The translations under genes were made by a program, and so were the position numbers. Shown here piece after piece: positions 1 through 64,000 of a stretch of DNA of 64,000 bases. The notes under the pieces are model-generated. The model saw only the letters and a program-made list of their open reading frames with translations. It did no database searches and was not told the origin of the DNA. The stretch is from positions 1,089,243 through 1,153,242 of the forward strand of contig NZ_CP047935.1 of the NCBI RefSeq assembly GCF_014279995.1. Reading direction: 5' to 3'. Position 1 is the first letter of the stretch. The number at the start of each line of letters is the position of its first letter. This stretch comes from Synechococcus sp. BIOS-E4-1 (GTDB lineage Bacteria > Cyanobacteriota > Cyanobacteriia > PCC-6307 > Cyanobiaceae).

Positions 1-179
1 TGCAGGGCAATGCATCTGTTCCTTGCAGCCTGAAACCTGGATCGTCTGCTGACCAGGGCTTTTCAGCCTGCAGCGATGATCAACTGCGACTTGAGATGAA
101 CCAATCCCGAGATCTTTTAGTTGCTTCTCAAGAACTTTGTTTGAAGTGCACATCTTGATAACAGATTGATCAGGATGTT

Positions 180-371
180 GTGTTTCAGATTCAAGAACTA
201 ACCGACGCTGGCTGGCATCAGACCGACCTGCATGACACCAAGGATCATGCTCTATGGCATGCACGATCCAAAAGTGACGCAGATGGTCATACCTATCGGG
301 TGATCAGCAGGGAATCGGGGCTTGTTTGTCTGATGACCAGGAATGGCAGTGAATGCTGGGAACTGGATTGA
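180..371 (+). CDS. small hypothetical protein
   Basis: A 63-residue soluble protein starting at GTG. It is rich in His, Asp and charged residues, with no signal peptide or membrane segment. Codon use looks like a real gene, and the frame closes 11 bases before the ATG of the next secreted protein, so the two may be co-transcribed. I recognise no family. The alternative is that this is the tail of a longer gene, but no upstream in-frame start is convincing. Confidence 0.5.
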   Translation: MFQIQELTDAGWHQTDLHDTKDHALWHARSKSDADGHTYRVISRESGLVCLMTRNGSECWELD

Positions 372-382
372 GCTCATCAAAC

Positions 383-763
383 ATGCGCTCTCTGTTGATT
401 GCCTTTGCTTTACCTGTGATGGTTCTTGGCTCGCTCGGGCCGGCCAGGGGCAATCAGTGGGCGAGCTGCCTTTACAACAATCTAAGTGTTGACTGCAGGC
501 GGACTTTTCTTTGTCCTGGAGCTCCCTGCGGCGTGTTCCGATTGGAGTGGAAAGACGGCGCTAGTGATGTTTTTACGCGCTTCAAGGACGGGGTTGCTCG
601 CAATGTGGGTTTTTACAAGGACACTCGCGGTGGAGAGTGGATGCTGCGGGGATTTGCAGGTTCATTCGGTCTGCGCAATCCAGCCAACGGAAACTCCATC
701 GTTTACGGCATGACGCTTTCCGAGTGCAAACAATCCATGCTCGATGATTTCTGCAGCAAATAG
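383..763 (+). CDS. small secreted hypothetical protein, Cys-rich
   Basis: About 126 residues. The ATG at 383 is preferred over an in-frame ATG at 353 because it places a signal peptide (MRSLLIAFALPVMVLGS) at the very N terminus. The mature part has several paired Cys residues (CLYNN, DCRRTF, CPGAPCG and a C-terminal SECK...DDFC), which suggests a disulfide-stabilised periplasmic or exported protein. Family not recognised. It ends 22 bp before the convergent DUF3598 gene. Confidence 0.6.
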   Translation: MRSLLIAFALPVMVLGSLGPARGNQWASCLYNNLSVDCRRTFLCPGAPCGVFRLEWKDGASDVFTRFKDGVARNVGFYKDTRGGEWMLRGFAGSFGLRNPANGNSIVYGMTLSECKQSMLDDFCSK

Positions 764-784
764 CAGCAGATAGCCTCTGCACCG

Positions 785-1405
785 TCATCCCCAGAGCTCT
801 GTTTCCGAGAGGTTCTCGAGGTATCCGCTGGCGTCGTAGCGCCGCACGATCTGATGGGTCTGACCCTGAGGACTGATCCAGCGCAGGCCACAGGCCGTGG
901 CATCTCCCATCTGCCGATCTCTTGCATCGAGCAACAGCTCAACATTCGGCTCTGGTTGCCAGATCATCCAGTTGCCGCTGGTCCTTGTTATGCACTGCAG
1001 TGGTTGGGATGGTGTTGTGGGTTCGCCACCTGCTTTCGTTTCAACGATGTAGACCACCTGATCGAGACCATGGAATCCATGGCGAGCAACAACTCTCCGC
1101 CGTTCTTCGCCATGGACGACGCTCAGTTCTCCCACCCAGGCGAGTGGAGTGATCGCACTCGGGCCGAGTGACCAACTTCCATCTGAATCCACCTGCATGG
1201 TGAAGGGCACGTCTTCGAAATTCATCGATCGCTGCTGACCGGTGGAGCGGTAGGTGAGGCAGTTTTCAATCACACCACCGCGCTCCTGCACCTGCAGCGA
1301 TGTCGGGAAACGATCTTCCTCTGTGCCGCTGCCTCCCAGCCGTATGAAGCAACCCTGCCAGTGTCCGCTGTTGTGCTGCAGCAGAGCGGCGCGTGGGTCG
1401 TGCAT
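785..1405 (-). CDS. DUF3598 family protein (lipocalin-like fold)
   Basis: About 206 residues. The N-terminal HNSGHWQGCFIRLG motif and the alternating beta-strand pattern that follows match the cyanobacterial DUF3598 family, whose members are lipocalin-like barrels of unknown ligand. The ATG at 1405 is used; a TTG four codons upstream is possible. It lies 62 bp downstream of the FMN dehydrogenase gene on the same strand, so the two may form an operon. Function unknown. Confidence 0.6.
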   Translation of the reverse strand: MHDPRAALLQHNSGHWQGCFIRLGGSGTEEDRFPTSLQVQERGGVIENCLTYRSTGQQRSMNFEDVPFTMQVDSDGSWSLGPSAITPLAWVGELSVVHGEERRRVVARHGFHGLDQVVYIVETKAGGEPTTPSQPLQCITRTSGNWMIWQPEPNVELLLDARDRQMGDATACGLRWISPQGQTHQIVRRYDASGYLENLSETELWG

Positions 1406-1467
1406 GGTTTCGGACAACTGGATCAGTCATCAATCGTGGCGGTCTTGCGCCACGGTCGCGACCAGGT

Positions 1468-2721
1468 TCAGTACACGAAGGGAGGTAAATGGCTGTCTCC
1501 CTGGAGCAGGCATTCACAACGAAGATCTGCGCCCATGGAGCGAATCTCATCGACTGAGCCCACCCCGGTCAGACGCATCCCTCTCTCAAGCCCTTCCCGC
1601 AGGATCTCGAAACTGCGTGTGAGACCTGCCTCTCCGCCTGCTCCGAGACCGGCAACCATGGCCCGACCGATGCCCACTGCCTGAATTCCATGGCTCATGG
1701 CAATGAGGATGTCGGTGCCGCAACGGATCCCTCCATCCATCAGAAACGTGAGCCCGGAGCCGCTCAGCTTGGGCATTTCGCTCTGAACCATGTGCAGTGT
1801 CGGTGGAACCCGGTCCATCTGCCGGCCCCCGTGGTTGGACCAGACCACGGCATTGGCTCCGACGTCCTCGGCACGTTTGGCATCGTCGGCGCAGTGAACG
1901 CCTTTGATGATGATCGGACGATCCCTCCCCCAGGCCTCGCGAATCCACTCGAAATCTGCCCAGGTCACGGCGGATGAGGCCAGCTGAGACCCAATGTCCG
2001 TGAAGGGCATCGGTTCGCCTTTGTCATCGATGATGTTCACGAACCGCATCACACCCTCATCGCCGAGAAGGTCCGTGAGCCAGGGCAGCCGCGTGGACAT
2101 CTGAGGCGCCAGCTGCAGCCGTCGCAGGATCCATTGCAGTCGTTCATTGCCGCTGAGCCCTTCCCAGGGATGCAGGGCCTGCAGTGGTTTCATCCGTTCA
2201 TGGACCCGCCTCTGGCCGGAGACACCCGTGTCGATGGTGAGGAACAGTGCGGTGAAACCCGCCTTTTTGGCGCGGTTGATCGCACGCAGGGCAGTGTCCC
2301 GTCCTCCGCAGAGATAGAGCTGAAACCAGCACTGTTTCGATGATGCTGCGGCCACCTCCTCCATGCGTGTCCCGGAGAGGGTTGAAAGGCCCATCACAGT
2401 GCCGAAATTGCCGGCGACGCGGGCCGCCACCGCATCACCTTTGGGATAGATGGTTCGCAGGCTTCCAACGGGAGAGATGTACCAGGGAACCGCCAGCTCA
2501 TGGCCCAGAACGGTCGTGCTGGTGTCGAGGGTCTCGAAGCGTGTGGCGCCGCGCACGTTGAGAACCGTTTGCTGAAAGGCCTTCACATTGCCTTTGAGGG
2601 TGATCTCCTCATCGGCGCCACCCACGAAATATTCAGAAACGATCGGAGGCACCCGTTTGCGCATCCGTCTCCAGAGGTCCTCAGTACACAGCGCATCCCG
2701 CAATTCAGAGCTGACTGTCAT
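1468..2721 (-). CDS. FMN-dependent alpha-hydroxy-acid dehydrogenase/oxidase (LldD/glycolate-oxidase family)
   Basis: 417 residues, usual length for the family. It should oxidise an L-2-hydroxy acid such as lactate or glycolate to the 2-oxo acid using FMN in a TIM barrel. Visible motifs are the FMN/substrate Lys in IIIKGV (about residue 273), the catalytic His in SNHGGRQMD (about 296) and the phosphate-binding DGGIRCGTD (about 329). Family members split between dehydrogenases and oxygen-using oxidases, and the substrate cannot be read from sequence. It probably leads an operon with the DUF3598 gene. Confidence 0.85.
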   Translation of the reverse strand: MTVSSELRDALCTEDLWRRMRKRVPPIVSEYFVGGADEEITLKGNVKAFQQTVLNVRGATRFETLDTSTTVLGHELAVPWYISPVGSLRTIYPKGDAVAARVAGNFGTVMGLSTLSGTRMEEVAAASSKQCWFQLYLCGGRDTALRAINRAKKAGFTALFLTIDTGVSGQRRVHERMKPLQALHPWEGLSGNERLQWILRRLQLAPQMSTRLPWLTDLLGDEGVMRFVNIIDDKGEPMPFTDIGSQLASSAVTWADFEWIREAWGRDRPIIIKGVHCADDAKRAEDVGANAVVWSNHGGRQMDRVPPTLHMVQSEMPKLSGSGLTFLMDGGIRCGTDILIAMSHGIQAVGIGRAMVAGLGAGGEAGLTRSFEILREGLERGMRLTGVGSVDEIRSMGADLRCECLLQGDSHLPPFVY

Positions 2722-3862
2722 GACGTTGATGCGGTAGCCCCAGCTGTTGTTCGATCAGCGAAGAGTACAAGCGTTGTTGCATGCAGATCGGAGCATCCGG
2801 TCAGTCGTTTGGAATCCTTATCGACAGGCTGCTGCCGTGATCCCGGTCGAAGCAGGCTTTATGCAGACACTTCAATCTGATCAGGCACTCTGATAGGCAG
2901 CCTGATCCAGGCGGAAGGATGCCCCATGCGCATGGAAGACACGCTTTAGGCCTTCTATCGCTTGGTGTAACTCAGTCTCACTTCTACATTTCCGACTGAT
3001 GAGTGGGTAAAAGGCGTCAAGGTCCTGTCAAAGCATCCAGTCGTTCTGACACTGGATTGCCCTTTTGACTGTTCAACCTGCTAGATATGAACAGTTTGGT
3101 AAGAGACGTTTGGTCTGCTCTCTGGGCACGTCTCACCACGCTGTTGCCCTGACCCGTTACTCCAGGGTTGATGCAGAGATGGAGAAGGAGTTAAAGGAAC
3201 CACGAAAGCCCAAGAATCTCAGGAAACAAGTTGAAGCAGTCAGCTGCTGGGAAGAGAGCACTGTCTTGGGTCTTAACCAAAAAGAATGGGTTGAACCTCT
3301 TGGAGAAGAGCTTCCATCTCTGAAGGTTTTAAGTTGACTAACCCAAGGCTGGCAATTAAGACTAAAAAACATCTGAAATAGAAGATCAAGTGATTGTTTG
3401 GTGATGAAACTGTCACAGCCAACTCTGTTTTCACTCCTGCTACACACTGACCAGAAGGACTGGCTGTGACATCCCAACGATCGAAGCCATGGCAGGGCAC
3501 TCATAGAGACAGGTTCAAAGACTGCGCAGGAGTATGGATAGTCCACAGATGATGCAAGACCTAGAGAGATCAAGTTGTTATAGGTTTGTTCAAAGTATTG
3601 CCCGTTGAATCACGCCTGGAATCAGTAAATCAAAAGTTTCCCCGGCGAAACGACTAACCGATAACTCTGTGCCTTAAAAAGGATTGAAACTTCTCAAAGA
3701 TTGCCCAGGTGTCATTGCCGCCATGGAGGCAGGGATGACAAAGGGATAAAAGCCAACGCTAGAAGTGATTCCGTAAGGCAAGCAATTTGTTTTACGGAAT
3801 TGCTTCAGCTGCCCAAAGTGTATAGCACTTGCAAAAAAGTGGAAAATTATAACTTAAAACCA
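2722..3862. other. long region without a supported gene
   Basis: About 1.1 kb at the left edge of the accessory island, AT-richer than its surroundings. Overlapping open frames exist on both strands (3065-3337 plus, 3157-3573 minus), but neither has a recognisable domain, signal peptide or good ribosome binding site. The plus frame after codon 38 has a charged, protein-like composition and is the better candidate. No tRNA, IS or terminator was recognised. Confidence 0.4.
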
Positions 3863-4066
3863 ATGACACAAAGTGAGCGTGAATTGACTGAAAGAGCTAT
3901 TCGAAGAGCAACCTTCAGTTGGCCGGAAAAGCAGTTCGACTATAACTGTGGCGTAGCTGCGGCTGGTGGTTCTTTCTATGCGAGATGGAAGAGTAGAAAG
4001 GCGTCTGAATTGAGTGCCTTGAACTCTATTGATATCGTCTTAGGCATACTCGAGAGGTCGCTGTAA
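3863..4066 (+). CDS. small hypothetical protein
   Basis: 67 residues from the ATG at 3863. An in-frame extension to 3701 exists but has poor coding character. The protein begins MTQSERELTERAIRRATF and is basic, with no membrane segment. It lies 101 bp upstream of the first RiPP precursor on the same strand. No family recognised; a role in the precursor island is only suggested by position. Confidence 0.5.
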   Translation: MTQSERELTERAIRRATFSWPEKQFDYNCGVAAAGGSFYARWKSRKASELSALNSIDIVLGILERSL

Positions 4067-4167
4067 TGTGTTTGAATCTCGCTTAGATGTCATCAAAAAA
4101 TCAGTAAAAGCCTTTTGTGGTCCGTTATTGGACGTTTGATTAGCATGGATAGACATGCGCTAATTCA

Positions 4168-4431
4168 ATGTCCAAAGAGCAAGTAAAAGCATTCCTGGAA
4201 AAGGTCAAAGGTGACGTCAGCCTTCAGGAGAAGCTCAAAGCTGCAGCTGATTCTGATGCTGTTGTTGCGATTGCTCAAGAAGCAGGTTTTATGGTTTCTG
4301 CTGACGAGTTGAAGAACGCCCAATCAGAGCTTTCTGAAGAGGAGCTGGAAGGAGCGGCTGGGGGAGGTTATTATTCTGGGGGCGTCAAATGTACTCTGGG
4401 GGAGGTGGTTTGTAAGGGTAGGGTGCAGTGA
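4168..4431 (+). CDS. Nif11-leader RiPP precursor (prochlorosin-like)
   Basis: 87 residues. The N-terminal 65 or so form a Nif11-type leader (MSKEQVKAFLEKVKGD, then a helix ending LSEEELEGAAGG). The double-glycine motif is the expected C39-peptidase cleavage site. The 21-residue core starts with GYYSGG and carries Ser, Thr and two Cys (KCT and VVC), enough for up to two (methyl)lanthionine rings. In marine picocyanobacteria such peptides are modified in trans by a promiscuous class II LanM (ProcM). No LanM is in this window, so modification is inferred. A TAGCAT box sits 21 nt upstream of the ATG. Confidence 0.85.
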   Translation: MSKEQVKAFLEKVKGDVSLQEKLKAAADSDAVVAIAQEAGFMVSADELKNAQSELSEEELEGAAGGGYYSGGVKCTLGEVVCKGRVQ

Positions 4432-4621
4432 TTGAGTGTGTCTTTGTTGAGTGTCTGGCATGTTGGAATGGATTGAGCCTGAATACTGAGAGTCCCCTTC
4501 GTAGTGGCTTTTTATTGCTTCAACCTCTCTCAAAGTCTCAATCATCAGACTCCAATACGTGGCACGATTGAGTGCAGTTAAGCAGAAATAATTAGGACAT
4601 GAGTAATAACTAATCCTGCTG
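4432..4621. other. spacer between precursor genes
   Basis: No gene seen. It contains the first copy of a dispersed repeat (4543-4580) that also precedes the later precursors. A T-rich stretch near 4508 could belong to a weak terminator, but no good stem was found. Confidence 0.4.
4543..4580 (+). repeat. dispersed island repeat, copy 1
   Basis: Contains CCAATACGTGGCACGATTGA followed by GTGCAG. Related copies lie at about 6326-6370 and 6747-6791, upstream of later precursor genes. This copy is not followed directly by a precursor, which fits loss or displacement of a gene here. Confidence 0.55.
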
Positions 4622-4753
4622 TCAACTGGCAACTGCGGCCAATACCTTTTCAGCGGCAGCGATCAGCTTCGCCCCCTTGGCCTTGGTCCCATAGTGCTGC
4701 TCATATTGACCAGCATTGCAGTAGCGGGCGCAGCTAAGCAAAGTCCGGCATCA
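4622..4753 (-). pseudogene. C-terminal remnant of an unidentified gene
   Basis: A reading frame of about 43 codons without a start, closed upstream by a stop near 4755. Its end has a clear protein character (GQYEQHYGTKAKGAKLIAAA followed by EKVLAAVAS and a stop). It lies antisense just upstream of the barrel gene. I cannot name the family; it looks like the surviving tail of a decayed gene. Confidence 0.35.
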
Positions 4754-4775
4754 TTCGCAGATTAACGTCTGATCC

Positions 4776-5882
4776 ATGCAGCGTTCTCTGCGCCTGTCGT
4801 TATCGCTGAGCGGAGCTGCTGCACTGGTACTCGCTAATACACCTCTGCTCCCTGTTGCTGCTCAAGAGGCAGGCAGCTCAGAAGATCTCGGGGTCATGGA
4901 GATCAATCTCAAGGATGCAGTCAAGTTCAACTGGGGTTTTCAAGGTGCACTCCAGGGCGCAGGCACACCCAATCAAGCCGGTATCGGCGGGTTTCTGCCA
5001 ATTGCTGTGGGCGAGAACAGTGTGTTCTTTGCTGATGTAGTGCTCAATGCCAACTTTGCTGATTACGGCGGCACCAGCAGCATCGTCAACACCGAGGTCG
5101 CTGGTACAACACTCAGCACCTCATCAAGACTTGGCTACCGCTGGCTGAATGGCGACCGCTCCTGGATGTTCGGGGCGAATGCTGGCTATGACAGCAGGCC
5201 AATGAATACAGGCAATGCTGACTCAGGTGTCACGCTCTACGACAAGGAAAGTGCTTTTTTCCAGCAAATCGCCGCTGGGTTAGAAGCAGTCTCTGATACC
5301 TGGAACTTCAATGCCTACGCTCTTGTCCCTGTCGGTGATACAGAGCAGCGCCTCAATAGCCGTTATCTCGGCGGAGCACTTGATACCTATGGCCTGAATG
5401 TTGGTTATTTCATCACCCCTGAACTCAATGCCTCTGTTGGTTACTACTACCAAAGCGGAGATCTAGGAGAAGCAGATGGTTCAGGCGTACAGGTGGAGCT
5501 GGATTATCAGATCGCTGATGGTTTAACTGCTGGCATCAATGTTTCCTATGACGAAGCTTTTGAAACCAGAGTTTCAGGAAACATCAGCTATCGCTTTGGT
5601 AGCAATATTACTGCTGCGGAAATCAAGAAAAAAGCATGGCAAAAACCAACCATTCAAGGTTTGTCTGAAAGCGTTAAAAACAGGAGTGTCCGCGTTCATG
5701 ATTTGCAATCCAATATAAATGCAATGTGCAGTTCTCTCGATACACCCCGACGGAAACATTATAAAAGTGATCTTGTGACTATTCGTACAGGAATAACTAC
5801 GTTTGAACGTTTTCATTGTAACCCTGGCGCGCCCAACGCAACTGCTGGCGGTTGGGAACCCTTTGAGCGCACTGATTATTAG
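4776..5882 (+). CDS. outer-membrane beta-barrel protein, inverse-autotransporter-like
   Basis: 368 residues. Signal peptide (residues 1-29, cleavage near VAAQEA), then strands alternating aromatic and small residues with a motif SRLGYRWLNGDRSWMFGANA around residues 112-131. This resembles the inverse autotransporter (invasin/intimin-type) beta domain. The barrel appears to close near SGNISYRFG (about 267-275). A basic tail of about 90 residues with a few Cys follows; no Ig-like passenger repeats are present. It lies between two RiPP precursors, so a role in surface display or export is possible but only inferred. A simple porin is the alternative. Confidence 0.6.
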   Translation: MQRSLRLSLSLSGAAALVLANTPLLPVAAQEAGSSEDLGVMEINLKDAVKFNWGFQGALQGAGTPNQAGIGGFLPIAVGENSVFFADVVLNANFADYGGTSSIVNTEVAGTTLSTSSRLGYRWLNGDRSWMFGANAGYDSRPMNTGNADSGVTLYDKESAFFQQIAAGLEAVSDTWNFNAYALVPVGDTEQRLNSRYLGGALDTYGLNVGYFITPELNASVGYYYQSGDLGEADGSGVQVELDYQIADGLTAGINVSYDEAFETRVSGNISYRFGSNITAAEIKKKAWQKPTIQGLSESVKNRSVRVHDLQSNINAMCSSLDTPRRKHYKSDLVTIRTGITTFERFHCNPGAPNATAGGWEPFERTDY

Positions 5883-5908
5883 CTAAAGCCACTGAATCAG
5901 ACCGTTGT

Positions 5909-5935
5909 TATAACTGGCAAAGACTCCCGTTAGCC
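5909..5935 (+). promoter_or_regulatory. conserved -10 box and short leader of RiPP precursor
   Basis: CGTTGT followed by TATAAC at 5909-5914, then exactly 21 nt to the ATG at 5936. The leader ends TTAGCC and has no Shine-Dalgarno sequence. The same spacing is seen at the precursors at 6418, 6839 and 43460. Confidence 0.55.
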
Positions 5936-6211
5936 ATGTCCGACGAGCAACTCAAAGCGTTCCTTGAAAAAGTCAAAAGTGACACTTGCCTTCAGGAGAA
6001 ACTGAGAGCTGCTGATGATTACGATGCTGTTGTTGCTGTTGCCAAAGCTGCAGGCTTCTCCATCACCACAGGAGACTTGAAAGAGCATCATCAAGCCCAG
6101 CCAGACCCATCTAATAGGGAGCTTGAGAGTGCGGCTGGCGGCAATCACCCCAACACCTACCCACTGTCTGGGCCCTGCGATTGTGGGTGTGGCGGATATC
6201 CCAGTTACTAA
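5936..6211 (+). CDS. Nif11-leader RiPP precursor
   Basis: 91 residues. Leader begins MSDEQLKAFLEKVKSD and ends LESAAGG. The 22-residue core begins NHPNTYPLSGP and contains a tight Cys cluster (CDCGCGG) with Thr and Ser upstream, which would allow overlapping thioether rings. The leader is divergent around residues 48-60 (HHQAQPDPSN). No processing enzyme is nearby. It starts 53 bp after the barrel gene and has its own -10-like box. Confidence 0.85.
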   Translation: MSDEQLKAFLEKVKSDTCLQEKLRAADDYDAVVAVAKAAGFSITTGDLKEHHQAQPDPSNRELESAAGGNHPNTYPLSGPCDCGCGGYPSY

Positions 6212-6325
6212 CTCTCTGGTTTTTGTAAAGTTGGCACTAATGTCATTGCAGAGCAGGCTACACACTCAAAGCCATTAAATTGGCAGGTTTTTTATCTTGA
6301 TCATTCCAAAAAGAGCACAAATCAA

Positions 6326-6370
6326 CATCCATCAATTAGCACGATTGAGCACAGTAATTGTTGGTCAAAG
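6326..6370 (+). repeat. dispersed island repeat, copy 2
   Basis: Contains TTAGCACGATTGAGCACAGT then AATTGTTGGTCAAAG. It matches copies 1 and 3 and lies about 20 bp upstream of the promoter of the next precursor. Confidence 0.6.
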
Positions 6371-6390
6371 ACTTTGCTTTAGAGCGTTGC

Positions 6391-6417
6391 TATAATTACT
6401 TAGCAGACTTGATACCC
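6391..6417 (+). promoter_or_regulatory. conserved -10 box and short leader of RiPP precursor
   Basis: CGTTGC followed by a consensus TATAAT (6391-6396), then 21 nt to the ATG at 6418. The leader ends GATACCC and has no Shine-Dalgarno sequence. Confidence 0.6.
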
Positions 6418-6660
6418 ATGTCAGAAGAGCAACTCAAAGCCTTTCTCGAAAAAGTAAAAGCTGACACCAGTCTCCAGGAAAAGCTTAAAGCTGCGGCTGA
6501 TGTTGACGCAGCTCTTACAATTGCGAAAGAGACTGGGTTCATGATTTCTGCTGATGACGTTCGGACGTCAGTTTCAGATGATGAGCTGGAAGGCGCGGCT
6601 GGCGGTTCAGATGATGAAACGTTGACTGATTTCATGTGTGAGGAATATGAAGGATATTAA
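6418..6660 (+). CDS. Nif11-leader RiPP precursor, acidic core
   Basis: 80 residues from the ATG at 6418. An in-frame upstream start at 6358 would run through the promoter and is rejected. Leader MSEEQLKAFLEKVKAD ... LEGAAGG. The 17-residue core is SDDETLTDFMCEEYEGY: strongly acidic, a single Cys, two Thr and one Ser, so at most one thioether ring. It is followed after 13 bp by a strong terminator. Confidence 0.85.
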   Translation: MSEEQLKAFLEKVKADTSLQEKLKAAADVDAALTIAKETGFMISADDVRTSVSDDELEGAAGGSDDETLTDFMCEEYEGY

Positions 6661-6673
6661 AAGTTTACTCATC

Positions 6674-6704
6674 AAAGCCCCTGCAACGGCAGGGGCTTTT
6701 TATT
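6674..6704 (+). terminator. rho-independent terminator
   Basis: Perfect 10-bp stem AAAGCCCCTG/CAGGGGCTTT with a 6-nt loop (CAACGG) and a following T-rich run, 13 bp after the stop of the acidic-core precursor. Confidence 0.85.
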
Positions 6705-6746
6705 CCTTCAATCACCCCAAACAGCCCACAAATCAGCCCCAAATTG

Positions 6747-6791
6747 CATCCAATACCTGGCATGATTGAGCGCTATAAGTATTGACCAAAG
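6747..6791 (+). repeat. dispersed island repeat, copy 3
   Basis: Contains CCAATACCTGGCATGATTGA then GCGCTATAAGTATTGACCAAA. It matches copies 1 and 2 and lies upstream of the truncated leader gene at 6839, suggesting that promoter, leader and spacer were duplicated as one unit. Confidence 0.6.
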
Positions 6792-6811
6792 CCTCTGCAG
6801 CACACCGTTGA

Positions 6812-6838
6812 TATGACTGCTGAACAGATCTGCTACCC
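6812..6838 (+). promoter_or_regulatory. -10 box of the truncated precursor
   Basis: CGTTGA then TATGAC (6812-6817), then 21 nt to the ATG at 6839; the leader ends CTGCTACCC. The box deviates from TATAAT at two positions. Confidence 0.45.
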
Positions 6839-6931
6839 ATGTCAGAAGAACAACTCAGAACTTTTATTGAAAAGGTGCAAAGCGACACCAGCCTTCAAGA
6901 GAAACTGAGAGCTGCTAAAGCTCATAGCTAA
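6839..6931 (+). pseudogene. truncated Nif11 leader gene
   Basis: Thirty codons starting MSEEQLRTFIEKVQSD, closely matching the first third of the neighbouring leaders, then a stop after KAHS. The rest of the leader, the Gly-Gly site and the core are missing. Promoter and upstream repeat are preserved, so this is probably a recently decayed duplicate. Confidence 0.75.
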
Positions 6932-7124
6932 ATGTATTAGGCTATAGGGCTGAAGTGGGGCCGCAGAAAGTTAAATCTTTTAATCATTCAACACACTCAA
7001 CAATAGTCTGAAGTTTATAAAACCTGAATGAACTTTTAGTTTTAAATGGTCAGATTTTATTGGCGGTTATTCGCGAATCAAATACATTCAGTTCTCTTGT
7101 AATCCTAGGCTACCCTGCGGACGA

Positions 7125-7424
7125 CTAAATGTTTGGCTTCTTTTTTGCGGGTCCATGATCATGTAACCGCATTATGACAGGTGTTGTGCACTGATTTGCA
7201 CCATTCAAGTTGGCTGTCTTCCCTCCGGCCACTGCCTCTAATTCCTCGGCAGATAGTTCTGACATTTTTGATTGGAATGCTGAAAGAAGATCCTCAGCAC
7301 TGACTTGAATCCCAAAGTTCGCAGCAAGTTCAACAGCCTCTTCCGGAGTTGTGGCTGCTGTAAGAGAGTCCCTGAATTCAGGATTCGTTGTTAAGGTGTT
7401 CAAGAGATCTTCTTGGGCTGACAT
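7125..7424 (-). CDS. Nif11-like leader RiPP precursor (second leader type)
   Basis: 99 residues. A different leader subtype from its neighbours (MSAQEDLLNTLTTNPEFRDS) but with the same ending LSAEELEAVAGG. The 31-residue core begins KTANLNGANQC and has one Cys, several Thr, a His-Asp-His stretch and a basic tail (PAKKKPNI). It is the only intact precursor on the minus strand of this island and is related to the decayed copy at 7758-7915. Confidence 0.8.
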   Translation of the reverse strand: MSAQEDLLNTLTTNPEFRDSLTAATTPEEAVELAANFGIQVSAEDLLSAFQSKMSELSAEELEAVAGGKTANLNGANQCTTPVIMRLHDHGPAKKKPNI

Positions 7425-7757
7425 GATAAAACAATGGCTTATATAAATCGATCATACAGATTGAGGAATTCACTGCGTCAAGACTTAAACAATATCAACA
7501 CGATACTTGTATCTATTGTATTTGTGACTCATGTACTGCAGTAGTTGTTTCGCCTTCGCCTGAAAAGCTTATGAACAAAGATAAGAATTTGAAACCCTTG
7601 CGTTGAGCTCGGATGAATCAATCTATCTCATTAAATCAATGGAGATTCGACGCTCCCCCATTGCAAGGCAAGCGTATTGAGGCCGGAAGGCGAATTAGTT
7701 TGCTTGCAAAAATCCAAATGTTTACGGGTGTCTAAGTACCACCAAAGATATCTACAT
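7425..7757. other. spacer with no supported gene
   Basis: AT-rich and contains the promoter region of the minus-strand precursor. A plus-strand frame at 7677-7871 is antisense to the decayed precursor and lacks domain character. Nothing else seen. Confidence 0.4.
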
Positions 7758-7915
7758 CTAAAAGACATTTGGCGGTATAAGGCCTACTTGCGTTCCCAAA
7801 GCATTGTTTACCTTGTTGGGTGCGCAGCCGTAATTTTTGCCTCAGCTAACAGCATCCAATTCTTCCTCTGAGAGCTCTGACAGCTTTGATTTGAATGCCG
7901 TTCGCAGCTCATTAC
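7758..7915 (-). pseudogene. decayed Nif11-like precursor
   Basis: The minus strand reads RNELRTAFKSKLSELSEEEL then DAVS and a stop where the Gly-Gly site should be. The frame continues with GKNYGCAPNKVNNALGTQVG and ends after PPNVF. The leader matches the gene at 7125-7424 (FQSKMSELSAEELEAVAGG). The Gly-Gly codons appear altered by a one-base insertion plus a nearby one-base deletion, and the leader N terminus is lost. It is too degraded to be detected as an open frame. Confidence 0.65.
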
Positions 7916-8690
7916 GTCAAATAACTGGGGTTTGCTGCTTTTGATGAAGAGAACGTTCAGACCCAGTTCCTAAGACATGTGGACTTCATTGAGGTGCTCG
8001 ATTAAGACGGGAACCCTTTCCCCGATCCTGCACCCGTCCCTGAGTGAATCGCGCCTGTTGTCCGTACGCTGCGGACTTTGGATCTGACTTATTTGCTGAC
8101 TTTCGCGCTTATGTCCAAACAAGGCTTAATGGCGCTGTAGTCGTTTCCATGAAAGGAGGCCGCCCCTCCGGTTGGAAGAGACGGCCTAGCTCGTTCGTTC
8201 GCGCATGGTTTCACTCCATCACGTCGGGATGAAAGAAGGAGTGCGAAGTAACTGGCTGCGGCGTCCCTGGGGCCATGACGTCCAGAGGTGGGGCTGATGC
8301 GGTTCCGGGGCACCTGTGGCGATGCAATGGAGTGTCGATCGACGTGGCGCACCTGATGACTGCCTGTCGAAGGACCAGCCTCACGGATGGGTGGAAACTG
8401 TTGGAGCAGGGGGCCGTAAAGTCAGAAGACTTCTGGGATCTGGTTTGGTGGAGTGTCGGCTGTCATCAGCGCCTCCGATCTCGATACATATAGTTTTGTC
8501 GCCCGCAACCGCAAAGGCAATGAGCATGAAGGCGCATTGCCTTTGCAGTGGTTGAGACCGAGAGTTGGAACTGCGTGGACATGATCCGACGCCACCTATT
8601 GATGAGTGGTTACAAGCTTCTCTTGTCTGAGCTGATCCATGCGGGCTTTTAATCACCGGATCAGCACCTTGCCTTCATGGGGCTGAGGGC
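7916..8690. other. region without a convincing gene
   Basis: About 775 bp at the right edge of the RiPP island. Several overlapping frames exist on both strands (8044-8232 plus, 8275-8493 plus, 8089-8352 minus), none with recognisable domains. The frame at 8275-8493 has the best protein character in its second half. A strong hairpin lies at 8511-8546. Confidence 0.35.
8511..8546. other. strong inverted repeat (RNA hairpin candidate)
   Basis: Perfect 12-bp arms GCAAAGGCAATG and CATTGCCTTTGC with a 12-nt loop. The outer bases CAACC and GGTTG can extend the stem. No T-tract follows, so it is not a standard terminator; a structured RNA or a protein-binding site is possible. Confidence 0.5.
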
Positions 8691-8915
8691 ATGGGCCTGC
8701 AACTCCAGTCTGCCGACTTCCTGCATGACGACGGCCTCACCTATTGCATCAGGCGTGAGTTGTTGGATCAGGACTTCACGATCTACGAGAAACGAGATGG
8801 TGTATGGGTCGATTGTGGCCTCGATCAAGCTGTGAAGGATCTCAATTTCGCTGAATTCAAGCGTCTTGGATTGCTGATCAAAACGATTATGGACGCCGAT
8901 CGTTGGATCGCATGA
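8691..8915 (+). CDS. small hypothetical protein
   Basis: 74 residues, soluble, beginning MGLQLQSADFLHDDGLTYCI. Composition and codon use favour this strand over the antisense frame at 8661-8921. No signal peptide or family recognised. It converges on the ribokinase gene. Confidence 0.55.
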   Translation: MGLQLQSADFLHDDGLTYCIRRELLDQDFTIYEKRDGVWVDCGLDQAVKDLNFAEFKRLGLLIKTIMDADRWIA

Positions 8916-8976
8916 AGCCATGCTCTGCTCTCTTTTGAGTTTCTACTGATCAAGAGTGGAATTGATCTCCAGAGCA

Positions 8977-9879
8977 TCAGTCAAGTTGCTTTCGATGCGG
9001 AATGGATGACTGCGCACCTTGCACTGTGACGCAATGTTCAGCTGCACGGCAAGCGGTGTTGATCGCTTCGCTGATCTCGTTGCCGTTACTGAGTCCTGCA
9101 ACGAGATATCCTAAATACGTATCTCCAGCTGCAGTGGTGTCAACAGCAACCACATCCCTGGCTTCGTAGGTGATGATTTCTTCGCTGTCGGGTAGCGATA
9201 CGACTCCTCCTTGGGAGCCCTGAGTTTTAACGACGATGGCGTTCGGACATTTATTTTTTAAATTCTGCATCTGATCGCCGCTGTCGCCGCCAAGTGCTTG
9301 AGCTTCGACTTCATTGACCACCAACAGACCAATGCGACTGATGTCAAGTGTCTGGATTATATTGGAAATGGGTGATGGATTCAGGCAAACAAACATCCCC
9401 CGTTCAATTGCTGTATTCAGGATATGTGTAATTTCACTGGTTTCGTTCTGAATCATCAGAATCGAGTCTTGATCAAATTTTGAGAGAGTCTTTTCAATTT
9501 CTTGTTTGGTGATGTTTTGATTAGCGCCACCAAAAAGAACGATGGTGTTTTCTCCGGAGCTGTCCACCTGGATCACGGCATGACCTGTGACGCCGTCTGA
9601 GATCACGACATTGCTGGTGTCAATCTGATCGTTTTGCAGACCAGACAACATCCATTCTCCGTCATGACCTATTTTTCCTGCATGGTGTACACGTCCGCCT
9701 GCACGAGCTGCAGCCAATGCTTGATTGGCGCCTTTGCCTCCAGGAAAGATTTCTAGCGACTTGCTGTTGATTGTTTCTCCGGGAGAAGCGATTTCTTCGA
9801 CCTGATAAACATAATCAATATTTAAAGAGCCGTAGCAAATGATTTGCGAATTTTTCAGCCTATGGATTTGACTTTTCAT
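8977..9879 (-). CDS. rbsK: ribokinase (PfkB family)
   Basis: 300 residues, normal length. It should phosphorylate D-ribose to ribose 5-phosphate. N-terminal GSLNIDYVYQV and the substrate-binding PGGKGANQALAAARAG (about residues 46-61) are ribokinase signatures. The C-terminal anion-hole motif is present as DTTAAGDTYLGYLVAG (about 248-263), with the catalytic Asp in GD. It starts 9 bp after the transporter gene, indicating an operon for sugar uptake and phosphorylation. Other PfkB sugar kinases are possible, but the GGKGANQ form favours ribose. Confidence 0.85.
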   Translation of the reverse strand: MKSQIHRLKNSQIICYGSLNIDYVYQVEEIASPGETINSKSLEIFPGGKGANQALAAARAGGRVHHAGKIGHDGEWMLSGLQNDQIDTSNVVISDGVTGHAVIQVDSSGENTIVLFGGANQNITKQEIEKTLSKFDQDSILMIQNETSEITHILNTAIERGMFVCLNPSPISNIIQTLDISRIGLLVVNEVEAQALGGDSGDQMQNLKNKCPNAIVVKTQGSQGGVVSLPDSEEIITYEARDVVAVDTTAAGDTYLGYLVAGLSNGNEISEAINTACRAAEHCVTVQGAQSSIPHRKQLD

Positions 9880-9888
9880 TTTTTGATT

Positions 9889-10875
9889 TTATCCCTGAGA
9901 TGCTGCGTTGGCAAGCAGAGTCAGTCCAGCGATGTAAAAGGCGAAAAGAGCAATTAAGTATTTGCCGGATCCTGTCGCGCCCTTGAATTCCTTCCAGGCA
10001 AATAGGCCCCATGCGGTTGCCATCAGGGGAGCTCCCTGGCCGAAGGTGTATGCAACGGCTGCCCCTGCGCGAGTCGACGCCAGGTAAAAACTCATTGTGC
10101 CTACAGCCCATATTATTCCTCCTAATACACCTCCGCTATGATGAGCAGCAGGTTGCTTTGTGAATGGAGTTCGATCATCAGTTCTTGTGGGGATGATGGG
10201 GTTCTTGATGACATATGGGAAAAGAAGTATGGATGAAGCAATGATGCCCACTCCCATCATTGCAAAGGCTCCAAATACATCAAGAGATGCTTCACCAGGT
10301 AAATAAGAGAAGGTTACAAGTGGAGACCACAGTGACATCAGCAACCCGCAGATCAGAGCAATAACAAGTCCTTTAGGCTTTTGATCTGTGCTGGCGGTTT
10401 TGATGCATCCATAGGCCAGAGACGCCGAGATCACCGCCAGAGCCATCATGATCATTCCAGCTGAGAACAGCGGAAGGTAACCCTGAGGATCAATCATATA
10501 GTTCAGAATTCCACCGAGAATTGTTGCAATGCCAATTGAGATGGGAAATGCAACTGACATGCCGGCGATTTCGATTGCTGCTACAAGCAGAAAATTCGCA
10601 ATATTGAATATGATGCCTCCAATCAGAGCGTAGGCGACATGTTTGAAGTCTGCATTGGCGATGTTTTCAAGGAAAGATTTGCCTGTAGGTGTACTGCTTC
10701 CTGCAAGAAAGCCCATTAAAAATGCTGATAATGTGACACCGATGGAGTAGTCGAGATAAAAATATTCAAATCTGATTTTGCCTGCCAGTTTTTGTGTGTT
10801 TGCCCATGAGCCCCAGCACACCAGGGTCAGGATCATCATTGCGATGATCACTGAATAGCTTTGATTGGCGAGCAT
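9889..10875 (-). CDS. GRP/DMT-family sugar transporter (probable ribose or glucose permease)
   Basis: 328 residues with about ten membrane helices. The start CWGSWANTQKLAG and the FEYFYLDYSIGV stretch are typical of the glucose/ribose (RbsU/GlcU-like) porter branch of the drug/metabolite superfamily. These are single-polypeptide secondary transporters. Tight coupling to ribokinase downstream suggests ribose as substrate; that assignment is inferred from context. Confidence 0.75.
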   Translation of the reverse strand: MLANQSYSVIIAMMILTLVCWGSWANTQKLAGKIRFEYFYLDYSIGVTLSAFLMGFLAGSSTPTGKSFLENIANADFKHVAYALIGGIIFNIANFLLVAAIEIAGMSVAFPISIGIATILGGILNYMIDPQGYLPLFSAGMIMMALAVISASLAYGCIKTASTDQKPKGLVIALICGLLMSLWSPLVTFSYLPGEASLDVFGAFAMMGVGIIASSILLFPYVIKNPIIPTRTDDRTPFTKQPAAHHSGGVLGGIIWAVGTMSFYLASTRAGAAVAYTFGQGAPLMATAWGLFAWKEFKGATGSGKYLIALFAFYIAGLTLLANAASQG

Positions 10876-11260
10876 TGTTCATATTCTTTTCCATTCTTTA
10901 CTGTATTGTCGGTTTGCGGCTCTGTCCAGTCTCTATCACTGCTGAAGTGCTCGATGTCACTTGAAGGGGTATTCGCTGCAGTGGCTGCTGTTGTCTGTCA
11001 TCTTTTCTTGTTCAAAAGTTTATTGATCAGATATGTGGTCTTGTCTGGTTAGACTTTGCAGAGACTTGCACTGAGCAAATTAAAACAGTCAGATGTGTTC
11101 GAGTTATTGATCGTTTTTGTCAGAGTGATTGAAGATTGCTTTGTTCTGTTGTTGTCGATGCATCGATTGGTTGAGACGATGTCAATCCGGTTCAGTTCAA
11201 GCACACTGTTTGTGATTGGTCTTGCTGACTGCCGGAGATCCTCCTGCGCCGGTTCCGTTT
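10876..11260. other. intergenic region
   Basis: About 385 bp, T-rich, upstream of the transporter-ribokinase pair and downstream of the P450. It presumably holds the operon promoter. No operator or RNA gene was recognised. Confidence 0.35.
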
Positions 11261-12523
11261 TCAGCGAGGCTCCACGCTCACCAGCAGTCCATCACGCGGT
11301 GTCGGACTGGGGATCTGCTTCAACGAGAGGTTCTGATCTGGCACCAGACGCAGCTGCAGTTGTTGGATCAGCCCCACGGTCATCAGCCTGATCTCCAGTT
11401 CGGCCAGGGCCTTGCCGAGGCAGACCCGCTCACCGCCTCCAAAAGGCAGCAGGGTCTGATTGAACGATCCATCCAGATGGCGCTGTGGTCGGAATGCGCT
11501 GATGTCACTGGCTTCCTCTGCGTTGAATGATCCCAGCACCACCTGAATCACCCGATCCTTCGGTATCTCCACATCGGCTATCCGAATCGGCTGCAGATTG
11601 CGACGAAAGAAGCCTCCTACCGGCGGTGTGAGCCGCATCACCTCCAGAACCGTTGCATCCAGACGGGGTGATCGATGTGAGGCCTGGAAAGGCCAGGGTG
11701 ATGCCAGCAGTTCCGGCAGCAACCAGCGCTCCACATCCGGGTTGAGCAGTAGAGCACGGAACAGACAGCTCAACGATGATGCTGTTGTCTCATAGCCTGC
11801 GAACAACAGGAGTAACAACTGCTCCACCAGGTCGTCGTCATCCAGTGGCATGTCGACCTCATCGAGACCACCGCTGAGCAGATCCAGACCACCCTGGCCG
11901 GAGTCGCTGCGTTTTAGCACCATTTTCAGACGAGCGAGCAACCGCTCCCGCGCAGCCAGTGCTCGGGCAAATGGGGTCCCAGGAACAGCCAGAGGAATGG
12001 AGAACAGGGCCTGGGTCCAGATCTCAAAGTCAGTGAACAGAGCATCGCGATCGCTGGCATCGAGCCCCAGCACGGTGCTGGCGATCACGGCAAAGGCAAA
12101 TCGTCGCATCTGGGCTGCCAGAGGCTGGGGAGCAGCGCTTTCCTGCAGCTCAAAGATCAGCTGCTCGATCAGAGCCTGGATCGATGGTGTGTAGCGGCAG
12201 AGTGCGCCGCTGGAGAACAGTTGCCCCACCACGCGACGGCGTGCTTTATGAGCCGACCCGCTGCGGTTGGCCAGCGACCGGCTGCCGAGCAGCTGCCGCA
12301 CACTCTCCGGCCACCAGCCCTCGAGGGCTGCTCCCTGCTTCAGCAGATCGGAAATTGCCCGCTCACCCTGGATGAACACAATGCGCTGGGCCAGCAGACG
12401 GGTCTCAAAGACATCGCCATGGGCGGCAAAGCGTTTGCTGGCGAAGCCAGGGTCACTGAAAAATTCGAGCGTCTCCCTGAGGCCCGTGACAGCACCGGTG
12501 CTCGGACATGTCGCGACGGTCAT
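11261..12523 (-). CDS. cytochrome P450
   Basis: About 420 residues. The heme-binding loop FGGGERVCLGKALA (about 363-376) carries the Cys thiolate ligand. The I-helix oxygen-activation motif is LLFAGYETTASSL (about 236-248), and the K-helix ExxR appears as EVMR. It resembles the CYP120 type common in cyanobacteria, which act on retinoid or other hydrophobic substrates; the substrate here is not known. It begins 40 bp after znuB on the same strand, so it may be read through from the zinc operon. Confidence 0.85.
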   Translation of the reverse strand: MTVATCPSTGAVTGLRETLEFFSDPGFASKRFAAHGDVFETRLLAQRIVFIQGERAISDLLKQGAALEGWWPESVRQLLGSRSLANRSGSAHKARRRVVGQLFSSGALCRYTPSIQALIEQLIFELQESAAPQPLAAQMRRFAFAVIASTVLGLDASDRDALFTDFEIWTQALFSIPLAVPGTPFARALAARERLLARLKMVLKRSDSGQGGLDLLSGGLDEVDMPLDDDDLVEQLLLLLFAGYETTASSLSCLFRALLLNPDVERWLLPELLASPWPFQASHRSPRLDATVLEVMRLTPPVGGFFRRNLQPIRIADVEIPKDRVIQVVLGSFNAEEASDISAFRPQRHLDGSFNQTLLPFGGGERVCLGKALAELEIRLMTVGLIQQLQLRLVPDQNLSLKQIPSPTPRDGLLVSVEPR

Positions 12524-12562
12524 CAAGACTGTTCTGCTGCTCCGAGAACCTATCGGCCCATG

Positions 12563-13420
12563 TCAGGGCTGGGGGGCAGGTTCTGTCGTTGATGGCCGTC
12601 TGAAGACGCGTGAACTGAGAATCAGGGCGATCAGGAATCCGAGGAACTGCACCATCACCACGGAGGGCCCTGACGGCAGGTTGGTGAGTCCGGATGCCAG
12701 CAAGCCAAGCAGGGCACAGGTGCCTCCCAGGATCGAAGAGACAAACACATAGAGCGGGAAACGACGACAGAGCAGACGGCCCGCACAGGATGGAATCACG
12801 ACAAAGGCGCTGATCAGCAGCACGCCAACCGCCTTGATCGACACCGCCACAACCACGGCGAGCAGAACGATGAAGGCCAGCCGGTGCCATCGGGTCTGGA
12901 CACCGACAGCACCAGCAAGATCCTGATTCAGGGTCAGCAACACCTGTGCTCGCAGGCTCAGGCTCAGATAGATCAGTGCTGCCGCCAGCAGCATGCCGAT
13001 CACGATCAGGTCCAGACCGCTGACCCCGAGAATGTCTCCAAACAGCAGCTGGCGAATCCCGCCCCGATAGCTCTCCACCTGGCTGAGAAACAGAATCGCT
13101 GCTGCCAGTGAGGTGGAATAGACAATGTTGAGCAGTGCATCCGTGGGGAGAGAGCTTCTCTCCACCAGCTGATTCACCAGGATGGCGAACAGCACCGCAA
13201 AGGGGATCAGAACCAGTGTGGGATTCACGCCGATCAGGATTCCAATCGTGATGCCAAGCAAGGCGGAGTGCCCAAGAGCATCGCTGAAAAAGGACAGTTC
13301 CCTGAGCACGGCAACACTGCCCAGCAACCCCCCAAGCGCACCGGTGAGCAGGCCGCCGATCAGCGCGCGCTGCATGAAGGGTTCGGCGAGGACAAGCGCC
13401 AGTGCCTGAGTGTCAACCAT
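12563..13420 (-). CDS. znuB: zinc ABC transporter permease
   Basis: About 285 residues from the ATG at 13420. An upstream in-frame start at 13465 would overlap the ATPase gene further and is less likely. Multiple membrane helices with the ABC-3 family signature (LGHSALLGITIGILIG; IKAVGVLLISAFVVIPS). It forms the membrane channel for metal import with the ATPase and binding protein upstream. It overlaps the znuC end by 8 bp, indicating translational coupling. Confidence 0.85.
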   Translation of the reverse strand: MVDTQALALVLAEPFMQRALIGGLLTGALGGLLGSVAVLRELSFFSDALGHSALLGITIGILIGVNPTLVLIPFAVLFAILVNQLVERSSLPTDALLNIVYSTSLAAAILFLSQVESYRGGIRQLLFGDILGVSGLDLIVIGMLLAAALIYLSLSLRAQVLLTLNQDLAGAVGVQTRWHRLAFIVLLAVVVAVSIKAVGVLLISAFVVIPSCAGRLLCRRFPLYVFVSSILGGTCALLGLLASGLTNLPSGPSVVMVQFLGFLIALILSSRVFRRPSTTEPAPQP

Positions 13421-14183
13421 GACATTGGTGTCTGTAAGGCACCATGTTGGGCCCGTACAGATCAAGGAGTCGCTCAGGCGTCAGGGTGTGATCGGGTGAA
13501 CCACTGCAGCAGAGGCGGCGATTGAGCCCGAGCACCAGGTCGCTGCTGCGACGCACCATGTCGAGATCGTGAGAGACGTGCAGAACGGTCCATCCCTCCT
13601 GACGTCGCAGCTCCAGCAGCAGTTGCTGAAAGCGTTCGTTGGACGGCACATCAAGGCCTGCCTGGGCTTCATCGAGCACCAGCAGCTGACGGGCCCGCAC
13701 GACGCAGAAGGAAAGCATCACGCGTTTGATCTGTCCTCCGGACAGTTCACTGAGAAGACGGTTCCTCAGGTCGATGCAACCGGTGCGATCCAGTGCCCTC
13801 TCAACGGCGGCCTTGCGTTTGCGGTAGTGATGCCAGGGCCAGCGTGGTCCTGGGGGATCAAATCCGAAACCGACGAATTCGGCCACCGTCAGGGGAAAAC
13901 GTCCCTGCAGGGCCAGACTCTGCGGAACGTAGGCAATCTGAGATCGGATGGCACCGGGGAGGTCGCCGTTGGCGGAAAGCTTTTCTCCCAGAATCTGAAC
14001 CGTTCCTTGCTTTCTTGGCAGCAGCCCGAGCAAAGCGGCCACCAGAGTGCTCTTGCCGGCGCCGTTGGGTCCAACCACGGCGGTCTCGCTCTCACTCGGG
14101 AGTTCGAACGAGACCTGTTCAACGGCGAGGCGCCCTGACCGTTCAACCGACAGATCGCTCACCACCACCACCGGGTTGGGCAT
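13413..14183 (-). CDS. znuC: zinc ABC transporter ATP-binding protein
   Basis: About 256 residues. Walker A GPNGAGKST (about 37-45), signature LSGGQIKRV (about 147), Walker B LLVLDEAQAGLD (about 168-179; Ala-Gln replaces the more usual Pro-Thr) and switch His in HVSHD. It energises metal import through ZnuB. It starts 6 bp after the znuA stop and overlaps znuB. The order znuA-znuC-znuB is that of a zinc uptake operon. Confidence 0.88.
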   Translation of the reverse strand: MPNPVVVVSDLSVERSGRLAVEQVSFELPSESETAVVGPNGAGKSTLVAALLGLLPRKQGTVQILGEKLSANGDLPGAIRSQIAYVPQSLALQGRFPLTVAEFVGFGFDPPGPRWPWHHYRKRKAAVERALDRTGCIDLRNRLLSELSGGQIKRVMLSFCVVRARQLLVLDEAQAGLDVPSNERFQQLLLELRRQEGWTVLHVSHDLDMVRRSSDLVLGLNRRLCCSGSPDHTLTPERLLDLYGPNMVPYRHQCHG

Positions 14184-14189
14184 CAAACG

Positions 14190-15221
14190 TCAGTCCCCAA
14201 TGGCTTGAGTCAGATTGTTGACGTTGGAGCGCATCACCTCAAAGTAAGTTCCAGGCTTCTTGGCGGACTCTGCTGAGCCGGTCTCGAGAGGGTTGAACTC
14301 AACGATATTCACTCCAAGATCTTTCGCCAAGGCATTGAAGGAACGGTTGCCTTCCTGAGGTTCAGTGAGCAGGGCTTTCAGTCCTGATTCCTTGACCTGA
14401 GTGGCGACCCTTTGCAGATCGGCAGGGCTGGGATTCATCTCCGGCAGGTCAACCAGAAATTCCGCTTTAAGGGAATAACGGTTGGCGAAATAGGTGGCGA
14501 AGTCGTGGAAGGCCACAAAAGTCTTGCCGCTGTAAGGCTTGAGCTTGGCAGTGAACTCCGTGTTCAGCTCCTTGAGCTTGGCGGTGTATTGGTCGGCATT
14601 CTTCCTGTATCCCTCTGCGCAACTGGGATCGGCTTTGACCAGGCCGTCTCTGATGTTCTCGACCTGCTGGGCAGCGCGAACCGGGTCGAGCCAGATGTGG
14701 GGGTCATATTCACCATGGCTGTGTCCATGGCCGTGATCGTGGCCGTGATCGTGGTCATCATCATCGTCATGGTGTTCACCCTCATGGTGTTCACCGTCGT
14801 GATGATCATCACTGTGCTCGTCATGATCATCGTGGCCGCCACCGGCCGCTTTGATCGTTTCCACGCCCTTGCTGGAATCGATCACAACCAGATCCTTGTT
14901 GTCAGCGGAGTCGATCAGGTCGTCGAGGAATTCCTCCATCTCCAGTCCATTTTTGACCAGAACATTCGCTCCGCTGAGATCCGTCAGGTCGGAGGGTGTG
15001 GCCTGAAAATCATGGGGCCCCAGATTGGGCGGGATCAATGATGTGACCTCCGCGCAGTCGCCGGCCACCGCTTCCGTGAACAGTGTGATCGGAAGGAAAG
15101 TGCTGACCACTTTCACGCCTTTGCCCTGGCTTGTCTCGTTGTTGATTGCATTTTGTGTCCCGCAGGCCACCAGGCCGATCAGGAGAGGGATGGCGCTCAG
15201 GCGCGAAAAAACAGAAGCCAT
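14190..15221 (-). CDS. znuA: zinc ABC transporter substrate-binding lipoprotein
   Basis: 343 residues. Signal with lipobox (LIGLVAC, about residues 14-20). Metal ligands of the ZnuA type are visible: His in GPHDFQATPSD (about 89), His in DPHIWLDP and His in AFHDFATYF. Between them is an expanded His/Asp loop (about 128-170) made of repeated HDDH and GHGH units, typical of zinc-specific members and thought to collect zinc. It is transcribed from a Zur-like site 65 bp upstream, shared with the divergent cobW. Confidence 0.92.
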   Translation of the reverse strand: MASVFSRLSAIPLLIGLVACGTQNAINNETSQGKGVKVVSTFLPITLFTEAVAGDCAEVTSLIPPNLGPHDFQATPSDLTDLSGANVLVKNGLEMEEFLDDLIDSADNKDLVVIDSSKGVETIKAAGGGHDDHDEHSDDHHDGEHHEGEHHDDDDDHDHGHDHGHGHSHGEYDPHIWLDPVRAAQQVENIRDGLVKADPSCAEGYRKNADQYTAKLKELNTEFTAKLKPYSGKTFVAFHDFATYFANRYSLKAEFLVDLPEMNPSPADLQRVATQVKESGLKALLTEPQEGNRSFNALAKDLGVNIVEFNPLETGSAESAKKPGTYFEVMRSNVNNLTQAIGD

Positions 15222-15285
15222 TCAGTTGTGAAAGCCGGAACGAAAGTGATGGTCCTGAGCTCGGCGAAACTCAGTCCCCAAGAAT

Positions 15286-15298
15286 GATAATCATTATC
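15286..15298. promoter_or_regulatory. Zur-like operator between znuA and cobW
   Basis: Perfect palindrome GATAATCATTATC centred at 15292, in the form TGATAATCATTATCG. It matches the AT-rich palindrome recognised by cyanobacterial Zur/Fur-family repressors. Its position between divergent znuA (start 15221) and the cobW start (15350) would let it control both. A Fur site is the alternative; the flanking zinc genes favour Zur. Confidence 0.75.
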
Positions 15299-15349
15299 GC
15301 AGCAGTTGATCAGCTTCATTAGTGTGTGGATGCGCGCTGCTCAGGACTG

Positions 15350-15865
15350 ATGTATTAAAAAGTACCCGTCACGATTTTGACCGGCTATCTGGGTTCTGGA
15401 AAGACAACTTTGTTGAACAAAATACTAAGTGAAGAACATGGCAAACGTATTGCCGTGATTGAGAATGAGTACGGGGAGGTAGGCATTGATCAAGGGCTTG
15501 TGATCAATGCTGATGAAGAGGTTTTTGAGATGTCCAATGGGTGTATCTGTTGCACAGTTAGAGGGGATTTGATCCGGGTTCTGGGGAACCTGATGAAGCG
15601 ACGCGACAAATTTGATTACGTCCTCGTCGAAACCACCGGACTTGCGGATCCTGGCCCGGTTGCCCAGACCTTTTTCATGGATGATGAAATCCGGGACGAA
15701 TTCACCCTTGATGGAATTGTCACGCTCATTGATGCTGCCCATATTGACCAACAACTTGAGCGGAGCAATGAGAGCTCTGAACAAGTGGCATTCGCTGATG
15801 TGCTGATTCTCAACAAGTCTGATCTTGTGCCTGAAGAATCACTGGTGAAGCTGGAGTCCCGCCTC
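15350..15865 (+). pseudogene. cobW/COG0523 metal-chaperone GTPase, 5' half (interrupted)
   Basis: N-terminal GTPase domain of a CobW-type protein. Walker A TGYLGSGKTTLLN, the metal-binding CXCC motif in NGCICCTVRGDL, the DxxG-region ETTGLADPGPV and the NKSD base-specificity motif are all present. The natural start is the ATG at 15350 (AGGA five bases upstream), but codon 3 is TAA, apparently a nonsense mutation. A TTG at 15377 could only restart inside the first beta strand. The homology stops exactly at 15865, where a mobile element begins; the remainder resumes in frame at 26853. Family members under Zur control allocate zinc during starvation. Confidence 0.85.
15862..15865. other. attL core of inserted element
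   Basis: CCTC at the point where cobW homology (GAGTCCCG before it) changes to reverse-strand mutY sequence (GGCGATCC after it). The same CCTC occurs at the right junction, 26849-26852. A serine integrase would need only 2 bp of identity inside it. Confidence 0.75.
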
Positions 15866-16054
15866 GGCGATCCAGCAGTCCAGGACATCAAGATGCTCGT
15901 GGGGTTCAGGCCACCTGCCGTCCTTGGTGAACATCCACGGCTTGAGCGCAGGGTCCTTCCGACCATGAACTGCCCACCAGGCCAACAGGGATTGACTGAG
16001 CTCAGCCGCTAGAGGACTGAAGTCGCGATGCTCAGCGCTGCTTCGTTGACCCAT
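15866..16054 (-). pseudogene. mutY: 5' fragment of mutY (A/G-specific adenine glycosylase) at element end
   Basis: Sixty-three codons reading MGQRSSAEHRDFSPLAAELS ... LLAWWAVHGRKD ... KPWMFTKDGRWPEP ... DCWIAE, the N terminus expected of cyanobacterial MutY. At 15866 it breaks off and runs into cobW, giving a chance ending of seven residues (AGLQLHQ). In the circular form it would continue EVM before diverging. Its ATG overlaps the stop of the serine recombinase (TGATG). Interpreted as a gene-restoring segment carried by the element. A full mutY must be elsewhere if the cell has one. Confidence 0.75.
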
Positions 16055-16827
16055 CAGGCAGCGACCCCGGCCTGGTCACTGCCCAGCAGCTTTCCCGACA
16101 AACCCAAGCGCTGGAGGATCCGACCGATCTGGGCCGGTGCGAGAGGACGCCCTGACTTACTGAGCTTGCCAACACATGCAAGCGCATCAGCCATGGCCCT
16201 GTAACTCAAGCCTGCACGAACCATTGGCTCGAAAACTCCACGCAGACCCTCCGCCTCAGCAATGGCCTTTTGCTTGCGCTCTGAAGCCCGCTCAGCCGCA
16301 CCTTGCCGGTATCCCCCCAGGCGAACACCTCTGGCCTTGGCCGCGGCCAACGCTTCCTTAGTGCGCTCGCTGATCCGACGTGCTTCGAACTCAGCCACGC
16401 TGGCCATCATCGTGAGCACCATCCGACCAGCACTGGTGGTGGCATCAATGTCTGGGAGGTCGCAAAAGACGAAACCACCCATCCCGTTCTTCTCAGCCTC
16501 ATTGGCGAGCTTTAAAACAAAGCCAGCGTCACGAGCCAGGCGGTCGATCTTGGCGACAGCAATGACGGCCTTCTCCTCACGAGCCTGAGCCAGAGCCGCA
16601 GTCAACTGAGGGCGGTCGTTCTTGCGACCGCTTTCGACCTCCACGAATTCAGCAGCGATCACAGCCCCCCGCTCAGAGGCCATGGCTTCCACCTTGGCCC
16701 GTTGCGCTTCAAGGCCCAGTCCGGAATGTCCTTGGCGATCTGTACTGACCCGGTAGTAGGCAAGCCAACGAACCGGACTCAGAGGGCGTTCAGGCAAAGA
16801 CAACACGCATCGAGCCGCTTGTTCCAC
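16054..16827 (-). CDS. small serine recombinase (resolvase/invertase family)
   Basis: 257 residues from a GTG. The N-terminal catalytic domain has YYRVSTDRQGHSGLGLEAQR with the nucleophile Ser at about 28, followed by AKIDRLARDAGFV and the ERTKEALAAAKARGVRLGG hinge. A C-terminal helix-turn-helix region (about 195-245) would bind DNA. It lacks the long domain of large integrases, so resolution of multimers or inversion is more likely than integration. It overlaps the mutY fragment by one base pair in the TGATG arrangement. Confidence 0.8.
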   Translation of the reverse strand: MEQAARCVLSLPERPLSPVRWLAYYRVSTDRQGHSGLGLEAQRAKVEAMASERGAVIAAEFVEVESGRKNDRPQLTAALAQAREEKAVIAVAKIDRLARDAGFVLKLANEAEKNGMGGFVFCDLPDIDATTSAGRMVLTMMASVAEFEARRISERTKEALAAAKARGVRLGGYRQGAAERASERKQKAIAEAEGLRGVFEPMVRAGLSYRAMADALACVGKLSKSGRPLAPAQIGRILQRLGLSGKLLGSDQAGVAA

Positions 16828-17055
16828 AAGCCTACGGTGGTTGAACCTGTAACAGCAGCTCCAGCCACGGCGGTGTTGTCGAGAGGCTTCTGAAGAACTT
16901 TCCGCAATGAATGGGCTCTCTTCGGGACTCCTTAAAGCGTTGCGGGGCGCAACCGGCTGGGCCTCTAAGAGATCAGGAAGGCCTGTTGGCCGGCACTGTC
17001 TTATTTCACAGCGGTAATCAGCTCTTCACCCGTGTTCCACACCCTGACCTGATCG

Positions 17056-17310
17056 TTATGGCTGTCGTGGTCGAGGCTTGTGCTCAGCGGTGGCCCATGT
17101 TGAGCGCAGGCCCGCAAGCACCTCCGTCATGGCATCGATGGCGAACTCATAAGCCAGGTTCTTCAGCCCTTTCTCTGGGTCGACTTCGAACGTGGCTTGT
17201 GAGACGGGGAGTCGATCCAGAAACACATCTCGTTTGTCATAACGACCGGCCTACTCTTCGTTTAGGGTTTGGCCTTCACCCAGATGGATCGCCACTTGCT
17301 CGAACGGCAT
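17056..17310 (-). pseudogene. decayed hypothetical gene with in-frame stop
   Basis: The minus strand reads MPFEQVAIHLGEGQTLNEE, then a TAG at 17251-17253, then AGRYDKRDVFLDRLPVSQAT followed by FEVDPEKGLKNLAYEFAIDA and a stop after PRPRQP. The protein-like composition on both sides of the TAG argues for a single gene inactivated by one nonsense mutation. Function unknown. A plus-strand frame at 16911-17318 is its shadow. Confidence 0.55.
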
Positions 17311-17458
17311 TCCCTTAGCAGGACCTTCGACTCAGGCGTGCACGCGGTCAACGTCGCATAACAACGGCAGGCCTAAACACGCCCCGATCAGAAGGTTCTG
17401 GAGTTGGGGAAGCATCTTTATGCGGCTAAGCCAATGTTCGGATTTGCTGTGTAAAGGT

Positions 17459-18388
17459 TCAGTTGCCCACTGCCTGGTTTGCCGACAACCCCCGAATCAA
17501 AAGGTCGACGTTGTGACGCTGCAGCTTCAGCAGTGATGAAGCTGGTCCATCTTCAGTTGAGAGAGAGTCCACATAGAAGGTCCCGCCAAAACGAGCACCA
17601 GATTCGGCTGCTACTTGTCTCTGATTTTTGTCACTTACTGTGCTTTCACAGAAGATCGCTGGGATCTGACGATCGCGCACGGTGTCGATCAAACGCGCCA
17701 TGCGTTTTGGTGTTACCTGGCTTTCAGCATTTACAGGCCATAGGTAAGCCTCATCAAGGCCGTAATCGCTGGCTAGATAGGTAAAGGCTCCCTCGCAACT
17801 CACCAACACACGGCGCTTTTTTGGAAGCGTTGCGAGTGCGGCCCGCAACTCCTGGTCGAGCTGATTCAGTTTCTGCTTGTAGGAGGAGGCGTTGGTAGCG
17901 AATTCATCAGCTCCTGCCGGATCCAGCTCGCGGAACGCTTGCTCGAGGCGATCCACGTAGGCCATCGTGCGCTGGGGCGACATCCAGGCATGGGGATTGG
18001 GCTTGCCCGCGTAGGCGTCCTCTTCGATCAGCAGCGGCTCCATGCCATCGGAGAGGGTCAGGGTGGGGATGTTGCCGGCGCTGGCGGTGAATTTCCTCGC
18101 CCAGAGCTCCAGCCCCAGCCCGTTCTCCACGATCAGATCAGCATCACTGGCCCGTTCGATGTCACTGGGCGTGGGCTGGTAGCCATGAATTTCCGACCCC
18201 GGCTTGACGATGGATCGAACGGTCAGGCGATCTCCCGCCACGTTGCGGGCCAGGTCGGCCAGCACCGTGAAGGTGGTGAGTACAACAGGCTTTCCAGTGT
18301 TGGCTTGGTCTTGGTTGGCGCCTTGGCGACATCCACTACTGATCAGCGCCAGCAATACAAGGGTTAGACCTGCGCCGATGCGAAGCAA
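17459..18388 (-). CDS. MntC-type manganese (or iron) ABC substrate-binding lipoprotein, orphan
   Basis: 309 residues. Lipobox LISSGC (about 15-20). The four ligand positions fit the manganese-type cluster A-I proteins: His in EIHGYQPTPSD, His in NPHAWMSP, Glu in CESTVSD and Asp in YVDSLS. There is no His-rich loop, in contrast to the znuA at 14190. No permease or ATPase gene accompanies it, so it must use components encoded elsewhere. A TTG start is used. It is cargo of the inserted element. Confidence 0.8.
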   Translation of the reverse strand: MLRIGAGLTLVLLALISSGCRQGANQDQANTGKPVVLTTFTVLADLARNVAGDRLTVRSIVKPGSEIHGYQPTPSDIERASDADLIVENGLGLELWARKFTASAGNIPTLTLSDGMEPLLIEEDAYAGKPNPHAWMSPQRTMAYVDRLEQAFRELDPAGADEFATNASSYKQKLNQLDQELRAALATLPKKRRVLVSCEGAFTYLASDYGLDEAYLWPVNAESQVTPKRMARLIDTVRDRQIPAIFCESTVSDKNQRQVAAESGARFGGTFYVDSLSTEDGPASSLLKLQRHNVDLLIRGLSANQAVGN

Positions 18389-18489
18389 GAGAGTTTTGGC
18401 GGAGAGGCTGAAACCTTATGAGATGGAGCGTGCAGTTAGCAGCTTTTCCATTGGTTGGTAGCACTTGCTGCAGCGATCAGTAGTATGAG

Positions 18490-18613
18490 GGGTCTGGTTT
18501 CAGCGGGGATCAGCCGCTGAAGGAAACGGGGAAAGAACGGTGAGAATCCGTCGCTGTCCCGCAGCTGTGAAACGTCGGCTCGCTGCCCACGTCAGTCAGA
18601 ACGCCCGCCAGGA
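18490..18613 (+). promoter_or_regulatory. cobalamin (B12) riboswitch
   Basis: Shows the conserved blocks in order: GGGGAAAGAACGGTGAGAAT with TCC after it (about 18530-18551), CTGTCCCGCAGCTGTGA (about 18553-18569) and the B12 box AGTCAGAACGCCCGCC (about 18595-18610). It lies 20-30 nt upstream of the hupE ATG, where the riboswitch could control translation. Adenosylcobalamin or a relative would repress the cobalt transporter downstream. Confidence 0.9.
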
Positions 18614-18633
18614 TTCCAAACGACGCGGATCGT

Positions 18634-19269
18634 ATGAATGCTTTGACGAAAGCCAGCCCCCTGCTGCGGGCTGGTGTGATTTCCACAGCGGGATTAGTCG
18701 GCCTTTCCCTGTTCAGTCCAGCCCATGCCCATCACCCCTTCGGGATGGGAGACAGCACAGACCTTTCGGCTCTGCAGGGATTGTTGAGTGGCATTGGTCA
18801 CCCCCTGTTGGGACCTGACCATCTGCTGTTTCTGCTGGCGATCGCCTTAATCGGCCTGCCGCGACCTCGCACATGGGTGCTCCCCTTGCTGGCCGCTGGC
18901 CTAGGGGGGAGTGTTCTGTCGCAGTTCATCCCCCTGCCGGATGCCGTGGCTCCCTGGGCTGAGGCGCTGGTGTCTCTCACCCTTGCGGCAGAGGGGTTGA
19001 TGGCTCTGTTCGCCATCCCTTCATTTCTTGTATTGCCACTAGTGGCCCTGCACGGTTTTCTGCTTGGCAGCACGATTGTGGGTGCCGAACCCACCCCTCT
19101 GGCGACCTATTTCCTGGGTCTTCTGATTGGCCAAGGCGCATTGCTGCTGGTGGTGACCAGTTGGTCCCAGTCCTTGCTGGAGCGCATCGGTGAACAGGGG
19201 CAACGCCTTGGTGCCGGCATCTGGATGGGCATCGGCATGGCCTTTGCCTGGGTGGCCCTGATCGACTGA
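18634..19269 (+). CDS. hupE: HupE/UreJ-family cobalt (or nickel) transporter under B12 control
   Basis: 211 residues. Signal-like first segment, then HAHHPFGMGD with metal-binding His residues right after it, and the family motif GHPLLGPDHLLFLLAIAL. About six to seven membrane helices. HupE/UreJ proteins carry nickel or cobalt; a B12 riboswitch directly upstream indicates cobalt supply for cobalamin. It ends before a strong terminator. Cargo of the inserted element. Confidence 0.85.
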   Translation: MNALTKASPLLRAGVISTAGLVGLSLFSPAHAHHPFGMGDSTDLSALQGLLSGIGHPLLGPDHLLFLLAIALIGLPRPRTWVLPLLAAGLGGSVLSQFIPLPDAVAPWAEALVSLTLAAEGLMALFAIPSFLVLPLVALHGFLLGSTIVGAEPTPLATYFLGLLIGQGALLLVVTSWSQSLLERIGEQGQRLGAGIWMGIGMAFAWVALID

Positions 19270-19297
19270 TCACGAGCAAGTCGTTTCACAGCTTCTG

Positions 19298-19326
19298 ACC
19301 TCAGAGATCACCTCTGGGGTTTTTTT
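19298..19326 (+). terminator. rho-independent terminator after hupE
   Basis: Stem ACCTCAGAG/CTCTGGGGT with a short loop (ATCAC) followed by six to seven T. It ends only 10 bp before the porin ATG at 19337. Confidence 0.85.
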
Positions 19327-19336
19327 ATTTGTACAA

Positions 19337-20903
19337 ATGAAAATTTTCAAGAAACTGCTGGTTGCTCCGGCCGCCCTGGGCCTTCTGGATCCTTTGGCTG
19401 CCGGTGCGACTGAAGTCAACGTTGCCGGTGTCGCTGACTACGCCTCAAGCTCTTCAAGGAGCAGCCTCGAGCAGGTCACCAGCATCACCCAGTTTTCTGA
19501 CGTTGATCCGACGGACTGGGCTTATCAGGCTCTGAGCAACCTGATCGAGCGCTACGGCTGCGTCGCTGGCTACCCCAACGGCACCTACCGCGGCAACCGG
19601 GATGACCCGCTTTGAAGCGGCCGCACTGCTGAACGCCTGTCTCGATCGCATCACCGAAGTGACCGACGAGCTGAAGCGCCTGATGAAGGAGTTCGAGAAG
19701 GAACTCGCCATCGTCAAGGACCGTGTGGACGGTCTGGAAGCTCGCGTGGGTGAACTGGCAGCAACCCAGTTCTCCACCACCACCAAGCTCTCTGGCTTGG
19801 CGACTTGGGTTGTCGGAGCGAATCGTTTCATGGGTTCCGCGACCCCGCTTCGCGCAGATAGCAATGCCGAGTTCGGCGGGACAGTTTTCAATTACGACCT
19901 GCAGTTGGCCCTGGAGACATCCTTTACCGGCAAGGATCAGCTGACGACCGTGCTGCGTTCTGGCAATTTCGACGGAGACGGCAACGTTTTCGGCAGTGGG
20001 GGGCCGTCGGGTTTGGCCACCCTGGATACCGCGTTCCAGGAGGGTGATCAACCGAATCAACTGGTGATCGACAAGCTCTTCTATTCCTTCCCCATTGGGG
20101 AGTCCCTCACGATCACCGCAGGTCCCTACGTCGGGCAGGAAGACATGCTCGCGATCTGGCCGAGCGTGTATCTCAGTGATCCGATTCTCGATGCGGTGAC
20201 GCTCAATGGAGCACCTGGCGCTTACAACAAGAACCTGGGGGCAGGGGCAGGCATCTCGTGGTCTGATTCCAGTGGCTTCCGTGCTTCCGCTAACTACGTT
20301 GCGGCCAATGGGGCAGCCAGCGACACGCGCGAAGGTGGTTTCGCGACTGACAACGCAGCGGGTACCGGCACGGTTCAATTGGGCTGGGAGGGTGAAGGTT
20401 GGAATCTCGCCGCGATCTACTCCCAGATCCAGAACGGGCATGACTTGATCGCCTATGCCACCCCGTTTACGCAGGAATCGCTGAGCCCCCGAGGTGTCAC
20501 TCACGCCTTTGGTCTGGGTGGATCCTGGGCACCGGAAGAGAGTGGTTGGGTTCCTTCGGTGAGCGTCGGTTGGGGATTCAACAGCAGTGAGACCGACAAC
20601 AGCGGTGAGGTGAGCAGCAGTCAGTCCTGGACGGTGGGACTGGAGTGGAACGACGTGTTCATGGCGGGAAACAATGCAGGTATGGCTGTGGGCCAACCCG
20701 TCTTTGCGACCGATCTGCGCGGTGGCGATACCCCGGCCGATGGTCAGTTCATCTGGGAGTGGTGGTACCAGTTCCAGGTGACCGACAACATCAGCGTCAC
20801 CCCGGCGCTGTTCTATCTGTCGCGACCTATGGGCGAGCTCACACCGGACGGTTCAACCTTCCAGCAACTGGGCGGTCTGATCAAGACGACATTCGTCTTC
20901 TGA
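19337..20903 (+). pseudogene. SLH-domain outer-membrane porin (SomA/iron-uptake-porin type), frameshifted
   Basis: The first frame (19337-19615) encodes a signal peptide and the SLH domain (DVDPTDWAYQALSNLIERYG, then GYPNGTYRGNR). The rest of the SLH domain, a coiled coil (about LKRLMKEFEKELAIVKDRVD) and the OprB-like barrel ending in KTTFVF continue in another frame from 19602. Family members read GNRAMTRFEAAALL; here two bases are missing between Arg and Met (CGGGATGACC). No ribosome binding site or promoter fits in the 10 bp after the hupE terminator, so it is probably a pseudogene. A sequencing error could explain the frameshift but not the missing leader. Confidence 0.8.
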
Positions 20904-21037
20904 ACTAGGGAGCCTCGGCTCCAGAGAACTTCAGGGCAGAACGCCGGAGGTTTTCTGGAGCCAGATGGCGCCGACGGGAACCAGCTTCAAGAACCTCTGA
21001 TGCTGTGTTCACTCCAGCTTCCCGTCAAAAGCCTTCG
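20904..21037. other. hairpin-rich spacer after porin
   Basis: Contains GGAGCCTCGGCTCC (20910-20923), and CTCCAGAGAAC can pair with the later GTTTTCTGGAG. These are possible factor-assisted terminators; no T-tract follows. Confidence 0.35.
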
Positions 21038-21523
21038 TTAGTTCGAAAGATCTTCAAGTAGCCCTGCGACCCCAAGAGCCGTCGCCTCGATGTTCATGGC
21101 ACCCTCCAAGGCCTTGCAAGCCGCGGCCATTACAGAAGAAAGCTCACGCCCTTGGAGAACGGTGCCGGCTTCCAGGTGATGCCTGACGCTGCGCTCGACC
21201 ATCGCCAGTAGCTCCTCAGCTCGATCTCCAACGGAGCGAGCTCGTGCGAGCTGCTCTTGACGGAACGTCTCAAGCTGGTGTTTGTAGCGCTCAAGATCCT
21301 CCTTCGTTCGTGCTTCTGATGCCTGCTTAAGCATCCCTGAGTCGTAGTCAGCCAGACGCTCGACCCAGTTCCACTGTTCTCCTCGTCGGCGCAGGGTCGA
21401 TTCGGAACACCCCACAAAATCTGCTGTCTGACTGAACTGGCGAGTGGGGCCGAAGTCTCGATGGAGCAGGAGCTGCTCGAAGGCATCTGCGGGCTCACCA
21501 GGGAGTTGTGGGAAAGAGTTCAT
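21038..21523 (-). CDS. terminase-small-subunit-like DNA-binding protein
   Basis: About 161 residues from the ATG at 21523. The N-terminal helix-turn-helix region RQFSQTADFVGCSESTLRRR followed by QWNWVERLADYD is typical of phage small terminases and related mobile-element proteins. Long helices follow (about 90-130). In phage satellites a small terminase redirects packaging of helper phage particles to the satellite genome. That role is inferred; a plain DNA-binding regulator is possible. Confidence 0.55.
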   Translation of the reverse strand: MNSFPQLPGEPADAFEQLLLHRDFGPTRQFSQTADFVGCSESTLRRRGEQWNWVERLADYDSGMLKQASEARTKEDLERYKHQLETFRQEQLARARSVGDRAEELLAMVERSVRHHLEAGTVLQGRELSSVMAAACKALEGAMNIEATALGVAGLLEDLSN

Positions 21524-22064
21524 CGACTTGCGCGCTTTCCAACAGGCTTCCAACGGGCTTCAAGCAGCGTCATCGAGCTTCATCCGGAAGAACCAAACCC
21601 TTCGGATCGGTGGTGACTTTGTAGCTGCTCAGAGTGATCTAGCGGGCAGCATTCCCAGCGCAGTGGACGTCCTCCAGTCGCCTCCCACTGCCTCTCGATG
21701 AAGGCTCTACGCCTTCTCTCCATCCATCCTGAGGATCTATTGGGTTGGCTTTTGTAGGAGGAATCAAGATCGGTTCTAAAGGAAGCCAATAGAGAGATGT
21801 AACTACTCCAGGCTTCCGGTTGTTATCGATATTCCGTATGAACCTGAACAAGCGCGGGTAACTTGAAGGGTTGGCATTTCGAGGTGGTTGTCACCGCTTC
21901 GGAACACTTGCAACGAGAACAACAACTGCTCTCTTGCCACTTCTGTGGCGAACTTAAACAACCTCAGGAGTAGCTCCCTGAGCCGGATAGCCACCTCGTT
22001 TGGGTTCATTGGCCCTGTGTGTGCGAGGTGGTCGATCCGGACCTTCCACACACACACAAACCCA
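21524..22064. other. possible replication origin region
   Basis: About 540 bp between two divergent genes with no convincing coding frame. The 8-mer CGAGGTGG occurs at 21880-21887 and 22024-22031, and its inverse CCACCTCG at 21991-21998, all within 190 bp of the replication-protein start. Short repeats next to a Rep gene are consistent with Rep-binding iterons. A frame upstream of the Rep ATG (from 21888) overlaps these repeats and was not taken as coding. Confidence 0.35.
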
Positions 22065-24776
22065 ATGCGCAAGAACTTTCAGGGTCACAGGCCCCACTCA
22101 ACTAAGCAGCTCAGAGCCGAGCTAGCTATCCACCACCTGATCGATCAAGACGATTACGTCCGCGGGACCATCACCCTCGGTGCTGATGAAGGCTGGCGTG
22201 AAGCGCTCGACCGCAAGGCGCGGGAACGTATAAGAGCGGCCAAGAACAACCCTGACCTACGCCCTAACGAGGTCGCATGCGAGGAACGATCCATCACTCG
22301 CAAAACGAACCACAGGTTCCGAGAAACTCCGCCCGAGAACTGGAACATCTACAGCGTCGGGATGACAAACAAAGGCGTACTCCTGAGCGGCCTGCACTTT
22401 GCAGGTCAACGCAAGCACCCCAGCATCCGCACCCGAGAGAAGGGTGAAGTTCGTTTCGACAGCACCGGCACCATGGTGAAGGTCTACCTCCCGCCGCTGA
22501 CGTGGGAGTACGCCATGCACCTGCTGGATCATCACGGGTTCATCTGCACTCGAGAGGAGTACACCCCGGAGATGGCATGGCAGTTCATCTTCAGCAACCC
22601 GGCGGTCCCCATCTGGGTCGAGGAATCGGCCCTCAAGGCGATTTCGGCGACCTCCCATGGTCAGCTCGCCGTCGGCATTAACGGCATCAACTCCGCAGGA
22701 CAGAAGACCCGCTCAGATCGCCTACGTGTGCCCCTGCGGGAGCTCGCCAAGGGTGGCCGTCGGATGATTGTCAGGTTTGACAACGGCAGCAACTCAGAGC
22801 GCGCTGCGCAACGTCTGGCAGGGCAGCTAAAGCGAGCCGGAGCTGATGCCAACTGGTTCACCTGGCTCGATCCAGGGAAGGCCAAGACGGACGACTACTT
22901 CGCTGCGAAAGGGAAGGCGCTTGTCGCCGGGACTTTCGACCGCTCAACGGATCAAACCGACAGTTTCAATCCGAACGAGGACGAGAAGGGCCACTACGCG
23001 CGGCTCAAAGGCAGCTGGCGCACAACCACCATCGATCGCGAGTTCGAACCGATGGACCTGGTCAGGGCACAGAAGAAAAGCCGTGTGATCGCCCTTGAGG
23101 GACCCACAGGGACCGGGAAGACGAAGGCCTCAGTTGGTGCCATCGCCCTGATGGAGCAGGCCCTTGGGCGCAAGGTCATCGTGATGGGCCTGTATCACCG
23201 CGCGTCGCTGGTTCATAAAGGCTCTAGTGAGTTCGGTGTCAGGGATCTCAGCTCGCCCATCGGCACGTTTGAACGTGAACGGGGCGCACTAAGGGACGGT
23301 CTGTTCTGTTGCTGTGAATCCATCAAGAAGGACAGCGGCGAATGGGACCTCTTGAAGTGGAGTCATGAGCTGGAGGAGAACCTCAGGCCAGCCGTGCTGT
23401 TCCTTGATGAGCTCACCCAGGCGGCTTTCCACCTGTTGCTGGCCGGCACCGACGCCATGACGAAGGTGAGACGCGAGGCCATCAAGGCCATTGAACGGTT
23501 GATCCGCAACCCAGAGGTCACCGTCATCGCTGCTGAGGCTGGTATCGGCGACATCGAGCTGGAATGGCTGCAGGCGCTGTCTGGCGTGCAACCCCACGTC
23601 ATCAATACGACCTTCCGCCGGCGGTCCGAGCTCTTCTGTGGCGACGCCACTGCCGACAACATCGACAAGCTCCAACAGCTGTGCGGACAGACCATCGATC
23701 GAGGTCAACAGGTCTGGCTCTCGATGGGAGAGGCCGAATCACTGAAGAAATTCAGTGCTCCTTTCCCTCGCAGCTTCCTGATCCATGGCGAGAACTCCAA
23801 GACACTGGAAGTCGCTGAGTTGATGTCCAACACCAATTCCGTCGCAGGTCAGTTCTCCCTGGTCGGATACAGCCCGTCCGTGGTGTCTGGCATCTCATAC
23901 GAGGCCTCAACCGTTGGCATCGCTGCATGTGTGCAGCAGTTCGCGATGGGCCCTCAGGACGCCATGCAGGCCGTCGCCAGGGCACGCAGCGCAGAGCGGC
24001 GCATCATGCTGTCGCCTGTCAGGACACCGAAGGCGACCACTGGAACTGGGCGGACATCACCAGAAGAGGTCAGTCGTGCCAGGTTCGCTGCGATCGATCC
24101 GACGATGCAGGAGCTGTACCGGGAGCACCTATCGAGCGTTGACCCGGCGACCGTGCGCTATTCAGTCGCCCTTGAAGCTCGAGTCAATTACGAGGCCATC
24201 CATAACGATCACGTCCTCGCCTGTCGCTTGAAGGACCAGGGCTACACGCTCCGGTCGTTCGATGAGCTGGTCAGCGATAACGCCGTTGTCATTCCGAAGG
24301 CTCAGCGGGATAAACAGACAAAACAGGATGAACTGAGCCGTCGGACACAGCTGATCCATGAGGTCATGACTGGTCAGAAGACAATTGTCCAGGCCAGCTC
24401 AGAGGCCAACAGGGAAACCAAGGAAGGCACCTGGGTAGACCTGGGAGCAGTAGACCCCAGCAATGCCTATGAGTGGCTACTGCGCGTCAGGGTGCATGAC
24501 CTGGTCGCTGCAGGGTCATTCACTGTCGATAGCGCTGAGTTCCGCGCGATGGCAGCAGAGGTGCAGAGCCTCGACAAGCACCAGGCACGGCAGCTGCGAG
24601 ACGTCCTCGGTGGCCGCGTCACCATCCCTGGACCAGACGACGACGTCCCCGCAACGTTCGCCAAGGCGTTGCTCAAGGTGGCGGGGTTCACCACCCAGAG
24701 GCAGAGGTTCCGGGTTGATGGCGTCCGTACCTACCGCTTTGAGGTGGTCGCGTTGGAGCTGTCCCCGTTCTTGTAG
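22065..24776 (+). CDS. CyRepA1/DUF3854-type plasmid replication protein (Toprim-helicase)
   Basis: About 903 residues from the ATG at 22065. The N-terminal half holds a DUF3854 Toprim-like region (PIWVEESALKAISATSHGQL; RMIVRFDNGSN). The C-terminal half has Walker A LEGPTGTGKTKAS (about 345) and Walker B VLFLDELTQ (about 447), like superfamily 2 origin-binding helicases. This layout is that of the CyRepA1 family of cyanobacterial plasmid replication proteins. Finding it inside an integrated element suggests the excised circle can replicate. Family naming rests on recalled domain architecture. Confidence 0.7.
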   Translation: MRKNFQGHRPHSTKQLRAELAIHHLIDQDDYVRGTITLGADEGWREALDRKARERIRAAKNNPDLRPNEVACEERSITRKTNHRFRETPPENWNIYSVGMTNKGVLLSGLHFAGQRKHPSIRTREKGEVRFDSTGTMVKVYLPPLTWEYAMHLLDHHGFICTREEYTPEMAWQFIFSNPAVPIWVEESALKAISATSHGQLAVGINGINSAGQKTRSDRLRVPLRELAKGGRRMIVRFDNGSNSERAAQRLAGQLKRAGADANWFTWLDPGKAKTDDYFAAKGKALVAGTFDRSTDQTDSFNPNEDEKGHYARLKGSWRTTTIDREFEPMDLVRAQKKSRVIALEGPTGTGKTKASVGAIALMEQALGRKVIVMGLYHRASLVHKGSSEFGVRDLSSPIGTFERERGALRDGLFCCCESIKKDSGEWDLLKWSHELEENLRPAVLFLDELTQAAFHLLLAGTDAMTKVRREAIKAIERLIRNPEVTVIAAEAGIGDIELEWLQALSGVQPHVINTTFRRRSELFCGDATADNIDKLQQLCGQTIDRGQQVWLSMGEAESLKKFSAPFPRSFLIHGENSKTLEVAELMSNTNSVAGQFSLVGYSPSVVSGISYEASTVGIAACVQQFAMGPQDAMQAVARARSAERRIMLSPVRTPKATTGTGRTSPEEVSRARFAAIDPTMQELYREHLSSVDPATVRYSVALEARVNYEAIHNDHVLACRLKDQGYTLRSFDELVSDNAVVIPKAQRDKQTKQDELSRRTQLIHEVMTGQKTIVQASSEANRETKEGTWVDLGAVDPSNAYEWLLRVRVHDLVAAGSFTVDSAEFRAMAAEVQSLDKHQARQLRDVLGGRVTIPGPDDDVPATFAKALLKVAGFTTQRQRFRVDGVRTYRFEVVALELSPFL

Positions 24777-24808
24777 TGGGGTAGATAGATCCACACACCC
24801 CACTACAA
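24771..24808. terminator. hairpin overlapping the Rep stop codon
   Basis: Perfect 12-bp inverted repeat TTGTAGTGGGGT / ACCCCACTACAA with a 14-nt loop. The left arm contains the TAG stop. No T-run follows, so it may be a bidirectional or atypical terminator between the convergent Rep and integrase genes. Confidence 0.55.
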
Positions 24809-24931
24809 TAATGGGGCAACGTCCAGCATCTTTCCAGTCCATATCCTCGCCACACTCAGCTCAAACCAAAGAGGACTGTTAATAGCTCAAACACAGCGCG
24901 TTAAGGGACCTGCTGAAGCTCACGCTTGTTT

Positions 24932-26791
24932 TCATTGTCGTCCCTCACTTCTGTCACCTGCAGGATCAAGTTCGTAACCAAGCTCTGATGCACGGAAGCG
25001 AGCAATCTCTTGGAGACCAGCCACAACCTCTGGGGGGAAGACAGGCCGCGGAAACTTGCCAGGCTCCTTAATCACCCCTCCTCGTCCTGTCACGAGTTGA
25101 TTGAACCAAGTCTTGCCAGCAAACAAGAAGGCAAAGCCGCGCTCGTAACCCATCGCTCGCAGGGCATGCAGCTCTCCAAGCGCAGTCCCCCAGGAATCCG
25201 TCGGAAACCCATTGGGACCAAGCCGGTTGTAGTGAAGCTGAATCGAGGCTCCACTCATGACCCACGAAATCCCGAGCTGCTGCAGCCAAGAGTTGAACTG
25301 CATCCTTATGGGAATCTCTTGAAGCCCATGCTGAAGAAACTGGGAGACAATCTCGACTGTGTCCTGCGCCTTCAGAACAGGGTCCTGAGGACGTAACTCG
25401 CTGAGCCTGTAGTTCAACTCTGAAATCTCTCTCTCGAGCTCTGGAACTTGCTCACGAGCCTGAGAGATGGCATCGGTCAGAACAGAGACCTGAATCTCGT
25501 TGGGCTGCTCTTTCGTCAGCTCTTCAGCAAGACGATGTTCACCGCGCTGAATTCTCCCACTGAGCTCCTGAAGCTGATCGTTTACAGCACGGATTTGCCT
25601 GCCTAAGGCCTCCACTTCCGGCCCCGTCTGGATGGGGAAAAGGTTCTGCCAATCAGCCAACGACAAGGTCGCCATCAGCATCGCCTCGGCCTCATCTAAA
25701 GGAAGATTGATGGTCGGCGTCTTCCTCCAAGCACCAAGCTGCTCACGACATCGCGTCGCACCCTGCTTTGCGACCGCACCAGCACTGTCAGAACAGGTGA
25801 CGTAACCGGGATGCCCGGGTCTGGCGTATCGACCGGCCGCCCTGTAAGTCAACAGAGACCCACAACCCCCACAACGAACCAAACCACTGAACAGGAAATG
25901 AACTTTCCGCGCCTTGGTCGTTGAACGCTTCCGATCACGCGTTGCCTTGGCCCGTTGGGCTCTTGTGAAGGTCTCCCGGTCAACAACAGAGGGGTAATAG
26001 CCCGGAATGTCATGGCTGTTTCTTCGCTGCAACAAGCCGGTGACAGCGGGGTCCCTTAACCGTTGACTCACCTGACCACGGTTCCAACGACCGTCCTTAG
26101 AGGCTGGAGGAGCTGCAAAGCCCTCCATATTCAGCTCGTCGGCAATCTGCGTCTGGCCCATCCCCGCCAGGCACATTCTGAACATGGCCTCGATCGACTT
26201 GGCATGGCCGTTCAAGCGAAATGGGCTCTCAGGCAACGACTCATCACGGTCAATCCAGTAAGGATTGCGATGCCGTGGTCTCTCACCACGGTCCTGTGCT
26301 TCGTAGATCTTGCGCCAACCACCACGAGACCATTTCGACTTCTCGTCGCTCTCGGCATGAGCCTGTGCGAAGAGGAACGACAGCATGGCGAGGTCTTGGG
26401 CCCCAGTCGTCTCTCTGAACAGAGGAGAGCCACCCTGATAGCTGCAGACCGCAAACCCAAGCCCCTGCCCCCAGACATCCCGGATCAGAGACTCCAGTGC
26501 ATCCAGAGGCTCTTGCCTGGAGAAGCGCCTGTGATCCTCGACGACCAGCACGGACCCCTTCGGGATAGAACCAGAGCGAGCTGCCGCTAGAAACCGCCCC
26601 AGCGCCCCTTGGGTGCGGTTCCGACCGGTGTAAGCGCTGACGCCTGGATCGAGAAGTTCCTCAGCAAGACGAAACTCGGGATGCCTGCGCATCCAATCCT
26701 TCAGAGCCTGCTCCTGGCGCTGAAGACCTGACTTATCGCCTTGTGCCTGGCCACCACTGGAAACGCGGCGATAGGAATAAGCCAGCGCCAT
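24932..26791 (-). CDS. large serine integrase/recombinase
   Basis: 619 residues. Resolvase domain first (YSYRRVSSGGQAQGDKSGLQ with the catalytic Ser, then VEDHRRFSRQEPLD), a recombinase domain (about 195-290), a zinc ribbon (CGGCGSLLTY ... C ... C, about 308-345) and a coiled coil (about 385-450). This is the plan of phage and element integrases such as phiC31-type enzymes, which recombine attP and attB. Its ATG is 58 bp from the right end of the element, as expected for an integrase next to its attP. It is the likely agent of insertion into cobW. Confidence 0.88.
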   Translation of the reverse strand: MALAYSYRRVSSGGQAQGDKSGLQRQEQALKDWMRRHPEFRLAEELLDPGVSAYTGRNRTQGALGRFLAAARSGSIPKGSVLVVEDHRRFSRQEPLDALESLIRDVWGQGLGFAVCSYQGGSPLFRETTGAQDLAMLSFLFAQAHAESDEKSKWSRGGWRKIYEAQDRGERPRHRNPYWIDRDESLPESPFRLNGHAKSIEAMFRMCLAGMGQTQIADELNMEGFAAPPASKDGRWNRGQVSQRLRDPAVTGLLQRRNSHDIPGYYPSVVDRETFTRAQRAKATRDRKRSTTKARKVHFLFSGLVRCGGCGSLLTYRAAGRYARPGHPGYVTCSDSAGAVAKQGATRCREQLGAWRKTPTINLPLDEAEAMLMATLSLADWQNLFPIQTGPEVEALGRQIRAVNDQLQELSGRIQRGEHRLAEELTKEQPNEIQVSVLTDAISQAREQVPELEREISELNYRLSELRPQDPVLKAQDTVEIVSQFLQHGLQEIPIRMQFNSWLQQLGISWVMSGASIQLHYNRLGPNGFPTDSWGTALGELHALRAMGYERGFAFLFAGKTWFNQLVTGRGGVIKEPGKFPRPVFPPEVVAGLQEIARFRASELGYELDPAGDRSEGRQ

Positions 26792-26848
26792 GGAGAGGCT
26801 CGCCCGATACAGAAAAGCTAGTCACCTATGCCGCAAAGTGCCGCATCA

Positions 26849-26852
26849 CCTC
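26849..26852. other. attR core of inserted element
   Basis: CCTC where element sequence (GCATCA before it) switches to cobW (CGTGACATGAAC after it). The element-side GCATCACCTC is the reverse of a mutY stretch GAGGTGATGC, matching the mutY fragment at the left end. Confidence 0.75.
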
Positions 26853-27674
26853 CGTGACATGAACACGATGGCCAGTGTGGTGCTCAGCACCCAGGCTGAA
26901 GTACCGATCGAGACTGTTCTGAACCTGAGTGCCTTTGACCTTGATCAGATCCTGGCGCGTCGTCCCACATTCCTGGAGCCGGAATACCCCTTTGAATGGA
27001 CCGGTGTTTACCAACTTGAGCCAGGTCACTACGAGATGACTCTCGAAGAGGGCCCTGATCCTGAGATGTCTTTGGTTGCCATCCCAGGGCAGAAAGCTGA
27101 TGAAGATGCCCTGAAGCAGAGTGCAGAGCAGTGCGTTCGGTTGTTCGCCCAGTCAGCTCAATCCCTCAAGCCAGGTGATTCGATTGCTCCCAATCAGCAT
27201 CTCAGTCTTGAGCTGGATTCAAAAGGCACGAAATCTTTTCTGTTCGATGTCAAGAGCGAAGAAACGATTGGTTTCTATGCCCAGCACACGGCCGAGGAGT
27301 TTGACCTGCGGATCGTCAAGGCGGGGCAATCAGTGAGCCCGGTTAAAGAGCGCATCTGGGTTGCAGAGCATGAGCATGATGATGAGGTCGGCTCAATTGC
27401 CATTGAGCGTGAGGGCAATGTTGACCCTGAAAAGCTCAATCAGTGGATCGGAACACTGCTGGCGGAAAAAGGGGTGGACATTTTCAGAACCAAGGGCTTC
27501 ATCAGCTATCAGAACGAATCACGGAGGGTTGTGTTTCAGGGCGTCCATATGCTGTTCACCGCTCAGCCTGGGGAGGAGTGGGGAGAAGCACCGCGCTGTA
27601 ATCAGCTCGTGTTCATCGGCCGTAATCTTGACGAGGCTCAGATGCGCAAGGACTTTGACCAATGCCTGATCTGA
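26853..27674 (+). pseudogene. cobW/COG0523 metal-chaperone GTPase, 3' half
   Basis: 273 codons continuing the interrupted GTPase in the same frame (left half ends LVKLESRL, right half begins RDMNTMASVVLSTQAEVP). It carries the linker and the CobW C-terminal domain (GVDIFRTKGFISYQ, FQGVHMLFTAQPGEEWG). An ATG at 26859 could give a separate protein, but it would lack all GTPase motifs. The stop overlaps the WD40 start by 13 bp, so loss of cobW translation may also reduce that partner. Confidence 0.85.
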
Positions 27675-28711
27675 AGGCGTTTGCCCCCCAGGGCATGCTT
27701 CATGAGGGTTGGACTGCCCAGGTTGATGACTATGCCCTGGCCTGTGGATGGACTGGCGATGGAGACAACCTCCTTGTCGGTGATGTTGCCGGTGGCCTGT
27801 CTCTGTTTGCAGGCAAGACAGGTGAACTGATCTGGAGCAAAAACAATATTCACCAGGGCGGTTTATTGGCTCTGGCGATTCATCCGAAAGGAGACCTGTT
27901 CGCCACATCCGGTCAAGATGGATGCGTTCTGATCTGGGATAGTCAGCGAGGAGAAATCCTGCATTCGATCAAGCCTGGGAAGGGCTGGGTCGAACATCTC
28001 GCCTGGTCAGTCAGCGGCGACATGCTCGCTGTTGCCGCATCAAAAAACGTTCACATCTATCACCCTGATGGAGTTGAAAGATGGCGTACTGAGGAACACC
28101 CCAGCACGGTCAGTGCGATCTCCTGGTCGAAGCCTGATGAGCTCGCCACAGCCTGCTACGGAAAGGTCAGCTTCTTTGACATCACCAGGCAACAAGTGGC
28201 TCAGGAGCTGAAATGGCAGGGATCGCTGGTCTCCATGGTGCTGAGTCCCGACGGAGACATCGTGGCCTGCGGCAGCCAGGACAATTCCGTGCATTTCTGG
28301 CGTCGTTCAACCGGGCTGGATGCTGAGATGACGGGATATCCAGGCAAGCCCAGTCAACTGGCGTTTGATCAGAGCGGTCAGTTTCTGGCCACCGGTGGCA
28401 GTGATCAGATCATTGTCTGGAATTTTCAGGGTGATGGACCTGAAGGATCATTGCCTGGGCAGCTTGTACTCCATCCCGAGCCGATTTCGACGCTGGCTTT
28501 TGCGCATGATGGACTGATCTTGGCCTCAGGTGCGCGAGATGGTTCGGTGTTCGTCTGGCTGCTTGATCACAATGGTGATGGCAATCCACTGGGAGGTGCC
28601 TTCACCGCTGAGAAGATCAGTGCGGTGTGCTGGAAGTCGGACGACACCGCATTGGCGGCAATCGATTCCGATGGACGAGTCTCAGTGTGGCCGTTCAAAA
28701 TTCGTGGCTGA
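27662..28711 (+). CDS. WD40-repeat beta-propeller protein, cobW partner
   Basis: 349 residues with about seven WD-type blades (for example GLLALAIHPKGDLFATSGQD and GCVLIWDS; PDGDIVACGSQDNSVHFW; GLILASGARDGSVFVW). No signal peptide. It overlaps the cobW end, and I recall cobW-WD40 pairs behind Zur sites in marine Synechococcus, which points to a zinc-starvation scaffold. Exact role unknown. Its original promoter is now 12 kb upstream beyond the element, so its regulation is probably changed. Confidence 0.8.
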   Translation: MPDLKAFAPQGMLHEGWTAQVDDYALACGWTGDGDNLLVGDVAGGLSLFAGKTGELIWSKNNIHQGGLLALAIHPKGDLFATSGQDGCVLIWDSQRGEILHSIKPGKGWVEHLAWSVSGDMLAVAASKNVHIYHPDGVERWRTEEHPSTVSAISWSKPDELATACYGKVSFFDITRQQVAQELKWQGSLVSMVLSPDGDIVACGSQDNSVHFWRRSTGLDAEMTGYPGKPSQLAFDQSGQFLATGGSDQIIVWNFQGDGPEGSLPGQLVLHPEPISTLAFAHDGLILASGARDGSVFVWLLDHNGDGNPLGGAFTAEKISAVCWKSDDTALAAIDSDGRVSVWPFKIRG

Positions 28712-28736
28712 CCTCTGATCGAGCCCTCTGCTTGGA

Positions 28737-29546
28737 ATGTTTGAACTGTCCCCACCCATTCAGCGCAACAGGATCCGGCAATTGCTGGGGCGTGAGTTCC
28801 ATATCGCCAAAAGAAAGATCCACTGGTTCATCGGTGGCCAGTCCTGGGCTGCTCGCTCGGACTCCCTGGTGATCCGTCATCGGAAGTTCCACCATCAGTC
28901 GTTGATTCTCCGCCCTTTGCATGGGGTTGCTCTGCAGCTTCAGCAGAACAAACGCAGGAATCTCGAGCTGGCCATTGCCCGATTGGACCGTGTTGTTTTG
29001 CGCCCTGGCGACACATTTTCAGTGTGGAAGCTGGTTGGTCGTCCCTCCAGAAGCAAGGGTTATCTGGATGGATTGGTTTTAAAACAGGGCAAGATCGCTC
29101 AAGGTCCGGGAGGGGGACTTTGTCAGCTGGGTAATCTCCTGTTCTGGATTGCAGGGCACAGTCCTCTCACGCTCACCGAGCGTTGGCGGCATGGATTTGA
29201 TGTTTTCCCTGATGTGAATCGATCGATTCCTTTCGGGGCAGGAGCAACACTGGCTTACAACTATGTTGACCTTCAGTTGACCAATCACACGCCCTATTGC
29301 TTTCGCTTGCATTTATGGCTGGATGAGACGCATCTGCACGGTGAGCTCTTCTGTGACACCAACTATTCCTCGACTTACGTCCTGGAAGAACGTCATCACC
29401 AGATCAAGCAACAGGTCTGGGGTGGCTATTCCAGGCACAATCAGATCTTCCAGATTCAACAGAACATGGATGGCTCCAGCTCGGAAAAGTTGCTGGTGGA
29501 GAACCATGCTCTGATGCTGTATGAGCCTTTGTTGACAGCGGCTTAA
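28737..29546 (+). CDS. VanW family protein
   Basis: 269 residues. The VanW core is visible as LDRVVLRPGDTFSVWKLVGR and QGPGGGLCQLGNLLFW, with a conserved Cys, followed by HGFDVFPDVNRSIPFGAGAT. VanW proteins occur in glycopeptide resistance clusters and widely elsewhere; the biochemical function is not known. It follows the WD40 gene after 25 bp and is probably in the same operon. Confidence 0.8.
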   Translation: MFELSPPIQRNRIRQLLGREFHIAKRKIHWFIGGQSWAARSDSLVIRHRKFHHQSLILRPLHGVALQLQQNKRRNLELAIARLDRVVLRPGDTFSVWKLVGRPSRSKGYLDGLVLKQGKIAQGPGGGLCQLGNLLFWIAGHSPLTLTERWRHGFDVFPDVNRSIPFGAGATLAYNYVDLQLTNHTPYCFRLHLWLDETHLHGELFCDTNYSSTYVLEERHHQIKQQVWGGYSRHNQIFQIQQNMDGSSSEKLLVENHALMLYEPLLTAA

Positions 29547-29598
29547 GACGTGGATGGTGGTTATGGCTATCGAGGTGGAGTGACGTGTGTCTCTGCCC

Positions 29599-29838
29599 AT
29601 GGACTGGATGCTGCTGCTGTTGATTGCTGCTTCACATCTGGCCAGCGCCTTCCTGGCTGCAACGATTGCGCAGCAGAAGGCTCGCAACAGCCGGATGTGG
29701 TTTTGCGCGGGCCTGCTGTTCGGGCTGCTGGGACTGATCGCTGCTGCTGGTCTTCCCGATCGTCACCAGATTGTTTATCTGCGCCATCTGGCTGAAGCCC
29801 AGGGCTACAGAAACAAAAGGGTATCTGGGAAGAAATGA
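29599..29838 (+). CDS. small membrane protein
   Basis: About 79 residues from the ATG at 29599 (a GTG lies four codons upstream). Two membrane segments (WMLLLLIAASHLASAFLAAT and MWFCAGLLFGLLGLIAAAGL) and a basic tail. No family recognised. It lies 52 bp after the VanW gene. Confidence 0.55.
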   Translation: MDWMLLLLIAASHLASAFLAATIAQQKARNSRMWFCAGLLFGLLGLIAAAGLPDRHQIVYLRHLAEAQGYRNKRVSGKK

Positions 29839-29902
29839 GGCTGGAAAACTCAGAGGTCTAGGCGTGACAAAGCGAATGCAGTTGCCGAATGGTTGCCAAA
29901 TG

Positions 29903-30247
29903 TCACCATGGCAAGCCCAGTGCGGGGGAGGATTGGAGCATCGGCTTCACCGGCTGTCGCTTTTGCTGATCAATGCGATTCGTCAGGTTCGGCGGTGAAG
30001 TTGCTGCTGATATCGGCGTGCCAGTCCCAGGCTGCAGCTTCGCCATGCTTGATCTCCAACTCTTGTGCCAACTGGCTGCGAAAGCCAGTCGTTGCGAAAG
30101 GTATTGAATATTTCGCAACCAATGAGAATTTTCCCCTTGAAGTTTTCTTATCTCACGCTCAAGCAACTCAACATAATCCCTGACTGCAGGATGGGCTTCG
30201 CCGAGGTTGTCCATCGCAATCCTCAGGAAGTCTTTGTCAATGTTCAT
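29903..30247 (-). CDS. hypothetical coiled-coil protein
   Basis: 114 residues. The first 55 (MNIDKDFLRIAMDNLGEAHP, then VRDYVELLEREIRKLQGEN) resemble the small protein at 61491-61661, so the two are paralogs. The tail beyond about residue 70 is low in secondary structure and may result from a frameshift. Function unknown. Confidence 0.5.
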   Translation of the reverse strand: MNIDKDFLRIAMDNLGEAHPAVRDYVELLEREIRKLQGENSHWLRNIQYLSQRLAFAASWHKSWRSSMAKLQPGTGTPISAATSPPNLTNRIDQQKRQPVKPMLQSSPALGLPW

Positions 30248-30492
30248 GAAACCTCATCCAGTTTGATCTCCCTTAGGATGAATCCACATGTGAACGATGG
30301 CCATAATCCGTTGATTGGATGCCTGGGGTGGGCAGTTCTTTGCGCATGTTGCATGCTTAACAGTTCCTGGAGCGTTGTCGGGACGACTCCTGAACGATAC
30401 AAAGTGCGGTTTGTCTGGTCGCCCGCCATCAGTTTTGGCAATGCAGTGGGTTGCGCTCACTGCTAGAAGGTTGATGTGATTGACTTCTGAAT

Positions 30493-30948
30493 ATGGACGA
30501 TTCGAACAAAAATAAGCAGCTTGAGGTCTTTGAAGCGCAACTGCTGGATCTCCTCCCTGAAGAGCAGCGCCAACACGTTCTGCAAGTGGAAGAGCTGATG
30601 GAGCTGGCCGGCAGTGCATCGACTGAACGTGAGCTGGAGCGATATTTAGATGCTGAAGTCATTATCGAAAGCTTGGAAGAATCAAGCAGTGAACTTCATG
30701 GCTTTCTGCGTGGGATTGAAGCGGCGATACATGCCAGAAAAGATCAACTTGATGAGCCCTTTCGTGATGAATTTTTGATTCGACAGTTCATGAAACTACC
30801 TTTGACAGTCCAGCACTCAGTGGCTGACAGCTTTTGGCAGGTGGATGCAAGCATTGCTCAGATATTAAGTCGTGTTATGAGCCTTACGGAGCAGGAAAAA
30901 AGTGCCTTGACTATCTGGCTTGATAATGCTGAAAAATTGTCCGATTAA
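30493..30948 (+). CDS. hypothetical helical protein
   Basis: 151 residues, acidic and almost entirely helical, starting MDDSNKNKQLEVFEAQLLDL. No signal peptide, membrane segment or known motif. Codon use looks native. Function unknown. Confidence 0.6.
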   Translation: MDDSNKNKQLEVFEAQLLDLLPEEQRQHVLQVEELMELAGSASTERELERYLDAEVIIESLEESSSELHGFLRGIEAAIHARKDQLDEPFRDEFLIRQFMKLPLTVQHSVADSFWQVDASIAQILSRVMSLTEQEKSALTIWLDNAEKLSD

Positions 30949-31009
30949 CATTCGAGTGGTCTTGAATCACGTGTATAAAGGCTTGTCATCCATGGCATGT
31001 GCGACCATT

Positions 31010-31306
31010 TCAAATGGTGGCGATGTTGTTTGTCAGTCGTGGTGTTGAGTGTTTCGGCAGGTTGAATCGCTGGCCAAGCGCTGCCGGCTTAAGTTCTCGT
31101 TGCACTTGCCACTCAACACTGGCCGCTGCTTTTGCCCCGAGATAAGCAGTCACTTTGATGGATGACCTGTTGGCCCAGTGATTCTTCCGTTTGATTTCAC
31201 TTCGATGTCGTGACACCAGCTGCCAGATGTCGTGACGATGGCTGGTTCTGTTGAGTTTGCGTGGCGTGGCTTTGTAGAAGATCAGGTCAAAACGGGCGAA
31301 ATCCTT
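31010..31306 (-). pseudogene. possible gene with lost start
   Basis: An open frame of 99 codons with a stop just upstream (31307-31309) and no ATG. The only reasonable start is the GTG at 31216, but protein-like sequence continues upstream of it (KDFARFDLIFYKATPRKLNR). Basic, possibly nucleic-acid binding. Either a truncated gene using an internal GTG or a remnant. Confidence 0.3.
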
Positions 31307-31756
31307 TCACAGAAAAAATCATCAATCCCGTTCACGTTGTGGACCCTTGACAGCTTGCTGAATCCACTGGCGGCCTGGACAACATCTGTGATTCGTGGCA
31401 GTTGATACCAGTGATTCACAGCCATTGGTTCTTCGTCTCTGATCTGTGAGCGATCACACATCAGCTTGTGTTCAGTTGCGGTGTCATGCCACCACCTGCA
31501 GCCGATTCATGGGTTCAGTCCCCAGACCTCAAAACTCCTCCTCCGGCTCATCCATCAACAGCGCTGCGGAGGAGTCGGTTTGCGTCCGGTTCTGGATGAA
31601 TGGCTGCTCTCAGGTCGCCCATGTGAGTCGCTCCAGCCTCGGTCGCTACCGCCGTGATCTGCTGGCGACAGGTGCAGTGCTGTTGAACTGAATCATTGGA
31701 TGGCGCTGCCTGTGGACTCGCGTCGGTCGTCCAGAAGCACAGGGTGATTTCCTGGA
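31307..31756. other. intergenic region with weak coding signs
   Basis: A plus-strand frame ends at 31691 with SSLGRYRRDLLATGAVLLN, which looks protein-like, but its upstream part has poor composition and a second frame looks equally good, suggesting a frameshifted remnant. No named feature supported. Confidence 0.3.
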
Positions 31757-32998
31757 GTGACCGATCCGGATCTTGCCTTGGACCCTCTGCTGATCGCAGC
31801 TCTGCTGATCGCAGCTCTGTTGCTGGTGGCCATCGCTTTTGCTTCCTGCTCTGGTCTGTTGATTGCCCTGCTCGGATTGCAGCGGGTCTTTTCGATCGCC
31901 CCTTGCCTCGAGGCAGCTCCGGAGATTGATTTGCCGGACACTTCGCTGTGCGTCGTCATCCCCGCCTACAACGAAGCCGAGAACATCGCTCCTTGCTTGA
32001 GCAGTGTGCTCAACAGTGATCCTCCTTGCAATGAGTGGCAGGTGCTGGTGGTGGATGACGACTCCACGGATGTCACCGCCGAAAGAGCCATGCTCGAAGC
32101 GTCCGGTCGCAACGCTGACGATCCTCCGTTTGAGCTGCTCCGGGCCGGTCCGCGCCCTGTCGGTGAGCGCTGGGTCGGTAAGAACTGGGCCTGCACTCAA
32201 GCCATGGAACAGGTGCGCAGCCACTGGGTGCTGTTCATCGATGCCGATGTGCGTCTGCAGCCGCAAGCCTTGCGCCGAGCTCTCGCTCAGGCGATCCGGG
32301 AGGAGGCGGATCTGTTCAGCCTGGCGCCGCGGCTTAGCTGCGGCTGCCTGGCCGAATGGATGGTGCAGCCGATCATGGCCAGCCTGCTGGGTCTGGGCTT
32401 TCCGATCGAGGCCACCAATGACCCTGATTCGGCGGTGGCCTTCGCGGCAGGGCCGTTCATGCTTTTCCGCCGCAGTGCCTATGAGGCCATCGGCGGACAT
32501 CGCGCCCTCGCTTCCGAGGTGGTGGAGGATCTGGCCCTGGCCAGGGGCATCAAGGCCGGTGGCTTCCGCTTGCGTTACCTGCTTGGTCTGGATGCTGTTG
32601 ATCTGCGTATGTATGCCGATCTGCCATCACTCTGGGAGGGGTGGACCAAAAACTGGTTGATCGGACTTGATCGCAATGTGGGCAAGGCTCTCGGTGCCGC
32701 AGGCGTGGTTGTGCTGATGTTCAGTGTTCCCTGGCTGCTGCTGCCCTCGGCGCTAGTGCTGCTCTGGCTGTTGCCGCAGTTGTCGGTCTGGTGGCTGCTG
32801 TTGCTGGGGTTGTCGTTGCTGGGGATCGGGCAGCAGCTGGCCCTGCGTTTCTGGCAGCGAAGGCGCTTTGATGTGCCGCTCACCTACTGGTGGCTGATGG
32901 GTGCCGGCGGCCTGCTGCTGGGAGCGATCGGACCGGTGTCGGTGTGGCGCACGCTCACCGGCCGCGGCTGGACCTGGAAAGGTCGTCAGCTGGCTTGA
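31757..32998 (+). CDS. membrane-anchored family 2 glycosyltransferase (HpnB-like)
   Basis: 413 residues from a GTG. An N-terminal membrane helix (about 9-45) precedes a GT-A domain with CVVIPAYNEAENI (about 65-77), VLVVDDDSTD, FIDADVRL (DxD metal site) and EVVEDLALARGIKAGG. Two to four membrane helices follow at the C terminus. It resembles hopene-associated HpnB and carotenoid glycosyltransferases; the acceptor is unknown. A 15-nt tandem duplication (CTGATCGCAGCTCTG) lies in the first helix near 31790. Stop is adjacent to the convergent GAF gene. Confidence 0.75.
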   Translation: MTDPDLALDPLLIAALLIAALLLVAIAFASCSGLLIALLGLQRVFSIAPCLEAAPEIDLPDTSLCVVIPAYNEAENIAPCLSSVLNSDPPCNEWQVLVVDDDSTDVTAERAMLEASGRNADDPPFELLRAGPRPVGERWVGKNWACTQAMEQVRSHWVLFIDADVRLQPQALRRALAQAIREEADLFSLAPRLSCGCLAEWMVQPIMASLLGLGFPIEATNDPDSAVAFAAGPFMLFRRSAYEAIGGHRALASEVVEDLALARGIKAGGFRLRYLLGLDAVDLRMYADLPSLWEGWTKNWLIGLDRNVGKALGAAGVVVLMFSVPWLLLPSALVLLWLLPQLSVWWLLLLGLSLLGIGQQLALRFWQRRRFDVPLTYWWLMGAGGLLLGAIGPVSVWRTLTGRGWTWKGRQLA

Positions 32999-33763
32999 TC
33001 AGACCTCATCACTGAGCACCTGCGCTGGTTTCTGAACGGGTTGTCCGGACTCGCGGCTCTCTGCCTGCCAGGCCTCCAGGACTTCAGGGAAGTGCTCTTC
33101 GATGCAGCTGTCGCAGATGCCATGGGAGAAGCTCAGTGTGCTGCGTTTGGCCAGATACTGATCGAGATGCACCCAGTCGCCCCGCTCGTCCTTGGCTTTG
33201 CGGCAGTAGCTGCACGTGGAGATGATTCCCGAAGGCTTGCTTTCCAGGCAGAACGAATCAAGCAGATTCATCGACCGTTTTCTCAGATCCAGGAACGCCA
33301 CCACCTGGCGGGAGAGGGCTTCCATGATCTGCAGCTGATTGGCTGAAAGCTGGTTGGGCGTGCGGTCAATCACGCACAAGGTGCCGATTCGGTGCTCTGT
33401 TTCGTTGTTGAGCGGAAAGCCGGCATAGAACCTGATCTTGGGATCACCACAGACGAGCGGGTTATCGACGAACCGCTCATCCTGAAGCGCATCGTTCACG
33501 ATCAGGGGCTGGTTGGTGTGGATGGCATGGGCGCAGAACGACCAGTCTCTGGGGGTCTCCTCGTCCTCGATGCCCACCTTCGACTTGAACCACTGCCTGT
33601 CACTGTCCACCAGGCTCAGCAGTGCAATCGGTGTTTCACACACCAGTGAGGCGATGTGTGTGATGTCGTCGTACGACTGCTCAGGGCGCGTACCGAGAAT
33701 CCTGTATTCACTCAGGGCCTTGAGGCGCTCCTGTTCGAATTCAGGGATGAGAGCGGTTTTCAT
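32999..33763 (-). CDS. GAF-domain sensor-like protein
   Basis: 254 residues. A GAF domain (about 20-165) has the common form ITHIASLVCETPIALLSLVD ... RDWSFCAHAI ... DPKIRFYAGFPL ... IGTLCVIDR. The tail (about 180-230) has CSYCRKAKDERGDWVHLDQY and SHGICDSCIEEHFPE, a four-Cys motif seen at the ends of sensor proteins. No kinase or cyclase domain. It probably relays a small-molecule or redox signal to a partner. Confidence 0.75.
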   Translation of the reverse strand: MKTALIPEFEQERLKALSEYRILGTRPEQSYDDITHIASLVCETPIALLSLVDSDRQWFKSKVGIEDEETPRDWSFCAHAIHTNQPLIVNDALQDERFVDNPLVCGDPKIRFYAGFPLNNETEHRIGTLCVIDRTPNQLSANQLQIMEALSRQVVAFLDLRKRSMNLLDSFCLESKPSGIISTCSYCRKAKDERGDWVHLDQYLAKRSTLSFSHGICDSCIEEHFPEVLEAWQAESRESGQPVQKPAQVLSDEV

Positions 33764-34253
33764 CGCCTGGTCCAGTTGGCCCCCAAGGTATGTGTTGTTC
33801 CGTAATCGTGCTGATGCAGCAATGGAAGTTCACGCCTTTGCAATGCATCTGTGAAGTTTCAATATGAATGATTGATTGATGAGCTTTCTCGCCCAACTCC
33901 GAATTCCTGATGGCGAGAAAGCGTTGTATGGCGACGTTGAAATCGTTCGGGTTTTTGTGGATTGATTCAGCCTCTGTTCGGCAGCACCCGATGTTTTTCC
34001 AGCACTCAATCTTCAGAATTTCACTCAGGCTTCTGGCCTTTTGATGCGACGGTTAATCCGTTCTTGCTGCATCCCCTGATCAGTGTCAGGTTCTGAGGGT
34101 TGTTCGGTCGCAGTTTTCAATTGCATCTCTGAAAGCGGATGAAAACAATCCATCAAGCACTCACTCTTGGAGGTGTGAAAACATCTCGATTTCAGAGAAT
34201 CTGCGACCTCAGCTCTGCAGCTGTTGAAGGTCTGAACGGTTTGAAGGTGGTGC
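33764..34253. other. intergenic region
   Basis: About 490 bp. A minus-strand frame (34025-34285) overlaps the next gene and ends in a basic stretch (ERINRRIKRPEA); its last 33 codons from an ATG at 34126 could be a mini-protein, but support is weak. Nothing else seen. Confidence 0.3.
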
Positions 34254-34643
34254 TCAGAAACGGCTGTAGCCCAGTCGGCTTTCAAAGATCTTCAGCGGCA
34301 GTCCGAACGACTCCATCAGGGTGCGGCATTCGGCTTCGACGGTGCCGTAGACCTCAACGCTGAAGCCATCCCCCAGTTCGGCATGTTTCTGCAGGTACTC
34401 CTGAACCGTTGGGTTGCTCACATGCACTGCGAAGGCTGCATCGTTGGCATAGACCTCGGACCAGACGAAGGCCAGCGGATCATCTGGATCCTGATCAAAG
34501 GTGTGATGAAGCATGCCCGGCTCACTGGCCTGAACTGCCGCATCGGTGGCTTCGGCGAGCTTCAGATAGTCATCCACGCAGCCCGGTTTCACATGAATGC
34601 GCCCCAGCAACATGAACGGGGTGGATGCATCGAATTTTGCCAT
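34254..34643 (-). CDS. ABM-domain (antibiotic biosynthesis monooxygenase-like) protein
   Basis: 129 residues. A ferredoxin-like ABM fold is indicated by MLLGRIHVKPGCVDDYLKLA, GMLHHTFDQDPDDPLAFVWS and EVYANDAAFAVHVSNP. Such proteins include small cofactor-free monooxygenases, quinone oxidoreductases and stress proteins; the substrate is unknown. Confidence 0.7.
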   Translation of the reverse strand: MAKFDASTPFMLLGRIHVKPGCVDDYLKLAEATDAAVQASEPGMLHHTFDQDPDDPLAFVWSEVYANDAAFAVHVSNPTVQEYLQKHAELGDGFSVEVYGTVEAECRTLMESFGLPLKIFESRLGYSRF

Positions 34644-34739
34644 CGCTTTCCAGAGTGAAGACTGATTCTGGCCTGAATCAAGACTGGCGGCTGAAGCAAG
34701 GTCACACTGACCGAGGTGTCTGATCTGGCTTCCGTATCC

Positions 34740-35258
34740 ATGCGCAAGATTGTTTTCCCCGCCCTGGCGGCAGCCTCCGTTCTGATGGCGGGTGTTGTCG
34801 GTTGCACGAACCGCGACAGCGAAACCACCAAGGCCGCCGCGCCTGCCACCGCCGAGGCCGCTTCAACGGAAGTCAAAACAGAGGACAAGACGGAGGTCAA
34901 GGTTGAAGAGGTGTTCAGCGGTTCGAAGACCCTCAACGGCACCGCTCTGAGCTATCCGGAGGGCAATCCTGAGCTCCGCCTCTACAGGGTAGAGATTCCC
35001 GTGGGCGGCAAGATCCCCATGCACACCCACCCCGCTCCGATGCTGGTGCATGTGCAGGACTTCGAGTCCGGGGATTTGCTCAACACCCGGGTTCAGGCGG
35101 ATGGCACCGAGGTGAGCAGCGTGTTCAAGCCCGGCGAAAGCTTCATCGAGGGCTCTTCAGAGCCCCATTTCGTGCAGAACAACAGCGACAAGCCCACGAT
35201 CGTGTGGGTGATGGTGGCCTCGGTGGAGGGCATGCCCACCACGGAGTGGGGTCAATGA
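34740..35258 (+). CDS. cupin-domain lipoprotein
   Basis: About 172 residues from the ATG at 34740, chosen because it starts the lipoprotein signal (lipobox MAGVVGC, about residues 15-21). An Ala/Glu-rich linker leads to a cupin barrel with GGKIPMHTHPAPMLVHVQDF (His metal ligands) and SSEPHFVQNNSDKP. Periplasmic or outer-membrane anchored. Function unknown; a related secreted cupin lies at 35740. Confidence 0.7.
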   Translation: MRKIVFPALAAASVLMAGVVGCTNRDSETTKAAAPATAEAASTEVKTEDKTEVKVEEVFSGSKTLNGTALSYPEGNPELRLYRVEIPVGGKIPMHTHPAPMLVHVQDFESGDLLNTRVQADGTEVSSVFKPGESFIEGSSEPHFVQNNSDKPTIVWVMVASVEGMPTTEWGQ

Positions 35259-35309
35259 TGCGCTGACACCACTTGGTGTGTTCGCCACCTGCTGTTCGCC
35301 ACGAGGCGT

Positions 35310-35630
35310 TCAGGCCCGGGTGGCTTCGATCAGGCAGAACGGAGGTGTGGCCATGATGGCTGTCCAGCAGACGGCTCCCAGCGCCTCCACCCCTTCTGCA
35401 GCCAGAACCGGCTGCGGCCAGCGCACCTGTTGCAGGCCGCAGTCCTGCATCAGCTCGCGGCTGATGTAGCAGTCGGTGAGTTCGAAGACGCCGCCGTCCT
35501 CCAGCGCGAAGCGGTCATGGATCGCCGCTCCCTCCAGCAGAAGGCCATCGATGCTCTTGCTGTCTCCGTAGGGTCGACCTGCCTCGAAGTTCGAGGGGCG
35601 ATCCTCCGGTTTGTTGTTGAGGGCCACCAA
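35310..35630 (-). CDS. hypothetical protein
   Basis: 106 residues from a TTG, no clear family. It contains FALEDGGVFELTDCYISREL and a hydrophobic C terminus. It lies 109 bp downstream of the secreted cupin gene on the same strand. Coding is likely from composition; function unknown. Confidence 0.5.
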   Translation of the reverse strand: MVALNNKPEDRPSNFEAGRPYGDSKSIDGLLLEGAAIHDRFALEDGGVFELTDCYISRELMQDCGLQQVRWPQPVLAAEGVEALGAVCWTAIMATPPFCLIEATRA

Positions 35631-35739
35631 CCAACCTCCCGGTCGTTTGGCTGTCTGATCGTCGGCGGCATGTCCCTGATCGTTGCTCAGGCTGCCGAAT
35701 CGGCGGGCTTACAGCCAATCAATGCTGTGATCAGGGCAT

Positions 35740-36216
35740 TCATGGTTGGGTTTGCGGCACCAGATCGATCACCACGGCGGTGGCGGGTTGATCCGAGTCG
35801 TTTCTCCAGCCATGCAGCACACCGCTGGATTCGAACACGGCATCTCCGGCCTTGCGTCGGAGAGCACGTGGCCCGGATCCGTCATCGCGGATCTCGATCA
35901 GGGAGCCGTTGATCAGGTAGGCGACACCGGGCCGTTGCTGATGCTGATGCCAGGCCACCGACCCACCGGGGGCAATGGTGATCCGTCGGGTGCGCAGCAC
36001 TCGACCTTGCAGTGCTGCGAATTCCCTGGAGAGATCGAGGCTGCCCAGCGGTTCCACGCTCACCTTCTCTGTTCTGGACGGTGCATCACGGGGAGCGCTG
36101 CGCTGTTCGCTGGCGGGTGTCACGGTCTGGGGGCTGTGGCTCCCGTGCGCCAGAGCCGCTGCGCCCGGAAACAGCAGGCCGGCGAGAGTGATCAGCGACA
36201 GGACAGGAGCTCGCAT
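35740..36216 (-). CDS. secreted cupin-domain protein
   Basis: 158 residues from the ATG at 36216; the long upstream open frame is antisense shadow of doxX and is excluded. Signal peptide (MRAPVLSLITLAGLLFPGAA, AHG after it), then a cupin with SVAWHQHQQRPGVAYLINGS and VFESSGVLHGWRNDSDQPAT, in which the His residues would bind a metal. Divergent from doxX by 69 bp, so they share a promoter region. Confidence 0.7.
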   Translation of the reverse strand: MRAPVLSLITLAGLLFPGAAALAHGSHSPQTVTPASEQRSAPRDAPSRTEKVSVEPLGSLDLSREFAALQGRVLRTRRITIAPGGSVAWHQHQQRPGVAYLINGSLIEIRDDGSGPRALRRKAGDAVFESSGVLHGWRNDSDQPATAVVIDLVPQTQP

Positions 36217-36285
36217 GGCCGCACCGGAATTGGTCACTATTGTTCCAACCACTACCAAAGCGGTGCCTGTCACCGCTTGATCGTT

Positions 36286-36708
36286 ATGAGCACCCCCGTC
36301 AAGCCCGCCTGGGTTCTGGATTTTCTGGGCCGCGTTTGTCTTGCGGCCGTGTTTGTGAATGCAGCGCCGGGCAAGATCACCGATTTCGCCGGCAACGCCG
36401 CACGCATTGCCTCCAAAGGCATTCCCGAGCCGCTGGCGAACATCCTGCTGCTCGCTGCGATCCTGGTGCTGATCGCCGGCTCGATCCTGCTGGTGTTCGG
36501 CGCTGACACAATTCTCGGGGCGTCGCTGCTTCTGGTGTTCCTGGTGCCCACCACCCTGATCTTCCACGCCTTCCCGTTTGAGACGATCCCGTTTCTGATG
36601 AATCTGGCGCTGATCGGCGCTCTGATCCTGGCGATCACCCGCTCAACGGCCAATGCCGCGCCAAGCTTCCGCAGGGTGCGCGCCAGAGCCTTCGACAGCA
36701 TCCGCTGA
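36286..36708 (+). CDS. DoxX family membrane protein
   Basis: 140 residues, four membrane helices. Start MSTPVKPAWVLDFLGRVCLA, followed by NAAPGKITDFAG and a conserved end TTLIFHAFPFETIPFLMN. DoxX proteins are small quinone-pool or redox-linked membrane proteins of uncertain function. The ATG at 36286 is used; the longer frame is antisense to the cupin. Confidence 0.75.
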   Translation: MSTPVKPAWVLDFLGRVCLAAVFVNAAPGKITDFAGNAARIASKGIPEPLANILLLAAILVLIAGSILLVFGADTILGASLLLVFLVPTTLIFHAFPFETIPFLMNLALIGALILAITRSTANAAPSFRRVRARAFDSIR

Positions 36709-36732
36709 ATTTGCTCTGAGCTCCAGGCCATG

Positions 36733-36759
36733 AAAAAAACCCCACCCGAGGGTGGGGGT
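36733..36759 (-). terminator. rho-independent terminator of the CP12-like gene
   Basis: On the minus strand a GC stem of CCCCACCC against GGGTGGGG is followed by seven T. It lies just after the stop of the gene at 36780. Confidence 0.8.
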
Positions 36760-36779
36760 CGCCATGGGTGTTCAGATGC

Positions 36780-36974
36780 TCACTCGTCGAAGACTTTGCA
36801 CATCGGTGAGCCGGGATGGGTGTCGCAGATCTCGTCGAGCACCTTGTCGCGGTGGCGGCTGTCGGGGTTGTTCACACCCGCATCCTTTTTGGGGTCGAAC
36901 TCTTCGGATGAGTGCTTCTCGTTGGTTCCGTAAGGGAGCTCATACTCCTCGAACTTGTGCTTGCCATCAGACAT
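36780..36974 (-). CDS. CP12-like small protein
   Basis: 64 residues, acidic and probably disordered. The C terminus CDTHPGSPMCKVFDE has the CP12 pattern (Cys, eight residues, Cys, then an aromatic-acidic tail) that binds GAPDH. The N-terminal Cys pair and the central PRK-binding motif of full CP12 are absent. A role in redox-dependent control of carbon fixation is possible but inferred. It has its own terminator. Confidence 0.55.
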   Translation of the reverse strand: MSDGKHKFEEYELPYGTNEKHSSEEFDPKKDAGVNNPDSRHRDKVLDEICDTHPGSPMCKVFDE

Positions 36975-37068
36975 CGCGCAATTCCTCCTGAAGAACGAAT
37001 TCCTGATATTCAGACCTTAGAGAGCCTGGGGGAGGAACTGAGCAACTTTGGCAATTCTTCCGTTGAGC

Positions 37069-37215
37069 TCAGCTTCCGGAGGAGCGCACCGGCCTGGGCT
37101 GGATGCGCAGGCGCTGAGGGATTTCGCTTGCACCTGGCAGTTGCAGCTGGGCCTCAGCCCAGTCCTGCATCAGTGCTTCCAGCAGGGATTGACGATCGCC
37201 GAACAACCGAAGCAT
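37069..37215 (-). CDS. hypothetical mini-protein
   Basis: 48 residues starting MLRLFGDRQSLLEALMQDWA, helical, with GGA six bases before the ATG. It lies in an otherwise empty 400-bp gap. No family recognised. Convincing composition but no independent support. Confidence 0.4.
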   Translation of the reverse strand: MLRLFGDRQSLLEALMQDWAEAQLQLPGASEIPQRLRIQPRPVRSSGS

Positions 37216-37374
37216 TGTCCTTGCACCTGAGATTCAGTCTCAACAAAGCATGGCCGTTCTGCTTGGAGCAAGTGATTCTCATTAGCGTTCACATTGTGTT
37301 GCGCCCGGCGCTGCAACGCCCATGGCCGGCCTGCGCTGGATTCAAAATCAGCTCAGTTGTTCGCCCGGGCGCTG

Positions 37375-38175
37375 ATGGGGGCATTTCGCCTCGAGTTGAT
37401 CAACAGACACAACATCGCTGATCCAGGCATCGGTCTGAATGAACCTTCGGGCCTCACCCTGAATGCTGATGGCACGGCCCTTTACACGGTCAGTGACGAC
37501 ACCAGGGCCATCTTCTGCATGGATCTCGAGGGTCGGGTGTTGACCAGCGAGTCGTTCTTCGTGAGCGTGCTGGACCTGGAAGGTCTCGCCTTGAGTGCTG
37601 ATGGCCGCCGGCTGTTCGCGGTGCAGGAAGACGCCAACGCCGTGATCAGCGTTGATCTCGCCAGTCGCCGCGAGCTGCAGCATCGTCCCCTGGCTGAGAT
37701 GTCCAACTACGGCAGTGTTGAAATGCACTTCCCGGCCGAGCCTGATAACAAGGGGCTGGAAGGGATCACAGTGAACACCCGCAACGGGCATGTGTTCGTG
37801 GTCAAGGAATGTCGACCGGGGCTGCTGATTGAACTCGATGCCGAGTGCCGGACGATCCTGTCGTCGAGATTGCTGACCCAGGCGAATGGTTTTTCCCATC
37901 CCAGGGTGGGGCCGCGCAGGCTGGATTTCTCCGGACTGAGTTACGACTGTCAGCGCGACACCCTCTGGATCGCCAGCGACCAGGGGCAGTGTCTGTTCCA
38001 TTACGACCTGAAGGGTGATCTGGTGCTGCAGCGCCTGGATCTGCTGCTCAAGCCGGAGGGTAAATCCAAGCGCGTGCGTAAAGCCGAAGGCATCGCCGTG
38101 GATTCAGAACGTGGCAGGGTCTATGTGGTGAGCGATCGTGACGCCGAGCTCTACGTGTTCCAGCTCCATGGCTGA
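37375..38175 (+). CDS. SdiA-regulated/esterase-like beta-propeller protein
   Basis: About 266 residues from the ATG at 37375. Repeated blades such as EPSGLTLNADGTALYTVSDD, LEGLALSADGRRLFAVQEDA and KAEGIAVDSERGRVYVVSDR match the SdiA-regulated family of calcium-binding propellers. No signal peptide is obvious. It overlaps the start of the SDR gene by 8 bp, indicating translational coupling. Confidence 0.75.
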   Translation: MGAFRLELINRHNIADPGIGLNEPSGLTLNADGTALYTVSDDTRAIFCMDLEGRVLTSESFFVSVLDLEGLALSADGRRLFAVQEDANAVISVDLASRRELQHRPLAEMSNYGSVEMHFPAEPDNKGLEGITVNTRNGHVFVVKECRPGLLIELDAECRTILSSRLLTQANGFSHPRVGPRRLDFSGLSYDCQRDTLWIASDQGQCLFHYDLKGDLVLQRLDLLLKPEGKSKRVRKAEGIAVDSERGRVYVVSDRDAELYVFQLHG

Positions 38176-39133
38176 TCCTGCATCCCAACGCGTGCTGCTC
38201 ACCGGGGGAAACTCCGGTGTGGGTTTTGAAGCGGCGAAAGTTCTCAGTGTCCAGGGGCATGAGCTCACCATCCTTTGCCGTAACCAGGCCACGGCTGATC
38301 AGACCCTCAGCCAGCTCACCGGATCGTCTCGCGCTCTGATCTGTGACCTTGCTGATCTCGATGCCGTCGATGCCGTCTGTGCCCAGCTGTTGGAGAGCGG
38401 CACGGCCCTGGATGCGCTGGTGCTCAATGCCGGTCTGCAATACGCCGGTGCCTCCGAAGCGCAGTTTTCGGCGCAGGGTATTGAACTCACCTTTGCGGTG
38501 AACCAGCTGGCTCATCAGCTGATGGCGATGCGACTGTTGCCGCTGCTGCGGAAGGCAGCCCGCCCGCGGGTGGTGATCACCGCCTCGGAGGTGCACAACC
38601 CCTCAAGCGGTGCCGGCAAGGTGGGCAAGTCTGCGGACCTGGGCGAGCTGGAGGGGCTGCGTGCCGGGGCCGGCTTCGCGATGCTGAATGGCAGCCCCGG
38701 CTTTGATGGCAACAAGGCCTACAAAGACAGCAAGCTCTGCAATGTGCTGATGGCGCGGGAGCTGGTTCGGCAGCTGGATGGCGTGATGCCCGTGATTGCC
38801 TGGAGCCCTGGCCTGGTGATCACCCGTAACAGTGGCGGTTTCTTCCGGTACAACAAGCGCGGCAATCCGCTGGGCATGGGTGTCTTCGCATTTGTGGCCC
38901 GCGATCTGCTGCGCATCACTGAATCACCTGAAAATGCAGGCCGGTTGCTGGCCCAGCTGGTGAATGATCCCGAGATCACGCCCGGATTCAGCTATTTCAC
39001 CAACAAGGTGGTGAGCTTCGGTGGGCATCGGCTGGAGCCGACCGACACCAGTGTTGAGGGCGCCGACCTGCGCAAGGCCGAAGAGCTTTGGCAGCTGTCG
39101 GAGCAGTTGATCGGGCACAGCCTCAGCCGCTGA
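38168..39133 (+). CDS. short-chain dehydrogenase (protochlorophyllide-reductase-like)
   Basis: 321 residues. NAD(P)-binding TGGNSGVGFEAAKVLS (about 13-28), NAG in LNAGLQYAG, Ser of the active site in TASEVHNP and YKDSK as the Tyr-x-x-x-Lys motif (about 189-193). Overall similar to light-dependent protochlorophyllide reductase relatives, but the full POR signature is not evident. Substrate unknown. Start overlaps the preceding propeller gene. Confidence 0.75.
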   Translation: MADPASQRVLLTGGNSGVGFEAAKVLSVQGHELTILCRNQATADQTLSQLTGSSRALICDLADLDAVDAVCAQLLESGTALDALVLNAGLQYAGASEAQFSAQGIELTFAVNQLAHQLMAMRLLPLLRKAARPRVVITASEVHNPSSGAGKVGKSADLGELEGLRAGAGFAMLNGSPGFDGNKAYKDSKLCNVLMARELVRQLDGVMPVIAWSPGLVITRNSGGFFRYNKRGNPLGMGVFAFVARDLLRITESPENAGRLLAQLVNDPEITPGFSYFTNKVVSFGGHRLEPTDTSVEGADLRKAEELWQLSEQLIGHSLSR

Positions 39134-39178
39134 AGCATCGGCTGATCTCCCTAACTTGTGGCCACGCACAGCAGCTCC

Positions 39179-40813
39179 ATGGCCGAGAACGGTTTTTCAG
39201 CGGACAGGAAGTCCCACGTTGTGGTGGTGGGCGCCGGCTGGGCTGGCTGGGGTGCGACCAAGGCGCTCTGCGAAGCCGGGGTCCGCGTGACCCTGATCGA
39301 CGGAATGGCCGATCCCAGCGGCAGTGAGCCGATCACCACCGAGAGCGGCAAGCCATTCGAGGCCGGCACCCGCGGCTTCTGGAAGGACTACCCCAACATC
39401 AATGCCCTCACCGATCAGCTCGGTCTGGGCTCGATCTACACCGACTTCACCACCAGTGCCTTCTGGTCGCCGGATGGCCTGGAGGCCACGGCACCGGTGT
39501 TTGGTGATGCTCCGCAGCTGCCCAGCCCGGTGGGGCAGGTGCTGGCCACGGTGAAGAACTTCAAGCGGCTGCCCCTGCCGGACCGGTTCAGCATCGCCGG
39601 GCTGCTCTACGCCATGCTTGATCTCAACCGCAGCGATGCGGTGTACCGGAGCTACGACGCGATTGATGCGCTGACGCTGTTCAGACAGCTCCGCATCAGT
39701 GATCGCATGATCGACGACTTCCTGCGGCCCACGCTGCTGGTGGGATTGTTCAAGCCGCCAGAAGAGCTCTCGGCGGCGGTGACGATGGAGCTGCTCTACT
39801 ACTACGCCCTGGCCCATCAGGATTCCTTTGATGTGCGCTGGATCCGCAGCAAGAGCATCGCTGAACAGCTGATCGCACCGCTGAGTGCCCGGCTGCAGGC
39901 TCAGCATCAACTGGAGGTGCTGGGCGGCACGCTGGCCACCAGGCTGAACATGTCAGCCGACGGCCAGAGCATCCGCTCGCTGGAGACCCGCAATGTGATG
40001 ACGGGGAGCAGCGCTGTGCTGGATGACGTGGATGCGCTGGTGCTGGCCGTGGGTGCCAAGGGCATGGGTGCCCTGATGGCGCAGTCGCCGCAGTGCGGCG
40101 TGCTGGCGCCTGAGCTGGTTCAGGCCGGCACGCTTGGAACGATCGACGTGGTGTCGGTGCGGTTGTGGCTGGATCGCTACGTGCCGGTTGCCGATCCCGC
40201 CAATGTGTTCTCGCGCTTCAGTGCACTGCAAGGCTCCGGTGCCACCTTCTTCATGCTTGATCAGCTGCAGAAGGCTGCAGAGTCGGCGCTGTGGGGCGGT
40301 CAGACACCACAGGGATCGGTGATTGCCAGCGACTTCTACAACGCGTCGGTGATCGCGGAGCTCAGTGATCAGCAGATCGTCGACTGCCTGATGCAGGACC
40401 TGCTCCCCATGGCGCAGCCTGCCTTCGGCGAGGCCCGGGTGCTGGATCAGGAGGTGCGGCGCTATCCGGGCTCGGTGTCGTTGTTCTCGCCGGGGAGTTT
40501 CAGCAAGCGACCCCCGCTGGAGACCTCCCTGGCGCCGGTGGTCTGCGCCGGCGACTGGGTGCGGATGGGCGAGAGGGAACATGGCGCCAAGGGGCTGTGC
40601 CAGGAACGTGCCTACGTGTGCGGTCTCGAGGCGGGTAACTCACTGCTGCGTCGTGGCATCGTGTTCGGTGAGGGCGTGCCCCGAACAAAACAGCATCCCG
40701 TGATCCCGATCCGCTCCGATGAGCCTCAGGTGTTGCTGGGCCGAGCGCTCAACAAGCTGGTGATGGAACCGCTGGAGACGCTGGGCATCGACTGGCCCTG
40801 GCTGGAGAAGTAG
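39179..40813 (+). CDS. FAD-dependent oxidoreductase (amine oxidase/carotenoid desaturase-like)
   Basis: About 544 residues from the ATG at 39179. The dinucleotide-binding motif VVVVGAGWAGWGATKALCEA lies at about 15-34, and a C-terminal FAD motif is VVCAGDWVRMGEREHGAKGL. It resembles phytoene-desaturase/zeta-carotene-type and related flavoproteins of cyanobacteria. It starts 45 bp after the SDR gene on the same strand; joint action on a pigment or isoprenoid is possible but not shown. Confidence 0.75.
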   Translation: MAENGFSADRKSHVVVVGAGWAGWGATKALCEAGVRVTLIDGMADPSGSEPITTESGKPFEAGTRGFWKDYPNINALTDQLGLGSIYTDFTTSAFWSPDGLEATAPVFGDAPQLPSPVGQVLATVKNFKRLPLPDRFSIAGLLYAMLDLNRSDAVYRSYDAIDALTLFRQLRISDRMIDDFLRPTLLVGLFKPPEELSAAVTMELLYYYALAHQDSFDVRWIRSKSIAEQLIAPLSARLQAQHQLEVLGGTLATRLNMSADGQSIRSLETRNVMTGSSAVLDDVDALVLAVGAKGMGALMAQSPQCGVLAPELVQAGTLGTIDVVSVRLWLDRYVPVADPANVFSRFSALQGSGATFFMLDQLQKAAESALWGGQTPQGSVIASDFYNASVIAELSDQQIVDCLMQDLLPMAQPAFGEARVLDQEVRRYPGSVSLFSPGSFSKRPPLETSLAPVVCAGDWVRMGEREHGAKGLCQERAYVCGLEAGNSLLRRGIVFGEGVPRTKQHPVIPIRSDEPQVLLGRALNKLVMEPLETLGIDWPWLEK

Positions 40814-40828
40814 CCAGCTTCTCGAGGT

Positions 40829-42589
40829 TCAGGGCAGAGCCAGGGCGGTGCCTTCCCGGCGTGGGTCGGCCGCCCCATGCCAGCGGCCGTTGATCCTTTG
40901 CACCAGAGCAGTGCCGCTGCCAACCCGCTGCTGGCGTGCGGGTTGATCGCTGGTTTGCAGCTGGTCCAGTGGCAGCGGCCAGGGGATCGGTGGATCCTGT
41001 TCCAGCACGAGCCGTTGGCCGCGGCTGGAGAGATGGGGCAGGCCAACGCTCTGCTGCGGCGATTCGTTCCAGATCAGTGAGGCCAGCAGCACCCTGCTGA
41101 GCAGGTGGGGGATGCTGCGTCCACCCGGGCTGCCGAGTGCGAGCAGCGGCCTACCGTTGCTGAATACCAGCGTGGGCGCCATCGATGACATCGGCCGGCG
41201 ACCGGGCAGACGGCGATTGGCGATCGGTCGTCCGCCAATCGTGGGCTCAAAGGCGAAGTCGGTGAGCTGATTGTTCATCACCATGCCGGCCACCAGGTGC
41301 CGACTGCCGAAGACCGTCTCCACCGAGGAGGTGTAGCTGGCGATGTTGCCGAACTCATCGACAATCGTGATGTGGGTTGTGCCCTGTTCGCGGCTGTGGT
41401 CCGGACGGCCGTAGGGGTAACGATCCATCCCCGGGGGAAGCCCCGGTGTTGGCGGTGTTGCAGGAGTGGTCCGCATGGTTCTTGCGCGGCTGCGGATGTA
41501 GGCCGGATCCAGCAGGGCCGCGGCTGGGACGGTTGAATCAAGCGGGTCATGCACCCAGTAGAGGCGGTCGGCATCGGCCCAGATCTGGGCTCTGGCCAGA
41601 TGGCGCCAGGTCTGCGCGTCAGCGGCGCTGGCGAGCGACAGATCAGTGGCCTGGTTCAGCAGGGCCAGGGTCTGCAGCAGGGCCAGTCCGCCGCTGCTTG
41701 GTGGTGGCATCGTGCAGATCCGGTGCTTCAGTTGCTCGCTGCAGAGCGGTTGGCGGCGCAGCACGGCATAGGAGGAGAGGTCTGATGGGCTCCAGCCGCG
41801 GAATTCAGGTTCGCCGGTCTGCAGCGCGGCCATCTGCCGCAGGATCTGCCGGGCCAAAGCGCCTCGATAAAAATCAGGCCCCCCGTCTCGCGCCAGGGCC
41901 ACCAGCGTGCGGGCCAGCGCAGGATTGCGGAAGAGCTGATCAGCCTGCGGTGGTTGGCCGCCGGGCAGATAGAGCGCCTGAAACGCTTTGCTGTGACTCA
42001 CTCCGATGCGCCGGGCCAGGCTGATGGAGCGCAGCAGTCGCGGGCTGGGCCTGAAGCCATCCCTGGCCAGCCTGATCGCCGGTTGCAGCGTGCTGGCCCA
42101 GCTCAGGCGCCCGAACTGCTGATGCACGTCCCAGAGCAGCGCGACCGTTCCGGGGATGCCGATCGCATCGAGCCGTGCTGTGGCTTCTCTCCAGGGCATG
42201 GGGACTCCGGATGGCGTCAGCAGGTCACCGGGCCGGCTGCGTTCGGGTGCGACTTCGCGGCCATCCAGCACCTCCAGGCTTTGTCGCTTGCTGTCCCAGT
42301 AGAGAAGAAAGCCACCACCGGCGAGGCCGGAGCTCTGCGGTTCAACCACTGCCAGCACCGCCTGAGCTGTGACCAGAGCATCGGCTGCGGTACCACCCTC
42401 TTTGAGAACTCGTAGGGCTGCTGAACTGGCCAGCGGATTGGCGGTGACGACGACCGCAGAACCAGCGGCTGTGGAGATTGGCCTGCGGCCTGGGTCGGAT
42501 GATTCCGGGTCGTCGCGGCTGACCGGTGCTGCTGAAGCGACGGCAGCCCAACCGCAGAGACCCAGGACCAGAAGCAGGGAACGGCGCAT
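40829..42589 (-). CDS. ggt: gamma-glutamyltransferase
   Basis: About 586 residues from the ATG at 42589, which begins a signal peptide (MRRSLLLVLGLCGWAAVASA). It transfers or hydrolyses gamma-glutamyl groups of glutathione in the periplasm. Visible marks: NPLASSAALRVLKEGGTAAD, the large-subunit motif VVEPQSSGLAGGGFLLYWD, the autocatalytic and nucleophilic Thr in EQGTTHITIVD (about 397), and the small-subunit GSPGGRSIP. Normal length, no damage. It converges on the FAD oxidoreductase, 15 bp away. Confidence 0.9.
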   Translation of the reverse strand: MRRSLLLVLGLCGWAAVASAAPVSRDDPESSDPGRRPISTAAGSAVVVTANPLASSAALRVLKEGGTAADALVTAQAVLAVVEPQSSGLAGGGFLLYWDSKRQSLEVLDGREVAPERSRPGDLLTPSGVPMPWREATARLDAIGIPGTVALLWDVHQQFGRLSWASTLQPAIRLARDGFRPSPRLLRSISLARRIGVSHSKAFQALYLPGGQPPQADQLFRNPALARTLVALARDGGPDFYRGALARQILRQMAALQTGEPEFRGWSPSDLSSYAVLRRQPLCSEQLKHRICTMPPPSSGGLALLQTLALLNQATDLSLASAADAQTWRHLARAQIWADADRLYWVHDPLDSTVPAAALLDPAYIRSRARTMRTTPATPPTPGLPPGMDRYPYGRPDHSREQGTTHITIVDEFGNIASYTSSVETVFGSRHLVAGMVMNNQLTDFAFEPTIGGRPIANRRLPGRRPMSSMAPTLVFSNGRPLLALGSPGGRSIPHLLSRVLLASLIWNESPQQSVGLPHLSSRGQRLVLEQDPPIPWPLPLDQLQTSDQPARQQRVGSGTALVQRINGRWHGAADPRREGTALALP

Positions 42590-42895
42590 TCGCTGGAGGC
42601 AAAGAGGTTGGGCAAACGTGCTGCGGGCCTGGGACGGCAGGGCGGCTGAAGAGCCTTCCAAGGCTCTGTCTGGTGCTCCCGTTCGTTGTTCATTCTTAGC
42701 CCTCGCTCAACGTTCGGTTGGCCTGAATCCGCAACCAGTGATGACTCGGTTGTCTTTCGATGGGGCCTGATGAATCCGTTTGATCTTCAAAATCGATGTT
42801 GAAAATCCATGATGGCTTGAAACCTTCACTGTGATCTTTTTATTCAAATTCCTGAGATCCAATGCCTTGGCTTGATGGGTTCTGTTGCAGGATGA
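42590..42895. other. intergenic region upstream of ggt
   Basis: About 305 bp with no gene; presumably the ggt promoter. AT-rich toward its right end, where the accessory patch begins. Confidence 0.35.
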
Positions 42896-43258
42896 CCTTC
42901 ACGGTCTGGTGTTTATCGCGACACCACGGCTCAGCAGCTCACTGCGATTGCCGCCATGCTTCGGGGGATCATCGACCTCACAGCGGGATTTGACGTCAGA
43001 GCCTGCCGGCTGATGGCAATCGCCGAGTTCAGTTAGAACTTCAAATGTCACCTGTTTTCAGAGGGGCTGACCTACTGGCAGATCAAGGATGCGATCGATC
43101 AGCCCAATCGTGACCTGCTGCACGAACTGGCCGTTACCCGGATCGTGATTTCGTTCCTCACCGCTGTGGAGATCCAGCGGCATGGTGGTCGACGCTCTGG
43201 TCGCTTGAGTGTGATGCGGCAGATGATCGCGAGGGACCAGCTCTGCCGCAGTGGATGA
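42896..43258 (+). pseudogene. hypothetical gene with an in-frame amber stop
   Basis: Continuous protein-like sequence on both sides of a TAG at 43034-43036. Before it: GVYRDTTAQQLTAIAAMLRG and AGFDVRACRLMAIAEFS. After it: NFKCHLFSEGLTYWQIKDAI, then ELAVTRIVISFLTAVEIQRH and a stop after LCRSG. No ATG opens the frame. I recognise no family. It is best explained as a decayed gene beside the RiPP precursor at 43460. Confidence 0.5.
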
Positions 43259-43291
43259 CATGGTCCATCCATCAGTTTTGAAGACAGCAGC

Positions 43292-43459
43292 ATGCAGGAC
43301 TCGCTTGAGGCTGCTCAATCAGCTGATGAAGTGGTTGCTTTTGCCAGAGAATCGGAGCTTTTTCTGTCTACTGAAGACCTGAAAGAAGCTCAATCGGGTT
43401 GTTCATCTCAAGACGCTTCAGCGCAACATGGCTATAACTGCATCACAGATCTCATACCC
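43292..43459 (+). pseudogene. remnant of a Nif11 leader gene
   Basis: An open frame reading MQDSLEAAQSADEVVAFARE then SELFLSTEDLKEAQSGCSS, matching residues about 20-55 of a Nif11 leader. The first helix is gone and it runs without a stop into the next precursor. It is probably the 3' part of a duplicated leader whose own core was lost. Confidence 0.6.
43433..43459 (+). promoter_or_regulatory. conserved -10 box and short leader of RiPP precursor
   Basis: TATAAC at 43433-43438, then 21 nt to the ATG at 43460; the leader ends CTCATACCC. Same geometry as the precursors near 6 kb, 37 kb away. Confidence 0.6.
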
Positions 43460-43756
43460 ATGTCAGAAGAACAATTCAAAGCATTCCTTGAAGAGGTGAA
43501 AGCTAACTTGAGTCTTCGTGAAAAGCTGAAAGCTGCTCAATCAACGGATGAGGTTGTATCGGCCGCCAAGGAGTATGGTTATGACTTTTCGGCCGAGGAG
43601 TTCACTGCTTGTGCCAAAAGATTCGGTCAAATCAGTGAAGATGAACTTGACAACGCGGTCGGAGGGCAAGCAAGCATCGCCTGCGCAACAAACTGTGTCG
43701 CCTGCAATACTTATAATACCTTGTATACTTTGGATTTAATGTGTTGCGGTTTATGA
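43460..43756 (+). CDS. Nif11-leader RiPP precursor, Cys/Thr-rich core
   Basis: 98 residues from the ATG at 43460. Leader MSEEQFKAFLEEVKAN ... ISEDELDNAVGG. The 29-residue core begins QASIACATNCVACN and ends LMCCGL: five Cys, four Thr and one Ser, the richest ring-forming potential in the window. Modification by a LanM encoded elsewhere is expected but not seen here. The upstream in-frame leader remnant is unlikely to be part of the product. Confidence 0.85.
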   Translation: MSEEQFKAFLEEVKANLSLREKLKAAQSTDEVVSAAKEYGYDFSAEEFTACAKRFGQISEDELDNAVGGQASIACATNCVACNTYNTLYTLDLMCCGL

Positions 43757-44143
43757 TGTTTGTGGCGCCGTTGATGTTTTAGATTCATTGCCTTATTCAT
43801 TTTAAAGTCTGAAAATTCTGGCTTTAGGACATTCCTGTTTCTGTCATCACTTAGCTCTTCATCTGAAAAGTTTCCGCTGATCTGCCCGACTAAGCGCAGT
43901 GCAACTGAAAGAGATGCAATCCAATGGTTGTTGATATCTGCTGTTAATCAGCGGCTGCGGCCAGGATTTCTTCAGCAGCAGCCTGATTCAGGCGGGATGC
44001 TTGAAACCGCTAGGATCATTGTGGACCGAAGGTCAGCACTGGGATTGGATCGTGCTCATTGTTCCATGCAGTGCAGAAGGCCATGTCAAGCCAAGGTTTT
44101 GAGGGAAATTGAATAGAATCGTGTCAAGCATCAGCTGAATTCT
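43757..44143. other. intergenic region
   Basis: About 385 bp, AT-rich near the precursor. A plus-strand frame at 43928-44116 has no recognisable feature. No terminator identified. Confidence 0.35.
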
Positions 44144-44587
44144 TTGCGAACCGAGCAGTTCCAATGGATCGCCTTTGTGGCGCTGGTTTTTTCTGCTCTT
44201 TCGCTTGTTTTTGCCTGGTATGCATTTGACCGTGACCGATATGAATTTCGAGTTGTTTCCAGCTTCAACTTCAATCCAGAGCGTGGTTGGGGCAGTCAGG
44301 CATTTCTCAGGGTCACTGTTCGCAACAACAGCAAAAAGGTCATAACAGTCAACAAACTGGGAATCGTCACTGCGGGAAAGACCTGTGCTGAGCGATTCTT
44401 TGATGATCAGCGAAAGGCTCCATTGCAGATTGAAGGGGGAGAAGAGGTCTCGACTGTTGTGGAGAACAACGATGGTTCGAGCTCTCTGCCAGAAAATACA
44501 GACTTGTCGCGCTGCAAGGTGTACGTCACCGATGCCCTTGGAAGAATGCATGCAGCAACTTATATCAATGAATCCAATTACTTTTAG
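44144..44587 (+). CDS. hypothetical membrane-anchored protein
   Basis: 147 residues from a TTG. One N-terminal membrane helix (WIAFVALVFSALSLVFAWYA) and a periplasmic beta-rich domain (FLRVTVRNNSKKVITVNKLG). Such a layout suits an envelope protein with an Ig-like or FixG-like domain. No family recognised. Confidence 0.55.
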   Translation: MRTEQFQWIAFVALVFSALSLVFAWYAFDRDRYEFRVVSSFNFNPERGWGSQAFLRVTVRNNSKKVITVNKLGIVTAGKTCAERFFDDQRKAPLQIEGGEEVSTVVENNDGSSSLPENTDLSRCKVYVTDALGRMHAATYINESNYF

Positions 44588-44907
44588 ACAATCAATTCCT
44601 GATCAATGGGATGCACACAACCCGAACAGGATCGCTGTGTTGACTGCCGGCGGTCTGCATCGGCGAGCCCAGGGTTTCAAGCTCTACGCGTAATCACTCG
44701 GCAATGGCTCCCGGTCTCTGGGCTGAAGGACTATGCATAGCGCATCCCCTTGAGCAACAGCAGCTGGTGATGGCCGTATCGGCTGCGCGCCGGCGGGGGG
44801 TTTGTTGTCATGGTCGGGCGCATGCCCATCGCGCTGCAGGCTTTGCGACGATCAGCTGGTGCACTCAGCTGTATGGGCATCACGGGTGTGCTGATGCTGT
44901 TTGCGGA
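44588..44907. other. intergenic region
   Basis: About 320 bp. A plus-strand frame at 44704-44919 overlaps the end of the next gene and has an unconvincing composition. Nothing supported. Confidence 0.3.
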
Positions 44908-45414
44908 TCAGGAGGTTGATTGGAGCAGCTCCTGCAGAAACGGCCTCAGCTGAAAGACCTTGCCATCGAGGTAGGTGATGTTGTTGATTCTCCAGTTGCC
45001 CTTCCCATCGCGATTCAGCTCATACAGCAGCCGGCGGGGAGTTCCGCTGGGTCTGCCGGTGAGGCCGGCCTCCACATCCACTCTTGCCTCGATGCTGTTT
45101 CCCTTCTCTGCACTGCAGCCGCTGACCTTGGCTCCGAAGGTGGCAACCTGGGTGTTGCTGAACACATCGAAATCGAGGAAGCGACCATCGCGTGAGGGTG
45201 TGAGCTGTCTGGCCTCCATCAGCAACCTGAACAGTGATGGTGTGAAACGCTGGCGCTGGCTGGAGAGTGCTTTGACCCTGTCTTCGTTGCTGTCCATACG
45301 CTGCACCTGCCAGCGGTAGAGCCCATCAAGCTGTTCGATCACTCCCTGAGGGCAGGTGCCTGTGGTTGCCGGAACCGCCATGGCGATCAGGCTGGTGGCC
45401 AGCTGAGTCAGCAT
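44908..45414 (-). CDS. secreted hypothetical protein (DUF3828-like)
   Basis: About 168 residues from the ATG at 45414 (signal peptide MLTQLATSLIAMAVPATTG). The mature part GVIEQLDGLYRWQVQRMDSN ... RFTPSLFRLLMEARQLTP ... LLYELNRDGKGNWRINNITY has the helix-plus-sheet pattern of DUF3828-type periplasmic proteins. Function unknown. Confidence 0.6.
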   Translation of the reverse strand: MLTQLATSLIAMAVPATTGTCPQGVIEQLDGLYRWQVQRMDSNEDRVKALSSQRQRFTPSLFRLLMEARQLTPSRDGRFLDFDVFSNTQVATFGAKVSGCSAEKGNSIEARVDVEAGLTGRPSGTPRRLLYELNRDGKGNWRINNITYLDGKVFQLRPFLQELLQSTS

Positions 45415-45704
45415 CTTCGCAGCGCGGTTGGGATCAGTCTGGCTGAACAATCAACCATGACTGGGTTCTGAGCGGCTGATCGAGGCCGCTCTTCGATGCT
45501 GAAACAGCTGTGGATGTTGTTGAGTGGGCCAAAGTGTGAGTTCAACGAGGTTTTGCAGCTGGAGATCAATCACACAAAAGTGATTGCCGATTCGTTGCAT
45601 TTGTCTCCAATCACACCGCATTGCTGATTGAGAGACGGCATGATTTCTAGACGTGGATGGTCAAGCCGACCAGGACGCGGAATCCAAATAAACGGACAAA
45701 TTCA

Positions 45705-45872
45705 ATGAGTCGAAGAGGAATTCATCCCCTGCTGATGGGGCTGGACAGGCCCAAGCGCAAAGTGATCGAGAAGAAACAGGTTGAACTGAGCGGCTATGAG
45801 TCGGCTCAGCGCAAACGTTTCCTGCGCTCCGAAGCAGAAGCCGAAGAGTCAGAGCAGAGCAAAGCCGCCTGA
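45705..45872 (+). CDS. small basic hypothetical protein
   Basis: 55 residues from the ATG at 45705, preferred over 45657 because GAATTCA and AACGG precede the latter without a site. It begins MSRRGIHPLLMGLDRPKRKV and ends in an acidic Ser/Glu tail. Possibly RNA-binding from its charge; no family recognised. Confidence 0.45.
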   Translation: MSRRGIHPLLMGLDRPKRKVIEKKQVELSGYESAQRKRFLRSEAEAEESEQSKAA

Positions 45873-46336
45873 GGCTGGATTGTTCTAATTGATTGCATCA
45901 AGAGGAGGGCGGCAGTGGCCGCCTCCGTCCTCATGACGTGGGCGCCCCACCAAGAGCGCTTCCCACGCTCCATTGATGGCAATGGAACGGAAAACGGGCA
46001 ACTGTTTCAAGCTCCTTTTATGAAAGGTTGGCTGCTCCAGGCAGAGCCTGGTGTCTGCGCTTTTTGAGCTCAGTTTCTTGGCGCAATCAGCTCGTAGAGC
46101 TCATTTGAAAGTGGAGGCCGGCGAGTTCGATTGAGACTGGATCCAGATCAGGTGTGACGACTTGCCCGGCCGTCTGGCTGTTGCCTCCGGGCCCGTCGTC
46201 GTGCGATCACCCCTCACAGATCAACCGCGACGTGATCCTGAGCCTCCATCCGGATCTCTTTGGTGTTACTGCTGACCTGATTGCCGCTCTGGTGTCGTTT
46301 GCATTGGGCTGCGCGCCTTTTGATCAGGTTCGAGCA
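45873..46336. other. intergenic region, possible small gene
   Basis: A GC-rich hairpin (GGAGGGCGGC/GCCGCCTCC) follows the previous gene near 45903-45927. CCAGGC/GCCTGG near 46037-46051 precedes a TTTTT run and may be a terminator. A plus-strand frame 46154-46384 ends in FDEACRLLDC and overlaps the hydrolase stop by 48 bp; coding is uncertain. Confidence 0.35.
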
Positions 46337-47257
46337 TCATTGCAATGCACTTTTGATGAAGCCTGCCGCCTGCTCGATTGCTGACTGTCCGGGCGGATAG
46401 TCGCGAGCAAACATCTGGCCACAGTGAATCATTTGTGGAACAACGTTCAGATGCACATCATGACCCTGTGATCTCAAGGATTGATGCATCTCAATGGCGT
46501 CGCTCAACAGTATTTCCTGATCACCAACCTGAAATAATGTTTTCGGATAGTGGTTGTAATTTTGATTGATGCAAAGCACATCATCAGATTCGAATGATGA
46601 TTGATCAGGGAAATAGAATTCAACGATCGACTCCAGTCTGTTCAGGGAGACAAGGTCCAGGCAGGAATTGAAAGCCATTGATGGGCGATCAAAGCGAAAA
46701 TCATTCAGCCCCGACATCACCATGGCCAGTGCAGGGCATCCCAGAGACTTCTTTGCGCAACGATGCACCAGCTGAGTGACCAGTGCGGCGCCCGCTGAAA
46801 TGCCTGCCAGACCAATGCGGGATGCTGGTAGCCCTTGCTCAAGCAGCCAGCGGTAAGAGGCTTCAGCATCGTCAAGAGGAGCGGGAAAAGTGACTGCAGG
46901 GAAAAGCCGGTAATCAACCGCTAAAAATGTCTTTCCAGACAGTTCAACGAGAGATGCAATCAGCTGCATGTGATCTTTCGAGCTTCCCATGGTGTATCCA
47001 CCACCATGAAAAAACAAAATCACATGTGAGCTGCGACCCTCCAGGGGATCAACCCATATGTATGGCCGATCGATCGCATCAGTGCAGCAAACTCTATGGA
47101 CGATATCGGTTTGAAATTCTCCATACAATTGCGCAAATAATTGCGCCATAGCCACTAAATCAGCACTGCTCAGGCTGACACGTTTGGAAAAATACTCCTT
47201 CAGTTCAGCGGAATCCACAAAACACGATTTCGGCGTTCTTGATGATCTATAGCTCAT
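46337..47257 (-). CDS. alpha/beta hydrolase, hormone-sensitive-lipase type
   Basis: About 306 residues from the ATG at 47257 (GGAGGTGGCGGC before it). Esterase/lipase marks: oxyanion motif FFHGGGYTMGS, nucleophile Ser in GISAG, an Asp near EILLSDA and His in MIHCGQMF. The frame extends further upstream, but that part overlaps a remnant of a peptidase gene and is not typical of the family. Substrate unknown. Confidence 0.75.
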   Translation of the reverse strand: MSYRSSRTPKSCFVDSAELKEYFSKRVSLSSADLVAMAQLFAQLYGEFQTDIVHRVCCTDAIDRPYIWVDPLEGRSSHVILFFHGGGYTMGSSKDHMQLIASLVELSGKTFLAVDYRLFPAVTFPAPLDDAEASYRWLLEQGLPASRIGLAGISAGAALVTQLVHRCAKKSLGCPALAMVMSGLNDFRFDRPSMAFNSCLDLVSLNRLESIVEFYFPDQSSFESDDVLCINQNYNHYPKTLFQVGDQEILLSDAIEMHQSLRSQGHDVHLNVVPQMIHCGQMFARDYPPGQSAIEQAAGFIKSALQ

Positions 47258-47442
47258 GCCGCCACCTCCACTCCATCCATCACTGAGGCCGGGAAGGCTG
47301 GAACCAGTCTGCCGATCGTGTCGCCCCTCCAGTGGTCGTGCGGAGTTCGCATGAAGGAGCTGTCCGACACCATCAGGGCTTTGTGGTCCAGAGCGGGCAG
47401 ACGCAGGGGCCATCGTCGGTTCACAATTGATCGGCCACGCAA
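47254..47442 (-). pseudogene. C-terminal remnant of an M28 peptidase paralog
   Basis: In a second frame the minus strand reads DHKALMVSDSSFMRTPHDHW then RGDTIGRLVPAFPASVMDGV, closely matching the end of the peptidase at 48141 (NALMVTDTSFMRNPHYHR; MSDTIDTLDLPFLASVIDGL). About 130 bp of DNA is visibly similar. The rest of the gene is absent. Its end (GGAGTGGAGGTGGCGGCATGA) supplies the ribosome binding site and start of the hydrolase. Confidence 0.7.
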
Positions 47443-47541
47443 TGGAGCGAAACCGTTCTTGATGCCGCTGGATAAGAGAAGTTAAGGGGTCGTGATCGAG
47501 GTGGTGGATCCCTAGATTTTTGATCACAGGTTGATTGACAC

Positions 47542-48099
47542 ATGATTCGCAGAATCGCAGCGTTATCACTCTTCGCCGCTTTGAGCGGAGGCTTCATTCC
47601 TGTCTCAGCGGAGCCGGTCAAACAGCTGCTCAAAAGCCTTCCTCCCAGCCTGGGATCCAATGCCGAGATGATGTTCAGTGCCAACCCGCTGGGGCAATTG
47701 GCGCTGAATAGCCGTCATCAAAACACCACCCTTGAAGCACTGCTGGCCAGGATTCGCGCCGATCTCACCAAAGCCGGTTACTGCGAAGAACCGATTCGCA
47801 CCAATGTCACCCGTGGAACGTTTTCAGCCACCTGGGCACCTCCAAAAGGAACCGTTGTTGATGGCACTCAGCCGGGCAACTATGCAGTGCTGTCGACTCA
47901 GGCCGTGATGTTGAACCCTTCAGTGATCAATCTGAATGTGAGCTTCAGTGATGTGCGAGCAGGAAATCAGGCTGTGATCACTGAGTGTTATGGAGGGTCC
48001 TCGGGCAGCTCGAACGATTCCGATCAGAACAGCAATCCATCTGAAACCGAAACAAAGTCCAAGCCGTCGGCACCGTCCATCAAGATCAAGCTGTTCTGA
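47542..48099 (+). CDS. secreted hypothetical protein
   Basis: 185 residues. Signal peptide MIRRIAALSLFAALSGGFIP with cleavage near VSAEP. A globular region (about 25-155) and a Ser/Asn-rich low-complexity linker (about 153-175) lead to a basic hydrophobic end (IKIKLF). No family recognised. Convergent with the M28 peptidase. Confidence 0.6.
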   Translation: MIRRIAALSLFAALSGGFIPVSAEPVKQLLKSLPPSLGSNAEMMFSANPLGQLALNSRHQNTTLEALLARIRADLTKAGYCEEPIRTNVTRGTFSATWAPPKGTVVDGTQPGNYAVLSTQAVMLNPSVINLNVSFSDVRAGNQAVITECYGGSSGSSNDSDQNSNPSETETKSKPSAPSIKIKLF

Positions 48100-48140
48100 G
48101 CTGAAGACCGGATGCCGGGACGTTGGCTTAGATCCATCGT

Positions 48141-49097
48141 TTAAAGCCTGGCCAGCGCCGCATCCAGTCCATCAATCACTGAGGCCAGGAAGGGCAGATC
48201 GAGCGTGTCGATCGTGTCGCTCATCCGGTGGTAGTGCGGGTTCCGCATGAACGAGGTGTCCGTCACCATCAGGGCGTTGTACCCCCGATCCCAGAACGGG
48301 CTGTGATCGCTGCGGCGGACTGCGGGCACATCGATCCCAGCGCGCGGCACCGGCAGCGCTTTGCTTCTCACGTGTTGCCCCATGGCATGGGTGAGCCGAG
48401 AGAGCATCAGGCCAGCACGGGCATTCGCCACCAGGGCAATGAAGTCGCCGCGGTTGCCATAGAGCCTGCCCATGGCGGGGTGGGGGTAGCTCTGCGTGTT
48501 GCTGGTGTAGGCGAGCATTTCCAGACTCACCATCAGCTTGAGTCGTTGCCGATCTGCCTTGAGCCGGTCGGCCAGTGCTGAACTGCCGAGCAGACCCCAT
48601 TCCTCCTGATCGAAGGCCACCAGCCACACGGGTCGCCGCGGGGGTGCCGTGCTCCAGCGTCTGCCCAGCTCCAGCAGAGCAGCCATTGCACTGGCGTTGT
48701 CATCAGCTCCGACCGACTGGATAGGCCCGTCGTAATGGGCGCCCACCAGCAGCGGCCGGCGCCCGGGGTTGCGGCCGGGAAGTTTCAGGATCAGATTCAC
48801 CCCCTGATGGCTGCTGCGCCTGAACGGCTGTTCCTCCACCTTCCCCAGAGCGGCCAGCTGCTCGCGCACATAACTGCGCACGGCCATCAGACCCACCGGA
48901 TCCCAGCTGGCATGGCGGGGAATGGCGATGGCTTCCAGATCCTTGCGGCAGGCGAGTGACAGCAGTGCCATTGCTTCAGTCTGATTCGCCGGGTTGGCAG
49001 ACATCCAGGCAGGAAAAGCCTCCTGTCTCAGGGGAGGCTCTTGATCAACGGCGGGGATCCGTGCCGTTGGTTGTCGCGTCACCCGACGCCAGTTCAA
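48141..49097 (-). CDS. M28-family zinc metallopeptidase
   Basis: 318 residues. Metal and active-site motifs of M28 aminopeptidases are present: LVGAHYDGP (His), GADDNASAMAALLEL (Asp), AFDQEEWGLLGS (catalytic Glu and metal Glu) and the late His in HYHRMSDT. No clear signal peptide. A duplicated piece of its C terminus survives at 47254-47442. Confidence 0.8.
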   Translation of the reverse strand: MNWRRVTRQPTARIPAVDQEPPLRQEAFPAWMSANPANQTEAMALLSLACRKDLEAIAIPRHASWDPVGLMAVRSYVREQLAALGKVEEQPFRRSSHQGVNLILKLPGRNPGRRPLLVGAHYDGPIQSVGADDNASAMAALLELGRRWSTAPPRRPVWLVAFDQEEWGLLGSSALADRLKADRQRLKLMVSLEMLAYTSNTQSYPHPAMGRLYGNRGDFIALVANARAGLMLSRLTHAMGQHVRSKALPVPRAGIDVPAVRRSDHSPFWDRGYNALMVTDTSFMRNPHYHRMSDTIDTLDLPFLASVIDGLDAALARL

Positions 49098-49302
49098 TCT
49101 CGAGCAACGCTGTCAGCACTTCCAGGGGGACAACCGCCTGCTCCTGGTGCGGGGATCTGTACCGCAGTCTTCCAGGCGTCCGGCTTGTGAATCACTCAGA
49201 TACCTGGCAACCAAGCAAATACGACCTGCGCACCATCAGGTCATTACCTGATGTGAGGGCAGAACCTTTTATTTTTCCGGGAGTTAATGACGCAGGGAAC
49301 TG

Positions 49303-49407
49303 ATGTCCGATCCGACTCAGCCATCGGTCTGGCCGGCCATGCTGCCCACTGTCCTGTTCTTCGGGGGACTGGGATCCGCAGCTCTGCTGACCCAGCTGAT
49401 TGGCTAG
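49303..49407 (+). CDS. single-helix mini-membrane protein
   Basis: 34 residues with an AGGGA Shine-Dalgarno six bases before the ATG. One membrane helix (MLPTVLFFGGLGSAALLTQL) preceded by a short hydrophilic N terminus. This size and layout resemble small subunits of photosynthetic complexes, but I cannot assign one. Confidence 0.5.
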   Translation: MSDPTQPSVWPAMLPTVLFFGGLGSAALLTQLIG

Positions 49408-49493
49408 CAGCCCGGCCGCTGCAGAGAATCCTCTGGAGTGAGGTTCTGTGAACTCTGGCCCGCGTTGATGTGGATCACGGCGAAACTCCCCCC

Positions 49494-49766
49494 ATGTCGA
49501 ACTGGGACCACACCACCCAAGAACATCCGCTGCACGCCGGCAGGGATGGCTGGTTGGTGAATGGTGATGAGCAGCTGTTGGTGAGGTTCAGCAATGGCCA
49601 ATCAACCGCCCATGGCCGCTGGGTGGTCCTCAGCACCTATCGCTGGGTGAGACCCCATCCTCCCGAGCCTCAGAGCCAGAGACGGATGCTCGAACACAAC
49701 GCCATCGAGGCCTGGCAGAACATGCAGAAGGTCGGCTGGCGGCGCTGTCGTCCACCGGTGCGCTGA
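49494..49766 (+). CDS. DUF1651 family protein
   Basis: About 90 residues from the ATG at 49494. The core GWLVNGDEQLLVRFSNGQ ... GRWVVLSTYRWVRPHPPEPQ ... HNAIEAWQNMQKVGWRRCRP matches DUF1651, a family I know from marine picocyanobacteria. Function unknown. Confidence 0.75.
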   Translation: MSNWDHTTQEHPLHAGRDGWLVNGDEQLLVRFSNGQSTAHGRWVVLSTYRWVRPHPPEPQSQRRMLEHNAIEAWQNMQKVGWRRCRPPVR

Positions 49767-50052
49767 TCCTTTTGGACCCGGGTGATGGCCAGCACTGGCG
49801 ACAACACCATTGCTGATCCTGATACACGCTCCGGGAGCTGGCCAACTCCTCGCAAGGTCTGTGGAGAGGAATGAACGTGAATGAATCCTGTTCAGGCAGC
49901 GCTCGATACACACACTCCATGCGGACGGGGCTTTCACGCTGAGGCCATAAGTTTTGCCGTCCAGTACTGAAAAATGCGCTTACGGCTTTTTCCGCTGGAT
50001 CAAAAGTGGTTGTCTTTGGCCTCTGTCGATCAAAAGGGCTTGAAGTGAGCCA

Positions 50053-50322
50053 ATGGATTTCTCTTTGTCTTTGCTGGCAAAAGCTGGTGAGGCAAAATTC
50101 ACGATCAATCACGTCAACCCTGCGTTTCAATCGGGGTATCTCTTTGTTGATGGAGACTGGATCAAGCAAGCCTTTTCGATTCTCACGAGGGCCGATCTCT
50201 TCAGTGCAGATGCTGATGAACTGATCAGCCTGCCGGCCGGCACCCGGATATCAACCCCTGAAGGACGAGCATTGAATGCGGCATCTGAACCATTGGCTAT
50301 GAATCTGCGCGGCGATGAATGA
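50053..50322 (+). CDS. small hypothetical protein
   Basis: 89 residues, soluble, starting MDFSLSLLAKAGEAKFTINH. A 285-bp spacer precedes it with no recognised signal. No family recognised. Confidence 0.5.
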   Translation: MDFSLSLLAKAGEAKFTINHVNPAFQSGYLFVDGDWIKQAFSILTRADLFSADADELISLPAGTRISTPEGRALNAASEPLAMNLRGDE

Positions 50323-50424
50323 GGACATGCGGAAGCCAGGTAGTACGGATTGATGGGGTTTGCTGATCTGCGGATTGCCATGCAAAAGCGAGCCGGTTAG
50401 ATCCCGTTCAACAGGGCTTTGCCC

Positions 50425-50610
50425 ATGGACCGCGCTCAGAATCTCGCCGGACTCGCCGCGATCGCAGTCGCCCGCCAGTCCATGGGCGAAGCCAGATGGC
50501 AGACCATGGACAAGCTGCGCCGGGCCGCCTACATCCACCGGATCGTCGACTGCATGCTCACCGCTCAGGTTTCAGATCTGCCCGATACGCATCGGATCAA
50601 TCCGGTTTGA
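50425..50610 (+). CDS. small helical hypothetical protein
   Basis: 61 residues from the ATG at 50425, two helices (RAQNLAGLAAIAVARQSMGE; KLRRAAYIHRIVDCMLTAQV). No family recognised. Confidence 0.45.
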   Translation: MDRAQNLAGLAAIAVARQSMGEARWQTMDKLRRAAYIHRIVDCMLTAQVSDLPDTHRINPV

Positions 50611-50639
50611 TGCGGCCAACAGTGCTCAGGCTTCAGGGA

Positions 50640-50885
50640 TCATCCAATCGGTGGGAGCAGCCGCCATGACCACTGGATCAACCAGGCAATGGCCAGCGAG
50701 TGCAGCACGTAAGTGAACTGGTCACTGAGCCTGGGGAACGCTGTTCCGGCTTGCCCCTCACGGGTGTCTTCAGCAGGTCTCTGGCGCAAGGAGAGGTGTG
50801 CGCCCCAGTTCAGCACCAACCAGGCAGAGAGCCATTCGAAGAGCAGGGATTGATCGAGCCCGAACATCTGCACTGCGTCCTCCAT
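50640..50885 (-). CDS. small membrane protein
   Basis: About 81 residues from the ATG at 50885. Two hydrophobic segments (LFEWLSAWLVLNWGAHLSLR; VLHSLAIAWLIQWSWRLLPP). No family recognised. Confidence 0.45.
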   Translation of the reverse strand: MEDAVQMFGLDQSLLFEWLSAWLVLNWGAHLSLRQRPAEDTREGQAGTAFPRLSDQFTYVLHSLAIAWLIQWSWRLLPPIG

Positions 50886-50966
50886 GATGGAGGGGAACTC
50901 TCGCAAAGCTGACACAACTGGAATTCACCGGCCTGGGCTGAGCTCGTGCCACGAGCCAGGTTGTGA

Positions 50967-51731
50967 ATGCTTGAGTGTGATTGGACCAATGATTGGTTTG
51001 AAGAGATTGCTGGCTTCCAATTGGCAATCAAGGAATTCCGCGCCATAGCCCTTGACGCAGCTGTGGGTTTTTTACAAACGGCCAAAGATCCCGACCACAC
51101 CACAAATCATCTTTTTCGGATGTTGAAGCACATCGACTCCAGTGAATTGAGTCAGCGTGGATTTATGGATTTAGCCCGCGAATCAGATCATCAACTGATC
51201 CTGAAAGATCGCTATGACCCGAAGTGGCCATCACCAGCTGAGCGACGCAGTGCGCCGCCGGCAAGTCTCGCGGCATGTCTGCAACGGCGACTGGATGCAG
51301 AACATCTGGAGGAACTGCCCCCATCCGTTTCTGAAACCAATGAAGACTGGGAATATCTCGCCAATCGCCTGCGACGAACCCATGATTTTCATCATCTGGT
51401 TTTCGGTTTGCCTGACACCGTCGCAGGTGAGGCGGTGGCTTCGGCCTATTACGCCCGTCGTTACAGGTCGCCTGGGGCTCTCGCTGTGATGACAACCTGG
51501 ATTGCGCACGGCTTGATTCAGCCTGCTGAAAATCAACTGATCTGGCGATGTGTGGAGTTTGGAATTCAACTGGCTCATGAGTTGCAGATTTCCCTGTTGT
51601 CTGTTCGCTGGGAAGAGAAATGGGATCAATCCCTGATTGCCTGGCGTGAACAACTGGGGGTTTCCAGGCTTCTGGAACGATCCCCTCTTGCTGAACATCA
51701 ATCTCAGTGGATGCCGGCTCAGTCGGCATAG
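50967..51731 (+). CDS. Coq4-like protein
   Basis: 254 residues. The central HDFHHLVFGLPDTVAGEAVA with the downstream ARRYRSPGALAVMTTWIAHG matches the Coq4 family, in which HDxxH-type residues bind zinc and organise quinone biosynthesis. Cyanobacteria make plastoquinone rather than ubiquinone, so the actual role is unclear. Soluble with possible membrane-peripheral helices. Confidence 0.65.
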   Translation: MLECDWTNDWFEEIAGFQLAIKEFRAIALDAAVGFLQTAKDPDHTTNHLFRMLKHIDSSELSQRGFMDLARESDHQLILKDRYDPKWPSPAERRSAPPASLAACLQRRLDAEHLEELPPSVSETNEDWEYLANRLRRTHDFHHLVFGLPDTVAGEAVASAYYARRYRSPGALAVMTTWIAHGLIQPAENQLIWRCVEFGIQLAHELQISLLSVRWEEKWDQSLIAWREQLGVSRLLERSPLAEHQSQWMPAQSA

Positions 51732-52148
51732 GCAACCTGCTTCGGTCATCGCCTGCGCAGGCTTGGCTGCATCCGGCCTAGCCCGGCGCTGAGTCGTTCA
51801 GCACCGGTCCCACCTAGGCGACCAATCGACCATCAGATTGGACTCACAACCTGGCAACAGCTGCCCGAAAAGCCTTGCATCAGCTGAATCACCAGCGCAG
51901 GTGAAATGCATCCCATTCACTGAATCATTTGCGGATGCCATAACGTCCTGGCGCTGTCCCACCAGCGCCCGAACGACCAATCAGCCACCTCTGACTCATT
52001 GGACTTCAAAGCTGCCACCTCAGCTGGGCCAGTTGATGTGTCGCCGACATCATTCAACGAACGAATAATGGCCGCCAACACCGTTCAATCCCGCTCAGCA
52101 GCGGGTCGGAAGTGGCGAATATGCTCCCGATCAATCCTGCGCCATAGG
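51732..52148. other. intergenic region upstream of hli leader
   Basis: About 415 bp with no convincing gene. At 52081-52117 the sequence CCGTTCAATCCCGC ... GCGGGTCGGAAGTGGC forms a stem and loosely resembles the 5' half of glutamine-riboswitch (glnA) motifs; the 3' half is not recognisable. Confidence 0.3.
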
Positions 52149-52238
52149 TCCTGAAACCGAACCTGCATGGGCGGCTGTCCCTGCTTCCGAGCCAGCTCCG
52201 GTGGGCATAGACCTGTCTGGTCCCACACGGAGACACCC
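52149..52238 (+). promoter_or_regulatory. conserved 90-nt leader of hli gene
   Basis: From TCCTGAAACCG to the ATG, exactly 90 nt. It is collinear without gaps with the leader of the metallothionein gene (60446-60535), about 61 of 90 positions identical. Blocks kept: CGGCTGTCCC, GGCATAGA, GGTCC and CGGAGACA. A variable hairpin (CCGAGC/GCTCCGG) lies between them. Confidence 0.65.
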
Positions 52239-52424
52239 ATGACAACTGCAACCCTTCTGGCTGATGAGCGCTACTGGCAGGACCTTGCCGCAGCTCAGAT
52301 GCGCCGTGAGCGACTGGCGAAAGCTGAACGCCTGAACGGACGTCTGGCGATGCTGGGCTTCATTGCGCTGATCGGCACCGAAGCCTTGCTTCACCAGGGA
52401 CTGCTGATGGCGCTGGGTCTCTGA
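52239..52424 (+). CDS. hli: high-light-inducible protein (Hli/CAB-like)
   Basis: 61 residues from the ATG at 52239. The single membrane helix carries the chlorophyll-binding motif ERLNGRLAMLGFIALIGTEA. Hli proteins bind chlorophyll and carotenoid and protect photosystem assembly under light stress. GGAGA precedes the ATG within a 90-nt leader shared with the metallothionein gene. Confidence 0.9.
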   Translation: MTTATLLADERYWQDLAAAQMRRERLAKAERLNGRLAMLGFIALIGTEALLHQGLLMALGL

Positions 52425-52536
52425 TCCGTTGCCATCAGACCATTGCTGACGCTCACTTCCGATCATCAGGTTCAACCCCATACGGGGATCTGTTCTGCCC
52501 TTGATCACTGGTCTGGCTTGCCGGTTTTCTCAGGCC

Positions 52537-53421
52537 TCAGCCAAGCTCAAGGCAGGCAAGCCCGTACACCTCATCCAGTTTCCGGGAGGGCATCACCCCC
52601 CGGTACATCCGCAGCGTGCGTCCGGACGCTGTGAAACCAAGTTTCTGCAGCATCGGTGCGGCCAATGCATTGCCCCCCGGCGAATCAATGATCACCAATC
52701 CCTGTCTTGCACTGAGAAGATCCCTGATCAACAGCTCCGCCAGTTCAGGCGAATCAGCCAACAAGGGGCCGATGCGCCAGCCGGCTTCATTACTGAGCAG
52801 GCATGGACGGATTCGGGCAAAACCATGGCAGTCATCCTTGCTGTCGAGCAGTGCCGTCACAGTGCCGGCTGGGTGCTTTAGCCAGTCCGACAGAAAGTGT
52901 GGTCTGGGATTGAGTTCACAATCGGCGTCGTAGCTCTGGATTTTGGGTTCAGGGATATCATCTCCGTGAATCAATCTGAGCTCTTCCGGTCCTTCCGTTG
53001 ATCTGAGCTGGTGGGGAAGTGAGTCAACCTCAAGCTGCCAACGTGTCGTTGTTGAAGCAGGTTGAAAACCCCAGTTTGAGTAATCATCAATCCTGTTTTC
53101 TGCTGCTTCAAGCCCAATGCAGCTCACGTCATGGAGGTGATCGAGAGCTACTTTCCAGAGTTTCACTCCATAGCCTCGGCCTCTCTGATCCGGGCGCACG
53201 ATGTAGAGCCCGATGAAACCGTAGGCATGGTTGTAACGAATGCCTGCAATGCATCCGATCGGTTCTTCACCCAGGCAACCCGTCCAGATTCCCTGGCGGT
53301 CGGTCTGGCGATAGATTCCAACATCTCCTGTTCCGGGGGCAAATCCTTCACTGCGAGCCCAGTTGTTGATCAGTGGAATGTCAACTGGTTCAACGGGGCG
53401 AATCGTGAATTCAGAGTTCAT
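52537..53421 (-). CDS. GNAT-family N-acetyltransferase (two-domain)
   Basis: About 294 residues from the ATG at 53421. The N-terminal GNAT domain has IGLYIVRPDQRGRGYGVKLW, the acetyl-CoA loop. The C-terminal half (about 150-294) resembles the second acetyltransferase-like domain found in YitH-type proteins. Substrate unknown. Confidence 0.75.
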   Translation of the reverse strand: MNSEFTIRPVEPVDIPLINNWARSEGFAPGTGDVGIYRQTDRQGIWTGCLGEEPIGCIAGIRYNHAYGFIGLYIVRPDQRGRGYGVKLWKVALDHLHDVSCIGLEAAENRIDDYSNWGFQPASTTTRWQLEVDSLPHQLRSTEGPEELRLIHGDDIPEPKIQSYDADCELNPRPHFLSDWLKHPAGTVTALLDSKDDCHGFARIRPCLLSNEAGWRIGPLLADSPELAELLIRDLLSARQGLVIIDSPGGNALAAPMLQKLGFTASGRTLRMYRGVMPSRKLDEVYGLACLELG

Positions 53422-53630
53422 ACCCTCAGCCTGAATGAATATCCTGGCATCGCAAGAAGATTTCACGGCTGGTTCAGATTGTCGTGAAGTAATACCAATC
53501 AATGATTTATTTCCTGCTCAGACAGGCCTGTTACCAGTGAATTAATTGGTCTCTTTTTGTAATAATAAAAAAATCACACTGTGAGCCTCCGGACACACCT
53601 GGAAAGGGTTCATCTCATTGTTGCTGCGGA

Positions 53631-53966
53631 TCACCATCTCAGCTTGACCTCGCCTCCATTTGGTCCTTCAAAGGTGACGCTGCCTGACTTGTTTCGTGGC
53701 TCGTAATAAGGCCCCCAGTTCACCGGTCTGCGGCCCGTCCACCAGGGACCATTACGAACACAACGTCCTTGTCCTGCGTAGTGATAGCCGATGGCGCAAA
53801 CGAAATGGTCCTTGCGGTGCTTGGGCTTGCAATAGCCGGAACCGAGCATGGGCCCTGTCTGAACCCAGTGAGCGCCTGGTCCACAGTCTTGAGCGGCCTG
53901 GCCTGGCAACGCGCCAACGGTGAAGGCCTGCGCGACGGCAAACAAGGCGATGGCAGGTGATCTCAT
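53631..53966 (-). CDS. secreted small Cys-containing protein
   Basis: About 111 residues from the ATG at 53966. Signal peptide MRSPAIALFAVAQAFTVGAL with cleavage near GQAAQ. The mature part has four Cys (CGPGAHW, YCKPK, VCAIGYH, RCVRNG) and many Gly, Trp and Tyr. Probably periplasmic. Family not recognised. Confidence 0.6.
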   Translation of the reverse strand: MRSPAIALFAVAQAFTVGALPGQAAQDCGPGAHWVQTGPMLGSGYCKPKHRKDHFVCAIGYHYAGQGRCVRNGPWWTGRRPVNWGPYYEPRNKSGSVTFEGPNGGEVKLRW

Positions 53967-54365
53967 GGAAAGCATTTGGATGACCCAGGTCCTTACACGT
54001 TGAACATGACACCAGTGTTTGTCAGCTCTTCTGCTGGATGTTCCGGGTCAACTTCAATTCTGGGAAATCATGCGGGAATCCTGCAGTGATCGATCAACCC
54101 CGATGGGGTGATCAACCAGCTCGGATCAGCTTTGCTTCGCCTGCGCGGAGGTCGGGCCATGATGGCCTGGTTGCTCTGAGCGCCGCTGCAACCGTGTTGT
54201 CACAGGGATTGCTGCTCCAGCACTGATGATCAGGTCAGGCCATACATCGACAACAGATGGCTGGAAAATAATGCAAATTCAAAAAATAGATTGATCGGCG
54301 TTGAGTATCAATGTACGTGCTGGCTTTTTTGGGTTCTGACTAAAATCGTCAAAACATTGACTTCA
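53967..54365. other. intergenic region
   Basis: About 400 bp with no gene supported. AT-rich at its right end, where the next small membrane gene begins. Confidence 0.35.
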
Positions 54366-54491
54366 ATGCTGAGTATTCTGCCTTCCTATTATCTCGTTTT
54401 TCTTGGCCTGGGCCTTGCCGCGGTGGTTGTTGTTTTATTCACAGCCTTCAGTGAAACATCGAAGCATGAAATGAGCCGTCGGCGCCGCTAG
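54366..54491 (+). CDS. single-helix mini-membrane protein, paralog of 56990
   Basis: 41 residues from the ATG at 54366. Helix LSILPSYYLVFLGLGLAAVV then VVLFTAFSETSKHEMSRRRR. It is clearly related to the minus-strand protein at 56990-57157 (LGLGLAAIVVVLFYSFTRTT). Function unknown. Confidence 0.55.
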   Translation: MLSILPSYYLVFLGLGLAAVVVVLFTAFSETSKHEMSRRRR

Positions 54492-54768
54492 GAGCTGGGA
54501 CCCCACTGTTCGTCTTCATGGCGACTCGTTTGCCCCCTGAAGGCCTGAAAAGTTCGCTGAAGACCTCGGTCCGTGTCGTCTTCTGGATGAACAGGCGTGT
54601 TTGTTGTTGTTTGTGAAGAGCTTGACAGGAAGCGACGAGAAAAATTGTCGAAAGCTACTGGCTCGGAATTGAATTGCCGCTCAATGCCGCGTTAAAAGTG
54701 TCGTAGGTATCGGGCAATACTTTAATCCTGAGTCATGGCATAGCATGTGATTAGTTGTTAACAGTCTT

Positions 54769-54921
54769 GTGCAAAATCAAATTGAAAGCAATGCAATCAA
54801 GGAGTTGCCTGAGCAATCTGTCGATGTGGTGAATCCCACCACTTTGATTCTGTTGGGATTAATCGCCGTTGCTGGTCTGTGGAGTTTTTCGTTGCTTCTT
54901 GAATACCTGATACCTGACTGA
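54769..54921 (+). CDS. single-helix mini-membrane protein
   Basis: 50 residues from a GTG. A polar N terminus (VQNQIESNAIKELPEQSVDV) and one membrane helix (PTTLILLGLIAVAGLWSFSL). It ends 13 bp before the convergent Nif11 gene. No family recognised. Confidence 0.45.
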   Translation: MQNQIESNAIKELPEQSVDVVNPTTLILLGLIAVAGLWSFSLLLEYLIPD

Positions 54922-54934
54922 TATCGATGGGTTC

Positions 54935-55168
54935 TCAGTTGCCGCCCTCACCAAAATTGTACGAAGGTGTAGTGTCTTGTCTCTTGATCTTTACACCTTC
55001 AATATTCTGATTGGAAATTGATTTTAATTCGGTTTCAGTGAATTCAAATCCCAGCTTGGTGGCGATCGAAGCGATCTCGTTCGCAGTCGCAAAACTTGAA
55101 ACCTTTTCATATAGCGTCTTGTCGGCTCGCATGGCAACTAAAAATCTTTTCAATTCCTCCATCGACAT
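54935..55168 (-). CDS. Nif11-domain peptide without a Gly-Gly site
   Basis: 77 residues. The leader-type Nif11 helix bundle is present (MSMEELKRFLVAMRADKTLY ... ANEIASIATKLGFEFTETEL), but the end IEGVKIKRQDTTPSYNFGEG lacks the double-Gly cleavage site and any Cys. Either a non-RiPP Nif11 protein or a degenerated precursor. Low GC like the other precursor regions. Confidence 0.75.
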   Translation of the reverse strand: MSMEELKRFLVAMRADKTLYEKVSSFATANEIASIATKLGFEFTETELKSISNQNIEGVKIKRQDTTPSYNFGEGGN

Positions 55169-55266
55169 GTGTTTCGTGCAGCTGGGTTAAATTAACCCTG
55201 GGTTTTAGGTTTTTAATGACCAGATGATTGCCAGGGAAACCATCTATGGCACATCTGTTGGAAGGC

Positions 55267-55314
55267 TTGGCATTGATGCCCTCTGCATTCTCTTGCTGAG
55301 AGCATCAATGCCAA
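55267..55314. other. 13-bp perfect inverted repeat
   Basis: TTGGCATTGATGC and GCATCAATGCCAA separated by 22 nt, 115 bp upstream of the J-domain protein start. No T-run follows. It may be a structured leader or a protein-binding palindrome. Confidence 0.55.
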
Positions 55315-55429
55315 CCGCAGCTCAGACCAGCTCAGCCTGGATGGCGGCAGCCCTCAGTCCTCCCTTTGAGCTGACAAGCAGGTGCGATCAGCAGTCGTCC
55401 GACCGGTTGAATTGATCCGGGAGATCACG

Positions 55430-56509
55430 ATGAATACCATGCCCTCAAAACGCAGTGCTGGTGCTCGTTTCGGACCATCAGACAGTCCTGGGGCGAGGCG
55501 TCTTGAGGTCTGGCTCCAGCCCCGGACCATCGAGCTGCTCGACACTCTTGCCCAGCAATGGGGAGTGGCCCGCGGCGAGGTGATCGATCAGCTGGTGACT
55601 GGCTGTTCGGCTTCTCCAGCACAACCGCCCCGGGCTGAGCGGCACGCTGCAAAGCAGGACCGTCTTGACCGCTCGGAGTTCTATGACCGGGATGCAGCCC
55701 GTCTTCAGGCCAGGCGATGGGAGATCTGCAGAAAAGACGCCAGTGACTTGCCGGGTGTCACTGCCAAGCAGATCAATATTTTCAAAATCGAGCAGAAGAT
55801 GGACCGTGACCGACCCTTGTCTGATGCAGGCAAGCAGGCGCTGCTTGATCTGCTTGAACACCACAGACGTCAGGTTCCTGAAGAAGCTGCTCTGCTGGCT
55901 GAACACATTCAGCGAATGAAGCAGTGGGCCACACCGGATCGGCTCAGGGCGATCGACGGCGCTGTTGAATCTGCTCCGCAGATGACGACTCGCGATGCAG
56001 CAACGCGTTTCCTGCTGACTGCTTTGGAAACTGTTGGTCTCAACGGTCACGACAGGATCGATGAGCGGGTCTGGTCTGAACTTGAAGATCTGATCCCCTA
56101 CGCCAAGGTCTTTGACTTCACATCCAGTGGCTCTCCCGAAGACAACGTCATCCGACGCTGTTTGTTCTGGGGAGTCGCCCTGCGTCTGGCAACACTTGAA
56201 GGAGACCCTCCACAGAACACCGCTGAGTGTCTGGCATGGTGCGGTTTCGCCGTTCACCAGTCGGAGCAGGCTCGAAATACCGATCAATGGTGGTCTGAGC
56301 TCACGGACAGGATGGCTGGCAGACCTGGCATTGAGGCGGATCGCCGATTGCTGGGCCTGCCAGCCGAAGGCAATCTCACTGTCCAGACCATCAAGGCTGC
56401 CTACAAGCTCACTGCCAGAAAGGCTCATCCGGATCTGGGTGGCACTGCTGAGCAGATGACTCAGATCATTCAGGCGAAAGATCGGTTGATTCAGGCGCTC
56501 GAGCAGTGA
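55430..56509 (+). CDS. J-domain-containing protein with N-terminal ribbon-helix-helix-like region
   Basis: About 359 residues from the ATG at 55430. The C-terminal 50 residues are a J domain with the HPD motif (KLTARKAHPDLGGTAEQMTQ), which would stimulate an Hsp70. The N terminus has RRLEVWLQPRTIELLDTLAQ with a following helix (VARGEVIDQLV), similar to ribbon-helix-helix DNA-binding proteins. The middle is helical and unassigned. An unusual fusion; the client is unknown. Confidence 0.65.
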   Translation: MNTMPSKRSAGARFGPSDSPGARRLEVWLQPRTIELLDTLAQQWGVARGEVIDQLVTGCSASPAQPPRAERHAAKQDRLDRSEFYDRDAARLQARRWEICRKDASDLPGVTAKQINIFKIEQKMDRDRPLSDAGKQALLDLLEHHRRQVPEEAALLAEHIQRMKQWATPDRLRAIDGAVESAPQMTTRDAATRFLLTALETVGLNGHDRIDERVWSELEDLIPYAKVFDFTSSGSPEDNVIRRCLFWGVALRLATLEGDPPQNTAECLAWCGFAVHQSEQARNTDQWWSELTDRMAGRPGIEADRRLLGLPAEGNLTVQTIKAAYKLTARKAHPDLGGTAEQMTQIIQAKDRLIQALEQ

Positions 56510-56537
56510 TGCCTTCTGGACCTGGCTGCCATCGTCA

Positions 56538-56978
56538 TCAGATGGTGTCTGGAACAGGGAAACTTTTGCCGACCGCTCGTTTGCCGAGATTCATTTTTTC
56601 GCGAACGATCCATTGCGCAAACGTGTTGCTGTTCGGGCCGGGCCAGTATCTGTAGCTTTCTTTGAAGGGGTAGTTGCTGGGGGAGGATTCAATCTTCGCC
56701 GCCATGCTCAAAGCATCATCACCCATCCATTGCTCGATTAAATGTGATGGACCACTGCCAACACCCTGGCAGGGAGCCAGAAGGTTCTTGTGAAGATGCC
56801 CCCAGCAGGACTGATTCTGGCGTGCGAATTGCCAGATTTCCCAGCGATCACAAGTCTGTAGATCGCTGGCTTCAGCACCACGAATCACGAGCAGCCAATA
56901 GTGGTCTGCAGCCAGGCCTGGCAATCCTGGAATTCTGGCTGCACGAAGCTCAACCTTCAGCATTGGGTGGTCGAACAA
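56538..56978 (-). CDS. DUF3750 family protein
   Basis: 146 residues. The signature YRYWPGPNSNTFAQWIVREK near the C terminus matches DUF3750, in a context of HLIEQWMGDDA and several Trp. The family may be hydrolase-like, but its function is not established. Overlaps no other gene. Confidence 0.7.
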   Translation of the reverse strand: MFDHPMLKVELRAARIPGLPGLAADHYWLLVIRGAEASDLQTCDRWEIWQFARQNQSCWGHLHKNLLAPCQGVGSGPSHLIEQWMGDDALSMAAKIESSPSNYPFKESYRYWPGPNSNTFAQWIVREKMNLGKRAVGKSFPVPDTI

Positions 56979-56989
56979 GAAATCATGGC

Positions 56990-57157
56990 TTAAAGATCTT
57001 TGGCTTGCTGCCGTTGCTTCCTGAGCTGAGCTTTCTTCAGCTTCTCCTGCATTTCGTAGTTGGTTGTTCGAGTGAAGGAATAAAAGAGGACCACAACAAT
57101 TGCTGCCAGCCCCAGGCCCAGTGCCGCCAGATAAATAGGGGGAATCAGGCTCAGCAA
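56990..57157 (-). CDS. single-helix mini-membrane protein, paralog of 54366
   Basis: 55 residues from a TTG. Helix SLIPPIYLAALGLGLAAIVV then VLFYSFTRTTNYEMQEKLKK and a basic, Gln-rich tail. It matches the protein at 54366 over about 38 residues. It sits 11 bp upstream of DUF3750 on the same strand, so co-transcription is likely. Function unknown. Confidence 0.6.
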   Translation of the reverse strand: MLSLIPPIYLAALGLGLAAIVVVLFYSFTRTTNYEMQEKLKKAQLRKQRQQAKDL

Positions 57158-57209
57158 GGTCTACTCAACTGTGATTGAAACTCTGGACCGGTTGATCGAC
57201 TTCAATGGC

Positions 57210-57446
57210 TCAGCCCTTGGGCTCAACCGGAGTTGATCCGTCTGGTTGCTCCTTTGCCGGAGACACTGAAATTTCGATGGAACACTCATCGTTGAGCACA
57301 TGCAAGGTTCCGTCCTGCCTGATGTACTCATAATCTTCCGGTTCACCTGTGACCTCTTCCGATTTCAGAACATGCTCCAGCTCTTGAAGAGATAAGTCTT
57401 TCCAATGGAGTCGTTCTGTACTCACCGAAGATCTGCTCTGGGACAT
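57210..57446 (-). CDS. small hypothetical protein
   Basis: About 78 residues from the ATG at 57446. It contains LHWKDLSLQELEHVLKSEEV and a beta-rich middle (YEYIRQDGTLHVLNDECSIE). Soluble, no family recognised. Confidence 0.5.
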   Translation of the reverse strand: MSQSRSSVSTERLHWKDLSLQELEHVLKSEEVTGEPEDYEYIRQDGTLHVLNDECSIEISVSPAKEQPDGSTPVEPKG

Positions 57447-57559
57447 CACTTTAGTTGATTGGCCATGGGGCCCTTTCCTCTGGTTGATACATTAAAAAGC
57501 AGGGCTGACAGCAACCCTGCTTTCGAACAACTGAGTGGTGATCGGCTCTTGTGGCCTGA

Positions 57560-57928
57560 TCACTCCTCGCCTTCTTCCTCGCCTCCGACAGGAATCAGGC
57601 GGATCGCCTTCTTGCCCAGCTTGATTTCGAATTCATCGCCAGGAGCAAGATCCAGCATGGCTGTGTAAGCCTTGCCAACCAGGAGGTTGCCGTTGCCTTG
57701 CACTTTGGCGGTGTAGCTGAGTTTGCGACCACCTTTGCCCATGCCGGCAGAACCACCACCGAGTTCGATGCCCTTGGCATTCAGCAGTGCTTCGTAGAAC
57801 GCGGTGAAGTTCACCCGGTCAGAACCGTCTTTCTTCTTTGAGACATACCCACAGGCAGTTGCCAGATCAGTTTTGGATACATCACCTAGTTCTTTGACCT
57901 TGGACAGTAGATCGGCGCCGGTGAGCAT
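57560..57928 (-). CDS. cyAbrB-type transcriptional regulator
   Basis: 122 residues. The cyanobacterial AbrB form starts MLTGADLLSKVKELGDVSKT and has the DNA-binding C-terminal domain (KLSYTAKVQGNGNLLVGKAY ... FEIKLGKKAIRLIPV). These regulators control nitrogen, carbon and hydrogenase genes in other cyanobacteria. Acidic tail. Targets not known here. Confidence 0.85.
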   Translation of the reverse strand: MLTGADLLSKVKELGDVSKTDLATACGYVSKKKDGSDRVNFTAFYEALLNAKGIELGGGSAGMGKGGRKLSYTAKVQGNGNLLVGKAYTAMLDLAPGDEFEIKLGKKAIRLIPVGGEEEGEE

Positions 57929-58106
57929 TTCAGATAAATGAATTCGTCAACCATATTTATACCTTGCTGCCCATGAATAACAAGTCTTGAGCTTGTCTTG
58001 CCCTGAACCTTTCGTGGATCTCCTCTTTGGCGGATGTAGCGGATGAGCTCGCAGAAACCTGTCCCATGCCTGTAAGGATTTAGCTCAGTCGATGAATGCG
58101 ACCTTC

Positions 58107-60059
58107 TCAGTGAGCCTCTCCCCAGCTCTCTGCAATGTTGCATTCCGCCTGCAGTGGAATGTCACCCAGGTACTGGTTCTGAAGCTTCTCGGAGGTCATC
58201 GAGGCCAAGGCGACGGCCTTCACTTCCTCCACCAGATCCCGTGGAACCTCGAGAAGAATCTCATCATGAATCAGGCCAACGATGTGAACACCTGAGAAGC
58301 GATCCAGCGCAGGCCAAAGGTCACCGAGTGCAGCGGCGAGCAGATCGCGACCAGAGCCCTGAACAGGAAAGTTGATTCCGTTTGTTCGTCCCAGCGGCTG
58401 CATCGCTCTGGTGCCATCCGGGCCTGCCTGGTTGCTGCGGAATGTCATTCGTCGTCCGGCAATACTGCGCACTTCAGTCACCGTCTCGCTGGAGAACTTC
58501 TCCATTTCCTGGCTCATCTGCGGGTGCAGGCGATGCCAGGCGTCGTAAACCTTGTGGGCTTCCATCTCCGTGACCTGCTCACCGCGAGCTCGGGAAAGCA
58601 ATTTGCGAACACCTGACAGCCCGCAGCCGTAGGCCAGGGCGAAATTGGCGCGTTTCCCAATCGTTGAGCGCTCCGGATCCGCTTTGCTGATCTCTCTTCC
58701 GCAGGCCTGACTGGCGATGTAGGAATGCGGGTCGATGCCCTCCAGCAGGATCCTGCGCTGGCCATCGTCGTTGTAAAGCCTTGGGCTGGCCTGGAGACGG
58801 ATCTCAATGGATGACCAGTCGAGGTCCATCAACACGCTGTTGGGGTTGCCGGTGCCGAGTGCTTTTTTGCGATCGCCGGTGATGCCCTGGAAATTGAACC
58901 CACACTGCCCGAGTTTCACGGCTTTGGGTTCGCCTTGTCTCTGGCCTGTTTTGAACCGCTCGGTATCGGAGGGAACGTGACTGCTGGTTTCGCGGATCAG
59001 GGCACTGGTGCTCATGCGACCAGTGCTGGCACCAATGATCCGGTAGTGGGGACGGACCCGGCCATCCGTGAGCCTGGCTTCTTCAAGCAGCCAGTTCACT
59101 TCTTTCAGTTCCTGATCCAGCGCCTTCAGCTGAAGCAGTTGCCCGATCACAGGATCGGGCAGGAAAGAGTTCAGAGTCCGGTCTTTGGTGTTGTCGATCG
59201 GTTCGCCCAGGTGACGACTCAGGGCGTTCTGCAACTTGTCCGGACTCCTGTAATTCTCGATCCCGAGTCTCTCTTGCACCTCTGCTGCCAACCGTTCCCG
59301 TTCGCTCAGAGCCTTCGTTCTGGATTGGAGTGCAGCCTCCATATCAACCGCCAGACCTCGAACCTGACCATCGGCGCAGGCACTGATCATGGAGCAATCA
59401 AGCCGGTGTACCGCGATCTGTTGCGTGGCCACAAGTTGCTGATGCAGCGCACGCCCCAGAGGCAGAACAATCTCGGCATCCAGAGCCGCATAGCGCAGCT
59501 GGCTGGCGGTGAGGGCATTCCCCCAGTCGCTGCTCTGTTCACCCTTGTCGAGTGCCCGATGCAGGTAGTGAGCAGACGCGGCGGCCAGGCTGTTGCTCGG
59601 CAAGTCGCCGATGATCTGACAGGCCAGCATCGTGTCCCACCACTGGCATAACGGTCTGATCCCTGCAGCGATCAGAAAGGTGGCTTCAAACAGGAGGTTG
59701 TGGCCCACCAACATGCGCTCAGGGTTGCGCGCAAGTGTGCACAGCCAATCAACGGCCGGTTGGCCGATCACCGCCACATCAATCACCAGCGTGCTGCTGC
59801 TGTCAGCCGTCTTCAGCTGAGCCAGACGAATCTCGCCCCCGAGAGATGGGCTGAGGCTGGCCTTGTGTCGCCAGAGATCGGTTCGACGGTTGAACGTCTC
59901 CAGATCAAAGCCAATGGATAGTGCCATTGAGTCGGGATCCGGCAGATCATCCGGCCTGTCGATGTAATGGATGCCATTGGGAGACTTTCCGGAGAAAGGC
60001 ACCGGGTCAGCCGGTTGGATGGCGTCAGCCCCTGGGAATAGCAGTTGCTGATCGAACAA
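58107..60059 (-). CDS. accessory family-A DNA polymerase (3'-5' exonuclease plus polymerase)
   Basis: 650 residues from a TTG. Exonuclease motifs: GFDLETFNRR (DxE, about 50), LVGHNLLFEATFL and YAALDAE. Polymerase motifs: A as LMDLDWSSIEIR, B as RSTIGKRANFALAYGCG and C as IHDEILLEVP. It lacks the 5' nuclease domain and is much shorter than the usual cyanobacterial PolI (about 980 residues), so it resembles phage- or plasmid-borne enzymes. The Trp-Ser-Ser in motif A replaces the common YSQ. Probably acquired. Confidence 0.8.
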   Translation of the reverse strand: MFDQQLLFPGADAIQPADPVPFSGKSPNGIHYIDRPDDLPDPDSMALSIGFDLETFNRRTDLWRHKASLSPSLGGEIRLAQLKTADSSSTLVIDVAVIGQPAVDWLCTLARNPERMLVGHNLLFEATFLIAAGIRPLCQWWDTMLACQIIGDLPSNSLAAASAHYLHRALDKGEQSSDWGNALTASQLRYAALDAEIVLPLGRALHQQLVATQQIAVHRLDCSMISACADGQVRGLAVDMEAALQSRTKALSERERLAAEVQERLGIENYRSPDKLQNALSRHLGEPIDNTKDRTLNSFLPDPVIGQLLQLKALDQELKEVNWLLEEARLTDGRVRPHYRIIGASTGRMSTSALIRETSSHVPSDTERFKTGQRQGEPKAVKLGQCGFNFQGITGDRKKALGTGNPNSVLMDLDWSSIEIRLQASPRLYNDDGQRRILLEGIDPHSYIASQACGREISKADPERSTIGKRANFALAYGCGLSGVRKLLSRARGEQVTEMEAHKVYDAWHRLHPQMSQEMEKFSSETVTEVRSIAGRRMTFRSNQAGPDGTRAMQPLGRTNGINFPVQGSGRDLLAAALGDLWPALDRFSGVHIVGLIHDEILLEVPRDLVEEVKAVALASMTSEKLQNQYLGDIPLQAECNIAESWGEAH

Positions 60060-60140
60060 CGACTTTGACGTTCTCCAGGCAGTCTCGGCTGGTTGAGGCG
60101 ATTGAGGAGTGCCGGACGATGCAGGGTCTCTCGATCCGGC

Positions 60141-60278
60141 TCAGTTCTTGACTGGGCAGGCGCAGGCGTCCATCTGCAGCTCGCGGGTCACGGCTGCCAC
60201 ACCATCCATGTCGCGGAAGGCGCGGTACATGGCCAGCTGTTTGTTCAGGTCTTGGCAACGGTTGCTGTTGGCTTTCAT
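60141..60278 (-). CDS. mini-protein with Cys tail
   Basis: 45 residues from the ATG at 60278 (GGAG 13 bases upstream). It begins MKANSNRCQDLNKQLAMYRA and ends MDACACPVKN with paired Cys. Possibly metal-binding given the metallothionein gene 260 bp away. No family recognised. Confidence 0.45.
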   Translation of the reverse strand: MKANSNRCQDLNKQLAMYRAFRDMDGVAAVTRELQMDACACPVKN

Positions 60279-60445
60279 CTGTCCAACTCCAACAATGGTG
60301 GTGCACTCATGCTGGCCAGCGCAAATGCACGCGTCGGTGACAACGGCTACGGATATCCGATCGATGTGTTGCCCTCTGTGATGCGTGGATGAGTCAGATG
60401 AAAAAAAACCTGTGAATCTGCCTCTTTGCAACTCGTCCGGAAAGA

Positions 60446-60535
60446 TCCTGAAACCGTACCTCTGAGGTCGGCTGTCCCCTCTGCTCAGCGCAGTGAGGCA
60501 GGCATAGAACGAAAAGGTCCTTCTCGGAGACATCC
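60446..60535 (+). promoter_or_regulatory. conserved 90-nt leader of metallothionein gene
   Basis: Same length and conserved blocks as the leader of the hli gene at 52149-52238. The middle hairpin differs in sequence (CTCTGC/GCAGTGAG), which suggests conserved structure rather than recent duplication. Confidence 0.65.
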
Positions 60536-60709
60536 ATGACAGCAGTTCCTGTTCAGTGCGCCTGTCCTGGTTGCAGCTGCGCCGTTGAGGAAGCCACAGC
60601 CATGCGGCGTGGCAACCAGCTCTTCTGTTCGCAAGCCTGCGCCAACGGTCACATCAACAGCGAGCCCTGCCATGGCCATGAGCCCTGCGGTTGCAGCTGC
60701 GCCGGCTGA
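60536..60709 (+). CDS. smtA: bacterial metallothionein (SmtA/BmtA)
   Basis: 57 residues with nine Cys and two His. It has CACPGCSC near the N terminus, LFCSQACANGHINSEPCHGH in the middle and CGCSCAG at the end, the typical arrangement that binds four zinc ions. It buffers excess zinc and cadmium in the cytoplasm. No smtB repressor gene is adjacent; a 90-nt leader shared with an hli gene precedes it. Confidence 0.92.
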   Translation: MTAVPVQCACPGCSCAVEEATAMRRGNQLFCSQACANGHINSEPCHGHEPCGCSCAG

Positions 60710-60754
60710 TCTCCCTGATTCACTTCTGCATCTGAAACCATTGCACCTAAAACC

Positions 60755-60898
60755 ATGACTGACACCACCCAACGCCGCTTTGGCTTTGTCAATTTCGCTG
60801 AAACCTGGAATGGCCGCCTGGCAATGCTCGGTTTCGTGATTGGTCTGGGCACCGAACTGCTCACAGGCCAGGGCATCCTCAATCAGCTCGGTTTCTGA
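60755..60898 (+). CDS. hli: high-light-inducible protein (Hli)
   Basis: 47 residues. The helix contains FAETWNGRLAMLGFVIGLGT, the chlorophyll-binding motif of Hli proteins. It begins 45 bp after the metallothionein gene on the same strand, so joint transcription in light or metal stress is likely. Confidence 0.9.
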   Translation: MTDTTQRRFGFVNFAETWNGRLAMLGFVIGLGTELLTGQGILNQLGF

Positions 60899-61060
60899 CC
60901 GTCGCTGGCATCTGCAGAGATCGGCTTATCAAGCTCTGAGCCTGAGCGTGTGTTCGGCTCAGGGCGGATTTCACTGTCACGATCGAGCTTTGGCCTGGCG
61001 ATCGTTGAAGAACAGTCATTCAACGTCTCACCTTGGTGAGGCTTCTGCCGTCTCTGCACC

Positions 61061-61273
61061 ATGACCAACCATCGCCTTTCGGTTGAGCAGAAATTCAACC
61101 TTGAATCGTCGTTTCGTGAGATCGATGCCTGTGAGGACATCGAGAAGTTACGTCAGCTCAGCAAACAGATCATCACGGCGCAGGAAAACGAGAAAGCCTT
61201 TGCCCGGGAAACGATTGTGCAGATCAGACGCGAGTTCGAGGCCAGCGCCTCTCGCCGTTTCGGCTTCGCTTAG
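61061..61273 (+). CDS. small helical hypothetical protein
   Basis: 70 residues. The start MTNHRLSVEQKFNLESSFRE weakly resembles the beginning of NblA-type phycobilisome-degradation proteins (LSxEQxF), but the remainder does not clearly match. Two long helices. Followed 15 bp later by another small gene. Confidence 0.5.
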   Translation: MTNHRLSVEQKFNLESSFREIDACEDIEKLRQLSKQIITAQENEKAFARETIVQIRREFEASASRRFGFA

Positions 61274-61288
61274 GTCAGGAGTCAGCTG

Positions 61289-61468
61289 ATGTCGCCACTG
61301 CAAACGATCAACCGCTATCTGGTGCGCTACCGGGATCTCAGCGGAGCAACCCTCGAAGGTTGCGTCTATGCCTCCGATGCGATGGAGGCCAGAGATCTGG
61401 CCCGCGAATTCACAGCTGAACTGCGGCAGCGTCCGAATCTGATCCGCGCGATCCTCAGAGTTCACTGA
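61289..61468 (+). CDS. small hypothetical protein
   Basis: 59 residues starting MSPLQTINRYLVRYRDLSGA. Preceded by AGGAG six to ten bases before the ATG, which supports translation. Alpha/beta composition, no family recognised. Probably co-transcribed with the gene at 61061. Confidence 0.55.
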   Translation: MSPLQTINRYLVRYRDLSGATLEGCVYASDAMEARDLAREFTAELRQRPNLIRAILRVH

Positions 61469-61490
61469 ACACTGATCCACCGCCGTCTGT

Positions 61491-61661
61491 TCAGCCTGCA
61501 CGCTGCTGTTGAAGCACCTCGATCTTCAGGTTCAGTTGTGCGTTGAGTTCCTCGAGGTGACAGACCTCATGTTCGAGCACCTGCATGTATCTGGCGATGG
61601 AGGGATCCGTGCCTCGCAGGCTTTTGCGCGCCTGCTTCTGCAGGTCTTTGTCCACATTCAT
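61491..61661 (-). CDS. small coiled-coil protein
   Basis: 56 residues from the ATG at 61661. It begins MNVDKDLQKQARKSLRGTDP and continues as a heptad-like helix (VLEHEVCHLEELNAQLNLKI). Paralogous to the N terminus of the protein at 29903-30247. Function unknown. Confidence 0.55.
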   Translation of the reverse strand: MNVDKDLQKQARKSLRGTDPSIARYMQVLEHEVCHLEELNAQLNLKIEVLQQQRAG

Positions 61662-61705
61662 CCAAGCAGCGGCCAGTGACGAGAACCCTACGGAGCTAAG
61701 CCACA

Positions 61706-61888
61706 GTGATGTGGTCACGCGGGGTTGGCTTAGGTGGAGACCCTTCTCAACCTGGCAAGACCCTCGCGCGATTTCTGGTGCTGTTCACAGTGAGCCTCAT
61801 CACGGCTGTCTGGCTGCAGTGGTCATGGCTGCACTGGCTGCTCGCGGCAGCTGCGCTGTGGGTGCTCTTCAAGCTGTTCCGGTCGTGA
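61706..61888 (+). CDS. small membrane protein
   Basis: 60 residues with one or two hydrophobic segments (FLVLFTVSLITAVWLQWSWL; WLLAAAALWVLFKLF). No family recognised. The start may be internal. Confidence 0.4.
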   Translation: MMWSRGVGLGGDPSQPGKTLARFLVLFTVSLITAVWLQWSWLHWLLAAAALWVLFKLFRS

Positions 61889-61921
61889 AGCTCGGCATGC
61901 GTTCTTCGCTGAAGCCGCCGC

Positions 61922-61951
61922 AAAACAAAAGCCCCGCTTCAAGCGGGGCTT
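61922..61951 (-). terminator. rho-independent terminator of ferritin gene
   Basis: Stem AAGCCCCGCTT/AAGCGGGGCTT with a T-rich run on the minus strand, 28 bp after the ferritin stop. Could also act on the opposite strand. Confidence 0.8.
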
Positions 61952-61979
61952 GTTGCTGAGTTGGAGATTGATCAGCTGA

Positions 61980-62564
61980 TCAGCCTTCGAGCTTGGCGGG
62001 CTCGGCTTCGCCTTCCCTCAGTTCGGCGTCGATGATCATCACGGCAGCAGGGTTGCCGGCAGCGAACTTGACGCGGCCGAGCAGATAGGCGGCTTCATGC
62101 TCGGAGAGGCGCTGACCGTCAACGATGGGATCGAGGAACACCGAAGTGCGCCTGTCGAGATCCTGCTCAGCCGTGCCATAGAGCTGAAGCACCGAGGCGG
62201 TGACGTCGGCTTCCATGCGGAAGACATTGGCGATCACCTGCTCCACATCAGGCCATTGCTGGCGGGGGGGTTCAACGGTGTCGAGCACAGGGCGCTGACC
62301 TCTGGAGATCAGGTAATCGGCGAATTTGGCAGCGTGCTGGTCTTCCTGCTTGGCCTCATCGCGGAGATGCTCGGCAAAGCCGACCAGCTCGCGTTCAGCA
62401 AACCAGATGGCAGCAGCGAAATAGGCAGCTGCGGACTGTCGCTCAAGGTTGAGGTGAGCCTGCATGAGATCAAGCATTTCGCTGGACATGGGCTCGGCCA
62501 TGGCGCGGCCTGCAGGACCGACTGGAATGGCAATGGTGGCTTGAGCAGTTGCTGAATTTGTCAT
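61980..62564 (-). CDS. ferritin
   Basis: About 194 residues from the ATG at 62564. Four-helix ferritin: LDLMQAHLNLERQSAAAYFA (first Glu ligand), HLRDEAKQEDQHAAKFADYL (Glu and His of the ferroxidase centre) and later acidic residues. It stores iron as a ferric mineral. Tandem Fur-like boxes lie 85-175 bp upstream, so iron-dependent control is likely. A longer in-frame start at 62636 is less likely. Confidence 0.9.
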   Translation of the reverse strand: MTNSATAQATIAIPVGPAGRAMAEPMSSEMLDLMQAHLNLERQSAAAYFAAAIWFAERELVGFAEHLRDEAKQEDQHAAKFADYLISRGQRPVLDTVEPPRQQWPDVEQVIANVFRMEADVTASVLQLYGTAEQDLDRRTSVFLDPIVDGQRLSEHEAAYLLGRVKFAAGNPAAVMIIDAELREGEAEPAKLEG

Positions 62565-62648
62565 GTCGAACCTCTGGGAGGGATGCATCAGTTCTACATC
62601 ACAAAACAGCGAAAGATATGCGTGAAAACCGAACATTAAGCGATCAAA

Positions 62649-62739
62649 ATATGCTTTTGAGAATCACATTCAAGAGCCCCAGATATGCTTTTGAGAATCA
62701 TATTCAGCAGTGCAAATCTGCTGCTGAGAATCAGTTTCG
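62649..62739. promoter_or_regulatory. tandem Fur-like boxes
   Basis: Two 24-bp copies of ATATGCTTTTGAGAATCA followed by C/TATTCA at 62649-62672 and 62683-62706 differ by one base. A third degenerate copy (CTGCTGAGAATCAGTTTCG) lies at about 62720-62738. TGAGAATCATATTCA is a Fur-type palindrome. They lie between ferritin and the divergent small gene at 62847. Confidence 0.6.
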
Positions 62740-62846
62740 TTTGCGGGGAAGGACGGATGGTGGCCGGCGACCTGGACGCGCCTGCGGCTAATGTTTCGCA
62801 ATGTTAAGAGCGCGGGCCGCTGGCCCTTCGCCTCATTGCTGCATCC

Positions 62847-63002
62847 ATGACCTATCCCTTCGGAGCTGTCAGAGCCGAGCTTGAGAAAGCTTTTGCGCTC
62901 CCTTCTGTGCCGCCCGCCTCCGAGTCGAATCGGGTCTCCAGAGCACGCGAACTCAGTGAGTCCGACCGTGCAGTGGCTCTGTTTGAGCATCCCGACCACT
63001 GA
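62847..63002 (+). CDS. small hypothetical protein
   Basis: 51 residues starting MTYPFGAVRAELEKAFALPS, with a disordered Pro/Ser middle. It ends 12 bp before the DUF2805 gene, so the two are probably one operon. No family recognised. Confidence 0.5.
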   Translation: MTYPFGAVRAELEKAFALPSVPPASESNRVSRARELSESDRAVALFEHPDH

Positions 63003-63014
63003 TCCGATCGTTGA

Positions 63015-63269
63015 ATGGACCTTGGAGTGCCCGACCAGCTCACTGCTCAGGAGATCGATCGTGTGATCGAGATGGCCTGGGAAGATCGCACCCCGTTCGA
63101 AGCGATCGAATTTCAGTTCGGTTTGCCGGAGTCGGCGGTGATTGCTTTGATGCGTTCTGAGCTCAAGTCCGGTTCTTTCCGTTCCTGGCGCAAGCGAGTG
63201 ACCGGCCGGCGCACCAAGCACGGGATTACCAGTCAGTCCGATCGGTTCCGCGCCACCTGTCATAAATGA
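63015..63269 (+). CDS. DUF2805 (TIGR03643) family protein
   Basis: 84 residues. The family pattern is clear: RVIEMAWEDRTPFEAIEFQF, then GLPESAVIALMRSELKSGSF and SWRKRVTGRRTKH. Probably DNA- or RNA-binding from its helix-turn-helix and basic end. Function not established. One base separates its stop from the SDR start. Confidence 0.8.
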   Translation: MDLGVPDQLTAQEIDRVIEMAWEDRTPFEAIEFQFGLPESAVIALMRSELKSGSFRSWRKRVTGRRTKHGITSQSDRFRATCHK

Positions 63270-63270
63270 G

Positions 63271-64000
63271 ATGACAACATCCAGATCCAGCTCAACCCGC
63301 AGTGTGCTGATCACCGGTGCCTCCAGTGGTATCGGCCTGGCCACGGCCCATCAGCTGCTCGATCGAGGTTGGCGTGTCTTTGCGGCTGCCCGCCGACTTG
63401 AGGCGATGGAGCCGTTGCGCAGCCGCGGTGCTGAGGTGCTGCCGCTTGATCTGGCTGATGAAGGGTCGCGCCGGCAGCTCGCCGATGTGATCAACCGCGA
63501 GGCAGGGGCATTGGATGCCCTGGTGAACAATGCCGGCTACGGGGAAGCGGGTCCGGTGGAGACCATGCCTGTCGAGCGTGCCAGGGCGATGTTTGAGGTC
63601 AATGTTTTCGGGCTGATCGGCCTCACCCAGATGCTGCTGCCGCCCATGCGTGAACGGCGTTGTGGTCGCATCATCAATCTTTCATCGATTGCGGGCCGTT
63701 TTGTCACGCCCGGAGCCGGCTGGTACGGCGCCAGCAAGCATGCTCTTGAGGGCATCAGTGATGCTCTGCGTCTGGAGCTGCACAGCTTCGGGGTGCAGGT
63801 GGTGCTGGTGGAGCCGGGACTGATCCGCACCGGCTTCGCGTCCAACAGTGCGGCTTCCTTGCAGTGGCAGGCATTACACCCCGTCTGGGGCCTCATGATG
63901 CGTCGTGTGGGAATGGCATGGGATCAGGGTTATCGCCAGGCTTCCTCGCCGGAGCTGGTCGCCCGCACCATCGTCTCGGCTCTGGAGGCACCCAGGCCGA
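63271..64000 (+). CDS. short-chain dehydrogenase/reductase (partial, runs off window)
   Basis: At least 243 codons. Classical SDR: cofactor motif TGASSGIGLATAHQLLDRGW, NNAGYGEAGPV, Ser in INLSSIAGRF and YGASKHALEG (Tyr-x-x-x-Lys). The C terminus lies beyond base 64000. Substrate unknown. Confidence 0.85.
   Translation, partial: MTTSRSSSTRSVLITGASSGIGLATAHQLLDRGWRVFAAARRLEAMEPLRSRGAEVLPLDLADEGSRRQLADVINREAGALDALVNNAGYGEAGPVETMPVERARAMFEVNVFGLIGLTQMLLPPMRERRCGRIINLSSIAGRFVTPGAGWYGASKHALEGISDALRLELHSFGVQVVLVEPGLIRTGFASNSAASLQWQALHPVWGLMMRRVGMAWDQGYRQASSPELVARTIVSALEAPRP

Follow-up and report, generated by a model that had tools for sequence, protein, structure and literature searches.

We propose that the large serine recombinase of a mobile element in Synechococcus sp. 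BIOS-E4-1 normally uses an attachment site (attB) that lies within mutY, and that the crossover falls in the four bases GAGG. The element's own site (attP) would carry a replacement for the 5' part of mutY, so that integration would give a chimeric but full-length gene. The copy that we analyzed would instead have entered cobW, as a secondary site, and broken that gene. We put the probability of this explanation, including the secondary site, at about 93%. Comparisons among related genomes show the site in mutY and the chimeric genes, which change over at GAGG; they also show that the swaps recurred in different lineages and that the mutY piece is under purifying selection. By the window, we mean the whole stretch of DNA that was analyzed (64,000 nucleotides).

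An insert in cobW that carries the start of mutY

The cobW gene of the window is split by an insert of 10,987 bp, with one copy of CCTC (GAGG on the minus strand) at each end (Table 1). These four bases are the only sequence that the two ends of the insert have in common. If the flanks are fused over one CCTC, they form a single frame of 436 amino acids, and nine of the 31 genomes in our sample of the genus encode a stop-free CobW (77-95% identity) that is continuous over the insertion point. Given the joined frame and the uninterrupted proteins, we conclude that the CCTC copies are the ends of the insert and that cobW was intact beforehand. This agrees with the original prediction, which was made from the window by itself, that the element jumped to a site in cobW that shares only CCTC. 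Because cobW is uninterrupted in these nine genomes, and none of the nine genes contains the mutY piece, we can rule out that the piece was already in cobW before the insertion.

Table 1. Features of the insert and of the interrupted cobW gene, by position in the window.
Feature	Position	Strand	Evidence or remark
cobW 5' GTPase part, including the CCTC core	15377..15865	+	Pfam cobW, E = 3.8e-57; joined frame; intact in 9/31 genus genomes
Left junction (P-B'), core GAGG common to element and cobW	15862..15865	-	GAG doubles as codon 64 of the piece
Replacement mutY 5' piece, 64 codons, ATG to GAG codon	15863..16054	-	last part is the putative P arm of attP
Small serine recombinase, resolvase/invertase type	16054..16827	-	Pfam Resolvase, E = 9.4e-35; PHROG DNA invertase
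Cargo: ZnuA-type zinc-binding protein	17459..18388	-	Pfam ZnuA, E = 6.7e-84
Cargo: HupE/UreJ-type membrane protein	18634..19269	+	Pfam, E = 3.4e-14
Cargo: OprB-type porin	19602..20903	+	Pfam, E = 9.9e-12
Small terminase subunit-like protein	21038..21553	-	PHROG 6299, E = 5e-12
Replication protein, DUF3854 and CyRepA1-like part	21888..24776	+	CyRepA1-like match is below the model's own cut-off
Large serine recombinase (integrase), 619 amino acids	24932..26791	-	Pfam Resolvase and Recombinase; PHROG integrase, E = 2.6e-51
Putative P' arm of attP	26792..26848	-	mutY frame carried over the P' arm would end at TAG
Right junction (B-P'), core GAGG	26849..26852	-	
cobW C-terminal part	26853..27674	+	Pfam CobW_C, E = 1.9e-27; joined frame; intact homologs

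At the left end of the insert, the minus strand from 16054 to 15863 encodes MGQRSSAEHRDF...LDVLDCWIAE, which is 64 codons ending at GAG|G. This piece is 78% identical to the genome's own MutY over residues 1-69 (E = 3.3e-35), which rules out a chance match. As predicted, then, the left end encodes a MutY N terminus that stops at WIAE. It had also been claimed that the right end continues like mutY from the core before diverging, and it does: the minus strand from 26852 to 26843 is GAGGTGATGC (the core continues as TGATGC), followed by divergence. The start of the mutY piece overlaps the stop codon of the small recombinase as TGATG.

The insert contains an integrase, a replication protein, and a packaging-related gene, which is the gene set used to recognize phage satellites. 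With its cargo and its resolvase as well, it looks like a satellite-like integrative element. The large recombinase matches PF00239 (E = 1.1e-13) and PF07508 (E = 1.4e-12), along with a zinc-ribbon match under the cut-off, and has no match among solved structures; its gene starts 57 bp inside the right core GAGG. The terminase-like protein is about 26% identical to terS of the cyanophages PSS2 and S-CBS2, and has no match in Pfam. There was no capsid gene among the insert proteins that were scanned (a subset of the open reading frames). As for a free or packaged form, none of the four insert proteins that were scanned against viral contigs (the recombinase, the replication protein, TerS, and the resolvase) had a confirmed relative there, and we saw neither a circular form nor excision nor a free element. 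Phage and plasmid records (56 and 29, respectively) contain recombinases only at under 60% identity and under 80% coverage.

The interrupted cobW adjoins a cluster that encodes ZnuA, an ABC ATPase, and an ABC-3 permease (12563-15221; Pfam). The ZnuA of the element is a second one, or zinc cargo within a zinc locus, which is perhaps a coincidence. Elsewhere in the window, the G+C content of 3001-11000 is 42-49% (54% at 8001-9000), which is below most of the window.

Might cobW be a regular second target of the element, instead of a rare secondary site? The cobW site does resemble the sites in mutY: it matches the consensus of mutY attB at 17 of 40 flanking positions, compared to a mean of 10.4 over the 528 GAGG sites of the window, and 15 of those 528 sites match as well as it does. 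However, the nine cobW genes found intact in the genus sample are all unoccupied, and we found no other recombinase of the group in cobW in the family genomes that we searched. We consider it improbable that cobW is a regular target, and we favor integration at a secondary site.

Related elements inside mutY

A search of 400 genomes of the family for the recombinase (E <= 1e-10) gave 32 that match. Close relatives are found in G197, G061, and G239 (96% identity), in G295 (91%), and in G235 (69%). There are two further relatives: in G319, residues 299-608 match at 93% on a short contig, and in G297 a decayed copy matches at 84% over 89 residues. Five loci with a close relative (69-96% identity) are completely assembled, and in all five the element is inside mutY. 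At each of these loci, a displaced 5' piece of host-type mutY ends at GAGG and abuts the recombinase, with 57-58 bp between GAGG and the start of the recombinase, as in the window. A full-length mutY lies 7.4-11.1 kb away, and its element-type 5' end gives way to host sequence at GAGG. The displaced pieces end in PYGIWIAE, PYGVWIAE, or AYGVWVAE; the restored 5' ends read VLECWIAE, VLDCWIAE, or VLECWVAE. The chimeric frame is intact at all five loci and also in G319 and G297.

These loci bear out the central claims of the original prediction, namely that the native attB lies inside mutY, that the element brings a replacement 5' end, and that related elements would be found in mutY beside an intact chimeric gene. 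We found no relative of the recombinase with at least 69% identity at another attB in the family genomes; for one of the seven relatives (G319), the site is out of view because the recombinase is on a cut-off contig. G319 also contains a resolvase along with its chimeric mutY. In G297, a displaced piece lies beside the decayed recombinase and the chimeric mutY is on another contig.

The most likely course of integration is that the recombinase joins attP (the mutY 5' piece as P, and then P') to attB in mutY. The crossover would be within GAGG, which comprises the codon for the catalytic glutamate plus one base, and the crossover dinucleotide is probably GA. (By alignment to solved MutY chains, the Glu of the GAG codon is chain residue 43, which we take to be the catalytic glutamate of known MutY enzymes.) The 5' end of the host's mutY would be left on P', immediately 5' of the recombinase gene, where it would be a dead fragment, and the rest of mutY would be fused to the element's 64-codon start to give a chimeric full-length gene. 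Presumably, the restored mutY is expressed from the element and the recombinase from the old mutY promoter. We infer from the sequences that this recombinase is the agent of the swap and that the chimeric MutY is active. In the window, attP would have recombined with GAGG in cobW instead.

The different origins of the two parts of the chimeric genes are visible in pairwise comparisons. G197, G061, and G239 share the same restored 5' end over 123 nt, but the 3' parts of these genes are 68-86% identical. By nucleotide identity, the displaced pieces resemble host lineages. The exception is G235, whose displaced piece is 70.8% identical to the 14 hosts tested and 74.1% identical to its own restored piece, although the 5' tree places it with hosts. 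In steps of 30 nt, the genome's own mutY (G000) and that of G271 match at 13/30 positions just before the core and at 27/30 and 30/30 after it; similarly, G075 and G034 match at 15/30 before the core and 30/30 and 30/30 after it. For two swapped genes (G239 and G061), the matches are 30/30 before the core and 27/30, 22/30, 19/30, and 13/30 after it. Conservation of the codons that follow the core blurs the step when it is viewed from the element side.

We read the mutY loci of 51 genomes and the window, and we built trees with 17 swapped and 14 unswapped genomes. (The core-pattern reading was also run on G089 and G231, where no core was found by pattern; other unswapped genomes were left out.) In the tree of 5' ends (38 rows and 123 columns), the 18 element-type ends group in a single clade (support 99/95), and all six displaced pieces group among the hosts; the bootstrap for this tree had reached 0.988 against 0.99, and so was not fully settled. 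In the tree of 3' parts (31 rows), the 17 swapped genes are scattered, with 11 state changes, at least 7 of which are forced by starred branches, and a single clade of swapped genes is rejected (AU p = 5e-7). This comparison shows that the apparent mutY swaps were repeated in different Synechococcus lineages. Because each change may be a gain or a loss, the count of 11, obtained with 14 unswapped genomes, need not equal the number of separate swaps.

The pattern C-W-(I/V)-A-E-V-M occurs in 17 of the 400 family genomes and in 7 of the 31 genus genomes, compared to 0 for a backwards control pattern. (Of the best 120 MutY matches listed from the protein collection, the W is preceded by Cys in 24, and three of those 24 are PFECW.) A recombinase of the group is present in 8 of the 17 genomes with a swapped mutY. 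There was no match to the recombinase near ten swapped genes, which we call scars: G000's own mutY, G273, G186, G279, G112, G054, G141, G075, G277, and G156. The stretches that we examined upstream of the scars were 7-14 kb for nine of them and 40 kb for G000.

The scar in G000 was unforeseen. A check that accompanied the original prediction shows that the genome has an intact mutY elsewhere (403 amino acids, from G000:C1:145978 on) in which GCCGAGGTGATG is unoccupied, but this gene seems to have had its 5' end swapped already. Its DNA similarity to the insert runs from the 3' end of the resolvase into the start of mutY and stops at ...GCCGAGG. Directly upstream is a decayed copy of the insert's resolvase (residues 171-253, with one internal TAG), and a decayed terminase gene lies 14-15 kb upstream; there is no remnant of the recombinase in the 40 kb upstream. 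Because of these decayed genes, and because the similarity ends at GAGG, this mutY carries the mark of an older element. Judging by these remnants, it is a scar, swapped by an earlier element of the same kind. G277 is the sister of G000 in the 3' tree and has a swapped mutY with an intact cobW, which indicates that the mutY swap predates the insertion in cobW. Between the decayed terminase and the decayed resolvase (L008 5165-19960, or G000:C1:131165-145960), three long TPR proteins are encoded, which contain sulfotransferase or methyltransferase domains. These are possibly cargo of the older element.

Element-type 5' ends might also have spread by ordinary homologous recombination of mutY alleles, without any site-specific recombinase. 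The ten scars, with no recombinase of the group in the adjoining stretches, would fit this. So would G231, which contains a rearranged tandem: a displaced piece adjoins the start of a recombinase, and mutY is of host type. The tandem consists of element remnants at mutY (L137), and the displaced piece, with its element-type start and host-type arm, suggests that copies of mutY recombined with each other. But in the profiled pairs the switch is at the core, to within the 30-nt steps, and the displaced pieces end there too. Also, resolvase-like sequence lies directly upstream of four of the ten scars (G000, G279, G141, and G156). Homologous recombination is thus a very unlikely source of the swaps, and we prefer site-specific integration in mutY.

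More distant recombinases offer another view of the site. In G128, a decayed mutY piece ends in ...TGGATTGCCGAGG and is succeeded by a P' unlike the other arms and by a recombinase with about 40% identity; this is independent support for GAGG as the limit of the piece. G128 has no readable restored mutY, and the 3' part of its mutY joins other sequence on two contigs. A second recombinase lineage (L076, in G128) may share the mutY target. Otherwise, the more distant recombinases are not in mutY: among 11 of their loci, searched for mutY at E <= 5, only the one in G128 (L020) has an adjoining mutY match better than E = 0.6. The few mutY matches with E of 2-4 at other such loci were taken as chance.

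The elements vary in their cargo. Three near-identical elements (L065 7893-10202, also L064 and L066) encode MerR, DUF305, and DUF411 proteins, which are presumably a metal-response cargo. The element in G235 (L068 5429-10360) encodes a 1643-amino-acid protein similar to Type ISP restriction-modification enzymes, or defense cargo (Pfam; type IIG/I models in PADLOC). G061 and G239 belong to different genera, and 9.64 kb of their sequence aligns at 98.3%.

The mutY piece as protein and as attachment site

Across ten pairs among five element-linked mutY pieces, dN/dS is 0-0.12, which implies that the piece is kept as protein by purifying selection. (In this set, G061 stands for the identical G197 and G239, and G235 was left out.) The piece could instead be passive baggage, gained once by imprecise excision or homologous recombination and with no role in integration or restoration, and in the window it restores nothing, as the element is in cobW; but this is hardly credible given this dN/dS, the intact mutY frames that the piece completes at the five complete loci and in G319 and G297, and its end at the crossover core.

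The mutY piece appears to double as half of attP, as its P arm. In all six attP (three of which have identical arms), the P and P' arms match each other inversely around the GA center of GAGG at 14-16 of 30 positions. Around five other centers the match is 4-11, and shuffled arms equal the score at the GA center in 0.02-0.8% of draws. Twelve host attB sites score 4-10 of 22 at the GA center, so some hosts are not clearly weaker than attP. Soon after the core, the displaced frame reaches a TAG in each of the six attP except that of G295 (three of the five are identical), and the recombinase gene is next.

VL(E/D)C is kept in all eight element-linked copies and is altered in five of the ten scars, as expected if the element retains the motif for DNA recognition. 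Other element lineages could also be the source of the altered motifs. A tentative idea, which we consider somewhat more doubtful than probable, is that the last codons of the piece serve both as MutY N terminus and as the P half of attP, and that this dual role accounts for VLEC in place of the usual PYGI before WIAE. The site in a swapped mutY would then be P-B' and a poor attB, and the host would be protected from further integration in mutY, even after the element is lost. If so, the window records a case of immunity: the swap in mutY came first, and a later element was diverted to a secondary site. The displaced pieces with a readable arm are all of host type (8 of 8, with no VLEC), which supports immunity weakly because swapped genes are rare in the background (17/400 in the family and 7/31 in the genus). 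This possible immunity of swapped sites could be tested directly in the mutY system.

Comparison with known systems

IntR, the integrase of the Rac prophage, is a tyrosine recombinase. Rac integrates in the 5' part of ttcA in E. coli, which retains the gene with an altered N terminus, and excision reverts the change (as described in PMC4632033). Among known systems, this seems to be the nearest precedent for a change of N terminus by integration: in both cases, the target gene is preserved with a new start (PMC4632033). The differences are that Rac is a lambdoid prophage with the excisionase XisR and the integrase IntR, and that four amino acids change (PMC4632033). The mutY element relies on a serine recombinase, its exchange covers 64 codons and ends with the GAG codon, and it is otherwise poor in phage genes.

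Serine integrases are usually reported to break coding targets. Those of streptococcal ICEs target rumA, mutT, hsdM, and traG, with repeats of 2-21 bp and documented secondary sites, and upon integration in rumA, this gene and that of the integrase swap their 3' parts; for 29 ICEs with serine integrases, every insertion is stated to disrupt genes (PMC4701971). The mutY element is like these ICEs in having a large serine recombinase, a coding target, and a secondary site, but its target is rebuilt in frame from the 5' side instead of disrupted. A survey of large serine recombinases describes conserved coding targets, which are disrupted, and diverse recombinases that hit a single gene (PMC10083194). 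The mutY element shares this site-specific aim at conserved coding sites, and the main text of the survey contains neither "restor" nor "mutY" (PMC10083194).

Tycheposons are cargo-carrying elements of marine bacteria that were first described in Prochlorococcus; their recombinase is of the tyrosine type, and a tRNA lies at their border (PMC10872708). The mutY element also carries cargo and is picocyanobacterial, and the portion of the tycheposon account considered here mentions neither "serine recombinase" nor "mutY" (PMC10872708). The insert is not a tycheposon, as it has a serine recombinase and there is no tRNA in the window. Mobile DNA is known in mutY of Acinetobacter baumannii, where a single insertion of AbaR4 was reported; the usual site of AbaR4 is comM, and the portion of that report considered here, unlike our case, mentions no restoring piece (PMC8158813). 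We found no mutY-restoring element in the literature that we searched (for mutY or marine Synechococcus with serine recombinase, prophage, or genomic island); this coverage was partial, so there may be an earlier description.

Restoration of a gene at integration is known. What is new here is the combination of a serine integrase with the 5' part of a repair gene, which is cut at the codon for the putative catalytic glutamate and regains its frame from a front part of foreign origin. Because the swaps are repeated across Synechococcus lineages, mobile DNA appears to have rewritten the start of a gene that affects the mutation rate, and to have left recognizable scars. The mutY element is also a natural case in which half of an attachment site must encode enzyme sequence, which bears on how serine integrases discriminate attP from attB.
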